Source: Paenibacillus lutimineralis (lineage in GTDB: Bacteria > Bacillota > Bacilli > Paenibacillales > Paenibacillaceae). Taken from it: DNA of 64,000 bases. The DNA lies in contig NZ_CP034346.1 of NCBI RefSeq assembly GCF_003991425.1, positions 347,501 through 411,500 of the forward strand. The letters run 5' to 3'. Under the pieces are notes generated by a model. The model saw only the letters and a program-made list of their open reading frames with translations. It searched no databases and was not told the DNA's origin. The translations under genes and the position numbers were made by a program. Shown piece after piece: positions 1-64,000 of the stretch (position 1 is its first letter; each line of letters starts with the position of its first letter).

Positions 1-27
1 CCGCAATTAGCTTCAATTTCATAGTGT

Positions 28-104
28 GGAGCCGTGGTGTAGAGGCCTAACATGCCTGCCTGTCACGCAGGAGACCGCGGGTTCGAATCCCGTCGGCTCC
101 GCCA
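28..104 (+). tRNA. tRNA-Asp (GTC)
   Basis: The acceptor stem GGAGCCG pairs with CGGCTCC, the anticodon loop reads CTGTCAC (anticodon GTC) and the T arm contains GGTTCGAATCC. The 3' CCA is encoded. It is the first gene of an eight-tRNA run of the kind that follows rRNA operons in Bacillales; no rRNA is visible in the 27 bases to its left. Confidence 0.97.
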
Positions 105-236
105 TTATTCTCTTGATCATGAGACAGAATCTATACAGATTTCTGGAAGTAAAGATTTATTGACACTTTGGTACTGCAGATGTAATACCATAGAATGTGC
201 TTAAGGCTCCTTACTTCATCTCAGATTTTCTTATGA

Positions 237-312
237 GAGCCATTAGCTCAGTTGGTAGAGCACCTGACTTTTAATCAGGGTGTCGAAGGTTCGAGTCCTT
301 CATGGCTCACCA
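237..312 (+). tRNA. tRNA-Lys (TTT)
   Basis: The acceptor stem GAGCCAT pairs with ATGGCTC. The anticodon stem CCTGA/TCAGG encloses CTTTTAA, giving anticodon TTT. CCA is encoded. The 132 bases separating it from tRNA-Asp form the widest gap in the cluster. Confidence 0.97.
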
Positions 313-342
313 GTATTCTCTAAGAGAATACAGTGTGATTGT

Positions 343-426
343 GCGCGTGTGGCGGAATGGCAGACGCACCAGACTTAGGATCTGGCGTTTCACGACGTGG
401 GGGTTCAAGTCCCTTCACGCGCACCA
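343..426 (+). tRNA. tRNA-Leu (TAG)
   Basis: The acceptor stem GCGCGTG pairs with CACGCGC. The anticodon stem CCAGA/TCTGG encloses CTTAGGA, giving anticodon TAG. The long variable arm is typical of tRNA-Leu. CCA is encoded. Confidence 0.97.
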
Positions 427-430
427 AATT

Positions 431-505
431 GCGGACGTGGCTCAGCGGTAGAGCATCGCCTTGCCAAGGCGAGGGTCGCGGGTTCGATTCCCGTCGTCCG
501 CTCCA
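431..505 (+). tRNA. tRNA-Gly (GCC)
   Basis: The acceptor stem GCGGACG pairs with CGTCCGC. The anticodon stem TCGCC/GGCGA encloses TTGCCAA, giving anticodon GCC. CCA is encoded. It starts four bases after the preceding tRNA. Confidence 0.97.
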
Positions 506-506
506 T

Positions 507-583
507 GCGCCCTTAGCTCAGCTGGATAGAGCGTTTGACTACGAATCAAAAGGTCAGGAGTTCGAATCTCTTAGGGCGCGCCA
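507..583 (+). tRNA. tRNA-Arg (ACG)
   Basis: The acceptor stem GCGCCCT pairs with AGGGCGC. The anticodon stem TTTGA/TCAAA encloses CTACGAA, giving anticodon ACG (expected to be edited to ICG). CCA is encoded. Confidence 0.97.
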
Positions 584-612
584 TTTATATCTTAGCAGTA
601 ATATTTACACAT

Positions 613-695
613 GCCGGTGTGGCGGAATTGGCAGACGCGCGCGACTCAAAATCGTGAGGGAAACCGTGGGGGTTCGAGTCCCTTCACCGGCACCA
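613..695 (+). tRNA. tRNA-Leu (CAA)
   Basis: The acceptor stem GCCGGTG pairs with CACCGGC. The anticodon loop CTCAAAA gives anticodon CAA. The long variable arm fits tRNA-Leu. CCA is encoded. It is the second leucine tRNA of the cluster, with a different anticodon. Confidence 0.96.
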
Positions 696-702
696 TAGTT
701 AT

Positions 703-779
703 CGGGATGTAGCTCAGCTTGGTAGAGCACCTGGTTTGGGACCAGGGGGTCGCATGTTCGAATCGTGTCATCCCGACCA
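703..779 (+). tRNA. tRNA-Pro (TGG)
   Basis: The acceptor stem CGGGATG pairs with CATCCCG. The anticodon stem CCTGG/CCAGG encloses TTTGGGA, giving anticodon TGG. CCA is encoded. Confidence 0.97.
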
Positions 780-787
780 TTTAATTT

Positions 788-858
788 GCGGGTGTAGTTC
801 AATGGTAGAACTCCAGCCTTCCAAGCTGGTAGCGTGGGTTCGATTCCCATCACCCGCT
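788..858 (+). tRNA. tRNA-Gly (TCC)
   Basis: The acceptor stem GCGGGTG pairs with CACCCGC. The anticodon stem CCAGC/GCTGG encloses CTTCCAA, giving anticodon TCC. Unlike the other seven tRNAs, CCA is not encoded (TTA follows the acceptor stem), so it must be added by CCA-adding enzyme. It is the last gene of the cluster. Confidence 0.95.
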
Positions 859-963
859 TATTACAGATAGACAATTTATATAATAATTTTAGAAACGCAC
901 TTACCTTAAGAATTAACTTGGAAAGTGTGTTTTTTGTTGCGCGGTACATTAAAATTAATCTCT

Positions 964-994
964 AAAAGCCTAAATTATTTGGTTGTAGGCTTTT
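964..994 (+). terminator. Hairpin ending the tRNA operon
   Basis: A perfect nine-base inverted repeat, AAAAGCCTA / TAGGCTTTT, closes a 13-base loop and ends in four T. It lies about 100 bases after the last tRNA. A second weaker stem (AACC..GGTT, bulged) followed by TTTTTT lies at 1029-1053 and may be the actual stop. The rest of the 859-1216 gap shows no gene. Confidence 0.6.
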
Positions 995-1216
995 AAAATC
1001 TTACTATATAATTGCCATGCAAATCCATAACCGCACGAGGTTGTGGGTTTTTTCTATATTTAGGGTATTACTGTAATGAGACGTGATGTCAGGAGTATTC
1101 TATCGGGATTATGTGGTGCATACTCCTATGCTATAATTATATATAGCGCAGTTTCATTCGGAAAAATCACATTTCCTATATATAAATCTATTGGACAAGG
1201 GGTGCATTGACCAACC

Positions 1217-2533
1217 ATGCACGATTATCAGAATTTCTTGCACCACGAGTTGATTATTATCGGTGCAGGCGCATCAGGACTCATGGCCGCCGTTACTGCG
1301 CGGGATATGGGTATCGATACCGCCATTCTAGAGGGTAACGACCGGATTGGGAAAAAAATCTCAATGACAGGTGACGGTCGTTGCAATATTACGAACGATT
1401 CCACTACGACGGGTGCGGACGACGAAGTGTCGGCCTTATCGCGCAAGTATCACAGCAGTCAGGCTGAATTTCCGTTGCCTGTGCTGCAGCAATTTGGCAT
1501 CCGTCAAACCATTGATTTTTTCAATATGCTTGGCCTGCCACTTACAAGATTGAAAGAGGGCTTAATGTATCCGATGTCGCTGCAGGCTGCATCCGTGTTG
1601 GATATTTTTGAGCTTGCTCTGGAGGAACGGAACGTTCCGGTATACCTTAACAACAAAGTGCTGGATGTTACCGTATCGACGAATCATCCTCGATTCAAGA
1701 TTACATGCCGCAACGAGACAGAGGAGAAGCAGGTTGTCTATACTAGCGAATATCTGTTTATATGTACAGGCGGCCTCACTGGCCAGAATGCGGGGACGGA
1801 TGGGTCTGGGTATGTGCTTGCCCAAAACATGGGGCACGCCATGGTAGAGCCTGTGCCAGCAATAGTGCAATTAAAGGTGCAATATCCATATATGAAGGCT
1901 CTATCTGGCATCAAACTCCAGGGACGAGCCCACATCCTCGTGAATGGCGAGGTCGTTCGCAGTGAAACCGGTGAAATTCATTTCGCCGATTACGGCTTTT
2001 CCGGCCCACCGATTCTTCAGCTCAGCCGGGTAGCCGCCGTTCATCTCTCGAAAGGGGATTCCGTGACCGTATCCGTCGATTTGATGCCGAGCCGCACGAA
2101 GGAGGAGGTTATTGAATTCTTGGAGATGAACTGGGGAACATTCGCACATCGGCCGGTCGCGGAATCCTTCGTCGGGTTTTTACACAAGAAGCTGGTCCCT
2201 GTCCTACAGAAGGAGGCAGGAATCGATCAAGAGCCAAACCTACTTTGCCAGGATCTCTCGTGGAAAACTAAAGGGATCTTTTATAAAATATTGAAGCGTT
2301 GGGAGTTCAAAGTAATAGATACCCATAGCTTCGAGAAGGCACAAGCGACAGCCGGCGGCATCGTTACAAAAGAAATTTTCGCCGACACGTTAGAATCCAG
2401 GCTTGTGCCTGGGCTCTATTTTGCCGGCGAGGTGATGGATGTCGACGGCGAGTTCGGCGGCTACAACCTGCAATGGGCCTGGAGTTCCGGCTATGCGGCC
2501 GCGATGGCGTTAGGGAAACACATTTTCAAATGA
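1217..2533 (+). CDS. BaiN/HI0933-family FAD-dependent oxidoreductase, copy 1
   Basis: The 438-residue protein is a cytosolic flavoprotein of the HI0933/BaiN/YtfP family (substrate unknown for most members). The N-terminal dinucleotide-binding motif IIGAGASGLMAA (residues 14-25) is followed by GKKISMTGDGRCNITN. The C-terminal family signature GLYFAGEVMDVDGEFGGYN precedes LQWAWSSG. ATG 1217 is preceded by AAGGGG. A close homologue of about the same length follows directly, so this is the first half of a tandem duplication. Family assignment is strong; the physiological reaction cannot be told from sequence. Confidence 0.9.
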   Translation: MHDYQNFLHHELIIIGAGASGLMAAVTARDMGIDTAILEGNDRIGKKISMTGDGRCNITNDSTTTGADDEVSALSRKYHSSQAEFPLPVLQQFGIRQTIDFFNMLGLPLTRLKEGLMYPMSLQAASVLDIFELALEERNVPVYLNNKVLDVTVSTNHPRFKITCRNETEEKQVVYTSEYLFICTGGLTGQNAGTDGSGYVLAQNMGHAMVEPVPAIVQLKVQYPYMKALSGIKLQGRAHILVNGEVVRSETGEIHFADYGFSGPPILQLSRVAAVHLSKGDSVTVSVDLMPSRTKEEVIEFLEMNWGTFAHRPVAESFVGFLHKKLVPVLQKEAGIDQEPNLLCQDLSWKTKGIFYKILKRWEFKVIDTHSFEKAQATAGGIVTKEIFADTLESRLVPGLYFAGEVMDVDGEFGGYNLQWAWSSGYAAAMALGKHIFK

Positions 2534-2565
2534 AGCCATTAGAAAAAGGAATGAATTCAACACAT

Positions 2566-3891
2566 ATGTATAAGTCGAAATCTACAATGCACCACGAGCT
2601 GTTCATTGTCGGTGCAGGTGCTTCAGGCCTTATGGCCGCCGTTACCGCGCGAGACCGAGGGATCGATGTCGCGATCATTGAAGGCAACGATCGGGTAGGA
2701 AAGAAGGTACTCACGACCGGCAATGGGCGCTGTAACATTACGAACCAATCCACGGCGAAGGGTACGGACGAAGCGGTCGCATTATCGCATAAATATCACA
2801 GTAATCAAATGGAATTCCCGCTGCCTGTGCTGCAGCAATTTGGCGTCCGACAAACCGTCGATTTCTTCAACACACTCGGCCTTCCGTTGATCGCCATTGA
2901 GAATGGCCGGATGTATCCGATGTCGCTACAGGCTGCATCTGTATTGGAAGTTTTCCGAATTGCTCTAGAGGATCGGTATGTTCCGATACACTTCAAAACC
3001 AAGGTGTTGGATGTTACCGTATCGAAGGGACATCCACGATTCACGATTTTGTGCCAAACGGAGGCAGAGGGCGAGGTCGTGTATACTAGCGATTATCTAT
3101 TTATCTGTACGGGCGGCCTTACCGCTCCCAAAACAGGAACAGATGGATCCGGTTATACGTTTGCCCAGCGACTGGGACATACATTGATCGATCCTGTACC
3201 TGGGATCGTACAATTGAAGCTGCAATATCCGCATCTAAAGGAGTTGTCCGGCGTTAAATTCGAGGGATTGGGCCATATCATCGTCAACGGCGAAGTTATT
3301 CGCAGCGAATATGGGGAAATCCTGTTTACAGATTACGGCGTCTCCGGCCCACCGATTCTCCAGCTAAGCCGAAAGGCTGCGTATCAACTCAAAATGGGAG
3401 AAAACGTAACCTTATCGCTTGATTTAATGCCGGACCGTACGGAGGAAGAAGTTGTCGATTTTATGGATACGCATTGGGGGACATTCGGATACCGGACTGT
3501 TGCAGCTTCCTTGATCGGCATTTTTAACAAGAAGCTGGTCCCTATTCTGTTGAAAGAGGCGGGGATCGATCAAGAGCCAAACCTCCTATGTCAGGATTTA
3601 TCGTGGAAAACTAAGAAAATCTTGTGCCAACTCATAAAGCGTTGGGAATTTACCGTAATCGATACCAATGGCTTCACGAATGCACAAACGACGGCCGGCG
3701 GCATCGATACAACAGAGTTAAAAGAAGGAACGCTAGAATCGAAGCTAGTACCTGGACTCTATTTTGCCGGCGAAGTGATGGATGTGGATGGAGATTGCGG
3801 TGGCTATAACCTGCAATGGGCCTGGAGCTCCGGCTATTCCGCCGCGGTGGCACTTGCTGATCAACTTACAGGCATCATGAAAAAAGATTGA
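2566..3891 (+). CDS. BaiN/HI0933-family FAD-dependent oxidoreductase, copy 2
   Basis: This is a second flavoprotein of the same family (441 residues from ATG 2566). It is collinear with copy 1 over its whole length and clearly paralogous. It has FIVGAGASGLMAA, GKKVLTTGNGRCNITN and GLYFAGEVMDVDGDCGGYN. Several in-frame starts exist (2473, 2530, 2551, 2566). ATG 2566 gives exactly the same N-terminal length before HHEL as copy 1 and avoids a 61-base overlap with it, with AAGGA 15 bases upstream; 2551 is the alternative. The two copies are probably co-transcribed. Copy 2 keeps the more usual TGNGRCNIT, where copy 1 has TGDGRCNIT. Confidence 0.88.
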   Translation: MYKSKSTMHHELFIVGAGASGLMAAVTARDRGIDVAIIEGNDRVGKKVLTTGNGRCNITNQSTAKGTDEAVALSHKYHSNQMEFPLPVLQQFGVRQTVDFFNTLGLPLIAIENGRMYPMSLQAASVLEVFRIALEDRYVPIHFKTKVLDVTVSKGHPRFTILCQTEAEGEVVYTSDYLFICTGGLTAPKTGTDGSGYTFAQRLGHTLIDPVPGIVQLKLQYPHLKELSGVKFEGLGHIIVNGEVIRSEYGEILFTDYGVSGPPILQLSRKAAYQLKMGENVTLSLDLMPDRTEEEVVDFMDTHWGTFGYRTVAASLIGIFNKKLVPILLKEAGIDQEPNLLCQDLSWKTKKILCQLIKRWEFTVIDTNGFTNAQTTAGGIDTTELKEGTLESKLVPGLYFAGEVMDVDGDCGGYNLQWAWSSGYSAAVALADQLTGIMKKD

Positions 3892-3987
3892 TAGTTGTTT
3901 GTTCCTTTTGGTATTATCCCCTTTGAGTAGACAGTGAAAAAACCAAGTAAGGAACCTTGGTGGTACACTGTACTCGGAGGGGATTTT

Positions 3988-4355
3988 TTGGCTGAAAAGC
4001 GACAGCAATTTGAAACGTATACAATAGAACAAAAGATGCGAGCCGTTGAGATGTATTTACAAGGGGGAGTGAGTTATCAAACCGTAGCGAATATTTGCGA
4101 GTCCGGGGTAGTAGCCAGGTAAAAGTTTGGGTCAGGAAACATCGAGATAACCATACGTTAGAAGATCATCGAGGGAAACATACAAACTCTAACCCTATTA
4201 TTGGTCGACCACGTTCGAAGTTTTCTAGCGTGGAAGAAGAACGGGATTATTTGAAAGTGCAGGTGGAGTTCTTAAAAAGCGCAATCCAAATCTATTCGGG
4301 AGGGATCATTCCGAAAATAAATCGTTTTGAAATCATATCTTCGTTAACCTCCTAA
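3988..4355 (+). pseudogene. Degenerate IS3-type transposase orfA
   Basis: A TTG start at 3988 lies five bases after GGAGGGGA and opens an OrfA-like reading frame with a helix-turn-helix (EQKMRAVEMYLQGGVSYQTVA). It then runs into a stop after CESGVVAR. The expected continuation, SSQVKVWVRKHRDN, is in another frame starting near 4100, so one frameshift separates them. The second part continues through a coiled segment (EEERDYLKVQVEFLKSAIQI) and ends at 4355, where OrfB should begin. No catalytic DDE domain is present. It is a dead fragment of an IS3-family element, and no clear terminal repeats were found. Confidence 0.75.
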
Positions 4356-5133
4356 ACTTATCTATTCTTTCTATCTCAGTTGGGTTTCTACTACTTATAA
4401 TTTCTTTGATTTACTTTTCAAAAAAGGCTTTAAAATCACTTGGAAACGGCACATTAATTTTTACTATAATTCCTAATATTTAAAGTGGATAATTAGCAAA
4501 AAGAAGCCACAAGTAGTAGCTTCCCAAATATATTGTGATTATTCCCTATTTAATAATTTCATTCATATTATCTCTCAAAAAACCTTATTGGTTGTATGAT
4601 TGCACGAGCTAAGAGAACTGAAACAGCATTTTATAGATCCCCTTAATAATTTATATTCAGCTATCAATCCAATTAGGCAAATATTAATTTCCTTTCATAC
4701 CTTCCAAAAAATATATCCCTGTCTCTTGATTACTAAACCAGATATAGGTGTTTTGTCTATCTCATGAGTGCATAATACTGATTTAAGACAATGGTCAATT
4801 TTCTTGTTGGCCTTGTTCATTGTTATTTTCCCGCAGATATTATTAGGCTTGTTTAACAAAGGTATAATCCTTCATCTTTTCTAAGTCAAACTAATATAAC
4901 CTATTATATCAAAGCCTAAATTCTTTTTCTTTTTGATATATGAAACATTAATACTATCACCATCACGCAACTCTAATAAAAAATACCCCCATCAGAATTT
5001 GATAGGGGTATTAGCTTACACGACCTACCAACTTTTTGGCGGGGAACCAATTAATTTTAAGCAAGACTAACCTTCCTATAACTCGTAAGTCCCTATTAAA
5101 ATCAGCCTAAAAACTTCATTTCTATTTTATAGT
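4356..5133. other. AT-rich region without genes
   Basis: No convincing coding frame was seen on either strand. The stretch is AT-rich and probably decayed DNA between the broken insertion sequence and the guaA remnant. It contains two short hairpins, GAAGC/GCTTC at about 4503-4523 and a stronger one near 4983-5013, which is listed separately. Confidence 0.5.
4983..5013. terminator. Terminator-like hairpin
   Basis: AATACCCC..ATCA pairs with TGAT.GGGGTATT around a five-base loop, giving an almost perfect 12-bp stem. No long T run follows on either strand. It lies downstream of the guaA remnant on the minus strand and could be its former terminator. Confidence 0.45.
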
Positions 5134-5289
5134 TTATTCCCACTCAATCGTAGCAGGTGGTTTCGAAGTCACATCGTAAACACGGTTCACGTTATCGACT
5201 TAGTTTACAATCATCACTGAAATTTACTCTAACACATCCCACAGAATACGTGCCCAGTCCGCAGTCATACCGTCAATGGATGTTGTGTA
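5134..5289 (-). pseudogene. guaA: 3' remnant of guaA (GMP synthase)
   Basis: Read on the minus strand, one frame encodes the last ~50 residues of glutamine-hydrolysing GMP synthase. DGMTADWARI is followed by WDVLE, a TAA stop, ISVMIVN, a second TAA stop, then VDNVNRVYDVTSKPPATIEWE and the normal terminal TAA at 5134. Both internal stops fall in the same frame without indels, so this is a nonsense-mutated relic. No upstream part of guaA exists in the window. The 3' end of guaA is a known attachment site for integrative elements in Firmicutes. A displaced guaA end left by such an element is the likely origin (inference). Confidence 0.85.
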
Positions 5290-5434
5290 GGAATAGTGAG
5301 AATTTTTGAATTTCGAGAGTAGCGGGTAAATTGGGGGATTTCAACTGCAAAATACGAAAAGAGAATGTTTCAAAAGATGATTTTGTGACATTCTCTTTAA
5401 TATACAAGTTATTTTTCATACATTACTTTGAATA

Positions 5435-6568
5435 TTAATCTGTAATTAAATCATTTTGAAAAGTGAGCTTATCACTTTCACTTATTGATTTAATAATACC
5501 TTCGTCTATATCCCTCCCCTGAATATTTCTTAATTGTTTATCAACTAAATATGAAACCTTATTGTTATCTACAGATACAGTATAAGAAAGTTTTGCTCTC
5601 ATTTTACTGTCCCCATCATACACTTTTAATTCAATACGGCTACTTATATCTAATTTGTTAAATATTAAATCATTAATAAAATCTGTGTCTCCCAATAAAA
5701 CTCGATCTCCAGTAACCCGTGATAACTTGCCATAACCTCTAAACACTAGCTCTTCATTATTAAACAATTTCACCATAAATCTCATGTTTTCAAATCCAAT
5801 TGGGAATATTATATTAAATTCATAACTAGGTGTATCACCAATTTCATGATTACGATAAATATCTATTCTTGGGGCAGTTACAAAGATAATCTCATTTACA
5901 TCTGCATCTTGTTTTACAAGAAAGTTAATGTCATATATTTGTTTCAGCTTAGGTAAAAAACCTTTGCTAACAGGATTCTTATTTAGTCTGATTAAATTGA
6001 CAAAAATAACAATTCCAAGTAAGAGTAGACATAAAATAAACCAAAACAAATATATTCCTTGGTTCATTAGGATTTCTTTATCTAAAGAAAAAAATAAAAA
6101 TAATCTATTCTCAGTATAAGCAGTAACAGCTACTCCCCATATTGTTATAGATGCAATTGAAGTTAGAGTTAGTAATCCATGTATTATACTCAGCATGATT
6201 CCTTTGTTAACATAAGTACTGTAATCATTTAAAGAAGTTTTTACAACCTCATATGATAAACCATACGGTTTATAGTATTGCCTTAATACTCTTGAAGCTT
6301 CTATGTGCTTATTATCGTAAACAAAGGCAACAAACAATGATAAAAATGAGATTAATCCAATGTTTCCCGCAAAAATCCAACTCGCCAATTCGATTTTATC
6401 TTTCATGGAGTCTGTCAATGAATAGTTTAAGTTGCTGGAATAATGATAATATACTATCACCCCAACAATGGACGTAATCACCAAATGAAGGCTGAGCCAT
6501 TCAATTATTAATTTGAGAGTTTTGCATAGATACTTCACAAGAAGGTTAAATATAGCTTTCAAGGACAT
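5435..6568 (-). CDS. Four-pass membrane protein of unknown function (cassette gene 3)
   Basis: The product has 377 residues from ATG 6568, eight bases after AGAGGAG; a TTG at 6571 is the alternative. Four hydrophobic segments lie at about residues 24-43, 62-84, 123-150 and 171-193. A soluble, mostly beta-predicted C-terminal half of ~180 residues should face the cytosol. I do not recognise the family. It overlaps the preceding gene by about 20 bases and closes a minus-strand three-gene operon. The high AT content contrasts with the housekeeping genes and suggests transfer. The pairing of a membrane protein with two soluble partners recalls membrane-effector defence operons, but no known effector domain is visible. 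Confidence 0.7.
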   Translation of the reverse strand: MSLKAIFNLLVKYLCKTLKLIIEWLSLHLVITSIVGVIVYYHYSSNLNYSLTDSMKDKIELASWIFAGNIGLISFLSLFVAFVYDNKHIEASRVLRQYYKPYGLSYEVVKTSLNDYSTYVNKGIMLSIIHGLLTLTSIASITIWGVAVTAYTENRLFLFFSLDKEILMNQGIYLFWFILCLLLLGIVIFVNLIRLNKNPVSKGFLPKLKQIYDINFLVKQDADVNEIIFVTAPRIDIYRNHEIGDTPSYEFNIIFPIGFENMRFMVKLFNNEELVFRGYGKLSRVTGDRVLLGDTDFINDLIFNKLDISSRIELKVYDGDSKMRAKLSYTVSVDNNKVSYLVDKQLRNIQGRDIDEGIIKSISESDKLTFQNDLITD

Positions 6569-7160
6569 CAATAATCTCCTCTAAATTACTGTTATCATGA
6601 AATGAAAAAACAGAAGTGCAATCTAAATCAAATTGAAACCATGAGTTGGTTATAAGATTTAGATTCATAATATCTGTTGAATTCAAGAGGAAGTCTAACT
6701 CTTTCAAGTTCTTGTCTGCAAGTTCAACAGTAAAATCTTTCTCAATATCATTATCTAACGAAGTTCTAAATTGTATAGACGCTATGTCATGAAATTTTGT
6801 GTTGTGGTTATTAGATTGTAATAAAGATACTAGCTCATCAAAAACGTTTTTTTTAGTAAAACTGAGAGAAAATATTTCATTGAATTTTCTTATTACAAAT
6901 GCTACATCGCTTTCAGAATTACTAAACAATGCAAAAGAAGAACGTTTTTTAAAGTACACAATTAGTACGCGCTTCTTACTTCTTGTAATAATCTTATCTC
7001 TGTAACGAACAGTATCAACCCATGAGTATTCGCTAACCTCATGGGTCTGGCTTTTTTCAAGTATTGTATATTCTTCAAAAATGTTAATTTTAACAGAACG
7101 AGGTGGCGAGAGAACTTCATTTGAAACAAATACTGTACATTCTTTTGCAAAAAGTTTCAT
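6546..7160 (-). CDS. Unknown soluble protein (cassette gene 2)
   Basis: The product is 204 residues with no signal peptide or membrane segment. ATG 7160 is preceded by a strong GGAGAGGGGAG. I see no known motif. The sequence is rich in Phe, Ser, Asn and charged residues and reads as an alternating beta/alpha domain. It starts 24 bases after the stop of the 417-residue gene and overlaps the membrane-protein gene downstream, so the three are almost certainly translated from one mRNA. Confidence 0.65.
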   Translation of the reverse strand: MKLFAKECTVFVSNEVLSPPRSVKINIFEEYTILEKSQTHEVSEYSWVDTVRYRDKIITRSKKRVLIVYFKKRSSFALFSNSESDVAFVIRKFNEIFSLSFTKKNVFDELVSLLQSNNHNTKFHDIASIQFRTSLDNDIEKDFTVELADKNLKELDFLLNSTDIMNLNLITNSWFQFDLDCTSVFSFHDNSNLEEIIDVLESYI

Positions 7161-7184
7161 AACTCCCCTCTCCTGTTATATCAT

Positions 7185-8438
7185 TTATTTTTGTAACCAT
7201 TTTTCAATAGGAGACATTACACCATCAATATCTTCATATCCTATTGATTCCAAAATTACGCGTGTATTTTCTAAATACTTTCGAATTTCTTGCTTATGAG
7301 AACTACTAACGCCACCTAAGATGTTTCCAATCACTTCAACGTTTGACACAGTGTTCAATTCAACTATTTCAGATAGGAATTGCTCTTTTTCTTGGAATCT
7401 TATTAAGACCTGTTCCAACAAAATTTTTATATTGTTTAAATCGGAGATTCCATGCTCACACATTGCAATATATTCATCTTGTATCAACTCTATAACTTCA
7501 TTTCTCAATTCATCATTCGAAGTATCCGCCACCACAATTTTTAGTATATCCAGCGCTTTCCCTTTTAACGCAAAAGAACAGCTTAGTTTAAACGCTTTAT
7601 AACTTATAGAGGTTTTAAACTGAACAATGTCTTTCCCTAAAGTAATATATTCACATGCTAAAGGATAGTTAATAATATCTCTTCCGTTTATAGTGACATC
7701 CTTAATTTCATCATTACCTACTTTAAATTTGATTTCTTTAAAAGAAGCACCAATATTCTTAACTTTCAATCTATTATTAACAAGGTCTAGGAAAAGCGCA
7801 GTCTTGTAACTTACATTATCCTCCCAAGACAAACCACTTCGCACATTCAAAATCCTACAGTCAACTATCGGGAGCCTAAAAATACTTGTTAAAAAATTAC
7901 GAATTATGCTGTGTACTTCATCGTCCCCAGAGAAAATAGTGACTACTTTCTTCGACAAATCAATTTTAACCCTGCAATTGTTTATAGCTGTTAGTCTATC
8001 TAGCGTTTTCTCACCTGTCAGCCATTGCCCTTCATATTCCTTAACAATTAATAAAAGATGAACAACATTATTATCCATACATTCAAGAACAGAAGATACT
8101 TGATACACACTTGATACAGCATGTTCTTCTTTTTTGAAGTATGTCCGAAGTTCTTTTTCTCCTTTACCATTAAAAAATGATGTATTAGAAAGCTTATGGG
8201 TATACGCAGGGAGTCCCTTACTTTTTTTGGTAACACTATATTCAACAAAGCTAATTAATTCTTTTTCCGTAACTGACTTTTTAAGCTCTAAGAAATACGG
8301 GAGAAGTTCTTGTTTTGAATATCTTTTCTTCTTTCCTTCTTTAGGCTGTGGGAAAAGCCCAATTTCTTTTAGCTTTTGAACCACTTCATCATAGTTCAAC
8401 TTGTTAAAATATTTTCTAAGGATTGATTCGGGATTCAT
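7185..8438 (-). CDS. Unknown 417-residue protein (cassette gene 1)
   Basis: This is the first gene of the minus-strand cassette. ATG 8438 follows a very strong site (GGGGGAGGGAG). The N-terminal ~90 residues are basic and helical (EGKKKRYSKQELLPYFLEL). They could be a small nucleic-acid or protein-binding domain. The middle (~150-300) looks beta-rich, and the C-terminal third is helical. No catalytic motif, Walker motif or membrane segment is visible, and I do not recognise the family. The next gene starts 24 bases after its stop. AT-rich composition and location between a guaA remnant and decayed mobile DNA mark it as accessory. Confidence 0.65.
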   Translation of the reverse strand: MNPESILRKYFNKLNYDEVVQKLKEIGLFPQPKEGKKKRYSKQELLPYFLELKKSVTEKELISFVEYSVTKKSKGLPAYTHKLSNTSFFNGKGEKELRTYFKKEEHAVSSVYQVSSVLECMDNNVVHLLLIVKEYEGQWLTGEKTLDRLTAINNCRVKIDLSKKVVTIFSGDDEVHSIIRNFLTSIFRLPIVDCRILNVRSGLSWEDNVSYKTALFLDLVNNRLKVKNIGASFKEIKFKVGNDEIKDVTINGRDIINYPLACEYITLGKDIVQFKTSISYKAFKLSCSFALKGKALDILKIVVADTSNDELRNEVIELIQDEYIAMCEHGISDLNNIKILLEQVLIRFQEKEQFLSEIVELNTVSNVEVIGNILGGVSSSHKQEIRKYLENTRVILESIGYEDIDGVMSPIEKWLQK

Positions 8439-9174
8439 TAGCTCCCTCCCCCTCTCTCTTCAACATATTATTACACAATTTTACATGCGCGTATATGGAG
8501 TTTAATGAAGGGAGCATAATCCTTTAACTAGATAATATTCTCATAATTAGTATATTGGATTATAAGAGTTTGCTTATAAAGCAGACCCACTTTTCAGAAA
8601 TAATTTTCTAGGAATTTTTTGGACTCACTTTTATGCCCTATGCCCCAATTGCCCCTTTTAGGAAGCCACCTTGTTTTATGCTACATATAGAAGGAACACG
8701 ATTGCCCCTTGCCGCCGACAGGGTGTACGCACAGGAAATTCGTAAAAATTTGGTACGGGTAGAACGAAGGTAAACCGCCCGCGAGAGGTGAAAAATGATT
8801 CATTCGGCACTAAGTGGGGTCTACAAAGCAACGCCTTTAAGTTGCTCAATCTAAGTAGTAAGGTTATTGATTCTCTCCTTGGAGTTTGACACAATTTGTT
8901 CGCAACGATACCTTCAGTAATCTCGTTGTTAAAAGTTGAGGGTTATTTTTTTGTCCTTCATTGTCACTAACTTATACCAACGCCAAGGGGAATGAGAATG
9001 AGAGATATTAATCGCAAAGAAGCCGCTAAAACGGTAGGGGTCAGACCTAGAGCTATTCTGAGCCATACAATCGCGTCAGCTTGACGCTGTGAAATTTTGT
9101 GAGGGTAAGACACCTGCTCTACATGATAAGCCATCCAGCCGTTGCAGAGTATATCCGAAGAAAGGGCGGGAACA
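8439..9174. other. Intergenic region, probably decayed mobile DNA
   Basis: No gene is convincing here. The left end carries the ribosome binding site of the minus-strand cassette, and its promoter must lie in the AT-rich 8450-8600. An open frame at 8999-9085 (MRDINRKEAAKTVGV..) is too short and isolated to call. Local composition changes around 8640-8870, where GC rises, point to patchwork origin. Confidence 0.4.
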
Positions 9175-9898
9175 ATGAAAGTAGACGAAATTGTTTTTGC
9201 GCATAAATTCACACAGCTTCCCAATAGAATATTGACTTGTAGACGATTAAGTAGATATGGTTTGTTGCTGCTGTGATGATAGACCTCAGAAATATGAGTG
9301 TATCACGTATGCCACCTGAACCTAATCCGAACGATCTTACCATATCGAAGCGTCAGTTACGCTTTGCCCTTGACTTTTAGAGAGCTATTGAAAAGCAATT
9401 AAAAGGACTGCGAACATTAGGGATAGTAACTTCATTTTCAAAGCAAGATGGAGAAGATGGTTATTTCTCTGTCACTTTTGCAGATAATCTGAAGAATAAT
9501 CCATACGTAGTTTTAGATGCGGCAGAAAAACAAGTCATTAATGAATGCAAGATTTCTTTGAAAAAAGGTAGCAGGGATAGTTTAGGGAACTTATTTAAAG
9601 TTGTTAAGAAAGCCGCTGATTCTGTTGAAGCCAAATTTATTGAAAAATTGTCTCATGAGGTTGGAGAACCGAATAAGTGTCCATTAGTGAAAGAGTATAA
9701 GGAATATCTAAAATCAACTATTGTGAAATCTGGTTTAAGGGTATTTGATGAAGTTAGTAAAAGAGTCACCCCAACTTCTAATAGATATACTTCTACGAAA
9801 ATGGTGGCTCAGAAGACGCAAGCAGTACAAGAAGCACAACAGGAGAGCAAGGAGATGTCCCTTGAAGACTCTGACAGACTGATTGGAGTGTCTAAGTA
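9175..9898 (+). pseudogene. Degenerate replication-initiator-like gene
   Basis: ATG 9175 opens MKVDEIVFAHKFTQLPNRIL, which resembles the start of plasmid or phage replication proteins (FTQxPN motif), but it stops at 9276. Related coding signal resumes in another frame near 9295, hits a TAG in LDF*RAIEKQLKGL, and continues without stops to 9898. The continuation (RTLGIVTSFSKQDGEDGYF) looks like a winged-helix region, with a long charged C-terminal tail. At least one frameshift and one nonsense codon are present. The family call is tentative; the broken state is clear if the pieces belong together. Confidence 0.35.
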
Positions 9899-10006
9899 AT
9901 GGATAAACCAGAATACGCAAAACCAAACGTTGACCTTGGAGTATGTGAACGCTGCGACCTATATTTGTATGAAAAACAGATATTTTCTGTGGTGTGGATG
10001 CAATAG
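9899..10006 (+). CDS. Very small ORF with a CxxC pair
   Basis: Thirty-five codons start at an ATG that overlaps the stop of the preceding frame (TAATG). The peptide includes GVCERCDLYLYE, a possible half zinc site. It may be the start of a truncated second gene of the decayed element rather than a functional peptide. Confidence 0.25.
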   Translation: MDKPEYAKPNVDLGVCERCDLYLYEKQIFSVVWMQ

Positions 10007-10101
10007 AAGATATTCTATGTAGAGTTGATCTTCCACTTCAATAATCCCTATGTCCGCTTTTATCCACTACAATGTGGGGTCAAGCGGCTCCGCACGCTGA
10101 G

Positions 10102-11039
10102 TTATATTACTCGATACTGCTGTAAGAGACTCTCTACCCGATCCTGCAGTGCTTGCTTTAAGATGTCAGGCTTCACGGATACCACATCTTGCCAAACCTT
10201 ATAAAATAATCAGCTATAAACTCCTCTTCTTCCGGATTGTAGAACCCCTTAATAACAGATTTATCGCCCGTTTCTAGCCGCATGGAAGGATAATGCTCCT
10301 TATAAAACAGATCCTCGGCTTGCTCAGAGATTTCCACCTCGAAGTGAATACTATTCTTAGATTGATACATCTCCATGGAGCGATTCACAAGCTCATCTAT
10401 AGAAAAGCGGGACTGCGCGTCCACTTCCACAATTGAAGTGATCCGGTCACATCTGAATACCCGGTACTTATTCGTACTTAGCTCGATTCCAGTAGCATAC
10501 CATTGACCGAACTTGGCTGAGATTTTGAAGAATTGCACCTCGTAGCTTGTTTCCTGACTATTTTTCAAATATTGAATCCTACAGGGGCTCTCATGAAGAA
10601 TGCTCATTGAATCTGGTCCAAATAAGGCTCACATGATGATGCTGATACATCTCTAATTTCAGAACCTGCTTCATCTTGCGAATCTGCTCGATCTGCCCGT
10701 CAGATAGACAGTGCTCAAACTTCTCATTTAGTTGATTCACAGAGATGGAAGGGGGTTGATTGATAAGCCTCCAGCGTTAACATGGCAAAATACAGAGCAT
10801 ACACTTCATCCATCGTGAAAATAATAGGAGACAGCAACCGATTTTGCAGGATTCCGTACCGTCCATGTCTTCCATGCTCCGAATAAATCGGCATGCCCAA
10901 TTGATCTAATGAGCTGATATCCCGCAGCGCCGTGCTTTTGGAAATATGATATTTATCCATCAGGTCCTGTAAATTAAAGAACTTCCGGCCGTTCAAGTAC
11001 CGGATCATGTCGTTCAATCTTTACGATTTCTTCATCCAT
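10102..11039 (-). pseudogene. YafY/WYL-domain transcriptional regulator, frameshifted
   Basis: ATG 11039 (RBS AAGGAG) opens MDEEIVK. After a frameshift near 11020 the frame continues as a helix-turn-helix (LNDMIRYLNGRKFFNLQDL, then STALRDISSLDQLG). A second shift near 10730 leads to NQLNEKFEHCLSDGQIEQIRK. A third near 10620 enters the WYL domain (ILHESPCRIQYL ... FGQWYATGIEL). A fourth near 10187 restores the expected end, VVSVKPDILKQALQDRVESL, and a TAA at 10102. The gene is dead by at least four indels. It was divergent from the VOC gene at 11332, a common pairing of YafY regulators and their targets. Confidence 0.85.
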
Positions 11040-11147
11040 AATCTCCTTGCTTAAAGGTGTCATGTTTTGCTACCTATATGTATTATTATGAAATCAAGAT
11101 CAAATATCAAACTTGTTGAACTAATGAATATGAGGATGTAGGCAGCC

Positions 11148-11264
11148 GGGTGAAATGTTCTTACGATCGCTGTTGTTCGCGGATTTCTTGATTTGATAAA
11201 TTCAAGCATGGTAGAAATCCGCTCACAAAGGCGAACGCTTCGCTTCTTCAGAATCATTTCACCC
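11148..11264. repeat. 117-bp imperfect palindrome
   Basis: The outer arms GGGTGAAATG (11148) and CATTTCACCC (11255) are perfect. Nested inside are GTTCGC/GCGAAC (11175 and 11231) and GCGGATTTCT/AGAAATCCGC (11179 and 11213), around an AT-rich apex. The strands between also match imperfectly, so the whole can fold into one long hairpin. It lies between the broken regulator and the broken VOC gene. It has the form of a MITE- or REP-like element, with no ORF inside. Only one copy is in this window. Confidence 0.6.
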
Positions 11265-11331
11265 TCTTGCCTCGTCCTTAATTTAGTTCAACTAATATAC
11301 CCAAATCACTATATATAAGGAGATTGATACC

Positions 11332-11780
11332 ATGAGCGCAACACTAGAAGTAGCTGTATTCCTATCCATGAACGGTAGAGCCCAAGAGGCCATCGATTTT
11401 TACAAAAACATCTCAACGCCGACCAACTACTGCTCGTCACCTACGAAGATATGGCCCAACGCGACCCCTCGTTCCCGCTTACGGAGGAGAACAAGGATCA
11501 CATTACTCACTCCGTCTTAAGAATCGGAAAGACCAAAATCATGATCGCCGAAGACAGCATGAACCCCCATGAAAAGTATACAGTCGGCAATAACACCTCC
11601 CTGTGCATTCAAAGCGCGGACTTGGAGGAAATTGAGAGCTTTTATGAAAGCTTAATCTCAGATGATCGAGTGAAGGTCATTGTTCCTTTAGTCAGCAATG
11701 TGTTCAGCAAAGCGTATGGGATTATCGAAGATCCGTTTGGGGTTCAGGTGCAGTTGATGGTGGATGAGAGGTTGGGGTGA
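11332..11780 (+). pseudogene. VOC-family (PhnB/glyoxalase-like) protein, frameshifted
   Basis: ATG 11332 after AAGGAG opens MSATLEVAVFLSMNGRAQEA, then IDFYK. The expected KHLNADQLLLVTYEDMAQ is in the next frame and continues to 11780 (ending FGVQVQLMVDERLG). The shift is explained by loss of one A in the run at about 11402-11406. The protein is otherwise a full-length, two-beta-alpha-repeat PhnB-like VOC protein of ~149 residues. A sequencing error in the homopolymer is possible, but the neighbouring regulator is also broken, which favours real decay. Confidence 0.8.
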
Positions 11781-11898
11781 GGAGAAGGTTTAGAAAAGGA
11801 ATCTTTAAATTCCTGTTATAAAAATAACAACAAAAGTTTTAAGATGGTTTATATTTTGAATGATTATTAATGGTAAAGATATAGTTCAATAATAAAAC

Positions 11899-11926
11899 AG
11901 CCTTTCTTCTCTTTAGAAGTTAGGCT
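11899..11926. terminator. Hairpin after the VOC gene
   Basis: AGCCT-TT-CTTCT pairs with AGAAG-TT-AGGCT around a short loop. No long T tract follows on the plus strand; AAAA precedes it, so it could act on minus-strand transcripts. It is the only structure noticed in the 11781-12208 gap apart from the promoter. Confidence 0.4.
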
Positions 11927-12156
11927 ATATGTCATTTCAGTTATAATTTATTATGAATACTATAAAGTAGACTTCTTTGTAGGATAGGGTACATTTATTT
12001 AAGAGCACTTTAACCACTAAAAGTTTCATTACTTAAGATCTAAGTATATTACATGAGAACTAATGAAAAATTTTATATAATATAGAGTTTTGAGAGTGAA
12101 AAGTCTAATATGCAGGAAAATAGTACTAGTTGTCGAAAATATAAAATATAAGTATA

Positions 12157-12184
12157 TTGTCGTAATGGTTAATCTTGATATAAT
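12157..12184 (+). promoter_or_regulatory. Promoter of the methyltransferase cassette
   Basis: TTGTCG (12157-12162) and a perfect TATAAT (12179-12184) are separated by 16 bases, about 25 bases before the first gene. This sigma-A-type promoter implies the cassette is transcribed as its own unit. No operator-like palindrome or control-protein gene is visible. Confidence 0.65.
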
Positions 12185-12214
12185 GGAAACAAACGTTCGA
12201 AGAAAGGTATGAAT

Positions 12215-13825
12215 ATGAGAGTAGCTGATTTTTTTTGTGGTGCTGGTGGATTTTCTGAGGGTTTTAGACAAGCTGGTTTTGTAACTGTTTTCGCAGTTGA
12301 CAAATGGATGCCTGCTGTTAATACACACCATGGAAATCATCCGCACTCTAATACTATCCTGGATGATGTTGAGAGAATATCCTTGCTTCCAGATAAAGAA
12401 TTTCATGAGTTAGTTCCAGACACTGAGATAATAATTGGATCACCACCTTGTGTAGCCTTTTCCAATTCTAATAAATCAGGGAAAGGAGATAAGTCACTTG
12501 GAATAAAGTTACTAGAATCTTATTTGCGGATAGTGGCAAGAAAAAAATTTAGAACTAATTCTAGATTAAATTATTGGGTGCTTGAGAATGTACCGAATAT
12601 CGAAAAGTACATAAAACCCTTGTATACTGCCCAGGATTTAGGGCTAGAAGGGGATTTTACACTACAAGTTTTGTATGAGAATTCTGGTGTTTATAATTCA
12701 AAGTATTTTGGCGTCGCTCAAAATAGAAAAAGATTCTTATGTGGTCAGTTCCCAGACCCACAACCAACTATTATGACAGATGAAGACATATTACCCTTGA
12801 AAGCAATTCTTGATTCATTAGGAGATCCTGGTGAAGAAATGGACTCTCTTATCACTGATCCCAATAACAATTTCAGAATGATTTCAAGAGATGTTACCGA
12901 TCATCACTATATCAAGGAGCTCGCAAGACATGAATGGAAAAAAGCAAAACAACTAAAAGAAGACAAGGGTTACATGGGGAGAATGGCCTTTCCTGAAGAT
13001 AAAAATAAGCCTGGTAGAACTGTTATGGCTAATTCATCCGTGTCTTCTAGAGAATCTGTCATATATGCCTACAAAAAAGATAGATACAGGACACCAACAG
13101 TGCGGGAATTGGCATCAGTTATGAGCTTCCCTATTGATTATCGATTTTATGGTGAATCAAGAGGAATAAAATCGAAATTAGTTGGCAATGCGGTACCCCC
13201 AAAAATGGCGTATGCATTTGCTAAATCAATGGCTGAAAGCTTAGGGAGAGAGGTTCCAATTCTATATAGACCGATTCAGCATTCAAGTAATTTTAATTTT
13301 ATTAACTTAAATAATGCTGTGTTTTCTATTAATAAAGAAAAACCTAAAAGAGACTCTGCTCGATTTAAGTATCATATACCGTACTTAATAATTAATGCAT
13401 ATCGAGTCGAACTAACCAATTATAAATCAGACTTTAAAAATAAAGATTATCAATGGAGTGTAGAGATTCATAAAAGCCAAGGACCAAGAGCAAAGGTGTT
13501 TGAGCCAATTGTTCACTCAAAGGTATTTGACGAAGAAACTAATAAAGAAATTGAGTTGTACATTAACTCTATTCAATCCCAGCTAGTTTCCTTTAATAAA
13601 TTCCAAAAGCAATATTGTCTAACCACTGAAGAGAGACAGGGGTCATTGGGACCGAATGAACTATTAGAATCAGTCAAAGAACTGATAGAAGAAATAATAC
13701 AAGTAAATTTTAATGAGTCCATTGAAATTGATGAAAACCCTCAAAAACTTCCAACGGCGATTGCAATTGGTTATTTCGTTCTAAAAAGAATAATAGAAAT
13801 GATGAGGAGACTTAAAGATGAATAA
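12215..13825 (+). CDS. DNA C5-cytosine methyltransferase with C-terminal extension
   Basis: A DNA (cytosine-5) methyltransferase that would mark host DNA. ATG 12215 is eight bases after AGAAAGG; ATG 12209 is only two. In numbering from 12209, motif I is FFCGAGGF (8-15), motif IV GSPPC with catalytic Cys81, motif VI ENV (126-128), motif VIII QNRKR (171-175), and motifs IX-X include GNAVPP (326-331). Residues ~345-538 form an extra domain absent from ordinary Dcm/HpaII-type enzymes, with no motif I can name. The gene overlaps the ParB-like gene by eight bases and heads the four-gene cassette. AT-rich composition suggests horizontal origin. The recognition site cannot be predicted. Confidence 0.93.
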   Translation: MRVADFFCGAGGFSEGFRQAGFVTVFAVDKWMPAVNTHHGNHPHSNTILDDVERISLLPDKEFHELVPDTEIIIGSPPCVAFSNSNKSGKGDKSLGIKLLESYLRIVARKKFRTNSRLNYWVLENVPNIEKYIKPLYTAQDLGLEGDFTLQVLYENSGVYNSKYFGVAQNRKRFLCGQFPDPQPTIMTDEDILPLKAILDSLGDPGEEMDSLITDPNNNFRMISRDVTDHHYIKELARHEWKKAKQLKEDKGYMGRMAFPEDKNKPGRTVMANSSVSSRESVIYAYKKDRYRTPTVRELASVMSFPIDYRFYGESRGIKSKLVGNAVPPKMAYAFAKSMAESLGREVPILYRPIQHSSNFNFINLNNAVFSINKEKPKRDSARFKYHIPYLIINAYRVELTNYKSDFKNKDYQWSVEIHKSQGPRAKVFEPIVHSKVFDEETNKEIELYINSIQSQLVSFNKFQKQYCLTTEERQGSLGPNELLESVKELIEEIIQVNFNESIEIDENPQKLPTAIAIGYFVLKRIIEMMRRLKDE

Positions 13826-15086
13826 AGATTTGAGAATTAAAAAGTTGAAAGAGATTATGGAAAATGATACTCCTTATATGACGGGTATAAGAATAAGATA
13901 TAAGGGGGAGATTCAAGAATTTAAAGCTTACAAAATTCCATTAGAATTCCTTATATATAATAAATACAACGGAAGGATTGGAAGTGTTGTGAAGTCTTTT
14001 GAAAAGCAACATAGATCAATCAATCCTGAAGATCTAGAGGATAGAAAAAGACTTGAAGGATATTTATATGAATCAAAACCTGGCAGAAATGAAGCAACTC
14101 TTAAAAACTTAATCGAAAATGGTCAACAACAATATGGGATAGTAACTAACGATGGTGTAATTATTGATGGAAATAGAAGAGCAAGCTTATTAAATAAAAT
14201 TTATAGTGATAGGAAAAGGTGGCCTAATCATAATCTCGATCATTGTCGGTATTTCATAGCTGTTATCCTTCCAGATACTCCCGAGCCTAAAGAAATCATG
14301 AAGTTAGAAACTACGTATCAAATGGGGGCGGATGAGAAACTTGATTATAATCCTATTGAAAAATATCTTAAGTGTAAGGATTTAAAGGATGTAGGTTATG
14401 ATGAACCCGATATAGCAGATATGATGGGTGAGAAAGAGAGTACTATCAAAGAATGGCTTGAAATTATGGAACTTATGGATAGCTATTTGGAGTATTTAGA
14501 GTACACCGGAATATATACAAGATTAGAAAAACGCGAAGGTCAATTTGTTGATTTAAATGCATATTTAAAGGCGTATAAAAAAGGAACCAACAAAGTCGAG
14601 TGGGGTGTTAAAGAATCTGATATTTCAGATTTACAAGCAGTTTGCTTTGACTATATTAGAGCTCAGTATGAAGGCAAAGAATTTAGATCAATTGCAAAAC
14701 CAAGTAAAAAAGAGGGGATTTTTTGTCATAAAGAAATATGGGAATCATTTTTAAATGAGCATTCTAAACATGTAGATTCTATAACAGAGGATTCACCTGA
14801 GAAATTGTATAAAGACAATAGTGAAGGTGATTTGTCCAAGTTACTTGAAGCAAGGGATGAAATGTGGACTAAAAATGCTAGAGGATTATTACAAGGGAAT
14901 TTGAATATTTCGGTAAGGAAATTAGAAGATAAGAAGGATGCAAATCAACCTTTAGAGCTATTGAAAAGGGCAAAAAATGCACTTGAAGCTATTAACCCAG
15001 ATGCACTCGATAAATATAACCTAGATCTTGTTAAAGAGATTAGCTCAATAGTTTGGGATTATAAAAAAATAATTGAAAAGAAATAG
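13818..15086 (+). CDS. ParB/RepB-like nuclease-fold protein
   Basis: The product has 422 residues and no membrane segment. The region YGIVTNDGVIIDGNRRASLL (residues 106-125) carries DGNRR, the ParB/Srx-like box 'DGxRR' that in this superfamily binds or hydrolyses nucleotide. Downstream, PDIADMMGEKESTIKEWLEI looks like a helix-turn-helix as in KorB/ParB. The C-terminal half is charged and helical. In ordinary ParB it would accompany ParA; none is present. Here it sits between a DNA methylase and a SNF2 helicase, overlapping the former. A sensing or DNA-loading role in a defence complex is my inference. Confidence 0.75.
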   Translation: MNKDLRIKKLKEIMENDTPYMTGIRIRYKGEIQEFKAYKIPLEFLIYNKYNGRIGSVVKSFEKQHRSINPEDLEDRKRLEGYLYESKPGRNEATLKNLIENGQQQYGIVTNDGVIIDGNRRASLLNKIYSDRKRWPNHNLDHCRYFIAVILPDTPEPKEIMKLETTYQMGADEKLDYNPIEKYLKCKDLKDVGYDEPDIADMMGEKESTIKEWLEIMELMDSYLEYLEYTGIYTRLEKREGQFVDLNAYLKAYKKGTNKVEWGVKESDISDLQAVCFDYIRAQYEGKEFRSIAKPSKKEGIFCHKEIWESFLNEHSKHVDSITEDSPEKLYKDNSEGDLSKLLEARDEMWTKNARGLLQGNLNISVRKLEDKKDANQPLELLKRAKNALEAINPDALDKYNLDLVKEISSIVWDYKKIIEKK

Positions 15087-15098
15087 GTGTGACTGAAT

Positions 15099-17060
15099 AT
15101 GCAGATAGAGGTCGGACTTAACGAAGAAAATAGTAAATTTGTTTTAGCTGGCTCGACAAATGAATTATTAAATAATCGAAGAGCTAAGATTTATATGAAG
15201 GACTATTTAAAAGCAAAAGTAGTTGGTAACGAAATTATAATTCCATATGAAGAAGAAAATCAAGAAAAAATTTTAACGAATATAAGAGAAATGATAACAA
15301 AGTATGGATTTGAAGAAATAAAGTCGGATCAAGTTGAGAAAACACTAAAAGACTACTATCAAGAAGAAGAAAACTTTAGTGTGTTCTCTAAACAGGCATA
15401 TGAAATACGAAATAATAACTTTGATATAGAGGACTTCGCAGAGTTTACAAAGAGTCTTACACATAACCTCAAGAACCGTTCTTTGTATAAGTTACAGTTG
15501 CTATCTGCGTATCATTTGGCATTTTCCCAAAATGCGTGTAACTTCTCGGTTCCAGGAGCGGGGAAAACGAGTATTGTTTATGGGGCATATACATACCTAA
15601 AGAATCTTAGTCCAGAGAACCCTAAGCATATAAATAAAATTTTAATAATTGGCCCCTTAAGTTCTTTTGGTCCTTGGGAGAATGAGTACGAGGAATGTTT
15701 CGGAATAAAAGCAAAATCTAAGAGACTCTCAGGAGGCATGACAAAACAAGAAAAGTCCAAATATTTATATTCGTTTGAACCTGCTGAGTTGACCTTAATG
15801 TCATATCAGTCAGTAAGTAGTGTCATCGATGATCTAATTTACTTTATTAAAAAGAATAAAGTTATGGTAGTACTAGATGAGGCACATAAGATTAAGAATA
15901 CTGAAGGGGGAATAATTGCTGACTCAGTACTTAGTATTGGAAAGTACTGCAAAGCTAGAGTCGTATTAACTGGAACTCCGGCCCCAAATGGTTACGAAGA
16001 TCTAATGAACTTATTTCAATTCTTATGGCCATCGAAACAAATAATTAGATTTCACAAGTATCAACTTAAGGAAATGTCAGAAAACCCACAAGATAAAAGA
16101 GTCCAAGAATTGATAGATGATATTTCACCATATTATATCCGAATTAGAAAAAGTGATTTACGTTTGCCGGAAGCGATTAATCATCCCCCAATAATTACTG
16201 AAATGGGCTCACATCAAAGACAAATATATGATTTCATTGAAAAGAACTATATGGACTATATTATAGATAAAAGTGATTCAAGCGATATTAGAGGAGCGTT
16301 AATTAAAGCTCGTATGGTTAGGTTAATGCAGGCTGCAACAAATCCTAGTTTATTATTGAAGCCAGTTGATCAATATTTTAATGAGCATGGATTGACTGAT
16401 AGAACAAATGTAGATGATTCAGAGGTAATAAATAAAATAATTAAATATAAAGAAATTGAAACACCTGAGAAATATAGAGTAGTATTAAAGCTAGTAAATG
16501 ACATCCTGAATAAGGGCGAAAAAGTAATAATTTGGGCTATTTTCAATCAAAATATGAAAGAATTACAAGAGTTTCTGAAAAATAATGCTATTGAATCTAG
16601 ATTACTTTATGGTGAAGTTCCTGTAGAACTGGATGAGAAACAATTAGAATATGAAACCCGTGAAAGTATTATTAGAGACTTTCATGAACAAAATTCAAAG
16701 TTCAGTGTCATTATTGCGAATCCGTTTGCAGTATCAGAATCGATTTCTTTACATAAAGCATGCCACAATGCTATTTATTTGGAACGTACATTTAATGCGG
16801 CACAGTTCATTCAATCTAAAGATAGAATACATCGGTATGGATTAAAGTTTAATGACAAAGTAAATTACTTTTATGTACTATCCAATGATTCTATAGACCA
16901 GACAGTACACGAAAGACTTGAATTTAAAGAGAACAGAATGAATCGTATTATTGAAAATGAACCGATACCTCTTTTTTCTTTAGTTGATGAGGATGATTTT
17001 GGTTATGACGATGTAAGGACGCTGATTAATAATTATGTTAACAGAGTTAAAGAGGTATAA
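15099..17060 (+). CDS. SNF2-family DNA helicase/translocase
   Basis: The 653-residue product is an SF2 helicase of the SNF2/RapA class. Walker A is PGAGKT (152-157), motif II DEAH (260-263), motif III TGTP (291-294), and motif VI QSKDRIHR (572-579) with its arginine finger. About 130 residues precede the helicase core and may form a separate domain. It lies 12 bases after the ParB-like gene and overlaps the next reading frame or abuts it. SNF2 translocases occur in DISARM (DrmD) and other restriction-like systems. The domain call is firm; the role in defence is inferred from context. Confidence 0.9.
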   Translation: MQIEVGLNEENSKFVLAGSTNELLNNRRAKIYMKDYLKAKVVGNEIIIPYEEENQEKILTNIREMITKYGFEEIKSDQVEKTLKDYYQEEENFSVFSKQAYEIRNNNFDIEDFAEFTKSLTHNLKNRSLYKLQLLSAYHLAFSQNACNFSVPGAGKTSIVYGAYTYLKNLSPENPKHINKILIIGPLSSFGPWENEYEECFGIKAKSKRLSGGMTKQEKSKYLYSFEPAELTLMSYQSVSSVIDDLIYFIKKNKVMVVLDEAHKIKNTEGGIIADSVLSIGKYCKARVVLTGTPAPNGYEDLMNLFQFLWPSKQIIRFHKYQLKEMSENPQDKRVQELIDDISPYYIRIRKSDLRLPEAINHPPIITEMGSHQRQIYDFIEKNYMDYIIDKSDSSDIRGALIKARMVRLMQAATNPSLLLKPVDQYFNEHGLTDRTNVDDSEVINKIIKYKEIETPEKYRVVLKLVNDILNKGEKVIIWAIFNQNMKELQEFLKNNAIESRLLYGEVPVELDEKQLEYETRESIIRDFHEQNSKFSVIIANPFAVSESISLHKACHNAIYLERTFNAAQFIQSKDRIHRYGLKFNDKVNYFYVLSNDSIDQTVHERLEFKENRMNRIIENEPIPLFSLVDEDDFGYDDVRTLINNYVNRVKEV

Positions 17061-17064
17061 TAAT

Positions 17065-18012
17065 TTGGGAAGTGTAAATGAAGTAATTTATCTACTAACT
17101 GAAACATTAACAGATGAACCGAAATCAATAAGTGATATTGAAAAATTCTGCTTGAGTAATACCTCACATTACAACATCCCTTCTAAAGGGATTGTTGCTT
17201 TGCTAGAGTTTATTTCAGCTATTACTTATTGTGAAAGAGGGGTATTTCTAAACGAATTTGGACATGGATTATCAAAATCGGTCATTGATGGTACTACCTC
17301 CAGGAAAATTGTAGAGAAATTACTTTCGAAAATCTTGCTGGAAGGGATGTATTCTGACTTTTTAGACTTAGAATCAATTAGCTTTGATTTTATTCATGAA
17401 GCTTACACTATTAAAAATAGCCATATTCCGTTCAAATATTCTGGAATTAGAAATTTATTAATTAACTATGGTTTTTTTAAATATAATTCTAATTCAAATA
17501 TATTATTGATAATTGATAAGAGTTATACGGATTTTTTGAAAGAAATTTTAAAAACTGTTCGTAAGAAACTTAGTATAGAAAAATTCAAAGAAATGCTAAT
17601 GTTAAAGGAGAAATATGGACAGGAAGCCGAGGAGTTTGTTCTAAACTATGAAAAAAAGCGTCTTTCGGGTCATATTCATCTAGAAAAGTTATCTCAGGTG
17701 TCAGTAATTGATGTCAAAGCAGGATATGATATCATCTCATTCAACTCATTAAGCTCAGAAGTATACGATAGATTTATAGAGGTAAAATCGTATTCAAACA
17801 ATTTGAGCTTTTATTGGACGAGAAATGAGATTGAAACTTCAAAAAATAAAGGAAAGAGTTATTACTTATATCTAGTAGATAGGGATAAGATGAATCAGAT
17901 TGGTTATCAACCACATATTATTGCTAATCCGTACATAAATGTATTTAAAAATAATGCTTGGAAACGGGAGCCAGAGACTTGGTTTTTTCGAAATGATGAC
18001 GAAAATCACTAA
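17065..18012 (+). CDS. DUF3883 (NO VEIN C-terminal) nuclease-like protein
   Basis: TTG 17065 is eight bases after AAAGAGGT and gives 315 residues; ATG 17035 would overlap the helicase gene by 26 bases. The N-terminal ~180 residues are helical with no known motif. Residues ~185-275 (TTG numbering) match DUF3883: EEFVLNYEKKRL, GYDIISF, FIEVKSYS, then FYWTRNEIETSKNKG and YYLYLV. D222, E239 and K241 form a D...E-x-K pattern typical of PD-(D/E)XK nucleases. It is the probable DNA-cutting subunit and last gene of the cassette, so methylase, translocase and nuclease are all present. Confidence 0.85.
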   Translation: MGSVNEVIYLLTETLTDEPKSISDIEKFCLSNTSHYNIPSKGIVALLEFISAITYCERGVFLNEFGHGLSKSVIDGTTSRKIVEKLLSKILLEGMYSDFLDLESISFDFIHEAYTIKNSHIPFKYSGIRNLLINYGFFKYNSNSNILLIIDKSYTDFLKEILKTVRKKLSIEKFKEMLMLKEKYGQEAEEFVLNYEKKRLSGHIHLEKLSQVSVIDVKAGYDIISFNSLSSEVYDRFIEVKSYSNNLSFYWTRNEIETSKNKGKSYYLYLVDRDKMNQIGYQPHIIANPYINVFKNNAWKREPETWFFRNDDENH

Positions 18013-18017
18013 TAAGT

Positions 18018-18134
18018 ATGGGGAAGTACCGTAAAGAGACCACGAATTATTTTCCAATTGATATTGCTTAGGAATGGGATGGTATTAAACCAGTTTTAAC
18101 AATTGTGTATGATAATGGTGATCTCATTCTTTGA
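18018..18134 (+). pseudogene. Short broken reading frame after the cassette
   Basis: ATG 18018 gives MGKYRKETTNYFPIDIA, then a TAG stop, and the same frame continues EWDGIKPVLTIVYDNGDLIL to a second stop at 18134. One nonsense codon in a 39-codon frame suggests the vestige of a small gene. I do not recognise it. It may mark the right boundary of the acquired segment. Confidence 0.3.
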
Positions 18135-18165
18135 ATGGGAAGTTTCTATTTTTATAGGTATCATT

Positions 18166-18195
18166 CCACCCCTCACCGGGTGGTTTCTTCTTTTT
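18166..18195 (+). terminator. Terminator after the defence cassette
   Basis: CCACCC (18166-18171) pairs with GGGTGG (18178-18183) around a six-base loop, followed by the T-rich TTTCTTCTTTTT on the plus strand. It overlaps the 3' end of the minus-strand XRE gene. Confidence 0.55.
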
Positions 18196-18403
18196 CCACC
18201 AACTCAATAATCTCCCGAATATCACTAATATCCAGCGCCTCCGCGATCCTTTCAATATGACTGAAACTAATGCTTTCACGTTTGCCGTTAGCGAGCTCAC
18301 TTAAAGCCGCGTGACGAACATCAGAAAGTCTGGATAATTCCCTCAGAGATATCTTATGTTTTTTGGTTAGTTCTCCGATCTTCACGACAACTTTCTTTCC
18401 CAT
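18173..18403 (-). CDS. Small XRE-family HTH regulator
   Basis: ATG 18403 is preceded by AGGGGTGAG at good spacing and gives 76 residues; the frame stays open for 15 codons upstream but lacks a site there. The protein is a single Cro/C1-type helix-turn-helix: KIGELTKKHKISLRELSRL, then HAALSELANGKRESIS, SFSHIERIAEALDIS. It is probably a transcriptional repressor. It is divergent from the gene at 18581. Two copies of a 16-base repeat lie between them and are the likely binding sites, so auto- and cross-regulation is expected. Confidence 0.85.
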   Translation of the reverse strand: MGKKVVVKIGELTKKHKISLRELSRLSDVRHAALSELANGKRESISFSHIERIAEALDISDIREIIELVEKEETTR

Positions 18404-18434
18404 TTTACTCACCCCTAATTGAATCATTCCCAGC

Positions 18435-18495
18435 TTGACTATACGCATAAGCGTAACGTATAATATTTTTATTAGTGGTACGTATAAACGTAACG
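18435..18495 (+). promoter_or_regulatory. Promoter with paired operator repeats (XRE target)
   Basis: TTGACT (18435-18440) and TATAAT (18459-18464), 18 bases apart, form a plus-strand promoter for the gene at 18581. The repeat ACGCATAAGCGTAACG (18443-18458) fills the spacer. A second copy, ACGTATAAACGTAACG, is at 18480-18495, just past the start point. Each contains an inverted repeat (ACGC-ATAA-GCGT and ACGT-ATAA-ACGT). The placement predicts repression by the adjacent XRE protein. Confidence 0.65.
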
Positions 18496-18580
18496 ATCAT
18501 GCATTTATATAGAATTATCAATAAGGGAAGAAAATAGTTCTTGGTCATGACTTTGACACACTCAGAAAGGAGGCAATCCC

Positions 18581-18925
18581 ATGCCGCCCCTAATTGAATC
18601 CCTATACCACGGCTGCCTGATCCCCGAGGAGCAGGTAGTCCCGAAAGATCCACAATATCGCGAGTGCAGCAAGAAATTATCCGAGGCAATGGAAGTTTGG
18701 AAGAAGAGAATGTCTGCGGAGGAGTTTTCGAAGCTTGAAGAGTTACTGGATTTGCAGCAGGAAATTCAGGGGATGGAGATGGCATCGGCGTTTACGTATG
18801 GGTTTAAGTTAGGGGCGTTAATGATCATTGAGGTGCACTTCGGGGATGAGCCAAAGGGACCTTTCAAATTGAATCAAAGTGAAGGTTTAGGAAAATATCA
18901 CTGGGGTTCTCGCGAGGACACCTAG
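18581..18925 (+). CDS. Small DUF6809-like protein
   Basis: The product has 114 residues and starts at ATG 18581 after AAAGGAGG. It is predicted helical and soluble: EYRECSKKLSEAMEVWKKRM-like segments, then LLDLQQEIQGMEMASAFTYG and FKLGALMIIEVHFG. This pattern fits a short Firmicutes family that I recall as DUF6809, often beside XRE regulators; its function is unknown. The last ~20 residues (after FGDEPKG) do not look conserved and may be a read-through tail. Family assignment from memory is moderate. It is probably controlled by the divergent XRE gene. Confidence 0.6.
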   Translation: MPPLIESLYHGCLIPEEQVVPKDPQYRECSKKLSEAMEVWKKRMSAEEFSKLEELLDLQQEIQGMEMASAFTYGFKLGALMIIEVHFGDEPKGPFKLNQSEGLGKYHWGSREDT

Positions 18926-19288
18926 CAGTTAAGCCTCCATCTTACTTAGAAGCGCAACTGACTATATTACGTTAGAACCTCCCCGTTAACAGAGGAAAGC
19001 CTGGCCAACTGGCCAGGCCTTTTTGTACCACGCTGCCTAATACCACGCTGTAAATATCATGCTGCTTGGGGAACACGCTACTTACCCACGTCCACGACTC
19101 AATGCCATCCTTTATCTTTGCTCCTCCAAAGTATCTATTCCCAAACAACGCCGCCAGCCCCAGCCCAGACCTTCAATACCTGCAAAGTGCATGGTATATT
19201 TACTATGTCATCACGAATGATAGAGCCAATGTAATCATCGTATAGAAGGCCCTTAAAGTTCTTCTACAATTCACATAAGGACGTGATT
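18926..19288. other. Intergenic region
   Basis: It contains the strong terminator at 18999-19024 and a short direct repeat (TACCACGCTG, starting near 19026 and 19041). No coding frame or riboswitch was recognised. The promoter of the MBL-fold gene is not obvious. Confidence 0.4.
18999..19024 (+). terminator. Strong rho-independent terminator
   Basis: GCCTGGCCA and TGGCCAGGC form a perfect nine-base stem on a two-base spacer (effectively a longer stem with a small loop), followed by CTTTTT. It ends the 18581 gene transcript. Confidence 0.85.
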
Positions 19289-20152
19289 ATGATAGCTGCG
19301 AAGAAAGGATCTGCATTGATTCAAGAGGTTCATCAGACAGAGGTTCCGTACGGGACTCTGGCGATCTGGTTCCTCGGTCAGGAGAGTGTTATCGTCAAAG
19401 GGGATGACGTAACTATTTATATTGATCCGTATGTGTCAGATTTTCTGGATCGGAATGGGCCGGTGCGGTCATATCCTGCTCCGATTTGTCCTAAGGACAT
19501 TACGCAAGCGGATCTGTGCCTGATTACTCATGAGCATGTCGATCATATGGATGAAGGAACTATTACGGTGTTTCACGCTCAGAATGGCAGTGCTCCACTC
19601 ATAGCTCCGGCCTGCTGTCATCAGGATCTACGTCGTATGGGAGTAAGTGACTCGTCTATTCTGACGGCGGATGTAAGTGAACCGATAGAACTGTTCTCCA
19701 AGCTGAAGATTACGGTGATTCCTGCTGCGCACGAACAGCTTGAACAGGATGATAGGGGGCATTACCGTAGTGTTGGCTACGTGCTTGAGCTTAATGGGGT
19801 GACTTTATACCATGCGGGGGATACAGTGATTTATCCTGGACTAACGGAGCGGATTGCGGAAATTTCGCCCGATGTTGCGATGCTGCCGATTAATGGCGGG
19901 GATTATTATCGCAGGGAAGAGGGCATTGTCGGCAACATGAATTACCGGGAAGCTGCAGAGTTAGCGGTCCGGAGTAAATCCGAGACGGTCATACCGCTGC
20001 ATTATGATGTTTTCGCCGGAAACAGCGAGAAGCCGGGTTACTTCCTCGATTATTTGTACGAGAGGTATCCCGAGCAGAAGTGTCACATCATGGCACGTGG
20101 GGAACGATTCGTGTATGTGTCTCCAAGAGCTTTTGTTCAGCAATCATCATAG
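19289..20152 (+). CDS. MBL-fold metallo-hydrolase (UlaG-like)
   Basis: ATG 19289 is seven bases after AAGGA; GTG 19283 in the same frame is too close. The 287-residue protein is a metallo-beta-lactamase-fold hydrolase. The metal motif HEHVDHMD matches HxHxDH. Further ligands are probably H in IPAAHEQ, D in YHAGDTV and H in IPLHYDV. The overall pattern is nearest UlaG (L-ascorbate-6-phosphate lactonase). No other ula genes are nearby, so the substrate is unknown. It is a single-gene unit preceded by a strong terminator. Confidence 0.85.
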   Translation: MIAAKKGSALIQEVHQTEVPYGTLAIWFLGQESVIVKGDDVTIYIDPYVSDFLDRNGPVRSYPAPICPKDITQADLCLITHEHVDHMDEGTITVFHAQNGSAPLIAPACCHQDLRRMGVSDSSILTADVSEPIELFSKLKITVIPAAHEQLEQDDRGHYRSVGYVLELNGVTLYHAGDTVIYPGLTERIAEISPDVAMLPINGGDYYRREEGIVGNMNYREAAELAVRSKSETVIPLHYDVFAGNSEKPGYFLDYLYERYPEQKCHIMARGERFVYVSPRAFVQQSS

Positions 20153-20200
20153 GACATATCTAGCATATGAAGGATGTTGTCCGCTGAGATATATAGTCTA

Positions 20201-20249
20201 ACGGCGCTGCTAGGTTTCCATCAGAAGATTCAAAAGATAGCAGCGCCGT
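20201..20249. terminator. Long hairpin before the HAD gene
   Basis: ACGGCGCTGCTA (20201-20212) and TAGCAGCGCCGT (20238-20249) are a perfect 12-base inverted repeat with a 25-base loop. No T run follows. It may terminate the MBL-fold gene without a U tract or act as an mRNA-stabilising or leader structure for the next gene. Confidence 0.45.
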
Positions 20250-20278
20250 GTACATATATAGTTTAGGGGGAGTGCCGA

Positions 20279-20956
20279 ATGGCCACGATCCAAGTCATCA
20301 GCCTAGACATGTTCCAAACCCTAGTCAATTTAGACAACAGATTCCTATCCATGTGGAGTCGGATTCTTAAGGATCAGTATAATGCGAGCGAAGCGAGGGT
20401 CCTTCAAGCCAAGCTGATTGAGCAATACTATGTCGTTGCTAAGCGGATGCGTGAGAATCAGCAGTTTGTTCTAACCAGAGAAATTTACCGAGAGTGTTTC
20501 GATAAATTACTCCCCAGTCTGGGCATAGCTTTTGATTGTGCTGAAGCTGTAGATATTCTGGTGCAGGAGCATCGGCAAGCGGATTTATATGAAGAAACGC
20601 TGGATTTCTTAGATTTCATTCATAAGAATTATCAGGTCTGCATTGTCAGTGATACCGACGAAGATATGCTGCCGCGTTTTTTTGAGGCTTACCGGATACC
20701 TCTGTTCTCCTCGGAGAAATACAGATCCTATAAGAATGATCACGACAACTCCATGTTCCAAGAGATAATCAAATACTACGATATAGAACCCGCGAGAATT
20801 TTACATATTGGAGATACCTTGTCCGATGTCGTCGGAGCCCAAAGAGCCGGCATCCAAGCCTGCTGGATCAATAGGCAGAATGAACCGTGGAAGCTTGAAG
20901 CACCACCTGACTACACGATTCGGAATTTGAATGAGATTAGAGATCTACTTCTGTAA
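20279..20956 (+). CDS. HAD-superfamily hydrolase
   Basis: A 225-residue haloacid-dehalogenase-type phosphatase. Motif I is LDMFQTLV with nucleophile Asp10; the usual second Asp is Phe, as in the L-2-haloacid-dehalogenase/YfnB-like branch. Motif II is CIVSDTDE, the motif III lysine lies in KYRSYKN, and motif IV is HIGDTLSDVVGAQRAG. A helical cap lies between motifs I and II. ATG 20279 follows GGGGGAG. The substrate cannot be inferred from the neighbours. Confidence 0.88.
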   Translation: MATIQVISLDMFQTLVNLDNRFLSMWSRILKDQYNASEARVLQAKLIEQYYVVAKRMRENQQFVLTREIYRECFDKLLPSLGIAFDCAEAVDILVQEHRQADLYEETLDFLDFIHKNYQVCIVSDTDEDMLPRFFEAYRIPLFSSEKYRSYKNDHDNSMFQEIIKYYDIEPARILHIGDTLSDVVGAQRAGIQACWINRQNEPWKLEAPPDYTIRNLNEIRDLLL

Positions 20957-21025
20957 TGAATTTGCCGCTATCCATTGTCTCACTTCGTTCTTTTTTTTGT
21001 ATATATGGAGTTTTGGTTATCATCA

Positions 21026-21058
21026 TATAATATAGAATAAATAGGTAAACTATTTATT
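21026..21058 (+). promoter_or_regulatory. -10 box and palindromic operator upstream of SDR gene
   Basis: A perfect TATAAT (21026-21031) is followed by a perfect palindrome with arms AATAAATAG (21036-21044) and CTATTTATT (21050-21058) around GTAAA. Its place at the expected start point suggests binding by a TetR- or MarR-type repressor. No such gene is adjacent. A convincing -35 box was not found. Confidence 0.5.
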
Positions 21059-21084
21059 AGATGCAGATATGGAGGAAATTAGAG

Positions 21085-21804
21085 ATGCAACTTACCAATA
21101 AAACGGCCATCATTACTGGAGCAGGAAAAGGGATCGGAAAATCAATCGCAATCGCTTTGGCGAAGGAAGGCGTACATCTCGGCCTAATTGCACGCACAGC
21201 CACTGATCTAGAATCATTGCAAAGTTCTTTGCAGACGGAGCATTCCGTTAAAGTATTTATCGCGACAGCGGATATTTCCAATCAACAAGAAGCTGAAGCT
21301 GCCGTACTGAAACTTCAGGAGCAGCTTGGTTCCGTAGATATTCTAATCAACAATGCGGGAATCGCTCAGTTTGGCACATTTATGGACATGGAACCAAGTA
21401 CATGGGAACGAATTATTCAAGTGAACTTGATGGGGACTTACTATGTGACCCGTGCTGCACTTCCGTTCATGTTGGAACAAAATAGTGGAGATATCATCAA
21501 CGTGGCTTCCACCGCTGGTGAGCGTGGTTTTGCCACGGGTTCCGCTTATTGTGCGTCTAAGTTCGGCCTTCTCGGCTTAACGGAGTCTCTATTGCAGGAA
21601 GTTCGCAAATCGAACATTCGGGTAGTTGCGCTAACACCTAGTACGGTTGCTACGGATTTAGCAGTTAATGCTGGATTGAAAATTGGGGACGAAGATCGGA
21701 TGATGCAACCAGAGGATGTTGCCGAGCTGGCACTGGCTACCTTGAAATTGCCTTCCCGTGTGTTTATCAAAACGGCAGGTATTTGGACGACTAACCCGCA
21801 GTAG
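21085..21804 (+). CDS. Short-chain dehydrogenase/reductase (FabG-like)
   Basis: ATG 21085 is placed 11 bases after GGAGG; the frame is open from 21061. The 239-residue protein has the classical SDR layout: TGAGKGIG nucleotide-binding motif (residues 12-19), NNAG, catalytic Ser in INVASTAG, and YxxxK in AYCASK. It resembles 3-ketoacyl-ACP reductase-like proteins such as YueD/YvaG but is not in a fatty-acid cluster, so the substrate is open. A double hairpin terminator follows. Confidence 0.88.
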   Translation: MQLTNKTAIITGAGKGIGKSIAIALAKEGVHLGLIARTATDLESLQSSLQTEHSVKVFIATADISNQQEAEAAVLKLQEQLGSVDILINNAGIAQFGTFMDMEPSTWERIIQVNLMGTYYVTRAALPFMLEQNSGDIINVASTAGERGFATGSAYCASKFGLLGLTESLLQEVRKSNIRVVALTPSTVATDLAVNAGLKIGDEDRMMQPEDVAELALATLKLPSRVFIKTAGIWTTNPQ

Positions 21805-21855
21805 GAAGCATAGGCATCTAAATAGCAGAACCCCGCTCCTATGGAGTGGGGTCAG

Positions 21856-21888
21856 GCTGTCGACATTCAACCATGTCGACAGCTTTTT
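21856..21888 (+). terminator. Terminator after SDR gene
   Basis: GCTGTCGACAT (21856-21866) pairs perfectly with ATGTCGACAGC (21873-21883), followed by TTTTT. A smaller stem (CCCC.CTCC/GGAG.GGGG) precedes it at about 21831-21851. Confidence 0.88.
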
Positions 21889-21971
21889 AATTTGCTATCA
21901 TGAACAATAGTAGGATCATGCGTAAATGGTACACTCAACATATATGAGTGGTTGCTGAGAGGAGTTTAAAA

Positions 21972-22514
21972 TTGAACGACTTCATGATGAGAGAATTAAC
22001 GCTCGAGGATTTACATCCGGATTTGTTGCAGTGCTTCAATCGCTATCAAGAAGTCAGGCGTTGTTGGCGAATGGAGAACGGCAAGTGGATACTCAAGGAT
22101 ATATCTTTTACAGAACAATGGGATGATAGTTTGAAACAAGAGATTGTTGCTGTTGATTTTACAAACTGTCTTGAATCCGGTGGCTTTGTTTGGGGTGTAT
22201 TCAACAATGATCATGAAGTAATTGCATTTGCAAGTCTGCTGTCAGATTTTTTCGGGAGTGAAAATCAATATCTGCAGCTTATGCAAATACATGTTTCTTA
22301 TGAATATAGGAATAAAGGAATTGGGAGAGAGCTTTTTGCCTTGTGTTCAGAGAAAGCCAGACAACTAGGAGCCAAGAAGCTGTATATTTCAACGCATTCT
22401 TCGGAAGAATCCCAGCATTTTTATAAGAGTGTGGGTTGTGTAGACGCTGAGGAAATGAATAAGAAGCTAGCAGAATATGAACCTTATGACCGCCAAATGG
22501 AATTTATACTGTAG
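21972..22514 (+). CDS. GNAT-family N-acetyltransferase
   Basis: TTG 21972 is seven bases after GAGAGGAG; ATG 21984 is the alternative. The ~180-residue protein is a GNAT acetyltransferase. The acetyl-CoA loop is in MQIHVSYEYRNKGIGRELF (R/Q-x-x-G-x-G/A pattern, RNKGIG). The conserved C-terminal part ISTHSSEESQHFYKSVGC follows. The substrate is unknown. It has its own leader after the SDR terminator and precedes the GH39 gene by about 100 bases. Confidence 0.85.
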   Translation: MNDFMMRELTLEDLHPDLLQCFNRYQEVRRCWRMENGKWILKDISFTEQWDDSLKQEIVAVDFTNCLESGGFVWGVFNNDHEVIAFASLLSDFFGSENQYLQLMQIHVSYEYRNKGIGRELFALCSEKARQLGAKKLYISTHSSEESQHFYKSVGCVDAEEMNKKLAEYEPYDRQMEFIL

Positions 22515-22623
22515 CCTTAGCTCCCACGAATAAAATCACCTTGAACCTCAACAATAAGAAGGGTAGATCGCATTTCGCAGCAAACCAACGGAACCATATT
22601 TTTCAGAAAAGGGGTCCTTGCCA

Positions 22624-25128
22624 ATGAGCTATTTCTACGAATTTATCGACTATCAAGAGGATCTGCCGATCAGGCTGTTCGTGAACAGCGTGGCGTATGT
22701 TCCTTTTCATTGGCATAAGGAAGTGGAGATTATCTATGTCCTACAGGGTTGGATTACGATCCATGTGGATCAGCGCAGCTATGAACTGAAACAGGACGAT
22801 ATTATCGTCGTGAATAGTATGTCCGTTCATCAGATTGAGCGTACGAATCAGGACAACGTTCTACTTACATTGCAATTTAACCCGGAACTGCTAGATGAGC
22901 AGCGAGTGGTGGCCTGTAATTCGCTGTATCAGACATCGAAGAATCAGGAGATGTATGATCGCATCCGCCACTATCTAGCCCAGATGGCCTGGGAAGCAAG
23001 CAAGAAGACGCAAGGCAGCCGGAATTATTCATTGGGTCTACTATATATGTTGGCCGGACATCTGATGCGCTATTTCTCGATGGTGATGACCGAGGAGAAG
23101 CAGAAGAATGTCAAGGATTACGATTATCAACGACTGAACCGCGTCCTTCAGTTTATCGACCGTAATTACAGCCAGAAGATTACGCTGCAATCGATAGCTG
23201 ATCAGGAGCATCTGAGCCTGCATTATTTCTCTCATTTCTTCAGCGATAAGATCGGGATTCCGTTCCAGAAATATCTGACCTCCGTCCGATTAGAGAAGGC
23301 AGTCGATGCCTTGATGAACACCAATCACAGCATAACGCAGATTGCCCTTGATTGCGGCTTTGCTAACGTTAAGCTGTTCAATAAATATTTTAAAGAGAGA
23401 TACAACTCGACTCCCGGGGCTTTCCGCGAGTCTCTGACCACAGCAAAGTCTGTTGATCCTGCCCGCAAACCGTTGACCTACGAGGAATCGCCAAGTGCCG
23501 ATTATTATGAAGTCGATACGATCCAAGCGATGGAATCGCTCTACCGGTATTTGGAGCCGTCCCAGGAATCGAACGCTGTATCCTCCTCTGTATCCAGCGT
23601 TACATCCGATCATGTGGAGATTCACATGAACGAACAGGACGAGGGTACTCCGTTCAAGAAGCATTGGAATTGGCTGACCACGGCGGGCAGGGCGGTCGAG
23701 GGATTGCGTGCCGATTGGCAGGCGCAGTTTCTGGAGCTTCAGGCCAGGCTTGGGTTCTCGCATATTCGCTTCCACGGTATTTTTAATGATGAGATGATGG
23801 TGTATACGGAGACGGAAGATGGTGAGCCCATCTATAACTGGGCCTATGTAGACAAGCTGTACGATTTCCTGCTTCAGGCAGGGGTTCGTCCCTATGTGGC
23901 GCTAAGCTTCATGCCTTCGGTTCTGGCCCGTTCGAAGGAGACGATTTTCTTATGGAGAGGTCATATCGCTCCGCCGAAGGATCAGAAGAAATGGAATGCA
24001 CTTGTCCATGAATTCGTGCGCCACTGCCTGAACCGTTATGGGCTGGAGGAAGTATCTACGTGGTACTTCGAAGTATGGAATGAGCCAGACCTCTCCGGGG
24101 TATGCTGGGCGGGATCGAAGCAAGAGTACTTCGAGTTCTATGTCGAGACGGCGCTTACGATCAAGTCCATCTCCCCACAGCTTCGCGTAGGCGGGCCTGC
24201 ACTGGGCTACGGCTCTCTCTGGAACGACAACTGGGCTGAGGAATTCATCGATCACTGCAGTAATAGACAAGCTCCAATCGACTTCTTCTCATTCCATGTC
24301 TATTCGGAATATCCTAGCTTGAAGGAAGAAGCATACAAGCTCACGACGCTTATGCCGCCGACCTTCTACTTGGATAGTGTGAAGCGCCTGAGATCGAAGT
24401 TGAAAGCGACGGCTATGCCGGAGCTGGAGCTTCATATGACGGAGTGGAACTTCTCCCTCTATGACCGCAATTTGATTCACGATACGATGTTTATGGGGGC
24501 GTTTGTCACTCACCATGCGCTGCAGACTTTAAGTACATTAGGAGCGCTTGCTTTCTGGTCGTTTACGGACGTATTTGAGGAGAGCCGGGTGCTTGCTTCG
24601 ATGTTTTACGGCGGATTCGGTCTGATCAATCGCAACGGGCTGAAGAAGCCGAGTTATTACGCTTTTGAGCTGTTGGCTAAGCTGGGGGATCGGATTTTAT
24701 CCCAAGGAGATGGTTATATCGTCACAAGCGGCCGGAATGGAAGCCTGCAAATTCTGATGTATAACTACGCCCATGTAGATCAGCTCTTCGCCAGTGGTGA
24801 TTGGTCGGGGTTGACGGAGACAAGCCGGTACACTATTTTTGAGGAAAAAGGCAACCGTTCCTACCATCTCAAGCTGGACGGATTGGAGCGCCGCTACAAA
24901 GTGACGAGCTACAGACTGGATCGCAAGCATGGATCGGTCTTTGATGAGTGGATTCGCTTAGGAGCGCCAACCTATCCAACAGAGGAAGAACTGCAATTTT
25001 TACAGCATAGAAGTGTTCCGGAGATGCAAATTGGATGGCTGGACGCGGCTGTGGCAGAGCATCTGGAGCAGACTTATATCGTGCCTCCGCATGGCATTTT
25101 GCTGCTGAGCTTACAGCCACAGTATTAA
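22624..25128 (+). CDS. AraC-type regulator fused to GH39 glycoside hydrolase
   Basis: ATG 22624 is nine bases after AAAAGGGG and gives 834 residues. Residues 1-100 form a cupin-like sensor (FHWHKEVEIIYVLQG). Residues ~170-270 are a two-HTH AraC DNA-binding domain (ITLQSIADQEHLSLHYFSHF, then IALDCGFANVKLFNKYFK). Residues ~345-830 are a GH39 (beta-xylosidase/alpha-iduronidase clan A) domain with acid/base Glu487 in WNEPD and nucleophile Glu607 in HMTEWN, both intact. No signal peptide is present, so the enzyme is cytosolic. It could cleave xylosides and regulate genes, or use the GH39 fold as a sensor. Target genes are not adjacent. Confidence 0.9.
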   Translation: MSYFYEFIDYQEDLPIRLFVNSVAYVPFHWHKEVEIIYVLQGWITIHVDQRSYELKQDDIIVVNSMSVHQIERTNQDNVLLTLQFNPELLDEQRVVACNSLYQTSKNQEMYDRIRHYLAQMAWEASKKTQGSRNYSLGLLYMLAGHLMRYFSMVMTEEKQKNVKDYDYQRLNRVLQFIDRNYSQKITLQSIADQEHLSLHYFSHFFSDKIGIPFQKYLTSVRLEKAVDALMNTNHSITQIALDCGFANVKLFNKYFKERYNSTPGAFRESLTTAKSVDPARKPLTYEESPSADYYEVDTIQAMESLYRYLEPSQESNAVSSSVSSVTSDHVEIHMNEQDEGTPFKKHWNWLTTAGRAVEGLRADWQAQFLELQARLGFSHIRFHGIFNDEMMVYTETEDGEPIYNWAYVDKLYDFLLQAGVRPYVALSFMPSVLARSKETIFLWRGHIAPPKDQKKWNALVHEFVRHCLNRYGLEEVSTWYFEVWNEPDLSGVCWAGSKQEYFEFYVETALTIKSISPQLRVGGPALGYGSLWNDNWAEEFIDHCSNRQAPIDFFSFHVYSEYPSLKEEAYKLTTLMPPTFYLDSVKRLRSKLKATAMPELELHMTEWNFSLYDRNLIHDTMFMGAFVTHHALQTLSTLGALAFWSFTDVFEESRVLASMFYGGFGLINRNGLKKPSYYAFELLAKLGDRILSQGDGYIVTSGRNGSLQILMYNYAHVDQLFASGDWSGLTETSRYTIFEEKGNRSYHLKLDGLERRYKVTSYRLDRKHGSVFDEWIRLGAPTYPTEEELQFLQHRSVPEMQIGWLDAAVAEHLEQTYIVPPHGILLLSLQPQY

Positions 25129-25155
25129 ATCTTTGATACGTATGAAAAATATCAA

Positions 25156-25197
25156 AAAAGGAGCGATTGCCCCGTAATGTGGGGGATCGCTCCTTTT
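25156..25197. terminator. Bidirectional terminator
   Basis: AAAAGGAGCGAT (25156-25167) pairs with ATCGCTCCTTTT (25186-25197), with inner CCCC/GGGG. T runs lie on both strands. It separates the convergent GH39 and RND genes. Confidence 0.9.
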
Positions 25198-25220
25198 CGT
25201 TATGCAATCTTACTGGCTGT

Positions 25221-28220
25221 TTATGCCGCCTTCTTCAGTGCCTGTCTACGCTGCTTGGCAGAGCGGCGGAAGAAGAACAGCTCGTAGATCACTGGTACGA
25301 TGACCAGTGTAAGTGCTGTAGCGGCGGTCAAGCCGCCAACGACTACGATTGCTAAGCTCTGCGAGACGATGCTGCCTTGCTCGGAGTGTCCGAACAGGAG
25401 TGGCAGCATGGCGCAAATCGTTGCGATGGCCGTCATCAGGATCGGCCGCATCCGCGTACTGGCCGCTTCAAGCAGCGCTTCTCGAATCGTCATATGCTCC
25501 TCGTTCTGCTTGACGCGGTCGATCAGTACGATCGCGTTCGTGACGACAATACCGATCAGCATCAGCGCTCCGAATATAGCGGTGAAGTCTGGCGTTACAC
25601 CGGAGATCAGTAGACCAATGACGGCGCCGATCGCCGCAAGCGGTAGGGAGAACATGATCGCCAGCGGAGCACGCAGTGTCTTGAAGGTAATGACCATGAT
25701 CAGGTAGACAAGGCCAATAGAGATGATTGCAGTCATGCCCAAGTCCTTAAAATCTCCAGCTTGGTCGACAGAAGCACCACCCTCATAGAGACTTACGCCT
25801 GCCGGAAGCGTAATGGTATTGGTCTCCTTCTTAATAGAAGCCCCAATCTCGGATACCTTTTTCGGGTCCACCTCTGTTGTGATCCGTACATAGGGTTTGC
25901 CTTCTTTACGATATAGGGTAGCAGGATCGTTGCGGACCTCAAGCTTCGCCAACTGGGACAACGGCTGTGGTCCTGTAGCGGTCATCAGCGTGATGTTCTC
26001 CAGATCCTGCTGGGATTTTGGCTCGCTGAGCGGAGTTAGCACGACACTCGCTGGTGAGCCGTTCAGCTCCATCTGTCCGAGCGGAATTGGATTCAGGACG
26101 GCGGCCAGCTGCATCATGATTTCCTGAGCGTTGGCCTTGGCCGGATCTACTCGGAACGAGAAGACAGGCTTCGTGTCCTCCATGTTGCTAGATATTTTGC
26201 GGACGCCCTCAATATCTTTTACTTTATCCTGTACCTGGCTCGCTACCGTCGTAAGCTCTGACAGATCGTCTCCCGTGATATCGATATACTCGCTGGTCGA
26301 GCCTCCGCCCATGAAGCTCGTCGGGCTCGCCGACAGCACCGCTCCGGGATATTGGTCTTGAAGTCCCCGAACCTGGTTCACAAAAGCGTTGGTATCGGCA
26401 TCCTTCTTCATGACGATCGTGAAGTTAACTAGGGTCGTTGAGCTTACGCTGCCCCATTGGGCCGAGTCAGCACTGTTGCCGGACTGCATGATGACTGTCT
26501 TCGCTTCCGGTAGCTTCATCATCGCTTGTTCGAGCTTCTTGCCCTCGGTCAGCACCTCAGGCACGGGTGTGTCATTTGGATATTTCAATTTGACCGAGAT
26601 ATGACTAGCGTCGGAAGCGTCGAGTGCTCCCTTCGGCATGTTGATATAGACAGCAATAGAGCCAACCAGAATGATCAGGCCGAGCAAGAGGGATACCCAC
26701 TTGCGGCTCAGGTTCCAGTCCAGGAAACGACGGAACCATTTGGACGGTTCATGCTCCTTCATGGCCGTATTCCGCAGCAGCCGCGAGCTGAGAAGCGGAA
26801 CAACGGTCAGGGCTACGATAAGCGAAGTCAGTAGTGAGTAAGTTACCGTTAGGGCAAAAGGCAGCAGGAACGCCTGCAGGCTGCCGCGCAGCAAACCCAT
26901 CGGCAGGAACACCGCTACGGTTGCTATTGTTGAAGCGGTAATCGCACCAGCGACCTCTTTCGTTGCACTGATTATCATTTCAATCGAGAAAGGTTCCTTT
27001 TGCAGTCTGCGATAGATGTTCTCGATAACTACGATACTGTCATCCACCAGACGACCAACGGCTACAGCTACCCCGCCCAGCGTGATGATGTTCAGGGTAA
27101 CACCCGAGAGGTTCAGCAGATATAGCGTAACAGCCAACGATAGCGGGATCGATACGACGGTTACCAGAGTAGCGCGGAAATTGCGTAGGAAGATCAGAAT
27201 GATGATCGTGGCAAACAGCGCGCCGAGCAGCACCTCCCGCATCATGCTATTGACGGAATCGACGACCATTTCAGAGGTGCTGATCACGACCTCGGCTTCG
27301 GCTCCTTTGATGTTCTTGTTGATGTCTTCTAAGGTATCTTGCACCTTCTTGCCGACGTCTACCGCATTAGCGTTGGCTTCCTTCATCACGATGGCGAACA
27401 GCACATCCTTGCCGTTGGAACGGCTGACGCTCTCCTGATCGGCTTTGACCTCAACAGATGCAATATCCTGCAGCTTCACTCCATCAGAGATTGGGAGAGC
27501 CTTCAGCGTATCTACATTGTCAATCGAAGAGATGACGCCGATGCTGCCCGTCTGTCCGCCAATCGTCTGCTCACCGATGGATGCCGCGACGCTGCGGCCT
27601 TGAAGCAGCCCTGTCATCTGGACGACGGATACGCCATGGGTGGCCATCTTCTGCGGATCAAGCTTAATTTGCACCTGTGGTAAGGTTTTACCGTATAGCG
27701 CCACGTTCGCGACGCCGTCAATCTTCTGCAGCTTAGGGATAATGACCGTCTCAGCGGTCTCCAGCGTCTCCTCGGTAATCCCATTCTCGAAAGCCAGTGT
27801 CAATTGGGACACCGGAATCATGGAAGTGTTGAGCTGAAGCACATAGGGCCGCATCACTCCCTGCGGGAACTGCAGGGTATTTACCGCCTTCTGCACCTCC
27901 TGTGCGGCATCCTTCATATTCGTCTTGGAGTCAAAATGGATGTTCACCTGCGCATATCCATCTCCCGAAGAAGACATCATCTCTGTCTTTCCCTTGACCA
28001 TTGCTACAGCCGATTCAATCGGCTTGGTGACGTTCTCCTCCATGGCTTGCGCATTCTGTCCTGGTCCAAGCGTTGTTACTGTTACTTGTGGATTATCGGC
28101 CTCCGGCATGAATTCCATCGGCAGAGAGGTATAGCTCATCGCTCCTACGACAAGCGCCAAGACGATCAGCAGCCCCGCTGCCGCCTTATTGCCGAATACC
28201 CATTTGGTTATCCCACTCAT
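25221..28220 (-). CDS. RND-family efflux permease (SwrC/YerP-like)
   Basis: A 999-residue inner-membrane proton-driven efflux permease of the HAE1/AcrB family; Gram-positive members such as SwrC export surfactin-like lipopeptides and hydrophobic compounds. TM1 lies at residues ~8-30, followed by a porter domain, the block TM2-6 (~330-470), a second porter half and TM8-12 (~840-980). The motif GRLVDDSIVVIENI in TM4 carries the paired Asp for proton relay. ATG 28220 follows GGAGAAAG. No membrane-fusion partner or TetR regulator is adjacent; the YknX-like adaptor at 33 kb belongs to another operon. Confidence 0.92.
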   Translation of the reverse strand: MSGITKWVFGNKAAAGLLIVLALVVGAMSYTSLPMEFMPEADNPQVTVTTLGPGQNAQAMEENVTKPIESAVAMVKGKTEMMSSSGDGYAQVNIHFDSKTNMKDAAQEVQKAVNTLQFPQGVMRPYVLQLNTSMIPVSQLTLAFENGITEETLETAETVIIPKLQKIDGVANVALYGKTLPQVQIKLDPQKMATHGVSVVQMTGLLQGRSVAASIGEQTIGGQTGSIGVISSIDNVDTLKALPISDGVKLQDIASVEVKADQESVSRSNGKDVLFAIVMKEANANAVDVGKKVQDTLEDINKNIKGAEAEVVISTSEMVVDSVNSMMREVLLGALFATIIILIFLRNFRATLVTVVSIPLSLAVTLYLLNLSGVTLNIITLGGVAVAVGRLVDDSIVVIENIYRRLQKEPFSIEMIISATKEVAGAITASTIATVAVFLPMGLLRGSLQAFLLPFALTVTYSLLTSLIVALTVVPLLSSRLLRNTAMKEHEPSKWFRRFLDWNLSRKWVSLLLGLIILVGSIAVYINMPKGALDASDASHISVKLKYPNDTPVPEVLTEGKKLEQAMMKLPEAKTVIMQSGNSADSAQWGSVSSTTLVNFTIVMKKDADTNAFVNQVRGLQDQYPGAVLSASPTSFMGGGSTSEYIDITGDDLSELTTVASQVQDKVKDIEGVRKISSNMEDTKPVFSFRVDPAKANAQEIMMQLAAVLNPIPLGQMELNGSPASVVLTPLSEPKSQQDLENITLMTATGPQPLSQLAKLEVRNDPATLYRKEGKPYVRITTEVDPKKVSEIGASIKKETNTITLPAGVSLYEGGASVDQAGDFKDLGMTAIISIGLVYLIMVITFKTLRAPLAIMFSLPLAAIGAVIGLLISGVTPDFTAIFGALMLIGIVVTNAIVLIDRVKQNEEHMTIREALLEAASTRMRPILMTAIATICAMLPLLFGHSEQGSIVSQSLAIVVVGGLTAATALTLVIVPVIYELFFFRRSAKQRRQALKKAA

Positions 28221-28647
28221 TGATTCTTTCTCCTTCCACTCCCTTTAATTTGGCTCTTACGGTTGTCGATTTGTTATATAAGGTTGCAATCAACCCTTTT
28301 TGAACATGATCTTATGTATGTCGACGAATATTAGTGTAGTGGTTTTCCAGGCATGACAACACGGCCATGCGAATGGTTTTAGCCCTACATCCACGGCAGG
28401 AGATACTCTCCTACCAGAGACTAGGACTAGCTAACCCGTGATGGCAACAGAATTCTTATTTTGTCGAAGAGGTGTTTTTTGCTGCATAGCTGGACTTGGT
28501 TTGTATCAGACTAGAAAGCGGACTGCGAACACAACAAAAAACACACCTGCACAGGACAAGGAACAACAAGAAAGCGCTATCAGCGCTTGTTTATAATGAG
28601 CATGTAAGTAATCAATACCAAGCTATAACGATATAGGGGGAATCATA
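28221..28647. other. Divergent intergenic region between RND and PTS genes
   Basis: The right part holds the cre-like site and -10 box of the PTS gene. In the middle, AGGTGTTTTTTG (28470-28481) faces CAAAAAACACACCT (28535-28548), an inverted repeat with a two-base bulge that could fold in the leader or bind a regulator. No ORF was found. Confidence 0.5.
28569..28597 (+). promoter_or_regulatory. cre-like site and -10 box of PTS gene
   Basis: AGAAAGCGCTATCA (28569-28582) matches the CcpA cre consensus TGWAANCGNTNWCA at 13 of 14 positions and is part of the palindrome AAGCGCT-ATC-AGCGCTT. TATAAT lies at 28592-28597. The cre overlaps the -35 region, which predicts glucose repression by CcpA. Confidence 0.6.
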
Positions 28648-29886
28648 ATGCAACGTCTAATGAAGTGGATGGAAGAGAATTTCGCGCCACGATTAGAAGC
28701 ATTTACGAAGAATGTCTGGGTCGATTCCATTCAGGAAGCGATAATGGTGGCCTTGCCGATGATCTTCATTGGTTCATTGATAACATTAGTGTCCATTCTG
28801 AATGACTTCATCCCAGGCATGCCTGATTTGTCGCCAATTACGACGTTCAGCTTCGGGTTGCTTGGAATCTTTATTGCTTTTCTGACACCATATACCGTCA
28901 TGCAGAAGAAGGGTCACGATAAGATCAAGCTCATTGCAGGCGCAACCGGCTTATCCTTGTTCATGATGCTGCTAAAGCCGACCTTCAGTGACGACGGAAC
29001 GGTACAATTCGTCCTTGAACGCTTCGGACCTTCGGGGATGGTTACTGCTCTTTTGGTGGGGGCATTTGTGGCTGTTATATTTAACGTCTTTAACCGATTC
29101 TCTTTCTTCAAGAAAAATACGACACTCCCTGAATTTATTAAGGACTGGTTTGATTTCCTCGTTCCGATTGCTCTGGTTCTCGTGATCGGCTGGATTCTGA
29201 TCTACCAATTGCATTTTGATATGTTCGCGCTGATTGTAGACATTTTCAACCCACTGCAAAAGATTAGCCAAACCCTGATTGGCTTTGTCCTGTTCAACTT
29301 TATCGGAGTTCTGCTCTATTCCTTCGGTGTCAGCCCGTGGGTCATGACTCCAATCTTCTATTCGATCTGGATTCCAGCGATTGAACAGAACGCCTCGCTC
29401 GTGGCTCAAGGCTTGGAGCCGGTCAATATTAACACATTCGAGACATTCTTCTCCGGCTGGGTCGGCGTTGGCGGTCTCGGGGCGACTCTGCCACTGATTG
29501 TTTGGTTCCTGTTCGCGAAGTCGAAGAAGCTAAAGTCAATCGGGAAAGCAACGATCGTACCTTCGCTGTTCAATATCAATGAGCCGGTCATTTACGGAGC
29601 TCCGGTCGCTTTTAATCCGATCCTGATGATCCCGATGTGGATCAACGGTATTATTACGCCGGTTATCGTCTACATCGTGCTTAATCTTGGACTTGTAGAC
29701 ATTCCAAGTAAAGTGTTCCAGCTCTGGTATACACCGATCGGGATCTCCACGTACATCTTGACCGGGTTCAAGGGCGTCGTGCTCCTGGCGATCGTATTGC
29801 TTCAGATGTTCATCGTCTGGTTCCCGTTCTTCAAAGTGTACGACAAGCAAGAGCTTAAGAAGGAGCAGCTAGCTGCCGCTGAATAA
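28648..29886 (+). CDS. PTS cellobiose/lactose-type permease EIIC
   Basis: A 412-residue membrane component of a lactose/cellobiose-family phosphotransferase system. It has about ten membrane segments and the family signature PSLFNINEPVIYGAPVAFNP (~310-329). ATG 28648 follows AGGGGG. No EIIA or EIIB gene is adjacent, so it must borrow them from another locus. The GH3 glucosidase downstream suggests a beta-glucoside or cellobiose substrate, although GH3 acts on unphosphorylated sugar. A cre-like site precedes the gene. The two genes are separated by a palindromic repeat that may affect co-expression. Confidence 0.9.
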   Translation: MQRLMKWMEENFAPRLEAFTKNVWVDSIQEAIMVALPMIFIGSLITLVSILNDFIPGMPDLSPITTFSFGLLGIFIAFLTPYTVMQKKGHDKIKLIAGATGLSLFMMLLKPTFSDDGTVQFVLERFGPSGMVTALLVGAFVAVIFNVFNRFSFFKKNTTLPEFIKDWFDFLVPIALVLVIGWILIYQLHFDMFALIVDIFNPLQKISQTLIGFVLFNFIGVLLYSFGVSPWVMTPIFYSIWIPAIEQNASLVAQGLEPVNINTFETFFSGWVGVGGLGATLPLIVWFLFAKSKKLKSIGKATIVPSLFNINEPVIYGAPVAFNPILMIPMWINGIITPVIVYIVLNLGLVDIPSKVFQLWYTPIGISTYILTGFKGVVLLAIVLLQMFIVWFPFFKVYDKQELKKEQLAAAE

Positions 29887-29896
29887 ACCAAAATAT

Positions 29897-30101
29897 GTGA
29901 TCATAAACCGATTTTCAGCACCGAAGCTTATGCTTCCGATGTGCGTTTCTTCGAAACGCTTCAGTTGGATGAAGCTAGGGACTGAGGAGCGGGGCTATAC
30001 GTTTTCGTAGAAAACGACTTCGGAAGCATTTGCTTAGGCCCGGCTGAATTCAAGATTCGATGTCGAATATACTTCTTGACTCACTTCGTGATCAAAATCG
30101 G
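29897..30101. repeat. 200-bp palindromic dispersed repeat, copy A
   Basis: The element is an extended imperfect hairpin. Base arms are CCGATTTT (29908-29915) and AAAATCGG (30094-30101). The arm starting GCTTATGCTTCCGA (near 29927) pairs with the one ending TCGGAAGCATTTGC (near 30033). The apex includes GTTGGATGAAGCTAGGGA. A second copy at 41728-41918 shares TTTTCAGCACC, GGATGAAGCTAGGGA, TGAGGAGCGG, CCCGGCTGAATTCAAGATTC, GATGTCGA and ACTTCGTGATCAAAA. It has no ORF. It could be a REP/MITE-like element or a structured RNA. Confidence 0.75.
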
Positions 30102-30118
30102 AATAAGGAGAGATAAGG

Positions 30119-32380
30119 ATGAGACCAACACAAGAACTACTCGCGGCTATGACTTTGGAAGAGAAGGCGGCCATCTGCGCCGGACTAAATATGTGGATGA
30201 CGAAGGGCTTCGAACAGCACGGGATTCCCGCTCTTCAAATGTATGATGGCACGAACGGAATCCGTAAGACGAACAGCAACGAAGAGATGGGCATTACTGG
30301 CGAGAATATTCCTGCCACCTGTTATCCAACGGGTTCTGCAATCGGTTCGTCCTGGAACACGGACCTTCTACAAGAACTTGGTGTAGCCCTGGGGGTAGAA
30401 GGACGTGAGATGGAGGTTGACCTGCTCTTAGGGCCAGGGATCAACATGAAGCGTACTCCGCTCGGTGGCCGGAACTTTGAATATTATTCGGAGGACCCGT
30501 TCCTAACGGGCGAGCTTGGAGCCGCGCTTATCAATGGATTGCAGAGTCAAGGCGTCGGCGCTTCGTTGAAGCACTTTGCCGGGAACAATCAGGAATTCGA
30601 GAAGATCGTTACAAGCTCCGAGATCGATGAGCGGACATTACGCGAGATTTATCTGGCTGCCTTCGAGCGTATCGTGAAAAAAGCTAACCCATGGACCATC
30701 ATGTGCTCCTACAATCTGCTGAATGGTTCCTATACGAGTGAGAACGAGCATTTGTTGAACGATATTTTGCGTGAGGAATGGGGCTATGAAGGGGTTGTCA
30801 TTTCTGACTGGACTGCTGTTAATGACCGGATTCGCGGTTTGGCTGCAGGCCTGGATCTGGAGATGCCGGGTCCGGCTTACTACAATACGAAGGCGATTGT
30901 GAAGGCCGTTCAAGAGGGCAAATTGGATGAAGCGGTCGTTGATAAATCCGCTGGTCGTATTATTGAACTTGTCCGTAAGGTCAAGGAAGCGAATGTTGAA
31001 TCGGCACCTGCGAATGTAGATTATCATGAATTGGCGCGCCGGGCTGCTGCAGAGAGTATCGTATTGCTGAAGAATGATAATAGCATTCTGCCGTTGGACT
31101 CCGAGAAAATGTCCAAAATGGCTGTTATTGGAACGTTTGCGAAGCAGCCAAGAATTCAGGGAGCGGGTAGTGCGAGAGTAACGCCGACACGCGTTGATAT
31201 TCCGTGGGATGAACTGAAGAACATTGTAGGAGATAAGGTTGATCTGGTCTATGCTGATGGATATCCGCAGGATGACCGCATCAATGAGCAGATGATCCAA
31301 GAGAGCGCGGCGCTTGCGGCATCTGCAGACGTTGCTGTCCTGTTCGTCGGTCAGCCGGAGTACGTTGAATCGGAAATGCATGATCTGGAGACCATCGAGC
31401 TGCCTCTTCATCAGCAGAAGCTAATCAAGGCAGTGACAGAGGTTCAGCCTCATTGCATCGTCGTCACTAGCAGCGGATCAGCACTGGCAATGAATTCTTG
31501 GATTCAGTATGTACCTGGTGTGCTCCATTCCTGGCTGACAGGCCAAGGCAGCGGTAAGGCGATTGCCGATATTCTGTTCGGACATGTCAATCCGTCCGGT
31601 AAACTGTCGGAGACCTTCCCAGTTAAGCTGTCCGACAACCCGGCGCATATGCGGATTCGCGGTGAGAACGGCAAGCTCTACTATCGCGAAGGACTTTCGA
31701 TTGGTTATCGTTACTACGACCGTAAGGAGTTGGCGCCACAATTCCCATTCGGACATGGCTTGTCGTATACGACTTTCGCCTATTCTGATCTGAAGGCCGT
31801 TCAGCAAGGCGAGCATGTGAATGTCGCCTTCTTCGTAGAGAATACCGGGACGATGTTCGGTAAAGAGGTTGTACAGCTCTATATCCACGATGAAGAGTGC
31901 AGCTGGAACCGTCCGCAGAAGGAGCTCAAGGCATTTACGAAGATTGCGCTCGCACCAGGTGAGAAGCAGCAGGTTCATTTCGTGCTAGAGGAACGCGACT
32001 TCGCTTACTACAACACGAAATACAACAAATGGGTGGCAGAGACGGGTTACTTCCAAATTGTGATCGGTAGTTCTTCCCGAGACATTCGCTTGCGTGAGCG
32101 TATCCATTGCGACTTCGGTCTGGAGCCAATCTCTTTCCACAAGTTCAGCCTGCTCAACGACTGGATCAACACACCGAAGGCGAAGACTATCTTTGAGGCT
32201 TATCTTGCGGAGATGAACAAGCATGTCAGCGAGCAAGTGATCCTGGACGATGTGTTCATCGGCTTCTGGGGCGACTTCCCAGCCATTAAGATCTTCCAGA
32301 TGTTTGGCCAAACCTGGTTGATCGACCGTTCGCCGGACGATGTGATTGCCGAGATGATCGCGGAATTTGAACGGCAATAA
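30119..32380 (+). CDS. GH3 beta-glucosidase
   Basis: A 753-residue family 3 glycoside hydrolase, cytosolic (no signal peptide). The N-terminal TIM-barrel contains LGPGINMKRTPLGGRNFEYY and SLKHFAGNNQE, with nucleophile Asp230 in VVISDW. The alpha/beta domain follows (SIVLLKNDNSILPL, then GAGSARVTP), and a C-terminal fibronectin-III-like domain starts near QFPFGHGLSYTTF. ATG 30119 follows AAGGAGAGATAAGG. Likely substrates are beta-glucosides or xylosides. It follows the PTS EIIC gene, which is consistent with beta-glucoside use. A strong terminator ends the unit. Confidence 0.92.
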   Translation: MRPTQELLAAMTLEEKAAICAGLNMWMTKGFEQHGIPALQMYDGTNGIRKTNSNEEMGITGENIPATCYPTGSAIGSSWNTDLLQELGVALGVEGREMEVDLLLGPGINMKRTPLGGRNFEYYSEDPFLTGELGAALINGLQSQGVGASLKHFAGNNQEFEKIVTSSEIDERTLREIYLAAFERIVKKANPWTIMCSYNLLNGSYTSENEHLLNDILREEWGYEGVVISDWTAVNDRIRGLAAGLDLEMPGPAYYNTKAIVKAVQEGKLDEAVVDKSAGRIIELVRKVKEANVESAPANVDYHELARRAAAESIVLLKNDNSILPLDSEKMSKMAVIGTFAKQPRIQGAGSARVTPTRVDIPWDELKNIVGDKVDLVYADGYPQDDRINEQMIQESAALAASADVAVLFVGQPEYVESEMHDLETIELPLHQQKLIKAVTEVQPHCIVVTSSGSALAMNSWIQYVPGVLHSWLTGQGSGKAIADILFGHVNPSGKLSETFPVKLSDNPAHMRIRGENGKLYYREGLSIGYRYYDRKELAPQFPFGHGLSYTTFAYSDLKAVQQGEHVNVAFFVENTGTMFGKEVVQLYIHDEECSWNRPQKELKAFTKIALAPGEKQQVHFVLEERDFAYYNTKYNKWVAETGYFQIVIGSSSRDIRLRERIHCDFGLEPISFHKFSLLNDWINTPKAKTIFEAYLAEMNKHVSEQVILDDVFIGFWGDFPAIKIFQMFGQTWLIDRSPDDVIAEMIAEFERQ

Positions 32381-32407
32381 ACGATAAGCTTTCCGTAATA
32401 AGCTACT

Positions 32408-32465
32408 ACCTCCAGAGAATATCCCGTATCTTTTGCGGTACGGGGCGGCTCTGGAGGTTTTTTTT
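32408..32465 (+). terminator. Terminator after GH3 gene
   Basis: ACCTCCAGAG (32408-32417) pairs with CTCTGGAGGT (32449-32458), with an inner CCCGTA/TACGGG stem, followed by eight T. Confidence 0.9.
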
Positions 32466-32486
32466 GTGATAAAAATATCCAATACA

Positions 32487-32513
32487 TGAATCCTTAGGAG
32501 TGGTATCATCGTA
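32487..32513 (+). promoter_or_regulatory. ECF sigma (SigW-like) promoter of yknW-like operon
   Basis: TGAATC (32487-32492) and CGTA (32510-32513) are 17 bases apart, close to the SigW pattern TGAAAC-N16-CGTA. In B. subtilis yknWXYZ is a known SigW target, which supports the match. The pspA-like operon at 51.6 kb has a similar signal. Confidence 0.5.
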
Positions 32514-32586
32514 CATATAGATAGGATGTAACAATACATACATATACAACGGTTGACCGACAATTTTAAAAATGGGAGGGTTTTAG

Positions 32587-33225
32587 TTGGGAAATTTGTT
32601 TACGATTTTTGTTTCGCCGGAAATTACTTTCCAAAGACTTAAAAGCAGTAAGTTGGCTTGGCTAACATGCATGATTGTGCTAATAGTGCTGTCGTGTCTA
32701 GTAGTCTACCTGCAAATGCCGATCATAGAACAAACGGTGCTTGATAGTCTGAAGAGTAATCCTCAGATTTCTTCGGATGCTTATGATTCTGTACTTGCTG
32801 GAAGCAGGATAACTAGCTATGTAATGGCCGTTTTATCTATCGTTATGCTATTGTTCGTTGGTGGCCTTCTGTTCATGCTGCTGAATTTGATTGTTCGCGG
32901 GGAAGCGAAATATATGCAATTGGTTACTGTTGCGGCCTTTTCTGCTTTGCCTGGTATGATTAACGGGATTTTAACGGGTATTTTGCTTAAGATTGCGAAC
33001 GCTCAGACTTTAACGGACGTGTCGATCAGCCTAGGGGCGTTTATTCAAGATAAAGGCAGCCTATTGTACAAGATGCTGTCTGTCATTAATCCATTTAGTA
33101 TTTGGACTCTGATCTTATATATCATTGGTGCATCTGTTATGATGAACCGCCCTAAGAAGCAAGTGGCGGTGTGGATCGTAATTACTTGGCTTATCTTTTC
33201 TTTTGGTTCCTTGTTGTTAGTTTGA
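32587..33225 (+). CDS. yknW: Yip1-family membrane protein (YknW-like)
   Basis: TTG 32587 is six bases after GGGAGGG; 212 residues. Five hydrophobic segments (~23-44, 78-105, 118-138, 163-183, 192-211) fit the Yip1/YIP1 domain. It stands directly upstream of an adaptor, an ATPase and a permease, in the order of B. subtilis yknWXYZ. There, YknW helps assemble the exporter that protects against the SdpC toxin. The gene-by-gene order is the main reason for this call. Confidence 0.8.
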   Translation: MGNLFTIFVSPEITFQRLKSSKLAWLTCMIVLIVLSCLVVYLQMPIIEQTVLDSLKSNPQISSDAYDSVLAGSRITSYVMAVLSIVMLLFVGGLLFMLLNLIVRGEAKYMQLVTVAAFSALPGMINGILTGILLKIANAQTLTDVSISLGAFIQDKGSLLYKMLSVINPFSIWTLILYIIGASVMMNRPKKQVAVWIVITWLIFSFGSLLLV

Positions 33226-33255
33226 TAATAGATAGAGGATGGGAGTGGGGTTGTC

Positions 33256-34317
33256 TTGTTGAAGAAGAAGTGGGTATGGGGTGTTGTATTAGGGCTTGTT
33301 CTTGTGGTACTTGTACTTGCCAATTTGAGAGGGCTGAATCGTACAGAAAGTGTAAAGGTGGCTGAGGTAACGGAAGGCCATATCGTTGAGCAGATCTATA
33401 CGAATGGCAGACTGGAGCCGATCAAGTCGGTTGAGATTTTCTCGCCGGTAGGTGGCGTTGTTCAAGCGCTTAAGGTAAAAGAAGGGGACACTGTTACCGA
33501 AGGCCAGCCGCTGTTGACGCTTAAGATTGACGCCGTGAAGGAACAACTGGAGAAGGAAAAGATTAGTCTGCAGCTTACAGAAGCGGAGAGACTCGCTGCT
33601 AAAAAGCAGCACTTTGATAAATTCAAGCAGCAGGTGGCAGAGGATTCTGATCAGACGGTCGAGGAGTTGGACTTAACCTCCTATGATCTAAGAATCCGCA
33701 GCAGCCAATTGACGATCTCTTCCTTAGAGAAGCAGATGAACAACAGCACGGTATATGCCTCGGCGGGCGGTATAGTGACACTGGTATCGGTCAAAGAGGG
33801 GCAGCTTATGCCTGAGGGCAGTCAACTCGTAACCTTAGCCGATCTGTCTTCCTTTAAAGTTAAGGCTAATCTGACGGAGCTAGATTCAGGCAAGGTTGCC
33901 ATGGGAATGAAGGCAGTTGTGACCGGTGAATCGATCTCGGGTACATATCATGGAGATGTTACTTATCTATCCCCGACTGCCGTGTTGAATGACAAGACCT
34001 CCAAGGACGCTTCCGTTGAAATGGAGGTTACACTTACGGATAAGGCCGCGGAGCTGCGTCCCGGCTATAATGTGGCTATTGAGATGGAAATACCGGACAA
34101 GACTCGTGTTCTCGTCCCAATCGAAGCTGTGAAATATGAAGGCGAGGAAGTCTACGTATTTAAGATTGAGGGAGATAAAGCCGTCAAATCGATCGTAAAG
34201 ATCGGTAAAGAGGGAGACGAGCAGGTCGAAATCACTACAGGGGTCTCCAAGGGAGACCGAGTGGTCGTGGGAGGCGCGGATCAGCTTCGGGATGGCGATA
34301 AGGTGAAGGTCGAATGA
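33256..34317 (+). CDS. yknX: Membrane-fusion adaptor (YknX/MacA-like)
   Basis: TTG 33256 (or TTG 33259) follows GGGAGTGGGG; about 353 residues. One N-terminal membrane anchor (residues ~6-23) is followed by a lipoyl/barrel-sandwich half (VEIFSPVGGVVQALKVKEGDTV), a coiled-coil hairpin (~95-165), the second lipoyl half (VYASAGGIVTLVSVKEGQLM) and a C-terminal beta-barrel. This is the HlyD/MacA layout, extracellular in Gram-positives. It overlaps the ATPase gene by four bases (ATGA). Confidence 0.9.
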   Translation: MLKKKWVWGVVLGLVLVVLVLANLRGLNRTESVKVAEVTEGHIVEQIYTNGRLEPIKSVEIFSPVGGVVQALKVKEGDTVTEGQPLLTLKIDAVKEQLEKEKISLQLTEAERLAAKKQHFDKFKQQVAEDSDQTVEELDLTSYDLRIRSSQLTISSLEKQMNNSTVYASAGGIVTLVSVKEGQLMPEGSQLVTLADLSSFKVKANLTELDSGKVAMGMKAVVTGESISGTYHGDVTYLSPTAVLNDKTSKDASVEMEVTLTDKAAELRPGYNVAIEMEIPDKTRVLVPIEAVKYEGEEVYVFKIEGDKAVKSIVKIGKEGDEQVEITTGVSKGDRVVVGGADQLRDGDKVKVE

Positions 34318-35003
34318 TTACTTTGACGGACATCTCCAAGGTTTATAAAAATGGTTCCCTCGAGGTTCAGGCACTCAGCCCGGTCAATTTACAGGTGGAG
34401 CGTGGAGAATTCGTAGCGATTATGGGTTCTTCGGGTTCGGGGAAGTCTACGTTGATGAATATTATCGGTTGTCTCGATGTCCCGACATCAGGCAGCTACA
34501 ATCTGGACGGGCAGGAGGTTCATACGCTGAATGAGGACCAGCTGTCCAGAGTACGGAATCAGAAGATCGGCTTTGTATTTCAGAGCTTTAATCTACTCGG
34601 GCGGCAGACGGTGCTGCAAAATGTCATGCTCCCCATGATGTATGCAGGTATTCCCCGGGAGACCAGAAATGAGAGAGCGATGGAGTTGTTGGCTAGGGTT
34701 GGCCTTGCGGAGCGCGTGAAGCATCGTCCAACCGAGCTCTCTGGCGGGCAGAAGCAGCGCGTCGCTATTGCCCGTGCGTTAACGATGAAGGCACCGATTC
34801 TATTAGCTGATGAACCGACCGGTAATCTGGATACAAAATCATCCTATGAGATTATGGATTTATTTAAACAAATTCATGCGGAAGGAACGACGATCGTACT
34901 TGTTACCCATGAGCCCGATATTGCTGAACATGCTGATCGTGTGCTTCTCTTCGGCGATGGCAAGCTGCTTAAGGATACGCGCAAAGGAAGTGTGAGTTCA
35001 TGA
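34314..35003 (+). CDS. yknY: ABC transporter ATPase (YknY/MacB-type)
   Basis: A 229-residue nucleotide-binding subunit of the MacB/LolD type. Walker A is GSSGSGKST (38-46), the Q-loop lies in FVFQSFNLL, the signature is LSGGQKQR, Walker [10 protein letters not shown], and the switch histidine [13 protein letters not shown] 34314 overlaps the preceding stop and its own stop overlaps the permease start, indicating translational coupling. Confidence 0.93.
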
Positions 35004-36199
35004 GTATTTGGGAGAGTATCCTTATTGCCCTGGACAATCTTCGAATCAATAAGCTGCGTTCTTTTCTGACGATGATCGGGATTGTGTTCGGTGTCGCCGC
35101 TGTCGTTACTGTAGTGTCGATCGGACAGGCTGGCCAGAAATCGATTATTTCCACTGTATCAAGCTATAAGGACGGATATTTTGTCGTCTATAACAATTAT
35201 TCTAGTGGCTCAACCGGGGCGGATGTTGAGATTCGCCTCAGGGATCTAAATGAGGTCGCCAAGCTGCCAGGGGTTAGATATGTCTCCTCTTCGGCTACTT
35301 ATTCGGCAACGACGAAGCTGAAGAATGAAGAGCTCAGATTCTCCATCACCGCGACGAAGTCGGACATGACGAAGATGATGAATCTCGATATCGTTGCCGG
35401 CAGATTTTTCAACTCTCAGGAAGAGAGGGGCCGTCAGAAAGTCATTATTGTTGATAGTAAATACGCGACGAAAGCATTCGGTTCTGAACCTGGTGCGGTT
35501 GGAAGAAAGCTTGTCTCTTCGACCGGAACTTATCGAATAATTGGCGTATACAAGCCGCAGGAGAACATTCTGAGCGGGATGGAGGGAGAACGTTATACGG
35601 GCTATGCTCCCATTACCACCATGCCGAGGGGGGAAGACGGGGATAATATACGTCTAGGTATGATTGAGGTTCTCGCCTCATCACCGGATAACATGGATCA
35701 GACCGTGAATGATGTTAAGACCTGGTTCGCCAAGAAGAACAATACCGATGTCGGGCAATATTTATCTCAGACAGGGAAAGAAGCTGAGCAGATGGTGTCC
35801 AGTACCTTTAGTATTTTGCAGACGATCATTGGTTCTATAGCGGGTATCTCCTTGCTGGTTGGCGGTATCGGGGTCATGAACATTATGTTGGTATCGGTGA
35901 CGGAACGTACGAGGGAGATCGGAATTCGCAAAGCTATCGGCGCTACACCGGGGACGATTATGGTGCAATTTATGATTGAAGCGGTTATCCTGTCCTTTAT
36001 CGGCGGGGCGCTCGGAGCACTGTTAGGGCTGCTTATCGCCTTCATATTTGCCATGGTCACCGGCTGGCCATTCGTAGTGAGTGTTTGGGCGATGGCACTG
36101 GCCTTTGGCTTCTCCGCTGCAGTAGGTATCTTCTTCGGTCTATACCCGGCCAATAAAGCCTCTAAGCTGCATCCGATTGAGTCACTGCGGTATGAATAA
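35000..36199 (+). CDS. yknZ: MacB-type ABC permease (YknZ-like)
   Basis: A 399-residue permease with one N-terminal membrane helix (~18-42), a large extracellular MacB periplasmic-core-like domain (~45-265) and three C-terminal helices (~275-300, 325-355, 360-385). The motif VTERTREIGIRKAIGATPGTI is the coupling region typical of FtsX/MacB permeases. It completes a Yip1-adaptor-ATPase-permease operon. The exporter probably removes toxic peptides or lipopeptides. Confidence 0.92.
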   Translation: MSIWESILIALDNLRINKLRSFLTMIGIVFGVAAVVTVVSIGQAGQKSIISTVSSYKDGYFVVYNNYSSGSTGADVEIRLRDLNEVAKLPGVRYVSSSATYSATTKLKNEELRFSITATKSDMTKMMNLDIVAGRFFNSQEERGRQKVIIVDSKYATKAFGSEPGAVGRKLVSSTGTYRIIGVYKPQENILSGMEGERYTGYAPITTMPRGEDGDNIRLGMIEVLASSPDNMDQTVNDVKTWFAKKNNTDVGQYLSQTGKEAEQMVSSTFSILQTIIGSIAGISLLVGGIGVMNIMLVSVTERTREIGIRKAIGATPGTIMVQFMIEAVILSFIGGALGALLGLLIAFIFAMVTGWPFVVSVWAMALAFGFSAAVGIFFGLYPANKASKLHPIESLRYE

Positions 36200-36244
36200 C
36201 AGCTCTCTAGTATGTCTAGTAGTGCTTAGCTGATAACTCATAAA

Positions 36245-36952
36245 TCAAGAAGGGGCATCGTTAATCGCGGTGTCCCTTTTGCTTGATAACCCGGCGATGT
36301 CGAGAATTTTAATTTTTTTATGACCGATTAATTCAATAATCCCCTCATCTTGAAATGCAGCTAATTTTCTACTCAAAGTTTCCTGGCTCATGCCTAGTTG
36401 AGAAGCGAAGTCGCCTTTTTTCATGCCCAGAACAATATTTCCCTTCACATCGGCTGAGGTTAATAAAGCTCCGGCTACTCGTTGTTCTACGGAAGTAAGA
36501 CTGATCTCCTCGATCAGGTTCTCCGCCTTTTCCAGACGTTTGCTCAGTACATCCATTACTTTAAAAGCGATTGTAGGGTATTTGCCCATCAGCTCCATTA
36601 ATTTTGATCCTTCAATAATGCACATGGTCGAGGTTTCTAATGCCTCCGCATTGTCTGTTAACGGCACAGAGCTGAACAGAGAGAACTCACCCATGAATTC
36701 TCCCGGGCCGATCACGCGAATGACCTGTTCCTTGCCATTTGGATTGAACCTGGATACCTTCACTTTGCCGGTATGCAGAACATGTAGTTTTCCGCTCATA
36801 TCACCGGCCATATATATCATTTCACCCTTTTTAAAGGTTCGCGCTGACGTAATATAGGCAATTTCCAGCATCTCCTCATGGTTCAGGCCGCCGAATATAG
36901 GCACACTTACAATACAATTCGCGTGATTCTGCGCGTGGGAGCAGTTATTCAT
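36245..36952 (-). CDS. Crp/Fnr-family transcriptional regulator
   Basis: ATG 36952 follows GGAGGGG at six bases; 235 residues. Residues ~18-125 are a cyclic-nucleotide-binding-type beta-barrel (VLHTGKVKVSRFNPNGKEQV, GPGEFMGEFSLF), then a dimer helix and a Crp-type winged helix (~165-215; KGDFASQLGMSQETLSRKLA). The N-terminus has C4, H6, H10 and C13, a possible metal or redox site as in Firmicute FNR-like proteins. It is the last gene of the HMA-ATPase-regulator operon. The FNR-type box upstream of that operon is the likely target, giving autoregulation. Confidence 0.9.
   Translation of the reverse strand: MNNCSHAQNHANCIVSVPIFGGLNHEEMLEIAYITSARTFKKGEMIYMAGDMSGKLHVLHTGKVKVSRFNPNGKEQVIRVIGPGEFMGEFSLFSSVPLTDNAEALETSTMCIIEGSKLMELMGKYPTIAFKVMDVLSKRLEKAENLIEEISLTSVEQRVAGALLTSADVKGNIVLGMKKGDFASQLGMSQETLSRKLAAFQDEGIIELIGHKKIKILDIAGLSSKRDTAINDAPS
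36250..36278. terminator. Bidirectional terminator between permease and Crp genes
   Basis: AAGGGGCATCG (36250-36260) pairs with CGGTGTCCCTT (36268-36278) through two wobbles, with TTTT following on the plus strand. It overlaps the last codons of the minus-strand regulator gene and separates convergent operons. Confidence 0.7.
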
Positions 36953-36975
36953 GTAAGACCCCTCCAGTGATATCA

Positions 36976-38841
36976 TTATATCGCCATAGTTTTCTTTATT
37001 TTCGATTTTCCGAATCTCAATAGTCGAGTGGCATTGATGATGACTAACAATACAGACGCTTCATGCACAAGCATGCCGAAGGAAAGATTAACGGTTTTGA
37101 TGAATATACCTGCTAGCAACAAGGCTGCTACCATAATCGCAAAAGTAATATTCTGTTTCATATTGCGCACAGTCGCACGACTTAACCCCATAGCATAAGA
37201 GAGCTTCTCGATTTCCTGAGACATGAGCACGACATCAGCCGTCTCCATGGCAACATCCGCTCCGGCGCCGCCAATCGCAATGCCTAGGTCTGCTTGGGCC
37301 AGCGCAGGCGCATCATTAACCCCGTCGCCAATCATAGCGACCTTTCCATATTTCTCTTGAAGTTGATTTAGGACAGTCACCTTATCTTCAGGAAGGAGCT
37401 CACTATAATATTCATCTAGCCCAACTTCCTTAGCGATTGCCTTAGCGGCTTTCTGATTATCACCCGTCAGCATAATTACTTTTTTGACGCCTAAGGATTT
37501 AAGGTTAGACACTAAGTTTCTAGCATCCTCCCTAACCATATCTGCTATCGCTATTATACCAATAACCCTTTTATTGCAGCCTACGATAACTACGGTTTGT
37601 CCCTTTTCCTCTTCGGATTCAAGATCATCCTCCAGGATAGCCAGACTAATTCTGTGGTCCTCAAACAGCCTTCTGTTGCCTATATAGTACTCTTCATCGT
37701 TTCGTGTGAATTTAATGCCTTGTCCTGTGATGATTTCAACTTTTTCCGGTATTTCCGTGACAAGGCCGAACTTCTCTGTGGCTTTGGAGAGGATGGCCCT
37801 TCCTAACGGGTGCTCTGAATAAGCTTCGCCAATTGCGGCAATTCGCAATAGCTCATCTTCACTGGTTCCATAGGCTTTCATGTGAGTAACACTCGGTTTG
37901 CCGACCGTTAAGGTTCCGGTTTTATCAAAGGCTACAGCCTTAACTGTACCCAGCTTCTCCATGATTTCTCCGCCCTTTACTAATACCCCATGCTTAGCGC
38001 CATTCCCGATTCCAGCGACGATGGAGACAGGGGTCGATATAACAAGCGCGCCTGGGCACGCGATGACTAACAAGGTCAGGGACAGATGGATATCCCTTGT
38101 AAGGAGAAACGTGATAATGGTTAACAAAATAATGGCTGGTGTATAGTAACGGGAGAACTTCTCCAGAAATTTTTGCGTTTTTGCTTTTTTATCCTGCGCT
38201 TCCTCAACCATCTGCAAAATTCTTACGAAAGTGGTGTCATCTCCAACCCTCTCAGCTCTAATCATCAAATAGCCCGATTCAATGACAGTCCCTGAGAATA
38301 CGTTCTCGTCTATGCTGCGGTTGACCGGGATCGATTCGCCGGTAATCGCAGCCTGATTGATATATGCTGAGCCCTCGGTGATCGTACCGTCGATGGATAT
38401 TTTCTCGCCTGGCTTAACTAGGACGATATCTCCTGGGATGACTTCTTCAGGCATAAGCTCAACTTCATTCCCGTTTCTGATGACTCTGGTCTTATCTGGT
38501 GCGAGATCAAGCAGTGACTTAATAGAAGAACGGGTCTTGTCGATGGTTCTAGACTCCAAATAGTCTCCTAGCATGAATAAGAAGGTTACTGCCGCAGCTT
38601 CCCAATACTCCCCGATCATGACTGCCCCGATAACGGCTATAGTCACAAGCGCATCAATTCCTACTACTCGGTATCTTAGGGCCCCTGCAGCCTTTTTAAA
38701 AATAGGGGTGCCTGCTACTACAGTTGTTGCTAACATAAGAATGACCGTAATCGCTTGGTATCCTAGCAGTTCCTTCAGTAGAAATGAAGCAGTTGCAAGT
38801 GAACCCGACAGTAATGCGATCTGACCCTTAGTGATTTTCAT
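36976..38841 (-). CDS. Heavy-metal P1B-type ATPase with CPG motif
   Basis: ATG 38841 is eight bases after GGAG; 621 residues, without an N-terminal metal-binding domain. TGES lies at 168-171, phosphorylated Asp306 in DKTGT, and MLTGDN and GDGVNDAPAL follow; about eight membrane helices. The membrane metal motif is ACPGALVISTP (CPG at 262-264), where Zn/Cd/Pb and Cu pumps have CPC. The last helix has HEASVLLVIINATRLLR. Overall similarity is to CadA/ZntA. A separate HMA protein gene lies just upstream and may deliver metal. The metal cannot be assigned from the variant motif. Confidence 0.9.
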   Translation of the reverse strand: MKITKGQIALLSGSLATASFLLKELLGYQAITVILMLATTVVAGTPIFKKAAGALRYRVVGIDALVTIAVIGAVMIGEYWEAAAVTFLFMLGDYLESRTIDKTRSSIKSLLDLAPDKTRVIRNGNEVELMPEEVIPGDIVLVKPGEKISIDGTITEGSAYINQAAITGESIPVNRSIDENVFSGTVIESGYLMIRAERVGDDTTFVRILQMVEEAQDKKAKTQKFLEKFSRYYTPAIILLTIITFLLTRDIHLSLTLLVIACPGALVISTPVSIVAGIGNGAKHGVLVKGGEIMEKLGTVKAVAFDKTGTLTVGKPSVTHMKAYGTSEDELLRIAAIGEAYSEHPLGRAILSKATEKFGLVTEIPEKVEIITGQGIKFTRNDEEYYIGNRRLFEDHRISLAILEDDLESEEEKGQTVVIVGCNKRVIGIIAIADMVREDARNLVSNLKSLGVKKVIMLTGDNQKAAKAIAKEVGLDEYYSELLPEDKVTVLNQLQEKYGKVAMIGDGVNDAPALAQADLGIAIGGAGADVAMETADVVLMSQEIEKLSYAMGLSRATVRNMKQNITFAIMVAALLLAGIFIKTVNLSFGMLVHEASVLLVIINATRLLRFGKSKIKKTMAI

Positions 38842-38860
38842 GGCAAGCACTCCGTTTCTT

Positions 38861-39076
38861 TTATTTTTCTCCGAGAACCTTGTAGCCTAATTTATCGATT
38901 CTGCCCTTGATGTCTTCTGAAGAGACCAGAGATTCATCAAAGTTGACCTTAACTTTTGAAGAGTTGAACATAACTTCAGATGTATGAATACCGCTGATTT
39001 TCTTGAGCATTCCTTCGATTTTTACGATGCAGCTAGGGCATGTTACTGTTTCTAATTGATAAGTTTTTGTTGTCAT
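38861..39076 (-). CDS. Small HMA-domain metal-binding protein
   Basis: A 71-residue single heavy-metal-associated domain with the metal motif TCPSC (Cys13 and Cys16), similar to copper/zinc chaperones and to the detached N-terminal domain of P1B ATPases. ATG 39076 follows GAGGAGG. It heads the operon with the ATPase (gap ~20 bases) and the Crp/Fnr regulator. It probably hands metal to the pump, which lacks its own HMA domain. Confidence 0.9.
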   Translation of the reverse strand: MTTKTYQLETVTCPSCIVKIEGMLKKISGIHTSEVMFNSSKVKVNFDESLVSSEDIKGRIDKLGYKVLGEK

Positions 39077-39121
39077 TTCAACAACCTCCTCATTTTAATT
39101 GATTCCCTTTCATGGCTTTAG

Positions 39122-39162
39122 TGTAAGTGATATTTCGGAGGGTTACTTTGACGCAGGTCAAA
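39122..39162 (-). promoter_or_regulatory. FNR-type box and promoter of the metal-ATPase operon
   Basis: TTTGAC-GCAG-GTCAAA (39147-39162) is a perfect 16-base palindrome and fits the FNR-type layout TTGAN-N4-NTCAA. Reading on the minus strand, TACACT (39127-39122) could be the -10 box. The box would then be centred about 40 bases before the start point, the classical position for activation by Crp/Fnr proteins. A Crp/Fnr gene is in the same operon. Confidence 0.65.
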
Positions 39163-39194
39163 AACTGTGAAGTATGTTCTGGAGAAAATAGCAA

Positions 39195-39222
39195 AGAGCA
39201 TCGATCGCTTGATCGATGCTCT
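39195..39222 (-). terminator. Terminator-like hairpin after GH38 gene
   Basis: AGAGCATCGATC (39195-39206) pairs perfectly with GATCGATGCTCT (39211-39222) around GCTT. On the minus strand it is followed by a T-rich but interrupted tract. It should end the GH38 transcript before the metal operon promoter. Confidence 0.7.
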
Positions 39223-39264
39223 GTAAAAAACGATTAACTAACTCTACCTGCGAATTCGGCAGGT

Positions 39265-41712
39265 TTAGTGAACCCTCCAGGCCAGAATACCGGCGTTCAT
39301 GCTGCGGCACGCATCCATGGCGGCTTCAGGAGTCTGGTATTGCTCTCCCCAAGCTACAAGATAGCGGAATTCGTAAAATCCGCCTAAGGTCGCTGCGAAG
39401 TTGGTCTCCCAATAATTATTCATCGGCCAAGCATATAAGTGGGCGGGGTCTTGCTGCAGCTTGGCATCGCCATTGAGCAGGCGAAACTGATGATTCAACG
39501 AACCGAGTTGAATGAGGGGCGTATCCGGCATAGCAATCGCGACACCGTTATGAGCTGATATATAAGCAGCACCTTCGCCTACGCAATAGTAATCCGCCAA
39601 ACTGCCTGTTAATTGGTCTTTGCGCGGGCGTGTCAGGGCATCCATTTTATCGATCCATAATTCCTCAGACTCACTTATGATTGGACTTCCAAAGGGCAGG
39701 GAGATATATAAGTTCTCCGGATCCCAGACGCTGTCTTTATGGATACGAACTGCAACATCAACTCGGGGATGCTGGGCATAAGCCGTAACTAACAGCGAAT
39801 AATGAGAGCAGCCTGCTACCTCGAAGGTCAATTCCACGGTACCATACACATCGCCTTCTGCTATAACTTCAGCTTTCGTGAGTATTCCCGTTAAAGTAAC
39901 CGCATCAGGGCCTTTGCGATTACGGCCCATTTTGCGTCGCACTTCGTACTGATCCTCCACCTTGGCTGCCCGGGTCACATCATATACGGGTGTAAAGGCG
40001 TGGTGATGGCGATCCTGGCGCAGCATTTCCTTGTCCATGCGTTTATCGATCCAAGAGGTAATACCTTCTCCCTTGGCCCATTTGATGTGGACGAATGGGG
40101 TCTCAATATAGGTTGATGTCACCTTGAATGCCCGCGCGTCGCTCGTCACATCCAGATCCATCATTCGATCAGATCCGACATAGTCGTTGCGGTATGCGGT
40201 TATGAATTTGCTGGATTTAACAGCCTGAATATGAACGGTTTTCTCTTCGCCTGGTTGAAGTGTAACTGGAATACTTATAATTACACCACGCGATGCGAGT
40301 CTAAGTTGAGAGGAGTACAATTGGCCACTGTCTACATCACGCACCTCAAATCCATCTTTAATCAGGTTGTAGTGCCACCCCTCCATAATAAGATGGGCGA
40401 AATCCTCCTGAACAAAGTCGAAGGGATTAGATAATTTGAATTTAATCGGCCGATTGGGAGATAAAAGTGCATCCCCCTTATGCTCTAGAATGTCATAAAG
40501 TGCGCGATGTGCTGCAGTGCTCGCGTTGGCCGCAAAAGCTTCTTTACGAACGCCTAATTCCTGAACAAATGGATTCCACGGTTCGGTGACTGAAGAATGA
40601 TATCCCCAGGTATGCTCTGCAAACAGCGTGAGATGATACTCTATATCCTTGATGGTATCAGGGGATACGATCTTACAGTGTGGATCTAATCTCTTCACTT
40701 TGTGATACGCACGTACAGCTTCGCGGTAGATCTGCACATGCTTTGGCGTCGAGCCTACACCATCCGTCCACCAATCCGGCCAGTCGCCGCGATGGACAGG
40801 GATATCCTCGGGATGGCTTGCAGCATGTTCCCGGACTTCCGTGAAGAACTCTTCTAAGGTCGATGAGACGATCATGATCTGTTCCCCATGCTTGGCATTC
40901 CACTGCTGAATGAACTCCATGATTTGAGGATTAGGTGAGCCATTGTCCGTCGGCAAGCCGGAGAACATGACCGGAGCGAAGCGGAACGCATACCCATCCT
41001 GCTCTAAGCGATGAATATAACGCTGTATTCGTGTCTCCGCGATCTCGAAGGTCACGCCTTGGCTAGTATCTAGTTCATCTTTGGTAGTATAGGAGCCGCC
41101 GATTCCCGGTATAAATCCGAGATCATTGCCGAACATATAGTGTTCGCCATTCCAGGTTAAGAGTCGTTCACCACTAGGCATTTCCCACCAGAAGGGCTGC
41201 TGCTTTTTCCACAGTGGATACATAGAATGATGCGTATGAATACAAGTGATCAGGTTCTGAATGCCTGCATCGAGCAGGACTTGGCCATATCCCCAGCTAA
41301 ATCCGGTAATATCAGCTGTCATGGCGGATGTTACCGGAGCTTCAATAGACTTCCCATAGCTGCGAATGCGTCCGATCATCGATTCTAGCAGTTCTTTATC
41401 CATCAATTCGCTCATATTGAGGTAGGTTCCGGAGAGACCGATCTCACCGCGGCGAACGGCAGCTGCAAATTCCGCCTTTTCCTGCTCGCTCGCTCTCTCC
41501 ATAAAGGATTCCACTGGCCAAAATGTCTCACATACCCACTTAAAGCCTGCCCATTCCGGATGGCGACCTGAGTGGATTTCACGCAAAATCTGCAGGGCCT
41601 GACGTATGAAATTTACATGGTATTGCTGGATTTTCTCTTGGCGTTCCGTATAACCGATATCTGTATGAGAATGATGTATGGCGTAAATTTTCCACGGTTT
41701 TTGACTTGGCAT
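39265..41712 (-). CDS. GH38-type alpha-mannosidase-like protein
   Basis: An 815-residue cytosolic protein. The N-terminus IYAIHHSHTDIGYT carries the H-x-H-x-D metal-site pattern of family 38 mannosidases. TADITGFSWG (~134-143) contains the candidate nucleophile Asp. A central three-helix region and C-terminal beta domains follow. It is near the GH38/DUF5054-type group. Neighbours on the same strand encode a ROK sugar kinase and a mannose-6-phosphate isomerase-like enzyme, giving a coherent route from mannosides to fructose-6-phosphate. The start ATG follows AGGAGAG. Confidence 0.85.
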   Translation of the reverse strand: MPSQKPWKIYAIHHSHTDIGYTERQEKIQQYHVNFIRQALQILREIHSGRHPEWAGFKWVCETFWPVESFMERASEQEKAEFAAAVRRGEIGLSGTYLNMSELMDKELLESMIGRIRSYGKSIEAPVTSAMTADITGFSWGYGQVLLDAGIQNLITCIHTHHSMYPLWKKQQPFWWEMPSGERLLTWNGEHYMFGNDLGFIPGIGGSYTTKDELDTSQGVTFEIAETRIQRYIHRLEQDGYAFRFAPVMFSGLPTDNGSPNPQIMEFIQQWNAKHGEQIMIVSSTLEEFFTEVREHAASHPEDIPVHRGDWPDWWTDGVGSTPKHVQIYREAVRAYHKVKRLDPHCKIVSPDTIKDIEYHLTLFAEHTWGYHSSVTEPWNPFVQELGVRKEAFAANASTAAHRALYDILEHKGDALLSPNRPIKFKLSNPFDFVQEDFAHLIMEGWHYNLIKDGFEVRDVDSGQLYSSQLRLASRGVIISIPVTLQPGEEKTVHIQAVKSSKFITAYRNDYVGSDRMMDLDVTSDARAFKVTSTYIETPFVHIKWAKGEGITSWIDKRMDKEMLRQDRHHHAFTPVYDVTRAAKVEDQYEVRRKMGRNRKGPDAVTLTGILTKAEVIAEGDVYGTVELTFEVAGCSHYSLLVTAYAQHPRVDVAVRIHKDSVWDPENLYISLPFGSPIISESEELWIDKMDALTRPRKDQLTGSLADYYCVGEGAAYISAHNGVAIAMPDTPLIQLGSLNHQFRLLNGDAKLQQDPAHLYAWPMNNYWETNFAATLGGFYEFRYLVAWGEQYQTPEAAMDACRSMNAGILAWRVH

Positions 41713-41727
41713 GTAGATCTCTCCTTT

Positions 41728-41918
41728 ATTCGATGTCGAGTTGCTTCCTGAATTACTTCGTGATCAAAAGGGCCGGTTTTCAGCACCAAGAAGGTTGGAT
41801 GAAGCTAGGGATTGAGGAGCGGAGCGTACGTAGTTTGTACGTGAGCACCGGAAATCCCGGCTGAATTCAAGATTCGATGTCGAGTTGCTTCCTGAATTAC
41901 TTCGTGATCAAAAGCGGA
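41728..41918. repeat. 200-bp palindromic dispersed repeat, copy B
   Basis: This is the second copy of the element at 29897-30101, in the same orientation. Here the segment TCGATGTCGAGTTGCTTCCT with ACTTCGTGATCAAAA occurs twice (near 41730 and near 41873), bracketing the conserved core TTTTCAGCACC ... GTTGGATGAAGCTAGGGA ... CCCGGCTGAATTC. The variable internal arm differs (GTACGT-rich instead of GAAGCAT-rich). It occupies almost the whole gap between the GH38 and ROK genes and overlaps the 3' end of the latter. Confidence 0.75.
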
Positions 41919-42828
41919 ACATATGTGAAATACCTAGGAATGTGTTTTCTAGCATCAGCTCTGAAGTGTGTATTTGAATTTGATGTAGATCGGCGAAGCC
42001 TTGAAGAGCAGCACTGAATAAATGAAAGCTCTTTGAGAGCTGCCCTCCGAATACGAGAAGGTTTGGTTGAAATGCCTGAATGTACGGAATGAGCATGTCT
42101 ACAAGGCGATTACCGAACTCCGTAAAGACCTCTCTGGATAATACATCACCGGCTATAGCGTCTTCAGCCAGTTCTTTCACGTCGAGATCAGGCTTCATCA
42201 CCCCCAGGCTGTGGGCAAGCTGAAGGATACCGCGCTTGGAGAACGCATCATCAATGATTCCATCACGGTAGGGCTGATTGTACAGCCAGCCATTACCCGG
42301 AATGCCCTTGAAATGATCAATGATGGTCGATTTGTCGATAAAAGCAGTGCCTAGTCCGGTGCCTAAAGTTAGCGCAATGAAGCGATCCTGCGGATAATTC
42401 GTGCTGAAGCCAAGCGCAAACAGTCTGGCATCATTCTCAAACCTAATCTCTGCCGATTGAAGCGGTTTTGCCCATGAACCTTGTTCTTGTGCAAGCCGTT
42501 CATATAAGGCCTCTTTTACACTAAATCCGTAAAGGGATTCGAATTTATCCAGCCCCTGAATGTAACAAATTCCTTGCTTGTAATCGAAAGGGCCAGGAAA
42601 GGCCAAACCGATATGCCAATGACCGTCTTGTTCAATGAATTGGGAATGGTAAAAATCCGCTTGGTATTTAAAAATATGAATAAATTGCTCGATAATCGTC
42701 TCTTGATCTTGGTCTGCTAACGAAGGAAATTCCTTCTGACTAGCGGGTATAGGGACATGGTTCAGCATGATGCAGCTTTTGATAAATGTTCCTCCCACAT
42801 CAAGCGCAATAACGATGTTACGCTTCAA
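41908..42828 (-). CDS. ROK-family sugar kinase
   Basis: A 306-residue ASKHA-fold kinase. The phosphate-1 motif is ALDVGGTFIKS (8-18), the catalytic region is in RFENDARLFALGF (Asp), and phosphate-2 is LTLGTGLGTAFI. No N-terminal HTH is present, so it is an enzyme and not a ROK repressor. Start 42828 overlaps the stop of the isomerase gene by 11 bases. It probably phosphorylates mannose or glucose for that isomerase. The 3' end is embedded in repeat copy B. Confidence 0.88.
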   Translation of the reverse strand: MKRNIVIALDVGGTFIKSCIMLNHVPIPASQKEFPSLADQDQETIIEQFIHIFKYQADFYHSQFIEQDGHWHIGLAFPGPFDYKQGICYIQGLDKFESLYGFSVKEALYERLAQEQGSWAKPLQSAEIRFENDARLFALGFSTNYPQDRFIALTLGTGLGTAFIDKSTIIDHFKGIPGNGWLYNQPYRDGIIDDAFSKRGILQLAHSLGVMKPDLDVKELAEDAIAGDVLSREVFTEFGNRLVDMLIPYIQAFQPNLLVFGGQLSKSFHLFSAALQGFADLHQIQIHTSELMLENTFLGISHMFRF

Positions 42829-44647
42829 TGAGACTCACATCCCAAGTCTTGGATACGCCCGCTTTGATGAGTTTGCATGGCCCACTGCCAAGATTTACGA
42901 TTCGGTAAGCTCCGAAACTGGCAGGTAGAATATAGGATTCGGCATATTTAAACTCTACATACATAGACTCATCCGCGCATGATATGATCCGCACCTGTTC
43001 GCCCTCGACGAGATTGTACATCACCATTTCAGCGTTTGTGTTATCCTCCCATGTAGTGTGCAAGTGCACCCGATGGACATAGAACAGTAGATCATGATGC
43101 TGACCTAATAAATACTCTTCGTTCTCGCCCTGCGACTGCAGCAAGGTAGGGAGTGGAATGAGATGTTCCTCAACCCATTGGGTCTTCTTGAAGAAGTCGA
43201 TATTCTCAAATGCATGATCGATGTTAATAGGGCGTGGTTTTCCGTCTAAGCCCTGACGCAGATAATCATAGATTTTGAAGGTGAACCACCATGTGGTGGA
43301 TGAGATTTCAAGCACTAGATTATCCTTGCCTGATGCATGTACTGTTCCAGTTGGGATGAGGTAGAGATCCCCCTTCTTCGCAGGATAGGAATTAACATAA
43401 TCCGTTATTTCAATCGGGATTCCGGTATCTTGAGCGGTCTGTACGGCAGTATAGAAGCCTTCCTTGGTGCATGGCTCCGTCAGCCCCAGGTACACCTCGG
43501 AATTGCCCTTGCTCTCCATAATATAATAGGACTCCTGCTGCGCCATTAACTCGTTGAACTGGTTACGGATGTATTCCTGCTTCGGATGAACCTGACAGGA
43601 TAAGTTACTGCCATCCATCGTATCCAGATAGTCAAAGCGAATCGGAAAATAATCGCCAAATAGCTTAACGAGCCGTTCTCCGAGAATCGAGGCATGTTCA
43701 TAATGCATGACTAGGAGAAAGGGAATTTCAATCTGCTTGCCTTCATATTCCATAATGATAGAGTTCTCTGGAGCAATCGGTTCAAAGCTCCACGCGCAGT
43801 TGGCCCAATCTGCAGGCAAATCGGCGAATTCTTTAAGATATTGACCGCCCCAAACCCCTGGAGCAAAGAACGGTTTCACGCGCATAGGTACTTGAGCGAT
43901 ACTGGAGATCATTTGACGAAGCGAACAGGTTGTTGTCATCACGGGAGCATCGGGTTGATTCATATCGATGTAGTAGTGAATAGAGTTCAGAATATGCTTG
44001 CGATAGGTTTCAAAAATAGGCCATTCCACAAACAGCGATATTTTGTACTTCTCTGTGTCATCTTCGTTCCCATTGAATCCAAAATTCAGCAGCTGCTGCT
44101 TGTATTCGATTTGCTGATACTCACGTGAGACATCCAAGAAGTAGGTAATGTCGAAATTACCGTCGCCTAGCCAATAAGCGCCTGGACCACAAGTGATAAC
44201 ACAGAACGGAAGCCTAGAGGGCCTGGTAGCGGTGGCCGCATCATGTAGGGTACTTTCGGCTTCCTGCTTAGCATTAGGCCGAAAATAATCTTCAATCGTC
44301 CCCTCTGTGAAATAACCGAATGCGCGGTTATCCGTAATATTCTGCCCAAAATGCTGACGCAGCTCTTCACTTGTTTTGATAAAGCTGCTGGTTCTCATGA
44401 CGAGAGTGGAGTATCCCTGTTCCTCAAGTATTTCTACCATGCTTTGCAGAACAGAATGGAAATGCGCTCCATGGGTTCCATCAAGAGCGATGCGAAGGAG
44501 ACTAGGGTGGTCCTGCTCGGCTAGAGAGATCAATGGTGCGAATATCGCCTCATATCCTTGCTGCAAACCTGCCTTAGCATAAGGTATCGCTGAATCAGGT
44601 TGGATCGGATGATAGCGAACGGGGTTGACAGGCCTTTTCTCAAACAT
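42818..44647 (-). CDS. Class I mannose-6-phosphate isomerase-like protein, long form
   Basis: 609 residues. The C-terminal ~390 residues match type I phosphomannose isomerase: FFAPGVWGGQYLKEF near 260, the zinc motif LSCQVHPKQEYI and the later histidine in IPTGTVHASG. The N-terminal ~200 residues are a separate domain resembling a nucleoside/uridine-kinase-like fold (LLRIALDGTHGAHFHSVLQS) without a clear P-loop. Long forms with this architecture occur in Paenibacillus-type genomes. It is the first gene of the isomerase-ROK-GH38 group, 130 bases after an AraC regulator on the same strand. Confidence 0.82.
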   Translation of the reverse strand: MFEKRPVNPVRYHPIQPDSAIPYAKAGLQQGYEAIFAPLISLAEQDHPSLLRIALDGTHGAHFHSVLQSMVEILEEQGYSTLVMRTSSFIKTSEELRQHFGQNITDNRAFGYFTEGTIEDYFRPNAKQEAESTLHDAATATRPSRLPFCVITCGPGAYWLGDGNFDITYFLDVSREYQQIEYKQQLLNFGFNGNEDDTEKYKISLFVEWPIFETYRKHILNSIHYYIDMNQPDAPVMTTTCSLRQMISSIAQVPMRVKPFFAPGVWGGQYLKEFADLPADWANCAWSFEPIAPENSIIMEYEGKQIEIPFLLVMHYEHASILGERLVKLFGDYFPIRFDYLDTMDGSNLSCQVHPKQEYIRNQFNELMAQQESYYIMESKGNSEVYLGLTEPCTKEGFYTAVQTAQDTGIPIEITDYVNSYPAKKGDLYLIPTGTVHASGKDNLVLEISSTTWWFTFKIYDYLRQGLDGKPRPINIDHAFENIDFFKKTQWVEEHLIPLPTLLQSQGENEEYLLGQHHDLLFYVHRVHLHTTWEDNTNAEMVMYNLVEGEQVRIISCADESMYVEFKYAESYILPASFGAYRIVNLGSGPCKLIKAGVSKTWDVSLIEA

Positions 44648-44776
44648 TCAAGCCACACTCCTATACAAATGATTAGCTTCATTGTAAGAAGATTTAAGGC
44701 GTAAATCTTTAGAAACAGGCTCCTGTTTTTTGTACAATTCGGACATTGTGGGAGAGTGGCTGGGGAGAGGATCGAG

Positions 44777-45685
44777 TTATGTCTGTTTCCTATTTTGCCG
44801 CCCATCTGTAAATTGAGCTTTTCGGAACTTGGCAGGGGCAACGCCCAGCTTTCTTGTAAATACACGGGTAAAATAATGGACGGATTCAAATCCAGTACGT
44901 TCGGCGATATCCTTAATGGCAATGTCACTGTTAAGCAGCCAGTCCTTGGCCTTCTGTACCCTCCGTTCCTGCACATAATGCACAAAGGTTTGACCTAGCT
45001 GGGTGTGAAACAGTCTTGATAAGTGCCGCGAGGAAATTCCCAGCTCTTGCGAGACTTGCTCAATTCGTAGAGGTGAAGAGAGATTATCTTCTATATATAA
45101 CTTGGCTCGTCTCAACTGGCGATGCTCCTCGGTATCCTCATTTAAGGCATCACCACTCAGATTCGGCGTAGAGGAGAGACCATGCAGAAAGGATAGAAGC
45201 AGAGAGAGAACAAGATGCTGCAGCATATCTCTGGGAATGGGCTGTGTACTCTCGATCAGGCCTAGAATCGTCTGCCAAATCTGCGCTGTGATCTGAGAGT
45301 CTTCCGGGTCCGCGACAATCTTGCCGTGGTGAGCTATGCTGCGGAAGCCTCTCGTATAAGCCTCGGAGGTCTGCAATTCATCGACTTCAAAAGCTACGAA
45401 AAACAAGGCAAGGCCCTGTTCACTGCGAATTTGATGCCATACGCCGGGCTTTGAACAGAACAGGGTTCCAGTCTGCAATGGATAATCGACACCATCGTCT
45501 GTGTATTCACCTGAACCCTCTAATACGTAGCAAATTTCGAAAAAAGAGTGCCGGTGCAGAGAGTTGCTGTAATGAAGAGGCATGAAGCCCCAATAGTGAA
45601 TTTTGAAGGATGCCTGGTTCCCGCTGATTTGTGAGATATGTTGATTGAGAAGGGCATTCGCTCTTCTGAAGGCTTCATAAGACAT
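44777..45685 (-). CDS. AraC-family transcriptional regulator
   Basis: ATG 45685 is six bases after GGAGGGG; the open frame to 45700 runs through that site. 302 residues. An N-terminal cupin sensor (HRHSFFEICYVLEGSGEYTD) is followed by a C-terminal double HTH (LRIEQVSQELGISSRHLSRL; IAERTGFESVHYFTRVF). It is placed upstream of and co-oriented with the mannose-type genes and probably activates them. Confidence 0.88.
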   Translation of the reverse strand: MSYEAFRRANALLNQHISQISGNQASFKIHYWGFMPLHYSNSLHRHSFFEICYVLEGSGEYTDDGVDYPLQTGTLFCSKPGVWHQIRSEQGLALFFVAFEVDELQTSEAYTRGFRSIAHHGKIVADPEDSQITAQIWQTILGLIESTQPIPRDMLQHLVLSLLLSFLHGLSSTPNLSGDALNEDTEEHRQLRRAKLYIEDNLSSPLRIEQVSQELGISSRHLSRLFHTQLGQTFVHYVQERRVQKAKDWLLNSDIAIKDIAERTGFESVHYFTRVFTRKLGVAPAKFRKAQFTDGRQNRKQT

Positions 45686-45734
45686 GATGTGCCCCTCCAA
45701 TTAAACATAAAGTATAGTAAACAATGTATTTATC

Positions 45735-46817
45735 CTATCTCGCGACTACAGTTTCACCTTCAATTAACACAGGTTGATAATAGGTGCTGTGGGGCAGATC
45801 CTTTTTTCCTTGTAATTTCTTAATAACCCAATCCGCTGCATCACGACCCATCGTTTCTTGGGGGTGAGTCAAAGTAGTTAGTTTGATGTTCGAATTCTTG
45901 GCAATATAGGAGTTGTCCTGGCCAATAATCGATAGTTCCTCTGGAATAGAGATGTCTAGCTTCCTGCAGGCATGGACCACTTCCAAACCGACCTCATCGT
46001 TATAACAGACAATAGCAGTGAGGGTATCTTTATTTTTATTCAGGAAATCGGTCAAGTTTGTAGATAACGACTGTTTCGTCTCCGTATTGAACGAAAAAAT
46101 TTGTTCCGGATTAAACCGCAATTTAGCTTCTTCGAGCGCTTTGATATACCCCTTCATTCGATACTTTCCTTGCAGATCATCCATTTTTGCAATAAGTCCA
46201 ATTTGGTTATGCCCTTTGGATATCAATTCTTTGGTTGCCAGATAACTGGACTGCACATCATCCAGACAAAGGAAAGGCAGCTCTATTTCTTCATAAAAAG
46301 CATTGATCATGATGAGTGGAATATCCTGCTCCTTAAACGAAAGATAATAAGCAATATTGGGGTTATATAAATTGCTCTTTGTTGGTTCGATAATTAAACC
46401 ATCCACGCCGTGGGACAGCATCATTTCCAGTGCTTTTTTTTCTTGAGCAACATCATTATTGGTACTAGCCAATAGCAAGGAATAATTATCCTCATTCATT
46501 CGGCTCTCAATCCCGCGGATTATGGACGGAAAGATATAGTCTGAGATATAGGTCGTAATTACGCCTATTGTCTTCTTATGGGAGCTCCCACCGGTCTTCG
46601 AAAGATATTGGTTGCTGACATAGGTGCCCGAACCCTTCTCACTTCGTAGGAATCCCTCGTTGGATAGTTCTAAAATGGCTTTTCGCACAGTCTGTCTACT
46701 AACCTCATATAAGGACTGCAAAGCAGACTCAGTAGGAATTTGGTCCCCTACATTATAATCCCCAGAAAGAATTCTACTTTTTATATCATCAATAATCACT
46801 TGATACTTTGGTTTCAT
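45735..46817 (-). CDS. araR: AraR arabinose repressor (GntR-LacI chimera)
   Basis: 360 residues with an N-terminal GntR-type winged helix (IPTESALQSLYEVSRQTVRK) and a C-terminal LacI/periplasmic-binding-protein-type sensor (KKTIGVITTYISDYIFPSII). This chimeric layout is the hallmark of AraR, which binds operators and releases them with L-arabinose. ATG 46817 follows AGAGGAA. It is divergent from araBDA, with three TGTACGTACA-type boxes between. Confidence 0.92.
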   Translation of the reverse strand: MKPKYQVIIDDIKSRILSGDYNVGDQIPTESALQSLYEVSRQTVRKAILELSNEGFLRSEKGSGTYVSNQYLSKTGGSSHKKTIGVITTYISDYIFPSIIRGIESRMNEDNYSLLLASTNNDVAQEKKALEMMLSHGVDGLIIEPTKSNLYNPNIAYYLSFKEQDIPLIMINAFYEEIELPFLCLDDVQSSYLATKELISKGHNQIGLIAKMDDLQGKYRMKGYIKALEEAKLRFNPEQIFSFNTETKQSLSTNLTDFLNKNKDTLTAIVCYNDEVGLEVVHACRKLDISIPEELSIIGQDNSYIAKNSNIKLTTLTHPQETMGRDAADWVIKKLQGKKDLPHSTYYQPVLIEGETVVAR

Positions 46818-46870
46818 GTAATTCCTCTTTCCATACTTGTTCGCTTAGATTTTTACATTTTCAATAAAGC

Positions 46871-47013
46871 TGTATGTACAAATTATAGCATGACTACAAA
46901 ATAAATAAAAAGGAGATAGCCTGCATAAGTATAGACCAAAATTATTATTATCTCCATAAATGTACGTATATATAATCATATTATTGACAAATGTACGTAC
47001 AAGTAAATATACT
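46871..47013 (+). promoter_or_regulatory. araBDA promoter and AraR operators
   Basis: TTGACA (46984-46989) and TATACT (47008-47013) are 18 bases apart. Three palindromes match the AraR box core: TGTATGTACA (46871-46880), TGTACGTATA (46961-46970) and TGTACGTACA (46992-47001). The last lies within the promoter spacer and the second 31 bases upstream, which suits cooperative binding. The first is close to araR and may serve autoregulation. A weak cre-like sequence, AAAAAGCGCTGGCA (47053-47066), lies before the araB start site. Confidence 0.85.
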
Positions 47014-47080
47014 AAAGCTGTCAAATACGAAAACAGATTTATCATGACTTATAAAAAGCGCTGGCAGAGAGGTGACTAAC

Positions 47081-48688
47081 ATGTTATCGGATCGATTAAG
47101 CGTCCAAGTAGCCATTAATAAGGGAGAAACTTCGCTTGGGATTGAATTAGGATCTACGCGTATTAAAGCAGTACTTATTGATCATAGCTTTCAAACAATC
47201 GCTTCTGGTAGTTACGAATGGGAAAATCAGTTGAAGGATGGAATTTGGACGTACAACTTAGCGGACATAATCAAAGGTCTACAAGACGCTTATCGCGTAA
47301 TGAAGCAAGAAGTTCAACAAAATTATGGAATCACCCTCCATACCGTGGGTTCGATCGGGATTTCTGCAATGATGCATGGATATATGGCTTTTGACGAACA
47401 AGATAACCTGCTTGTTCCGTTCCGGACTTGGCGTAATGCTACAACAGGCAAGGCAGCCAGAGAATTAACTGATCTATTTGAATTCAATATTCCTGAACGG
47501 TGGAGCATTGCTCATCTTTATCAGGCGATATTATGCCAAGAAGAACATGTGCCGCAGGTGCGTTTTGTTACGACACTAGCAGGATATATTCACTGGTTAT
47601 TGACCGGTAACAAAGCACTTGGTGTTGGGGATGCTTCAGGGATGTTCCCGATTGATGAATCCACACAAAATTATAATGAATCCATGATACAACAGTTTGA
47701 TGAACTTATTGCAAGTAAGGGTTATACCTTGAAGATCAGCAACCTACTTCCTAAGGTGTATGTAGCAGGTGAGCCAGCGGGTGTATTAACCGAAGCTGGA
47801 GCCAAAATTTTGGACCCATCACTGCATTTACAAGCAGGTATTCCATTTAGTCCTCCAGAAGGGGATGCCGGAACCGGAATGGTCGCTACGAATAGCGTAA
47901 GAAGACGCACTGGGAATGTCTCCGTAGGAACCTCTGTTTTTGCCATGATTGTACTAGAACAAGAGCTTTCCAAGGTTTATCCGGAAATCGATATAGTTAC
48001 TACACCCAACGGAAGTCCGGTAGGGATGGTTCACGCCAATAACTGTTCAAGTGATCTTAATGCCTGGATTGGATTGTTCCGCGAGTTCTATGAAGCGATG
48101 GGACAAAGGGTAGAAGCTGATAAATTGTACAGTGTGCTGCTGAATAGATCTTTGGAAGCAGACCCGGATGCGGGTGGACTGCTCAGTTATGGTTATTTCT
48201 CAGGCGAGAATATTACCGGGTTAGAACAAGGGCGTCCGCTATTTGTCCGCTCTCCGGAGAGCAAATTCAATTTGGCTAATTTTATGCGTGCTCACTTGTT
48301 TAGCGCATTTGGAGCTTTGAAAATGGGAATGGACATTTTGACGAAGGAAGAGAATGTTGCCATTGACAGCATTTTAGGTCACGGTGGCTTATTTAAAACT
48401 CCGGTAGTTGGCCAAAAAATGATGGCAGCCTCAATGAATGTTCCTGTTTCCGTAATGTCGACTGCTGGAGAAGGTGGCGCATGGGGAATGGCTATTCTAG
48501 CCTCTTACATGAAGAACAAAGATCAGGAAGAAAGTTTGGAAGATTTCCTGGATCAAAAAGTGTTCAAAGACGTGAAGGGAGAAGAGATTTATCCAGATGC
48601 AACCGATATTAAGGGATTTGAAACCTTTATCGAAAGATATAAAAAAGGTCTGGCGATTGAGCAATCCGCTGTCGACAATTTAGTGTGA
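47081..48688 (+). CDS. araB: L-ribulokinase (FGGY family)
   Basis: ATG 47081 is about nine bases after AGAGAGG; 535 residues. The FGGY kinase fold begins [16 protein letters not shown] (phosphate-1 motif). [29 protein letters not shown] and [13 protein letters not shown] follow. It resembles the lactic-acid-bacterium type of ribulokinase/xylulokinase. Context with araD and araA fixes the role: phosphorylation of L-ribulose. It is the first gene of the AraR-controlled operon. Confidence 0.88.
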
Positions 48689-48702
48689 AAGTGGGGGGCA
48701 GG

Positions 48703-49398
48703 ATGTTAGAACAACTTAAGGAAGAGGTCTTTCAAGCCAATTTGGAATTACCGAGACAGGGACTTATTAAGTATACATGGGGAAATGTGAGTGCGATGGA
48801 TCGCGAAAGTGGATTATTCGTAATCAAGCCTAGCGGTGTAAGCTATGAGACGATGAAAGCCAGTGACATGGTAGTTGTTGATCTGGATGGCAATGTGGTT
48901 GAGGGGGAGATGAGACCTTCATCCGATACACCTACTCACGCAGTGCTTTATAAACATTACTCCGAAATCGGAGGGATCGTGCACACGCATTCCACTTGGG
49001 CGACCATCTGGGCTCAAGCAGGGCTTGACGTTCCTGTAATGGGAACGACGCACGCCGATACATTCTATGGCTCCATTCCTTGTGCGCGTTTCTTGACTCA
49101 AGAGGAAATCGATCGTGGCTACGAAGCCGCAACGGGTAATGTAATTATCGAAACCTTTGAACAACGTGGGATAGATATCATGGCGGTACCCGGTGTTTTG
49201 CTTAAAGGACATGGACCATTTACTTGGGGAAATGATGCAAAATCCGCGGTAATGAACAGTGTTGTGTTGGATGAAGTATCAAAAATGAATTTATTTGCAA
49301 GAGATTTGAACCATTTCGCAGAGGAATTACCACAAGGTATTTTAGATAAACATTACTTGCGCAAACATGGAAAAGACGCGTATTACGGTCAAAAATAA
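48703..49398 (+). CDS. araD: L-ribulose-5-phosphate 4-epimerase
   Basis: ATG 48703 follows GGGGGGCAGG; 231 residues. A class II aldolase fold with metal ligands in GIVHTHSTWATIWAQ and the C-terminal histidine in LLKGHGPFTW. GNVSAMDRE and KPSGVSYE bind the phosphate side. It converts L-ribulose-5-phosphate to D-xylulose-5-phosphate. It sits between araB and araA. Confidence 0.93.
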   Translation: MLEQLKEEVFQANLELPRQGLIKYTWGNVSAMDRESGLFVIKPSGVSYETMKASDMVVVDLDGNVVEGEMRPSSDTPTHAVLYKHYSEIGGIVHTHSTWATIWAQAGLDVPVMGTTHADTFYGSIPCARFLTQEEIDRGYEAATGNVIIETFEQRGIDIMAVPGVLLKGHGPFTWGNDAKSAVMNSVVLDEVSKMNLFARDLNHFAEELPQGILDKHYLRKHGKDAYYGQK

Positions 49399-49430
49399 TC
49401 AAACTATAGAATGACGAAAAGAGGATGAAT

Positions 49431-50855
49431 ATGTCAACAGCAGTAGCAAAAGAATTTTGGTTCGTCGTAGGGTCACAACATCTTTATGGGGAAGAAGCGT
49501 TGGCTGAAGTTAAAGCACATGCACAAACGATGGCAGATGCTTTGAATAAAAGCGGAGTTTTGCCCTACCCACTAGTGCTACAAGATTTGGCTGTTAGTGC
49601 AGATAAAATCACCAACATCATGAAAGAAGTCAACTACCGAGATGAAGTTGCCGGTGTCATCACTTGGATGCATACGTTCTCGCCTGCAAAAATGTGGATT
49701 CGCGGAACCAAGATGCTGCAAAAGCCTTTGCTTCATCTAGCTACGCAATATAACGAAAGTATTCCTTGGGCAACCATCGATATGGACTTCATGAATCTGA
49801 ACCAAGCAGCACATGGTGACCGTGAATATGGCTTTATTAACGCACGTTTGAACAAGCAAAACAAAGTGGTTGTAGGCTACTGGGAACGACCAGAAGTCCA
49901 GAAGCAAATTGCGGAATGGATGGACGTAGCCGTTGCTTATAACGAAAGCTTCAACATCAAGGTAGCTCGCTTTGGTGACAACATGCGTAACGTTGGCGTA
50001 ACCGAAGGAGACAAAGTTGAAGCCCAAATCCAATTTGGTTGGACGGTTGACTACTTTGGTATTGGCGACCTTGTTCAAGTTATTAATGAAGTTAAGGAAG
50101 AAGAAATCGATGCGTTGTTCGCTGAATATTCAGAGCTTTATGAATTCGATTACGGTAACTATAGCAAAGAAGCATGGGAAGCTAGCGTAAGAGTACAAGC
50201 AAGCTATGAAATCGCCATGAGACGTTTCCTTGATCAAGGTGGCTACAATGCCTTCTCAACGAATTTTGAAGATTTACACGGCATGAAACAACTTCCTGGA
50301 CTTGCTGTTCAACGTTTGATGGCACAAGGATATGGTTTTGCCGGCGAAGGTGATTGGAAAACAGCGGCTTTAGATCGTTTGCTCAAAGTAATGAGCCATA
50401 ACCAATCCACTGGCTTTATGGAAGATTACACGTATGAATTGGCGGTTGGACAAGAATCCATCCTACAATCCCATATGCTTGAAGTAGACCCTACTTTGGC
50501 AAGCAACAAACCCAAACTTATCGTTTCCCCATTAGGCATTGGCGGTAAAGACGATCCAGCTCGTTTAGTATTTGATGGTAAAGCAGGAGACGGTGTGGTC
50601 GTTTCCATGGCTGACTTTGGTACTCATTACAAACTTTTGATCAACGAAGTTTCAGCATTTGAGCCGACTGTTCCAGCTCCAAACCTTCCAGTAGCTCGTG
50701 TACTTTGGAATGTTAAGCCAAACTTCCAAGATGGGGTTAAAGCTTGGATTGAACATGGCGGCGGTCACCATACCGTAGTTTCATTAACTTTAACAACAGA
50801 CCAAATGATTACTTACGCAAAACTTGTTAACTTGGAATATGTAGTTATTAAGTAA
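49431..50855 (+). CDS. araA: L-arabinose isomerase
   Basis: ATG 49431 is six bases after AAAGAGG (ATG 49425 is too close); 474 residues, normal for AraA. Typical blocks are [14 protein letters not shown] at the N-terminus, [38 protein letters not shown] with a metal-site Glu, and [11 protein letters not shown]. It isomerises L-arabinose to L-ribulose. It is the last intact gene of the operon. No arabinose transporter is adjacent. Confidence 0.95.
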
Positions 50856-50887
50856 TAGCAAAGAGCCATTCATTCTACTACTTCCCA

Positions 50888-50959
50888 TCAGCGAGGTCCA
50901 ATAAACTTCATGCGGAAATTAGAAGGAGAAATGCCTTCTTTCTTAGAAAAACAGGATTT
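50888..50959 (-). pseudogene. C-terminal remnant of an AraC-family regulator
   Basis: On the minus strand one frame encodes CFSKKEGISPSNFRMKFIG followed by a stop at 50888. This is the end of an AraC HTH domain (compare FKKxxGxSPSxFR). An in-frame TAA at 50960-50962 and a frameshift cut it off from upstream residues. It is a short relic between araA and the GH127 fragment. Confidence 0.65.
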
Positions 50960-50981
50960 TTAGCTTGTTCTATCCGGAAAT

Positions 50982-51401
50982 ATGTTAAATATTCGATGGG
51001 GTCATGCCGTATATTGGGTGTTCTCTATGCCAGTATTACGGATGAAGGGTCATCCATATGTTCGCCAAATTTATGGTAAAGTCGCTCTACAACGTGGGCC
51101 TTTCGTCTATTGTCTTGAAGAAGTTGATAATGGGGCTGGGTTATACCAACTTAGACTACCTATTGGATCACAATTCGAAGTACAGCCGGATGATCAGCTT
51201 CATGCAGGATTAAACGTTATTCATGCCTCTGGCGAGCGATGGACTGCCGCAGAAGGCTGGGAGGAGCATTTATATCGGAGTGATTCTAGGTGGATTAAGG
51301 AGAGTGCTCCGCTAAAATTCATCCCTTACTTTACTTGGGCAAACCGCGGATTAGGCGAGATGTCTGTGTGGATTGAAGAGACGCTATCAGAAGATGTGTA
51401 G
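50982..51401 (+). pseudogene. C-terminal fragment of GH127 beta-L-arabinofuranosidase
   Basis: The frame encodes MPVLRMKGHPYVRQIYGK, VALQRGPFVYCLEEVDNG and, at the end, KFIPYFTWANRGLGEMSVWI. These are hallmarks of the C-terminal beta domain of GH127/DUF1680 enzymes, which are ~640 residues long. Only ~130 residues remain, the catalytic barrel is absent and there is no good RBS. It indicates that the arabinose locus once included arabinan or arabinoside breakdown. Confidence 0.8.
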
Positions 51402-51417
51402 CCATTAGATATGAAGA

Positions 51418-51457
51418 AAGACGACTCTGATTCATTTATCGGAGTTGTCTTTTTTTA
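51418..51457 (+). terminator. Terminator
   Basis: AAGACGACTCTGAT (51418-51431) pairs with ATCGGAGTTGTCTT (51438-51451) through two wobbles, followed by a run of T. It ends the arabinose region before the pspA-like operon. Confidence 0.85.
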
Positions 51458-51532
51458 GTACGCCCAGAGATGCAAATTTACCTTGATGCCTAGAATTAAT
51501 GAAGGTATTGTTTATATTATGATGCCCCGAAT

Positions 51533-51559
51533 TGAAACCTTTTGCCTAGAACTACTGTA
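51533..51559 (+). promoter_or_regulatory. ECF sigma (SigW-like) promoter of pspA-like operon
   Basis: TGAAAC (51533-51538) is a perfect SigW -35 element. TGTA (51556-51559) follows after 17 bases in place of CGTA. The homologous B. subtilis operon (pspA-ydjGHI) is SigW-controlled. Confidence 0.5.
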
Positions 51560-51599
51560 TTATATGGAAGATGTACTTCTAGGAAGGGAGCGGTAATCG

Positions 51600-52178
51600 A
51601 TGGGGATTTTCTCAAGATTAAAGAATATGACGAGGGCCAATGTGAACTCTTGGAAGGACCAATCAGATGAACCTGAGAAGTCAATTGATGAGTATTTGCG
51701 CAGTTTGAACAGCGATCTGGGTAAAGTGAAAGCAGAGACGGCTTCTTTGCTCGCGGAGGAGCGAAGGGCCAAGAACGCGCTGGACGAGTGCTGTGCCGAG
51801 ATCATAAAAATGCAGAGGTATGCAGATAAATCGGTGGAAGCAGGTAATGAGGATGAATCGCGAAAATTTCTGGAGCAGGCTAAGAAGCTTGGTGAAAGGT
51901 TAAGCGACCTGCAGAATGCCTACAATCTGGCTTCTTCTAAGGCTGCCAGCATGAAGCAGGTCCAGGACAGGCTGATTGTGGATCTGGCAGGGCTGGAGCA
52001 GAGACGGATCGAGCTGAAGGGGAAGCTGGCAGAAGCCAGACTCCAACAAGAAGTGAATTCTGACGGCCTATCTTCCGGTCAGGCTTCGTTCCGAGAGATT
52101 GAAGAGCAGATGACACAGGCGATCCATGAGGCGGAAGCGCTGGCCGAGCTTCGAAAGGATGATCCGGATAACAAGTAA
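51600..52178 (+). CDS. pspA: PspA/IM30-family protein
   Basis: 192 residues, ATG 51600 after GGGAGCGG. A long coiled coil with the PspA start pattern MGIFSRLKNMTRANVNSW and amphipathic helix alpha-0. It binds and protects stressed membranes as oligomers. It is somewhat shorter than typical PspA (~220). It is the first gene of a four-gene unit whose order equals B. subtilis pspA(ydjF)-ydjG-ydjH-ydjI. Confidence 0.88.
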   Translation: MGIFSRLKNMTRANVNSWKDQSDEPEKSIDEYLRSLNSDLGKVKAETASLLAEERRAKNALDECCAEIIKMQRYADKSVEAGNEDESRKFLEQAKKLGERLSDLQNAYNLASSKAASMKQVQDRLIVDLAGLEQRRIELKGKLAEARLQQEVNSDGLSSGQASFREIEEQMTQAIHEAEALAELRKDDPDNK

Positions 52179-52217
52179 CATCGTTTTTTGCTATTCTAAT
52201 GTTATTGAGGTGAGCAG

Positions 52218-53249
52218 ATGAACGTAATTGAGTACAAATGTCCGAATTGCGGCAGCGGTATGGTCTTCGATTCGGAGAAGGGAACACTTACATGTCATAG
52301 CTGCGGCAGACAGGATAATATCGAGCAGAACCTGGATCCTCTTGGCCAGCAGGCATTCCAGGCAGACGAAGTGCAGGAATACCATTGCACAAGCTGTGGA
52401 GCGGTGATTATTGCTGATGTGGAGACAGCGGCTACGATGTGCAGCTTCTGTGGCTCCGCTGTCGTTCTCGGCGATCGCTTGAGCGGGAAGCTCGCTCCGT
52501 CGTTAGTCATTCCTTTCTCGATCAGTAAGGAGCAGGCGATGCAGGCTTTCAAGAAATGGTGCAAGAATGGCTTGCTGACCCCGAGCGGATTTATGGCTGC
52601 AAATCGTATCAAAGGAATGACAGGAGTGTATGTCCCGTTCTGGTTGTATGAATTACATAACAAAGTGGATGCCTATGGACATGCGACGAAGGTGCGGACT
52701 TATACCAGGGGAGATTACCGCTACACGGAAACGGAGCATTTTGATATCTATCGGGGGCTGCGTCTGAACTATTTGCGCGTACCGATTGACGCGTCGAAGA
52801 AGATGGATGATGAGCTGATGGATCGACTGGAGCCTTTTCCTTATGATAAATTAAAGAGCTTCAAGACCCCTTATCTGGCCGGTTATGCAGCAGAGAAGTA
52901 CAGCTATACCGAAACAGATCTGCTGCCACGGGCCCAGGATAAGATCAGACAATATATCGAGGAGTCGATCTCATCGTCGGTATCGGGATACACGACCTTC
53001 CATTTTACCGATAAGCAGATTGATACGAGGATGAGGAATGCGGAATACTGCATGGTCCCGGTATGGATGTTCCAATACGACTATAATCAGAAGAGCTACA
53101 CCTTCGCGATGAATGGCCAGACGGGTAAGGTGGTAGGCAAGCCTCCGCTTAGCGCAGGGAAGGTGATCGCATGGTTTGCAGGTGTTACCAGCTTCTCCTT
53201 CCTGTTACTTAAGATCATCTCCTGGGCGATGGGAGGTGGGTTCCTGTGA
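52218..53249 (+). CDS. ydjG: Zinc-ribbon membrane-anchored protein (YdjG-like)
   Basis: 343 residues. Two zinc ribbons: CPNC...CHSC (residues 8-11 and 26-29) and CTSC...CSFC (~56-59 and 74-77). A central soluble domain follows and one C-terminal membrane helix (~315-338). ATG 52218 follows GAGGTGAG. Four-base overlap with the TPM gene. The exact role in the envelope-stress system is unknown. Confidence 0.8.
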   Translation: MNVIEYKCPNCGSGMVFDSEKGTLTCHSCGRQDNIEQNLDPLGQQAFQADEVQEYHCTSCGAVIIADVETAATMCSFCGSAVVLGDRLSGKLAPSLVIPFSISKEQAMQAFKKWCKNGLLTPSGFMAANRIKGMTGVYVPFWLYELHNKVDAYGHATKVRTYTRGDYRYTETEHFDIYRGLRLNYLRVPIDASKKMDDELMDRLEPFPYDKLKSFKTPYLAGYAAEKYSYTETDLLPRAQDKIRQYIEESISSSVSGYTTFHFTDKQIDTRMRNAEYCMVPVWMFQYDYNQKSYTFAMNGQTGKVVGKPPLSAGKVIAWFAGVTSFSFLLLKIISWAMGGGFL

Positions 53250-54049
53250 AGAAGCGTGGTGCATTACTAGGTTTGGCAGCCGTTCTGCTGCTTCTAGTAG
53301 GATATCTGTTTAGCCCGGCTCCATTTGTTACAGCAGCTGTAGAGACTAAGAAATTAATCTACGATAAAGCAAATCTGCTTACAGAGGAAGAATATATTGA
53401 GCTGAATAAGCTGGCTAATGAATTAGGAGCCAAAAGAGATACGGACATTATGATTATTACGACCAATAATGATCAGAACTTAGATGTTGTGGTGATTACG
53501 GAGAAGTTCTATGATACTCAGGCACCGGGGTACGATAAGCCGCATGGTAATGCCGTCCTTCTGACACTGGATATGAGGAATCGCGAGGTGTATCTAGCCG
53601 GATTCTATAAAGCAGAGTATTACCTGGGCGATGATAGACTAGATAAGATCCGCGGCAAGATTACACCAGATTTCTCGGAGGGTGATTATAAGCAGGGATT
53701 CGAGAAATATATCAGAACATCCTATAAATATATGGACTTTAAGCCCGGAGTGAACCCGGACAATATTCTGTTTAATATTTGGTTCCAATTGATCGGGGCC
53801 TTGGCGATTGGAGCTATAGTAGCTGGTATTATGGCTGCTCGTACTGGCGGACGTGTTACTGTAAGCCGACGAACCTACGAGGATGGTAGTACGTCAGGGA
53901 TCGTAGGCAAGGAAGATCGGTACATTCGGACAACGGTCACGAAGCAGAAGATTGAGAAGAGCTCCGGCTCCAGCAGTTCTGGCGGTGGAGGCGGTGGCGG
54001 AATTACCGGCGGGGGACACTCGCACAGCGGCAGCAGAGGCTCGTTCTAA
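53246..54049 (+). CDS. ydjH: TPM-domain membrane protein (YdjH-like)
   Basis: 267 residues from GTG 53246. Signal or anchor helix at ~5-30 and an extracellular TPM domain (~35-160; LTEEEYIELNKLANELGAK, AVLLTLDMRNREVY). A second membrane helix lies near 180-200. The tail is Gly/Ser-rich (SSSSGGGGGGGITGGGHSHS). It follows the zinc-ribbon gene with overlap. The protein is a probable partner of the SPFH protein in the same operon. Confidence 0.85.
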   Translation: MKKRGALLGLAAVLLLLVGYLFSPAPFVTAAVETKKLIYDKANLLTEEEYIELNKLANELGAKRDTDIMIITTNNDQNLDVVVITEKFYDTQAPGYDKPHGNAVLLTLDMRNREVYLAGFYKAEYYLGDDRLDKIRGKITPDFSEGDYKQGFEKYIRTSYKYMDFKPGVNPDNILFNIWFQLIGALAIGAIVAGIMAARTGGRVTVSRRTYEDGSTSGIVGKEDRYIRTTVTKQKIEKSSGSSSSGGGGGGGITGGGHSHSGSRGSF

Positions 54050-54100
54050 TATAAGACTTTTTGAACAAGAACTATAACGTATTTCGGGAGGGGATTTTAT

Positions 54101-55114
54101 ATGGGATTTTTTAAGAATCAGTTTGCCAACGTTGTAGAATGGGAAGAGTTCCGTGATGATATGATCTTCTGGAAGTGGAACAATCGGGAGATCAAGAAGG
54201 GCAGTAAGCTAATTATTCGTGCAGGCCAGGACGCTATCTTTATGAATGGTGGCAAGGTCGAGGGGATTTTCCAAGAAGATGGGGAATATAACATTGAATC
54301 TGAGATCATTCCATTCTTATCTACGCTGAAAGGCTTCAAGTTTGGCTTCAACAGTGGCATGAGGGTGGAAGTCCTCTTCGTGAACACGAAGGAATTTACC
54401 GTGAAATGGGGGACCCAGAATCCGATTCTGATCCCGACTCCGCAGCTTCCAGGCGGCATGCCGATTCGCGCGAACGGTACGTTCAATTTCAAAGTAAATG
54501 ATTATGTTACGCTGATCGATCGGATCGCCGGAATGAAGGAGAGCTACCTTGTTGAGGATGTTAAGATCCGCATCACTTCCATACTGGATCAACTGTTAAT
54601 GAAGTGGATCAGTCGAGAAGGCAAGGACATGTTCAATCTTCAGGCTAATGCCTCTGACATTGCCAAGGGGATTCGTGAGGATCTGGATATGGAAGTGATG
54701 GCGAATGGCATGACAATCACAGGCTTCCAGGTGATGAGCTTCAATTACCCGCAAGAAATTCAGGATATGATCACGAAGACAGCATCCCATGAAATGATCG
54801 GCAACTTGCAGAAATATCAGCAGGTCAGCATTACCGATGCTATGGCGTCTGGTAAGTTACAGGGCGGTGGCGCTGCTTCGGATATGGCTGGGATGATGAT
54901 GGGAATGAACATGGCGAATGAAATGATGAAGAATATGAATCAAGGTTCGAATCAAGGTGCGAATTCGCAATCGGCTGCTGGGGGCCAGTCACAGCCTGCC
55001 AACAACCCTTCGGCTCCACAAGGAGACGGTGCTAAACCGAACTTCTGCCCGAACTGCGGTGCGAAGAACGAAGGTGCTAATTTCTGTCCGAACTGCGGTC
55101 AGAAGTTGGGTTAA
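54101..55114 (+). CDS. ydjI: SPFH-domain protein with zinc-ribbon tail (YdjI-like)
   Basis: 337 residues, ATG 54101 after GGGAGGGGA. An SPFH/virion-core-like N-terminal domain (~20-230) of the bacterial YdjI group, then a helical, Met/Asn/Gln-rich linker (GMMMGMNMANEMMKNM). A C-terminal zinc ribbon, FCPNCGAKN ... FCPNCGQKLG, closes the protein. YdjI-type proteins recruit PspA to membranes in B. subtilis. It is the last gene of the operon, followed by a terminator. Confidence 0.87.
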   Translation: MGFFKNQFANVVEWEEFRDDMIFWKWNNREIKKGSKLIIRAGQDAIFMNGGKVEGIFQEDGEYNIESEIIPFLSTLKGFKFGFNSGMRVEVLFVNTKEFTVKWGTQNPILIPTPQLPGGMPIRANGTFNFKVNDYVTLIDRIAGMKESYLVEDVKIRITSILDQLLMKWISREGKDMFNLQANASDIAKGIREDLDMEVMANGMTITGFQVMSFNYPQEIQDMITKTASHEMIGNLQKYQQVSITDAMASGKLQGGGAASDMAGMMMGMNMANEMMKNMNQGSNQGANSQSAAGGQSQPANNPSAPQGDGAKPNFCPNCGAKNEGANFCPNCGQKLG

Positions 55115-55159
55115 TTAAGACAGTGTCTAATAGAAGATAATCCGACGAGAAAACAGTTC

Positions 55160-55207
55160 ACCGCAGAGCATGCATAGCTGACCGAGCTTGCATCCTGCGG
55201 TTTTTTT
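55160..55207 (+). terminator. Terminator of the pspA-like operon
   Basis: ACCGCAG (55160-55166) pairs with CTGCGGT (55195-55201), with an inner GCA/TGC stem, followed by seven T. Confidence 0.85.
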
Positions 55208-55344
55208 ATCTATAGCTTGTTTGGATGATGACGTAAATGGGATTATGGACCTTAGATTTAAGGTCCCCTTTCTTTGTTGCTGCTGAGTAACTTCGAAGGT
55301 ATGGTTATATTAATAGGTTTGGATTAACACTTTTTGGAGGCCAA

Positions 55345-56298
55345 ATGGGACAGGTACTGAAGAGGATAAGCTGGGTATTCATCGGAATCATAAGTATGTT
55401 GCTGCTAGTTATCACCGTCAGCTTCATGAATCATCGGATTCAATTGAATAGAGAGGCGGGCCTGCTGAATCCGCCAGGAATAATGGTGAATGTGAACAAT
55501 CACCAGATGCATGTGTATGCCGAAGGGAGCGGGCCAAGGACGCTGGTCTTCCTGTCAGGGGGTGGCACGTCCTCACCGGTGCTGGATTTCAAGGGTTTGT
55601 ATTCTAAGCTGTCGGACCGTTATAGAGTCGTTGTTGTAGAGAAGGCGGGCTATGGCTATAGTGAGACTGCGGAGGTATCCCGGGATATCGATACGATCCT
55701 GGAGGAGACGAGAAGTGCTCTAAGCTTGGCAGGCGAGCAAGGGCCCTACATTCTATTTCCACATTCCATGTCTGGGATTGAGGCATTGTACTGGGCACAG
55801 AAATACCCAGATGAGGTCACTTCTATTATCGGACTGGACCCAGCCGTGCCGGAGGCCTATGATAAATACCCTCTGCCGTCCAAATTTATGATGGGATTGA
55901 CGGGCTTTGGAGCCCGGATGGGCATTACCCGCTTCTTCCCGGGGATTGTGAACTCTTCGCCTGCGATCGAGGAGAATCTTCTCACCGAGCAAGAGAAGAG
56001 CGTATACCGCGCGATCTTCTATAAGAAGACGCAAACCTCCAATATGAATGAAGAGGTTCGGATGATCGCAGATAATGCCAGGAGGGTAGCGGAGGGCGGG
56101 ATTCCCGAAGTGCCGATGTACTTCTTCATATCGGATGGGGCAGAGATACCGCTATCTGATTGGAAGGGTCAATTGATGACCTATGCGGAATCGGCAGCTC
56201 ACGGGAAGTATATGACTCTGGATTGTGGTCATTATGTTCACGATTACGAGCCTGAGATTATTGCAGATGAGAGCGTGAAGTACATAGATGGGCTTTAG
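55345..56298 (+). CDS. Membrane-anchored alpha/beta hydrolase
   Basis: 317 residues, ATG 55345 after GGAGG. N-terminal membrane helix (~8-28) followed by an alpha/beta hydrolase fold. Oxyanion region VFLSGGGTSSPVLDF; nucleophile elbow LFPHSMSGIEALYW (Ser in HSMSG); likely acid GLDPAVPEAYD or a later Asp; catalytic His in DCGHYVHDY. The substrate is unknown. It is the last gene before the MarR promoter. Confidence 0.85.
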   Translation: MGQVLKRISWVFIGIISMLLLVITVSFMNHRIQLNREAGLLNPPGIMVNVNNHQMHVYAEGSGPRTLVFLSGGGTSSPVLDFKGLYSKLSDRYRVVVVEKAGYGYSETAEVSRDIDTILEETRSALSLAGEQGPYILFPHSMSGIEALYWAQKYPDEVTSIIGLDPAVPEAYDKYPLPSKFMMGLTGFGARMGITRFFPGIVNSSPAIEENLLTEQEKSVYRAIFYKKTQTSNMNEEVRMIADNARRVAEGGIPEVPMYFFISDGAEIPLSDWKGQLMTYAESAAHGKYMTLDCGHYVHDYEPEIIADESVKYIDGL

Positions 56299-56322
56299 TG
56301 CCGAATAGCTCCAAAATAGACT

Positions 56323-56370
56323 TTGACAAAAGGGTAACTGGTTACGTATAATATATGTAACTAGTTACCC
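56323..56370 (+). promoter_or_regulatory. marR promoter with two palindromic operators
   Basis: TTGACA (56323-56328) and TATAAT (56347-56352) are 18 bases apart. GTAACTGGTTAC (56334-56345) and GTAACTAGTTAC (56357-56368) flank the -10 box. Together with outer GGG/CCC they also form one large palindrome. The layout predicts tight autorepression by the MarR protein just downstream. Confidence 0.8.
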
Positions 56371-56395
56371 TTTTTTGATATTGGAGTGATGTATA

Positions 56396-56860
56396 TTGAT
56401 CAATATGGAGAAGCAGGCTTATATCTTTGGCGGGATTCTTACTCTGGCTAATCGGCTGCAGGTGTTGGGAGATAAGCTGGATGATCATATTACGCTGAAG
56501 CAGTGGCTGTTCATTGCCGTGATCTCGAAGCTGGAGCAGCCGGCCCCGACGATAAGTGAAGTGGCTAAGGTAACCGGGAATTCCCGGCAGAACGTGAAGA
56601 AGATGGCGGTCCTACTTGAGAGACAGGGATTTGTATCGCTGATGCAAGATGAGCAGGATGCTAGAATCATCAGAATTCACCTTACTCCTAGATGTACGGC
56701 CTATTTCCGGGACAGAAGCGGTAAGGAGAATGAGTTCATGGCTAGTCTGTTCGATAGCTTTGATGAGAGGCTAACGGACGGACTATACAAAGGAGTAATG
56801 AGGCTGGCTGATAATGTAAGTAGAATGGAGAATGAGCTTGATGAGAAGGACAGGAGGTAG
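56396..56860 (+). CDS. MarR-family transcriptional regulator
   Basis: TTG 56396 is five bases after GGAGTGAT (ATG 56405 is the alternative); ~154 residues. Winged helix: PTISEVAKVTGNSRQNVKKM recognition region, then LLERQGFVSLMQDEQDARI with the wing. It is followed at eight bases by a membrane-protein gene, probably co-transcribed and regulated together from the double-operator promoter. The inducer is unknown. Confidence 0.88.
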   Translation: MINMEKQAYIFGGILTLANRLQVLGDKLDDHITLKQWLFIAVISKLEQPAPTISEVAKVTGNSRQNVKKMAVLLERQGFVSLMQDEQDARIIRIHLTPRCTAYFRDRSGKENEFMASLFDSFDERLTDGLYKGVMRLADNVSRMENELDEKDRR

Positions 56861-56867
56861 ACGACTT

Positions 56868-57710
56868 ATGTGGGTGATTATTCTGATCCTTGTCGTCATC
56901 ATCGCTGGAATCCTTATATTTTTTTACATCCCCCATTCTATGACCAGAGCTAAATTTGAACAGACAGTCACTGAACAGATCAGAAGCTCTGAAGCGGCTG
57001 GGAGTGACACCTTCACGCTGGAGGATATTCAAGAGTTGCCGGAGCCGGTCCGAAGATACTTCGCATACAGCGGATATATCGGCACTGCGAAAATGTCTTA
57101 TATGAAGGCAGCGTTTAAGCAAGTTGATTTCATCATGTCACCGGATAAACCAGCTGTCAAAATTGATTATACACAGTATAATTTTGTTCGCGAGCCAGTA
57201 AGACTGGCCTATATCAATACGTCGATGTATGGCATTCCATTTGAGGGGTTTGACTCTTATATAGATGGGCGTGGGGGTATGAAGGGAGTACTCGGCAAGG
57301 TTATACCATTGTTCAACCAGACGGGGGGAGAGATGAATCAGGCCTGTCTCGCCACATTCCTCTCTGAATCGTTGGTCGTTCCTAACGCCGCCCTACAGGA
57401 CTATATCGCTTGGGAGCCTATTGATGATACTCACGCCAAAGCGACAATTACTTATAAAGGCATATCGGCTAGTGGTGTCTTTACCTTTAGCGAGGTCGGG
57501 GAGGCTCTAAGTTTCACAACGGAGGACAGGGCGGTTATATCTACCGATGGAACTGTACAGCGGGTGACCTGGTCGGCCCTCTTTAAGGAATATAAGAACA
57601 TCGGTGGCATTCGGCAGCCGACTCATTTGCAGGCGGTCTGGAACTATGAGCAGGGCGATCTCGTTTATTTCGATAGTGCTAATTTTATGATTGCGTATGG
57701 AATGGAGTAA
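56868..57710 (+). CDS. Membrane-anchored DUF6544/DUF6920-like protein
   Basis: ATG 56868 is ten bases after AGGAGGT; 280 residues. An N-terminal membrane helix (residues 2-22) precedes a mostly beta extracytoplasmic domain beginning LPEPVRRYFAYSGYIG, which I recall from the DUF6544/DUF6920 group of unknown function. It lies eight bases after the MarR gene and is presumably its regulated partner. Confidence 0.65.
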   Translation: MWVIILILVVIIAGILIFFYIPHSMTRAKFEQTVTEQIRSSEAAGSDTFTLEDIQELPEPVRRYFAYSGYIGTAKMSYMKAAFKQVDFIMSPDKPAVKIDYTQYNFVREPVRLAYINTSMYGIPFEGFDSYIDGRGGMKGVLGKVIPLFNQTGGEMNQACLATFLSESLVVPNAALQDYIAWEPIDDTHAKATITYKGISASGVFTFSEVGEALSFTTEDRAVISTDGTVQRVTWSALFKEYKNIGGIRQPTHLQAVWNYEQGDLVYFDSANFMIAYGME

Positions 57711-57789
57711 CCGTGAGTACTACATCCGCAGAATAACTTTTATAAATTTAAGAGCAGAATACAGTGCCTTTGTGAGTAAAGCTGTTAAA

Positions 57790-57820
57790 AAAATGAGCCG
57801 CAGGCATGCGGCTCATTTTT
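57790..57820. terminator. Bidirectional terminator
   Basis: AAAATGAGCCGCA (57790-57802) pairs with TGCGGCTCATTTT (57807-57819) around GGCA. It has A run and T run on either side and separates the convergent MarR-operon and rhaM genes. Confidence 0.92.
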
Positions 57821-57823
57821 GAA

Positions 57824-58138
57824 TCATGGCAAGTAGAACACTTGCTTCAAGTTTTTAGCCACGGGGCTGTTGTCTGGATTGGACTTCATAATGGGGGCCA
57901 TGTAGGCCCACCACTTTTTGCAGATGTCTGTCTCTGCGATTTTATCGAAATCGGCTTTGTTCTCAACCTCCAGATAAGCGAACAGGGTATCGGCCTCCTG
58001 GTCGAGGAAGATCGAGTAGTTGGAAGCGCCGTGTTCCTTCAGGGCCTGCTTCATGTCCGGCCATAGCTGATTATGGCGTTTGTGATATTCAAATTGATTC
58101 CCTGGATGTAAATACATGATGAATGCGATTCGTTCCAT
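57824..58138 (-). CDS. rhaM: L-rhamnose mutarotase
   Basis: 104 residues, the full RhaM length. Typical features are [22 protein letters not shown] with catalytic His, [33 protein letters not shown], and [12 protein letters not shown]. It interconverts rhamnose anomers. It is an isolated gene; no other rha genes are in the window, but a CUT1 importer locus begins nearby and may serve rhamnose-containing glycans (inference). Confidence 0.92.
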
Positions 58139-58380
58139 GACTGATGATGTCCTCCTCTCGGTGTGATCTCGTTGAACAAATGATGATCCGGATCAAAGCA
58201 ACCGGAATGTTCAACTTCTATAGTTAATGACTCTATCGCTTAAGAAGTACCCTTTCTTCATAAGCTTTTGCTCTATGATTTCCTCACTTCTACGCCCTTT
58301 ATAAAGGGAATATCAGATGTGCCGCTGCAGAAGCGTTCTAGTGTTTGAGCTACAGCATTCTATATGAGGGCATATATTCT

Positions 58381-59301
58381 TTATAAGTTGATCACTACAA
58401 TCGCCAGCACACCAAGCGAGATGCCGATCCGGCCCAGGCGGCTGAGCTTCTCGCGGAAGATAAGAACCGAGCATAGGGTAATCGACACAATAATGCTTCC
58501 CTGCACGAGCGGGAACAGATAGGAGCTGGGCACCACTCCGGCCAAATCGGTGATAATTAGATTGCCGATCAGCGAAGTAGCTGCCAGCAGTAGGATCGGC
58601 ACTATATTTTGATACAGTAGAGCGCTCTCCTGAGATAGGGAGATGCGTTCTTTTTTATTCCCTGTAACGGCCAGCACTGTATAAGTTAATACATAAAACA
58701 GACAGGCGAATAAGAAGCCGATAAGCATCAGTCCCTTGGATTCGGTGCCCTCCATTCTGAATTGATGGAGCCGTTGAATAACCGCTAACATCCCGTTGCA
58801 TAAGAAGGTTAACAGGCAGTACAACTTCCACCTCGATCTACTCCTATCCCTCGCCGTATCTATATGGCCCCTTGGTTCGCTATTATCCGAATTCATATTA
58901 ATGAAGTAAAAGGCGGCCAGGAACAGCAGCACTGCCAGGGCGACAGTAAGCTTCAGCGCTTCGCCAAAGGCAGCTATGCCGGTGAGCGCCGGGATAATCA
59001 TGCTTGCTGAGAAGTAGAAGGCTGTGTAAGAGAGCGGCCCTGCGCTAATCGCCAGATTATAGAAGATGATCGTCAGCGTAAAGCAAAGTCCAAATAAGAT
59101 TCCTAATACCCATGTATTGGCACTAACCTGCCGAATATCGGGCTGAGCGAGACTGAACAGCAGCAATCCCGTAGACGCGATCAGTGTAAACCCGGCATTG
59201 ATAAGTAATCTGTCTCGTAGATGCTGTGCCTTGATCAGCTTCATAGATAGCGTCTGCCCTGCGAACAGTAGAATGGCGACAACAATAAGTAGAATATTCA
59301 A
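58381..59301 (-). CDS. DMT/EamA-family transporter
   Basis: TTG 59301 is six bases after GGAGGGG and gives 306 residues; the open frame extends to 59337. Ten predicted membrane helices in two halves separated by a charged loop (NSDNSEPRGHIDTARDRSR), as in drug/metabolite transporters. The substrate is unknown. Monocistronic, minus strand. The 240 bases to rhaM hold no gene. Confidence 0.82.
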   Translation of the reverse strand: MNILLIVVAILLFAGQTLSMKLIKAQHLRDRLLINAGFTLIASTGLLLFSLAQPDIRQVSANTWVLGILFGLCFTLTIIFYNLAISAGPLSYTAFYFSASMIIPALTGIAAFGEALKLTVALAVLLFLAAFYFINMNSDNSEPRGHIDTARDRSRSRWKLYCLLTFLCNGMLAVIQRLHQFRMEGTESKGLMLIGFLFACLFYVLTYTVLAVTGNKKERISLSQESALLYQNIVPILLLAATSLIGNLIITDLAGVVPSSYLFPLVQGSIIVSITLCSVLIFREKLSRLGRIGISLGVLAIVVINL

Positions 59302-59582
59302 CCCTAGCCCCTCCAATAACAATGTCACAATAATCAATAAGCCGGGTTGCTGTATATGTACTATTAACAGTCCAGCTTACACAGTAAAGACAGTATATGC
59401 GGCGGGTCTCTGTTCGTAAACGATCATCATTTAAGCTAGGCATTCATTTTTTAAGATCATAAATTTTGAGTGTCGGAATTAAATAACGGCGATTTACGGA
59501 CCGGCAAGCGGCCTCTTATGATTAGGGCAGGTTATCGTCGACGGATAGCAGCCTCATTCATTTACAACAGGAGGGGACAAAT

Positions 59583-60545
59583 TTGTTAATAGCCAAGAAG
59601 CAGCGTGCTCCTGCGAGTACAAAGACAGCGGCGGGCAGGAATTATAAATGGCTGATGGTGAAACGCAACAAGGCGCTATACTTATTTATACTACCGGCAT
59701 TTTTATACTTCTTTATATTTGCCTACATTCCGATGTACGGCGTGCAGATCGCGTTCAAGGATTTTATCGCCACGAAGGGCTTCGGAGGCAGTCCGTGGGC
59801 CGATCCCCTATTTAAGCATTTTATAACCTTCTTCAGCTCGGTGCGGTTCGGTGAAATATTCTGGAATACAATCCGGATCTCCCTGTATTATTTGCTTATC
59901 AGCTTCCCGGCTCCGATTATACTGGCGCTGATGATCAACGAGGTTCGCGGCACCCGGTTCAAGAAGCTGGTGCAGAATATTACCTATATGCCCTACTTCA
60001 TCTCCACCGTTGTTTTGGTAGGCATGATCGACCTGTTTTTCTCCAACTCGGGGCTGGTCAACCAACTGACAGGGTTATTTGGTCTCGAACCGGTATTATT
60101 TCTGCAAAAGGAAGCGTTATTCGATCATATGTATGTATGGTCAGGCGTGTGGCAGGCGACAGGGTACGGCTCGGTCATTTATTTTGCGGCGCTGGCTGGA
60201 GTATCGCCCGAGCTGCATGAAGCGGCTACAATCGATGGGGCGACTCGCCTTCAGCGGGTGATTCACGTCAATATTCCGGCAATTATGCCGACAATCATAA
60301 TTATGCTAATTATCAGCGTCGGCGGGATTATGAACCTGAGCTTTGAGAAGGTGCTGCTGATGCAGAAGGATATCAATATCGCCAGCTCGGAGGTGATCTC
60401 GACCTACGTGTACAAGCTGGGGATTCAGAAGGCGCAGTACAGCTTATCGTCTGCGGTCGGCCTGTTCAACAATCTCATCAATCTGGCTCTGCTCATCATG
60501 GTTAACAGAGTCGCTCGTAAAGTTGGCGAGACATCATTGTGGTAA
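59583..60545 (+). CDS. lplB: CUT1 ABC importer permease 1 (LplB-type)
   Basis: TTG 59583 follows AGGAGGGG; 320 residues. Six membrane helices and the EAA coupling motif EAATIDGATRLQRVIHVNIP. The N-terminal KRNKALYLFILPAFLYF and PMYGVQIAFKDF are typical of the LplB/YtcP polysaccharide-importer group in Paenibacillus. It is followed by permease 2 and the binding protein. No ATPase gene is seen; such systems share a common MsmK/MsmX-type ATPase. Confidence 0.88.
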   Translation: MLIAKKQRAPASTKTAAGRNYKWLMVKRNKALYLFILPAFLYFFIFAYIPMYGVQIAFKDFIATKGFGGSPWADPLFKHFITFFSSVRFGEIFWNTIRISLYYLLISFPAPIILALMINEVRGTRFKKLVQNITYMPYFISTVVLVGMIDLFFSNSGLVNQLTGLFGLEPVLFLQKEALFDHMYVWSGVWQATGYGSVIYFAALAGVSPELHEAATIDGATRLQRVIHVNIPAIMPTIIIMLIISVGGIMNLSFEKVLLMQKDINIASSEVISTYVYKLGIQKAQYSLSSAVGLFNNLINLALLIMVNRVARKVGETSLW

Positions 60546-60558
60546 GGAGGGAGATTTC

Positions 60559-61458
60559 GTGCAAGTACAAGAGACAAAGGCTGATAAGCTGTTCAATACA
60601 ACGAACATCGTTATTCTGGTTGTTATTTTGCTGCTCACGCTGTATCCGTTATGGTTTATTGTAAGCGCTTCGATCAGCAACCCGGATCTGGTCAATTCCG
60701 GCAAAATGCTGCTATGGCCCAAAGACATCTCCTTCGCCGGCTATAAGAGCATCTTCCATGATAGCAGTATCCTGAGAGGGTACTTCAACACGATCCTCTA
60801 TACGGTTGGCGGAACGGTAATCAATTTAATTGTGACCGTGATGGCGGGATATGCGCTGTCGCGCAAAGATTTTGTAGGAGGTAAATTTTTCACCATTATG
60901 TTCCTCATCACGATGTTCTTCTCCGGCGGTCTCATTCCGACATTTATGACGGTGAAGAGCGTAGGGCTATACAATTCACCCTGGGTGATGGTCATTCTGG
61001 GAGCTACATCCATGACCAACATTATTATTACGAGGACCTTCTTCCAGACAACGATTCCGACGGAGGTTCAGGAAGCGGCGCAGATTGACGGCTGCTCCAA
61101 CATACGCCTGTTCCTGCAGGTCGTGCTCCCGCTATCCTCGGCGATCGTGGCTGTAATGGCATTGTTTAGCGCCGTCGCTCACTGGAACGGTTACTTCACC
61201 GCCTTGATCTACATCCGGGATGAGCAGTGGAAGCCGCTGCAGATTGTGCTGCGTGAGACGCTGCTGAAGAGTCAATTCAACGCCAATCTGCTTCAGCAGG
61301 GTGGCGATACGGCAGGACTGCTGCAGGAGGAGCTGCGGGCGGCGGAGCAGATCAAGTATGCGCTGATCGTCATTGCGTCTTTGCCGGTTATGGCGATGTA
61401 TCCTTTTGTCCAGAAGTATTTTGTCAAAGGGGTCACGCTCGGATCGGTCAAAGGCTGA
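60559..61458 (+). CDS. ytcP: CUT1 ABC importer permease 2 (YtcP-type)
   Basis: GTG 60559 follows AAGGAGGGAG; the open frame extends to 60523, overlapping permease 1. 299 residues, six membrane helices, and coupling motif EAAQIDGCSNIRLFLQVVLP. It pairs with LplB as a heterodimer. Confidence 0.88.
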   Translation: MQVQETKADKLFNTTNIVILVVILLLTLYPLWFIVSASISNPDLVNSGKMLLWPKDISFAGYKSIFHDSSILRGYFNTILYTVGGTVINLIVTVMAGYALSRKDFVGGKFFTIMFLITMFFSGGLIPTFMTVKSVGLYNSPWVMVILGATSMTNIIITRTFFQTTIPTEVQEAAQIDGCSNIRLFLQVVLPLSSAIVAVMALFSAVAHWNGYFTALIYIRDEQWKPLQIVLRETLLKSQFNANLLQQGGDTAGLLQEELRAAEQIKYALIVIASLPVMAMYPFVQKYFVKGVTLGSVKG

Positions 61459-61490
61459 CAATATAAACATAAATAGAGGAGGAGCAAGGA

Positions 61491-63161
61491 ATGAAAAGAG
61501 GGGTAAAAGCAAGAGGCTTCGCAGGGTTCATGGTCATGATTCTGGTGTTCGCCTCAATGGTGGGCTGCTCGACATCGACCAATTCGGCTAACTCGGGTAA
61601 TGGGACGAAGAATAATTCCTCAGCCTCGAACAACAAAGGGGCCGCGGGTGAAGGCCCGGATTACTTGAATCCGGTCGGTGAATATCCGATTACGAAGGAT
61701 AAAATTACGCTGACGGTGATGGGCAAGAAGGACCCGGGCGGCACCGAGTGGAGCGAGCTTGAGATCTTCAAACGGTTGGCGGAGAAGACAAACCTTGATC
61801 TGAAGTTTGAGCTGGCTGAGGGCGACACCTTCAACGAGAAGAAGAATATTGCGCTGGTTGGCGGGGAATATGCCGACATTATCCTGAGAGGTGTAGAGAA
61901 GACCGATGAAGAAACCTATGGGCCGCAGGGGATCTTCCTCGACCTGACCGATCTGATCGATAAGTATGCACCGAATATTAAGGCGCTGCTTGACAAGGAG
62001 CCGGCTGTCCGCGCCGCTGTTACTTCAATGGATGGGAAAATCTACGGTCTGCCTTACTACTTCAAGACGGCGACAACACAGGGGCATCTTAGCTTTTTTG
62101 ATTCACAGTGGATGAAGAATGTCGGTATCGAGACCCCTCCAACGACAACGGATGAGCTCTATACGATGCTGAAGGCGTTCAAGGAGCAGGATGCGAACGG
62201 CAACGGCGACCCGAATGACGAAATTCCGTTCTCCGGCGTCGGCCTGATCGCAATGCAAAACCTGCTGATCCCTGCATTCACCGGAATGACCGGCGGCATC
62301 GGCTTCGATGTCAATGATGCGGGCGAAGTAGTCTATGTTCCGGCGATGCCTGAGTATAAAGAGTTCCTAGCCTACGCCAACAAGCTGTATAAGGAGGGCC
62401 TGATCGACCGGGAGTTCTCTACCCAGACTTCCCAGCAGTGGCAGGCGAAGGTGAAGGGTGGATTGGTAGGCGTATACAACGCTTCTCCGACCCTGCTTGA
62501 CCCTGAGACGACAAAGACGGAGCAGCTTAGTCTGGTTCCGCTTACATCACCGACGAATGATAAGCGAGTTGTGAAGACGCCGGATAGTCTGTATACCAGC
62601 CGCGCTGTCATCACCGATAAATGCAAATATCCGGAGGCCGCGATCCGACTGCTCGATATGTTCTATGCGACGGAGGAGAACGCAGTAGACGGCTTCTATG
62701 GCAATACGGTCTTCCTGGGCTATGAAGGCGAGCATTGGAAGTACACGGATGACACTAAGACCAAGTATGAATGGATTTCGCCGATCACAGGCTTCAGCGA
62801 TATTAATAAGTCAGTCTCCGTGAACATGGAGCTGCCTGGGCTGCTGGACTTCACGGCTATCCCAGCGAATTATCCTCTAATGGAGATGAAGGTGAATCAG
62901 GTCAATCAGAATCAAGTTCCGTATTATCGAGATGCCTATCCGGTTAACGCCCGCTTCACGACGAAGGAATCAGAGAGAGGGAATGTCATCGAGAATGATC
63001 TGTTCTCTTATGTCAACCTGATGACAACGAAGTTCATTATTGGCGAGGAGAGTCTGGATAACTTCAATAGCTATATTGAGACGCTGGATAAAATGGGGCT
63101 GCCGGAGCTGATGGAGATTAAAACGGCGGCACTGCAAAGGTGGAACGAAGCGATAAAATAA
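61491..63161 (+). CDS. lplA: Lipoprotein solute-binding protein (LplA-type)
   Basis: 556 residues. Lipoprotein signal with lipobox ASMVGC and lipidated Cys26, a Ser/Asn-rich linker, then an extracellular binding domain of the large CUT1 class (ITLTVMGKKDPGGTEWSELE; GKIYGLPYYFKTATTQ). ATG 61491 follows GAGGAGGAGCAAGG. It delivers oligosaccharide to the two permeases upstream. It is nearest the LplA family known from rhamnogalacturonan/xylan-type systems. The operon continues into the partial gene at the window edge. Confidence 0.9.
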   Translation: MKRGVKARGFAGFMVMILVFASMVGCSTSTNSANSGNGTKNNSSASNNKGAAGEGPDYLNPVGEYPITKDKITLTVMGKKDPGGTEWSELEIFKRLAEKTNLDLKFELAEGDTFNEKKNIALVGGEYADIILRGVEKTDEETYGPQGIFLDLTDLIDKYAPNIKALLDKEPAVRAAVTSMDGKIYGLPYYFKTATTQGHLSFFDSQWMKNVGIETPPTTTDELYTMLKAFKEQDANGNGDPNDEIPFSGVGLIAMQNLLIPAFTGMTGGIGFDVNDAGEVVYVPAMPEYKEFLAYANKLYKEGLIDREFSTQTSQQWQAKVKGGLVGVYNASPTLLDPETTKTEQLSLVPLTSPTNDKRVVKTPDSLYTSRAVITDKCKYPEAAIRLLDMFYATEENAVDGFYGNTVFLGYEGEHWKYTDDTKTKYEWISPITGFSDINKSVSVNMELPGLLDFTAIPANYPLMEMKVNQVNQNQVPYYRDAYPVNARFTTKESERGNVIENDLFSYVNLMTTKFIIGEESLDNFNSYIETLDKMGLPELMEIKTAALQRWNEAIK

Positions 63162-63195
63162 TCAAGTATTCTATCGGAAGGACGGAGGGATACCT

Positions 63196-64000
63196 GTGAT
63201 CTATCATATCGACTCGATTGATGAATTAATGGCCTTGCCTATGGAGGGGCTGCAGAATGGCGATGCCGCCATTCTGTCCGGCCTGTCTGACTGCGTTGGG
63301 TCAGGCGGATTCGCTGCAAGGCTAGAGTGGCAGCCGGATTGCACGCTAAGCCATAACGGCGGCACGGTGATCGCGCCTGAGGCAGTGCGGCGTGTCAGCG
63401 AAGCCGGGCTCGCGGGCCAGAAGTCTGCCGGGATAGCCGGCGTGTCTCCTGGCGAGGCAAGCGCTCTGCTGCCTCCTGGAAGATGGCGGCTGCTTCATGG
63501 GGGTGTAGGCGATTTCCGCTATTTTGGTATCTTTGGCCCCGAGCGGCCTGCTGATCATGCGCTTGAGGCGATGGTGAACGATCCGGAGATCAAGCGTATT
63601 GAGGCCTATACCGATCTGCGCTTTACGAAGCGCCACAAATTTCACCGCAGCGGGCTGGAGCTGGACTTCAACAACTGCACGGTTACTGCGGATGGCATCG
63701 AGCCCGCTCAGCCTAATGATCCTTTTGGCGCTATTATGCATTTCTGCGGGAGACTTACCGGGAGCACACAGCAGTTAACACTGACCGAGCCGCTGCGGGA
63801 GTTGGAGGACATTTTCGAGGTCGCGGACAGCAGCGCCTTCCAGCTGTACGACTGGTGGGTAGTGACGGTAAACCCTTTGGCTGGCAAGGAAGAGAAGGAG
63901 ATCGATAAGCTGTTGATGGTGACTGAGATTATCGATGCGACACATGTACGGCTCAACTATAAAATGGGCTGGGAACTTGCTGAAGGACGCATTCTTACTT
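63196..64000 (+). CDS. Partial gene, possibly right-handed beta-helix protein
   Basis: GTG 63196 is five bases after GGAGGGA and the frame stays open for 268 codons to the window end, so the gene is cut. The start is MIYHIDSIDELMALPMEGLQ with no signal peptide. The region HRSGLELDFNNCTVTADGIE resembles a polysaccharide-lyase-type parallel beta-helix (pectate lyase superfamily). It lies 34 bases after the binding-protein gene and is probably in the same operon, which fits import and breakdown of a pectin-like oligosaccharide. The family call is tentative. Confidence 0.6.
   Translation, partial: MIYHIDSIDELMALPMEGLQNGDAAILSGLSDCVGSGGFAARLEWQPDCTLSHNGGTVIAPEAVRRVSEAGLAGQKSAGIAGVSPGEASALLPPGRWRLLHGGVGDFRYFGIFGPERPADHALEAMVNDPEIKRIEAYTDLRFTKRHKFHRSGLELDFNNCTVTADGIEPAQPNDPFGAIMHFCGRLTGSTQQLTLTEPLRELEDIFEVADSSAFQLYDWWVVTVNPLAGKEEKEIDKLLMVTEIIDATHVRLNYKMGWELAEGRILT

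What the first reader, a model, noticed from the sequence alone, without database searches (positions are those of the whole stretch)
12157..18012. Four-gene methylase/ParB/SNF2/DUF3883 cassette: candidate undescribed restriction-like defence system
Seen: a 5-cytosine methyltransferase with all motifs, a ParB-like protein with DGNRR, a SNF2 translocase with intact Walker and arginine-finger motifs, and a DUF3883 protein with a D...E-x-K nuclease pattern. They are consecutive, co-oriented, overlapping or within 12 bases, with one promoter and one terminator, in AT-rich DNA surrounded by mobile-element scars. Known: SNF2 plus C5-methylase occurs in DISARM class 2, but DrmA, DrmB and DrmC are absent. 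Type I, IIG, III, BREX and McrBC layouts do not fit. Inference: self/non-self discrimination by methylation, with a translocase-loaded nuclease and a ParB-like clamp or sensor.
Basis: partly seen in the sequence, partly recalled or inferred. Interest (0 to 1): 0.9.

Follow-up and report, generated by a model that had tools for sequence, protein, structure and literature searches.

The report
Modular methylation-linked bacterial anti-DNA defence system
Four neighbouring genes encode what looks like an undescribed, widespread self-versus-foreign DNA defence machine in bacteria, built from a DNA-marking enzyme, a ParB-type switch, a DNA motor and an interchangeable destructive enzyme.

Summary
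Window 12209-18012 holds four intact, co-directional, coupled genes: a C5-cytosine methyltransferase with a ~190-residue C-terminal extension (MT), a ParB-fold protein (PB), an SNF2 ATPase (SN) and a NOV_C/DUF3883 PD-(D/E)XK nuclease (NV). The association recurs. Of 79 GTDB loci found with PB alone, 79 have a C5-MTase in the fetched stretch, 77 have SN and 73 have NV or its N-terminal domain. Catalytic motifs are invariant in the rows aligned.

(1) PB-SN-NV is a portable module, found with the extended MT (47 loci) or with a different C5-MTase plus a Type II REase-like gene (32). (2) The commonest such gene, DpnII-like, keeps acidic residues at both catalytic positions in 0 of 22 rows (true DpnII 13 of 13), so it probably only recognises DNA. 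(3) The effector is swappable: in one locus NV's nuclease domain is replaced by TIR; elsewhere PB pairs with an alpha/beta-hydrolase, or a Sau3AI-like gene follows SN.

PADLOC gives component-level matches only, and my literature searches found no description. Most likely this is a methylation-discriminating, ATP- (probably also CTP-) dependent restriction system with exchangeable effectors. Function is inferred.

The parts
12209..13825 (+). MT: C5-cytosine DNA methyltransferase, 538 aa (start may be 12215)
   Evidence: PF00145 E 7.7e-39; motifs invariant in 45 of 45 rows; model pLDDT 92.2, residues 1-348 match M.HaeIII/DNMT1
13250..13822 (+). C-terminal extension of MT (about residues 348-538), predicted sensor/recognition or partner-docking domain
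   Evidence: 205-231 aa follow the GNxV-type motif in 44 of 44 MT rows, against 17-30 aa in the 25 of 32 M2 rows where the pattern was found; invariant L402, N404, W416, Q466; fold not identified (one search covers 1-348)
13818..15086 (+). PB: ParB-CTPase-fold protein with HTH and a helical C-terminus, 422 aa
15099..17060 (+). SN: SNF2-family ATPase/translocase, 653 aa
   Evidence: PF00176 E 7e-23, PF00271 E 8.3e-9; Walker A/B, TGTP and arginine-finger motifs in 75 of 75 rows
17035..18012 (+). NV: N-terminal adaptor domain plus NOV_C/DUF3883 PD-(D/E)XK nuclease, 325 aa; start overlaps SN by 26 nt
   Evidence: PF13020 E 9.4e-16; D232, E249, K251 in 69 of 69 rows; overlap of 11-35 nt with SN in 64 of 66 loci
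12157..12184 (+). promoter-like site TTGTCG-16-TATAAT with TG extension
   Evidence: 10 of 12 matches; not evidence of function
18166..18183 (+). terminator-like hairpin at the end of the operon, next to the island boundary (~18170)
   Evidence: number found equals chance expectation; boundary from comparison with G717

Best explanation
It is a restriction-modification-like defence system with an exchangeable effector. The C5-MTase marks the host's own sites (family-level inference). The MT extension here, or a Type II REase-like protein in sister systems, identifies sites lacking the mark (inferred). PB, a ParB-CTPase-fold switch with an HTH, converts this into a closed, nucleotide-gated clamp on the DNA (fold shown by prediction; clamp action inferred). 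SN is recruited, pumps DNA with ATP (motifs shown; activity inferred) and delivers the NV nuclease, docked through NV's N-terminal domain, to cut the unmarked DNA (catalytic residues shown; docking and cutting inferred). In relatives the same sensor core drives other effectors: TIR, a Sau3AI-like nuclease or an alpha/beta-hydrolase.
For: 79 of 79 PB loci with a C5-MTase in the fetched stretch and 77 of 79 with SN. Conserved SN/NV overlap. Invariant catalytic motifs in all four proteins. PB, SN and NV co-vary (Spearman 0.78, 0.80, 0.68) more tightly than MT does with PB or SN (0.48, 0.56). The MTase partner changed at least 5 times on the SN tree. DpnII-like partner without a full acidic pair in 22 of 22 rows while NV stays intact. 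NV N-domain fused to TIR in L004. Carriage on IMG/VR predicted viral contigs (12 loci) and a Streptococcus prophage record. Island beside a tRNA cluster where a sister genome has another MTase/helicase cassette.
Against: No bench data. Two loci (L003 BamHI/BglII-like, L050 Sau3AI-like) carry an apparently intact Type II REase together with NV, so 'dead REase as recogniser' is not universal. Alpha/beta-hydrolase and TIR variants fit cell suicide better than cutting of foreign DNA. Distant PB-SN pairs occur without an identified MTase (L081, L082, L170, L171). PB could bind ATP or GTP rather than CTP. The MT extension has no identified fold and no shown DNA-binding role. MT-type stretches were screened only for A3- and D5-type REases, not for every REase family.
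Confidence: 0.6

Rival explanations
1. A guard/abortive system attached to restriction-modification: PB and the MTase sense loss of methylation or inhibition of the RM system and switch on a toxic effector (nuclease, TIR, hydrolase) that kills the infected cell. It does not cut foreign DNA selectively.
For: Effectors include TIR (L004) and alpha/beta-hydrolases paired with PB without SN (L059, L071/L161, L163; second PB in L015, L044). Intact-looking Type II REases coexist with the module in L003 and L050, so the module could be a second layer.
Against: In the window operon the only nuclease domain found is NV's, and MT-type loci show no A3- or D5-type gene by profile (other REase families were not screened), so NV would have to be the primary nuclease. 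SN is present in 77 of 79 and suggests movement along DNA. The A3 partner lacks the full acidic pair in 22 of 22 rows, which a backup role does not explain.
Confidence: 0.25
2. A modification-dependent (Type IV-like) system: PB-SN-NV attack DNA carrying foreign modifications and the MTase is an unrelated neighbour or decoy.
For: NOV_C-like regions occur in other defence proteins in PADLOC such as PD-T4-1.
Against: A C5-MTase is present in 79 of 79 loci, within -80 to +43 nt of PB in the 41 MT loci measured, and all MT catalytic motifs are invariant.
Confidence: 0.07
3. A partition or stabilisation module (ParB-like) of a mobile element with a methylation-based addiction function, not a defence system.
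For: ParB fold; carriage on predicted viral contigs.
Against: SNF2 and nuclease/TIR effectors are unusual for partition (family knowledge); chromosomal island beside a tRNA cluster. A parA partner was not specifically searched for.
Confidence: 0.05

Closest known systems
CglI / NgoAVII ATP-dependent restriction systems (PMC5737866, abstract; PMC4267653, start of abstract in a search listing)
   Same: A DNA MTase plus a separate helicase-like ATPase and a nuclease; NTP-dependent cleavage near the site. This is the closest functional analogue with biochemistry that I know.
   Different: There the ATPase is DEAD-family and the two restriction proteins form an R2H2 complex; no ParB is mentioned in the abstracts seen. 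Here the motor is SNF2, the nuclease NOV_C, and a ParB-fold protein is central. No homology claimed.
DISARM class 2
   Same: C5-MTase plus SNF2-type helicase (partial DrmD match, E 1.4e-8).
   Different: No DrmB or DrmC match among the proteins scanned, DrmA only as a partial helicase-domain match; SN covers part of the DrmD profiles only; PB and NV are extra. The class 2 gene content is recalled.
Dpd, Dnd and BREX-related systems (PMC10853773, PMC12839542, passages)
   Same: ParB-superfamily protein (DndB) and/or SWI2/SNF2 helicase; self/non-self by DNA modification.
   Different: The four proteins carry none of the PglZ, DndC- or TGT-type domains named there; none of the passages seen describes the MT-PB-SN-NV set.
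HEPN/DUF499 R-M operons with SNF2 fused to DUF3883 (PMC3710099, passages)
   Same: DUF3883 was named there a novel REase domain fused to an SNF2 helicase among R-M components: the same functional pairing.
   Different: There the two are fused, next to a DUF499 AAA+ ATPase; here they are separate overlapping genes with PB and a C5-MTase.
Classical Type II R-M (DpnII, Sau3AI, BamHI/BglII)
   Same: Sister loci carry recognisable relatives of these REases near a C5-MTase.
   Different: No such REase is found in the window operon; the DpnII-like partners lack the full acidic pair in 22 of 22 rows, and an ATP-dependent module is added.
ParB-CTPase-fold proteins (PMC12704722, passages)
   Same: Fold and conserved boxes; the paper reports orphan ParBs linked to mobile elements and binding of CTP, ATP or GTP by different members.
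   Different: The word SNF2 does not occur in that paper's main text; no MTase-SNF2-nuclease operon in the passages seen.

Membership tests
C5-cytosine DNA methyltransferase | PF00145 domain with PC, ENV, RxR and GN motifs | tested here: met
   E 7.7e-39; invariant in 45 of 45 rows
ParB-CTPase fold | fold match and Box I-III-like motifs | tested here: met
   NxxNxR, DGNRR, ETxxQ in 80 of 80; box names from PMC12704722 passages, mapping onto boxes is my inference
ParB-CTPase fold | CTP binding and clamp closure | not testable with these tools
   needs purified protein; other members bind ATP or GTP (PMC12704722 abstract passage)
SNF2 ATPase | PF00176 and PF00271 with Walker A/B and arginine fingers | tested here: met
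PD-(D/E)XK nuclease (NOV_C/DUF3883) | D...E-x-K in the NOV_C domain | tested here: met
   D232/E249/K251 in 69 of 69 rows; reading as catalytic is by family knowledge
DISARM class 2 | DrmA, DrmB and DrmC present with DrmMII/DrmD | tested here: not met
Type II R-M | MTase with a cognate self-sufficient REase gene | tested here: not met
   no Type II REase family in the operon. Sister loci do have REase-like genes: A3 without a full acidic pair in 22 of 22 rows, but L003 and L050 look intact
Type I R-M | HsdS specificity subunit and HsdM/HsdR | tested here: not met
   no such domain among the four proteins
CglI/NgoAVII-type | R subunit of CglI/NgoAVII type and DEAD-family helicase ATPase | tested here: not met
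   above cut-off the four proteins show only PF00145, PF00176/PF00271/PF04851 and PF13020; direct comparison with CglI proteins not made
anti-phage defence system | reduces phage or foreign-DNA success | not testable with these tools
PADLOC-listed system | component set of one named system | tested here: inconclusive
   component-level scans show no such set, but PADLOC's system rules and DefenseFinder were not run

The most novel reading that the evidence does not exclude
A new class of immune system in which a nucleotide-switched ParB clamp is the universal sensor. It reads methylation status through a docked DNA-recognition partner (an MTase extension, or a Type II restriction enzyme that has lost its own catalysis and become a specificity subunit) and fires interchangeable effectors: motor plus nuclease, motor plus TIR, or lipase-like hydrolase. 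It would unite restriction-modification with effector-based abortive immunity in one architecture and be, to my knowledge, the first ParB clamp shown to work in defence.
Probability: 0.35. Interest if true: 0.93.

Novelty: new variant of a known kind. Interest (0 to 1): 0.8.

Why it matters
If right, a widespread defence family (2341 PB homologues at E <= 0.001 among 7621 scored candidates, 90%-identity clusters) appears to have gone unnamed, perhaps because each component looks generic. It offers a natural experiment in modular immunity: one sensor core with several kinds of effector, and a case of restriction enzymes apparently losing catalysis while keeping their place in a restriction operon. 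It makes directly testable whether the ParB nucleotide-gated clamp, known from chromosome segregation, is used for foreign-DNA recognition.

Tried and rejected
Known-system match: PADLOC, Pfam and NCBIfam scans gave component-level hits only; DISARM, Type I, Type II and CglI-type membership not met as tested.

SpyI and phage Phi1207.3 looked like a lead because the paper holds 'ParB', 'SNF2' and 'methylase'; the passages show scattered genes and a LlaJI-like system: rejected. The Prevotella SNF2/RAD54 mention concerns an m6A system: not followed.

PD-Lambda-5 (weak PADLOC match to PB, E 0.0025) is described in the passages of PMC9519451 as a compacted RM+Abi system; the link is too weak to claim kinship.

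PDB sequence searches with NV, the A3 alignment, the PB alignment and L039's REase-like protein found nothing usable. A first genome-contig scan with a single sequence found no relative. DpnII family among 149 genomes of the window's order: 0, so DpnII comparators came from the phylum (17 of 348 genomes).

att-like exact repeats of 12 or more bases between window 1-1100 and 17951-18700: none.

Idea that all Type II REase partners are dead: rejected as a general rule (L003, L050, L056, L057 and L071 keep the catalytic pattern). 'Both carboxylates lost in A3' was corrected: 10 of 22 keep a D at the second position, but none keeps an acidic residue at both.
Full report

RECURRENCE. A scan of GTDB species genomes with the PB alignment gave 101 relatives, of which the best 80 (79 distinct loci) were returned; the set is therefore biased to closer relatives. 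A census with profiles built from these loci (E <= 1e-3, anywhere in the up to 10-kb flanks) finds a C5-MTase in 79 of 79 stretches, SN in 77 and NV (or its N-terminal domain) in 73. The six without NV: L055, L056 and L057 carry a Sau3AI/MutH-like gene (directly after SN in L056 and L057); L059 and L071 have an alpha/beta-hydrolase after PB; L018 ends inside SN. SN and NV overlap by 11-35 nt in 64 of the 66 loci where both were assigned on +; the other two are -59 and 0. MT and PB lie within -80 to +43 nt in 41 loci measured. Hosts include Bacillota, Bacteroidota, Anaerolineales, proteobacteria and candidate phyla (titles); a Methanolobus protein is among the PB homologues. The module is sparse within groups: 6 of 295 genomes of the window's family have any match, the window's own included, and only one other is close (77% identity); 6 of 350 and 6 of 395 in two other orders (the starting genomes included). 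It rides on predicted viral contigs (12 loci, all with PB; C5-MTase in 10, A3 in 10, NV in 9 of the held stretches) and a Streptococcus prophage record.

CONSTRAINT. In alignments of assigned, near-full-length rows (MT 45, PB 80, SN 75, NV 69, each including the window; truncated, TIR-bearing and low-scoring rows dropped) the motif positions listed are invariant: NV D232/E249/K251, SN GxGKT/DEAH/TGTP/R576/R579, MT P79-C81/ENV/RxR/GN. Pairwise identities of PB, SN and NV correlate (Spearman 0.78 PB-SN, 0.80 SN-NV, 0.68 PB-NV) better than those of MT with PB (0.48) or SN (0.56).

PARTNER SWAPPING. Two layouts share the module. Layout 1, the window's, in 47 of 79 loci (45 with SN and NV, plus L018 and L059): MT with 205-231 residues after the GNxV-type motif (44 of 44 near-full-length rows) and no A3- or D5-type gene by profile; other REase families were not screened for, and a few MT homologues are fused to Vsr. 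Layout 2, in 32 loci: another C5-MTase (M2) with only 17-30 residues after that motif (25 of the 32 M2 rows in which the pattern was found) plus a Type II REase-like gene in the same stretch in all 32: A3 (DpnII/BanI-like, 24), Sau3AI-like D5 (6), BglII/BamHI-like (L003; L039 below the Pfam cut-off). On the SN tree (quick method, SH-aLRT only) the MT/M2 label needs at least 5 changes; rows L019, L042 and L079, whose MTase was truncated or below threshold, were left out. The window's SN pairs with L003, an M2 system (support 85, not starred). The extension and the REase-like gene thus replace each other in this set, which is why I propose that they do the same job.

A DEAD RESTRICTION ENZYME. 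I aligned 22 full-length A3 proteins with 13 DpnII-family proteins from other genomes (of 17 loci scanned from the 19 places, those with an ORF containing DGxGW; four gave none and were dropped; one of the 13 is a 156-aa fragment). The DpnII D228 and E241, which I read as the PD-(D/E)XK carboxylates (recalled family knowledge), are D and E in 13 of 13. In A3 the first is D in 0 of 22 and E in 2; the second is E in 0 of 22 (D 10, N 9, K 3); none has an acidic residue at both, even allowing one residue of misalignment at the first. DGAGW is kept in 22 of 22. The Sau3AI-like partner of L022 (with NV) has also lost the pattern, and that of L039 appears degenerate (my reading). Against a general rule, L050 (with NV), L056, L057 and L071 keep D...ELK, and L003 keeps residues aligned with those I recall as catalytic in BamHI.

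EFFECTOR SWAPPING. In L004 (Pedobacter planticolens) the gene in NV's position, overlapping SN by 35 nt, has the NV N-terminal domain (E 1.8e-20) but a TIR domain (PF13676 E 1.3e-12) instead of NOV_C. More distant PB-SN pairs stand beside D12-class N6-adenine MTases (L166, L167) or an 860-940-aa protein without a recognised MTase (L081, L082, L170, L171).

SETTING. In sister genome G717 the tRNA cluster (window 17-960) and the right flank (window 18170-21323) enclose a different 9-kb cassette: a C5-MTase, further ORFs that read like pieces of a second one (not scanned), a GHKL-type ATPase and an Mrr/ResIII helicase. The window's island therefore lies in a site that takes different DNA-modification cassettes.

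MECHANISM. Shown by sequence or prediction: the four enzymes and their intact motifs, coupling, recurrence, partner and effector exchange. Inferred: MT protects self; the extension or the REase-like protein recognises unmarked sites; PB forms a nucleotide-gated clamp; SN translocates; NV cuts. PB-hydrolase and TIR variants suggest that PB is the trigger and that the output can be abortive; hence the rival at 0.25.

NOVELTY. Ten full-text searches of a PMC library that lacks most preprints and subscription papers (two were aimed at SpyI and CglI) listed no paper with this gene set; some listings were capped (for instance 30 of 27,983, 15 of 39, 8 of 42), and I looked at passages or abstracts of ten papers, not whole texts. 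The nearest prior notes are DUF3883 as an REase domain fused to SNF2 in R-M operons (PMC3710099 passages), ParB-like DndB in Dnd systems (PMC10853773 passages), and the ParB-CTPase survey (PMC12704722 passages), whose main text does not contain SNF2. CglI (PMC5737866 abstract) is the best mechanistic analogue. I rate it a new variant of a known kind (ATP-dependent restriction-modification), with a categorically new reading kept open.

Noticed in passing
window 5435-8438, - strand: Three AT-rich consecutive genes (378, 204, 417 aa) with no Pfam match above cut-off and no PADLOC match at E 0.001 (only AbiJ_NTD4 at E 0.049 in the 417-aa protein); possibly a second undescribed cassette in the same island.
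   Followed up: partly
window 28-858 (tRNAs), 17-960 shared with G717: Cluster of eight tRNA genes marking the left edge of a variable island; a sister genome has a different modification cassette at the same place.
   Followed up: yes
L128 4851-13859 (G717): Different cassette in the same site: a C5-MTase, ORFs like pieces of a second one, a GHKL ATPase with zinc ribbons, an Mrr-ResIII helicase and an unknown 235-aa protein.
   Followed up: partly
window 10173-11017, - strand: A WYL-domain ORF and an HTH_11 ORF lie apart as separate ORFs, looking like a broken HTH-WYL regulator.
   Followed up: no
window 1217-3891: Tandem paralogous genes (they look like FAD-dependent oxidoreductases by eye; not scanned), about 73% identical in DNA; in G717 the pair lies about 88 kb away from the tRNA cluster.
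   Followed up: partly
L081, L082 (Enterococcus plasmids), L170, L171: Distant PB-SN pairs preceded by an 860-940-aa protein without clear domains (one of the four scanned) and without an identified MTase: perhaps another system type, also on conjugative or mobilizable plasmids.
   Followed up: partly
L166 6456-7391 and L167 12363-13286: Distant PB-SN pairs next to D12-class N6-adenine MTases; L167 also has a PNP_UDP_1 nucleoside phosphorylase-like gene just upstream of PB.
   Followed up: partly
L164 5636-8865; L022 11304-13259: SN reading frames are split; in L164 a 279-aa ORF on the other strand lies between the halves, looking like an insertion.
   Followed up: no
P0139, P0170: MT homologues of 694 aa fused to a Vsr mismatch endonuclease domain, PF03852 (the domain name is recalled).
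   Followed up: no
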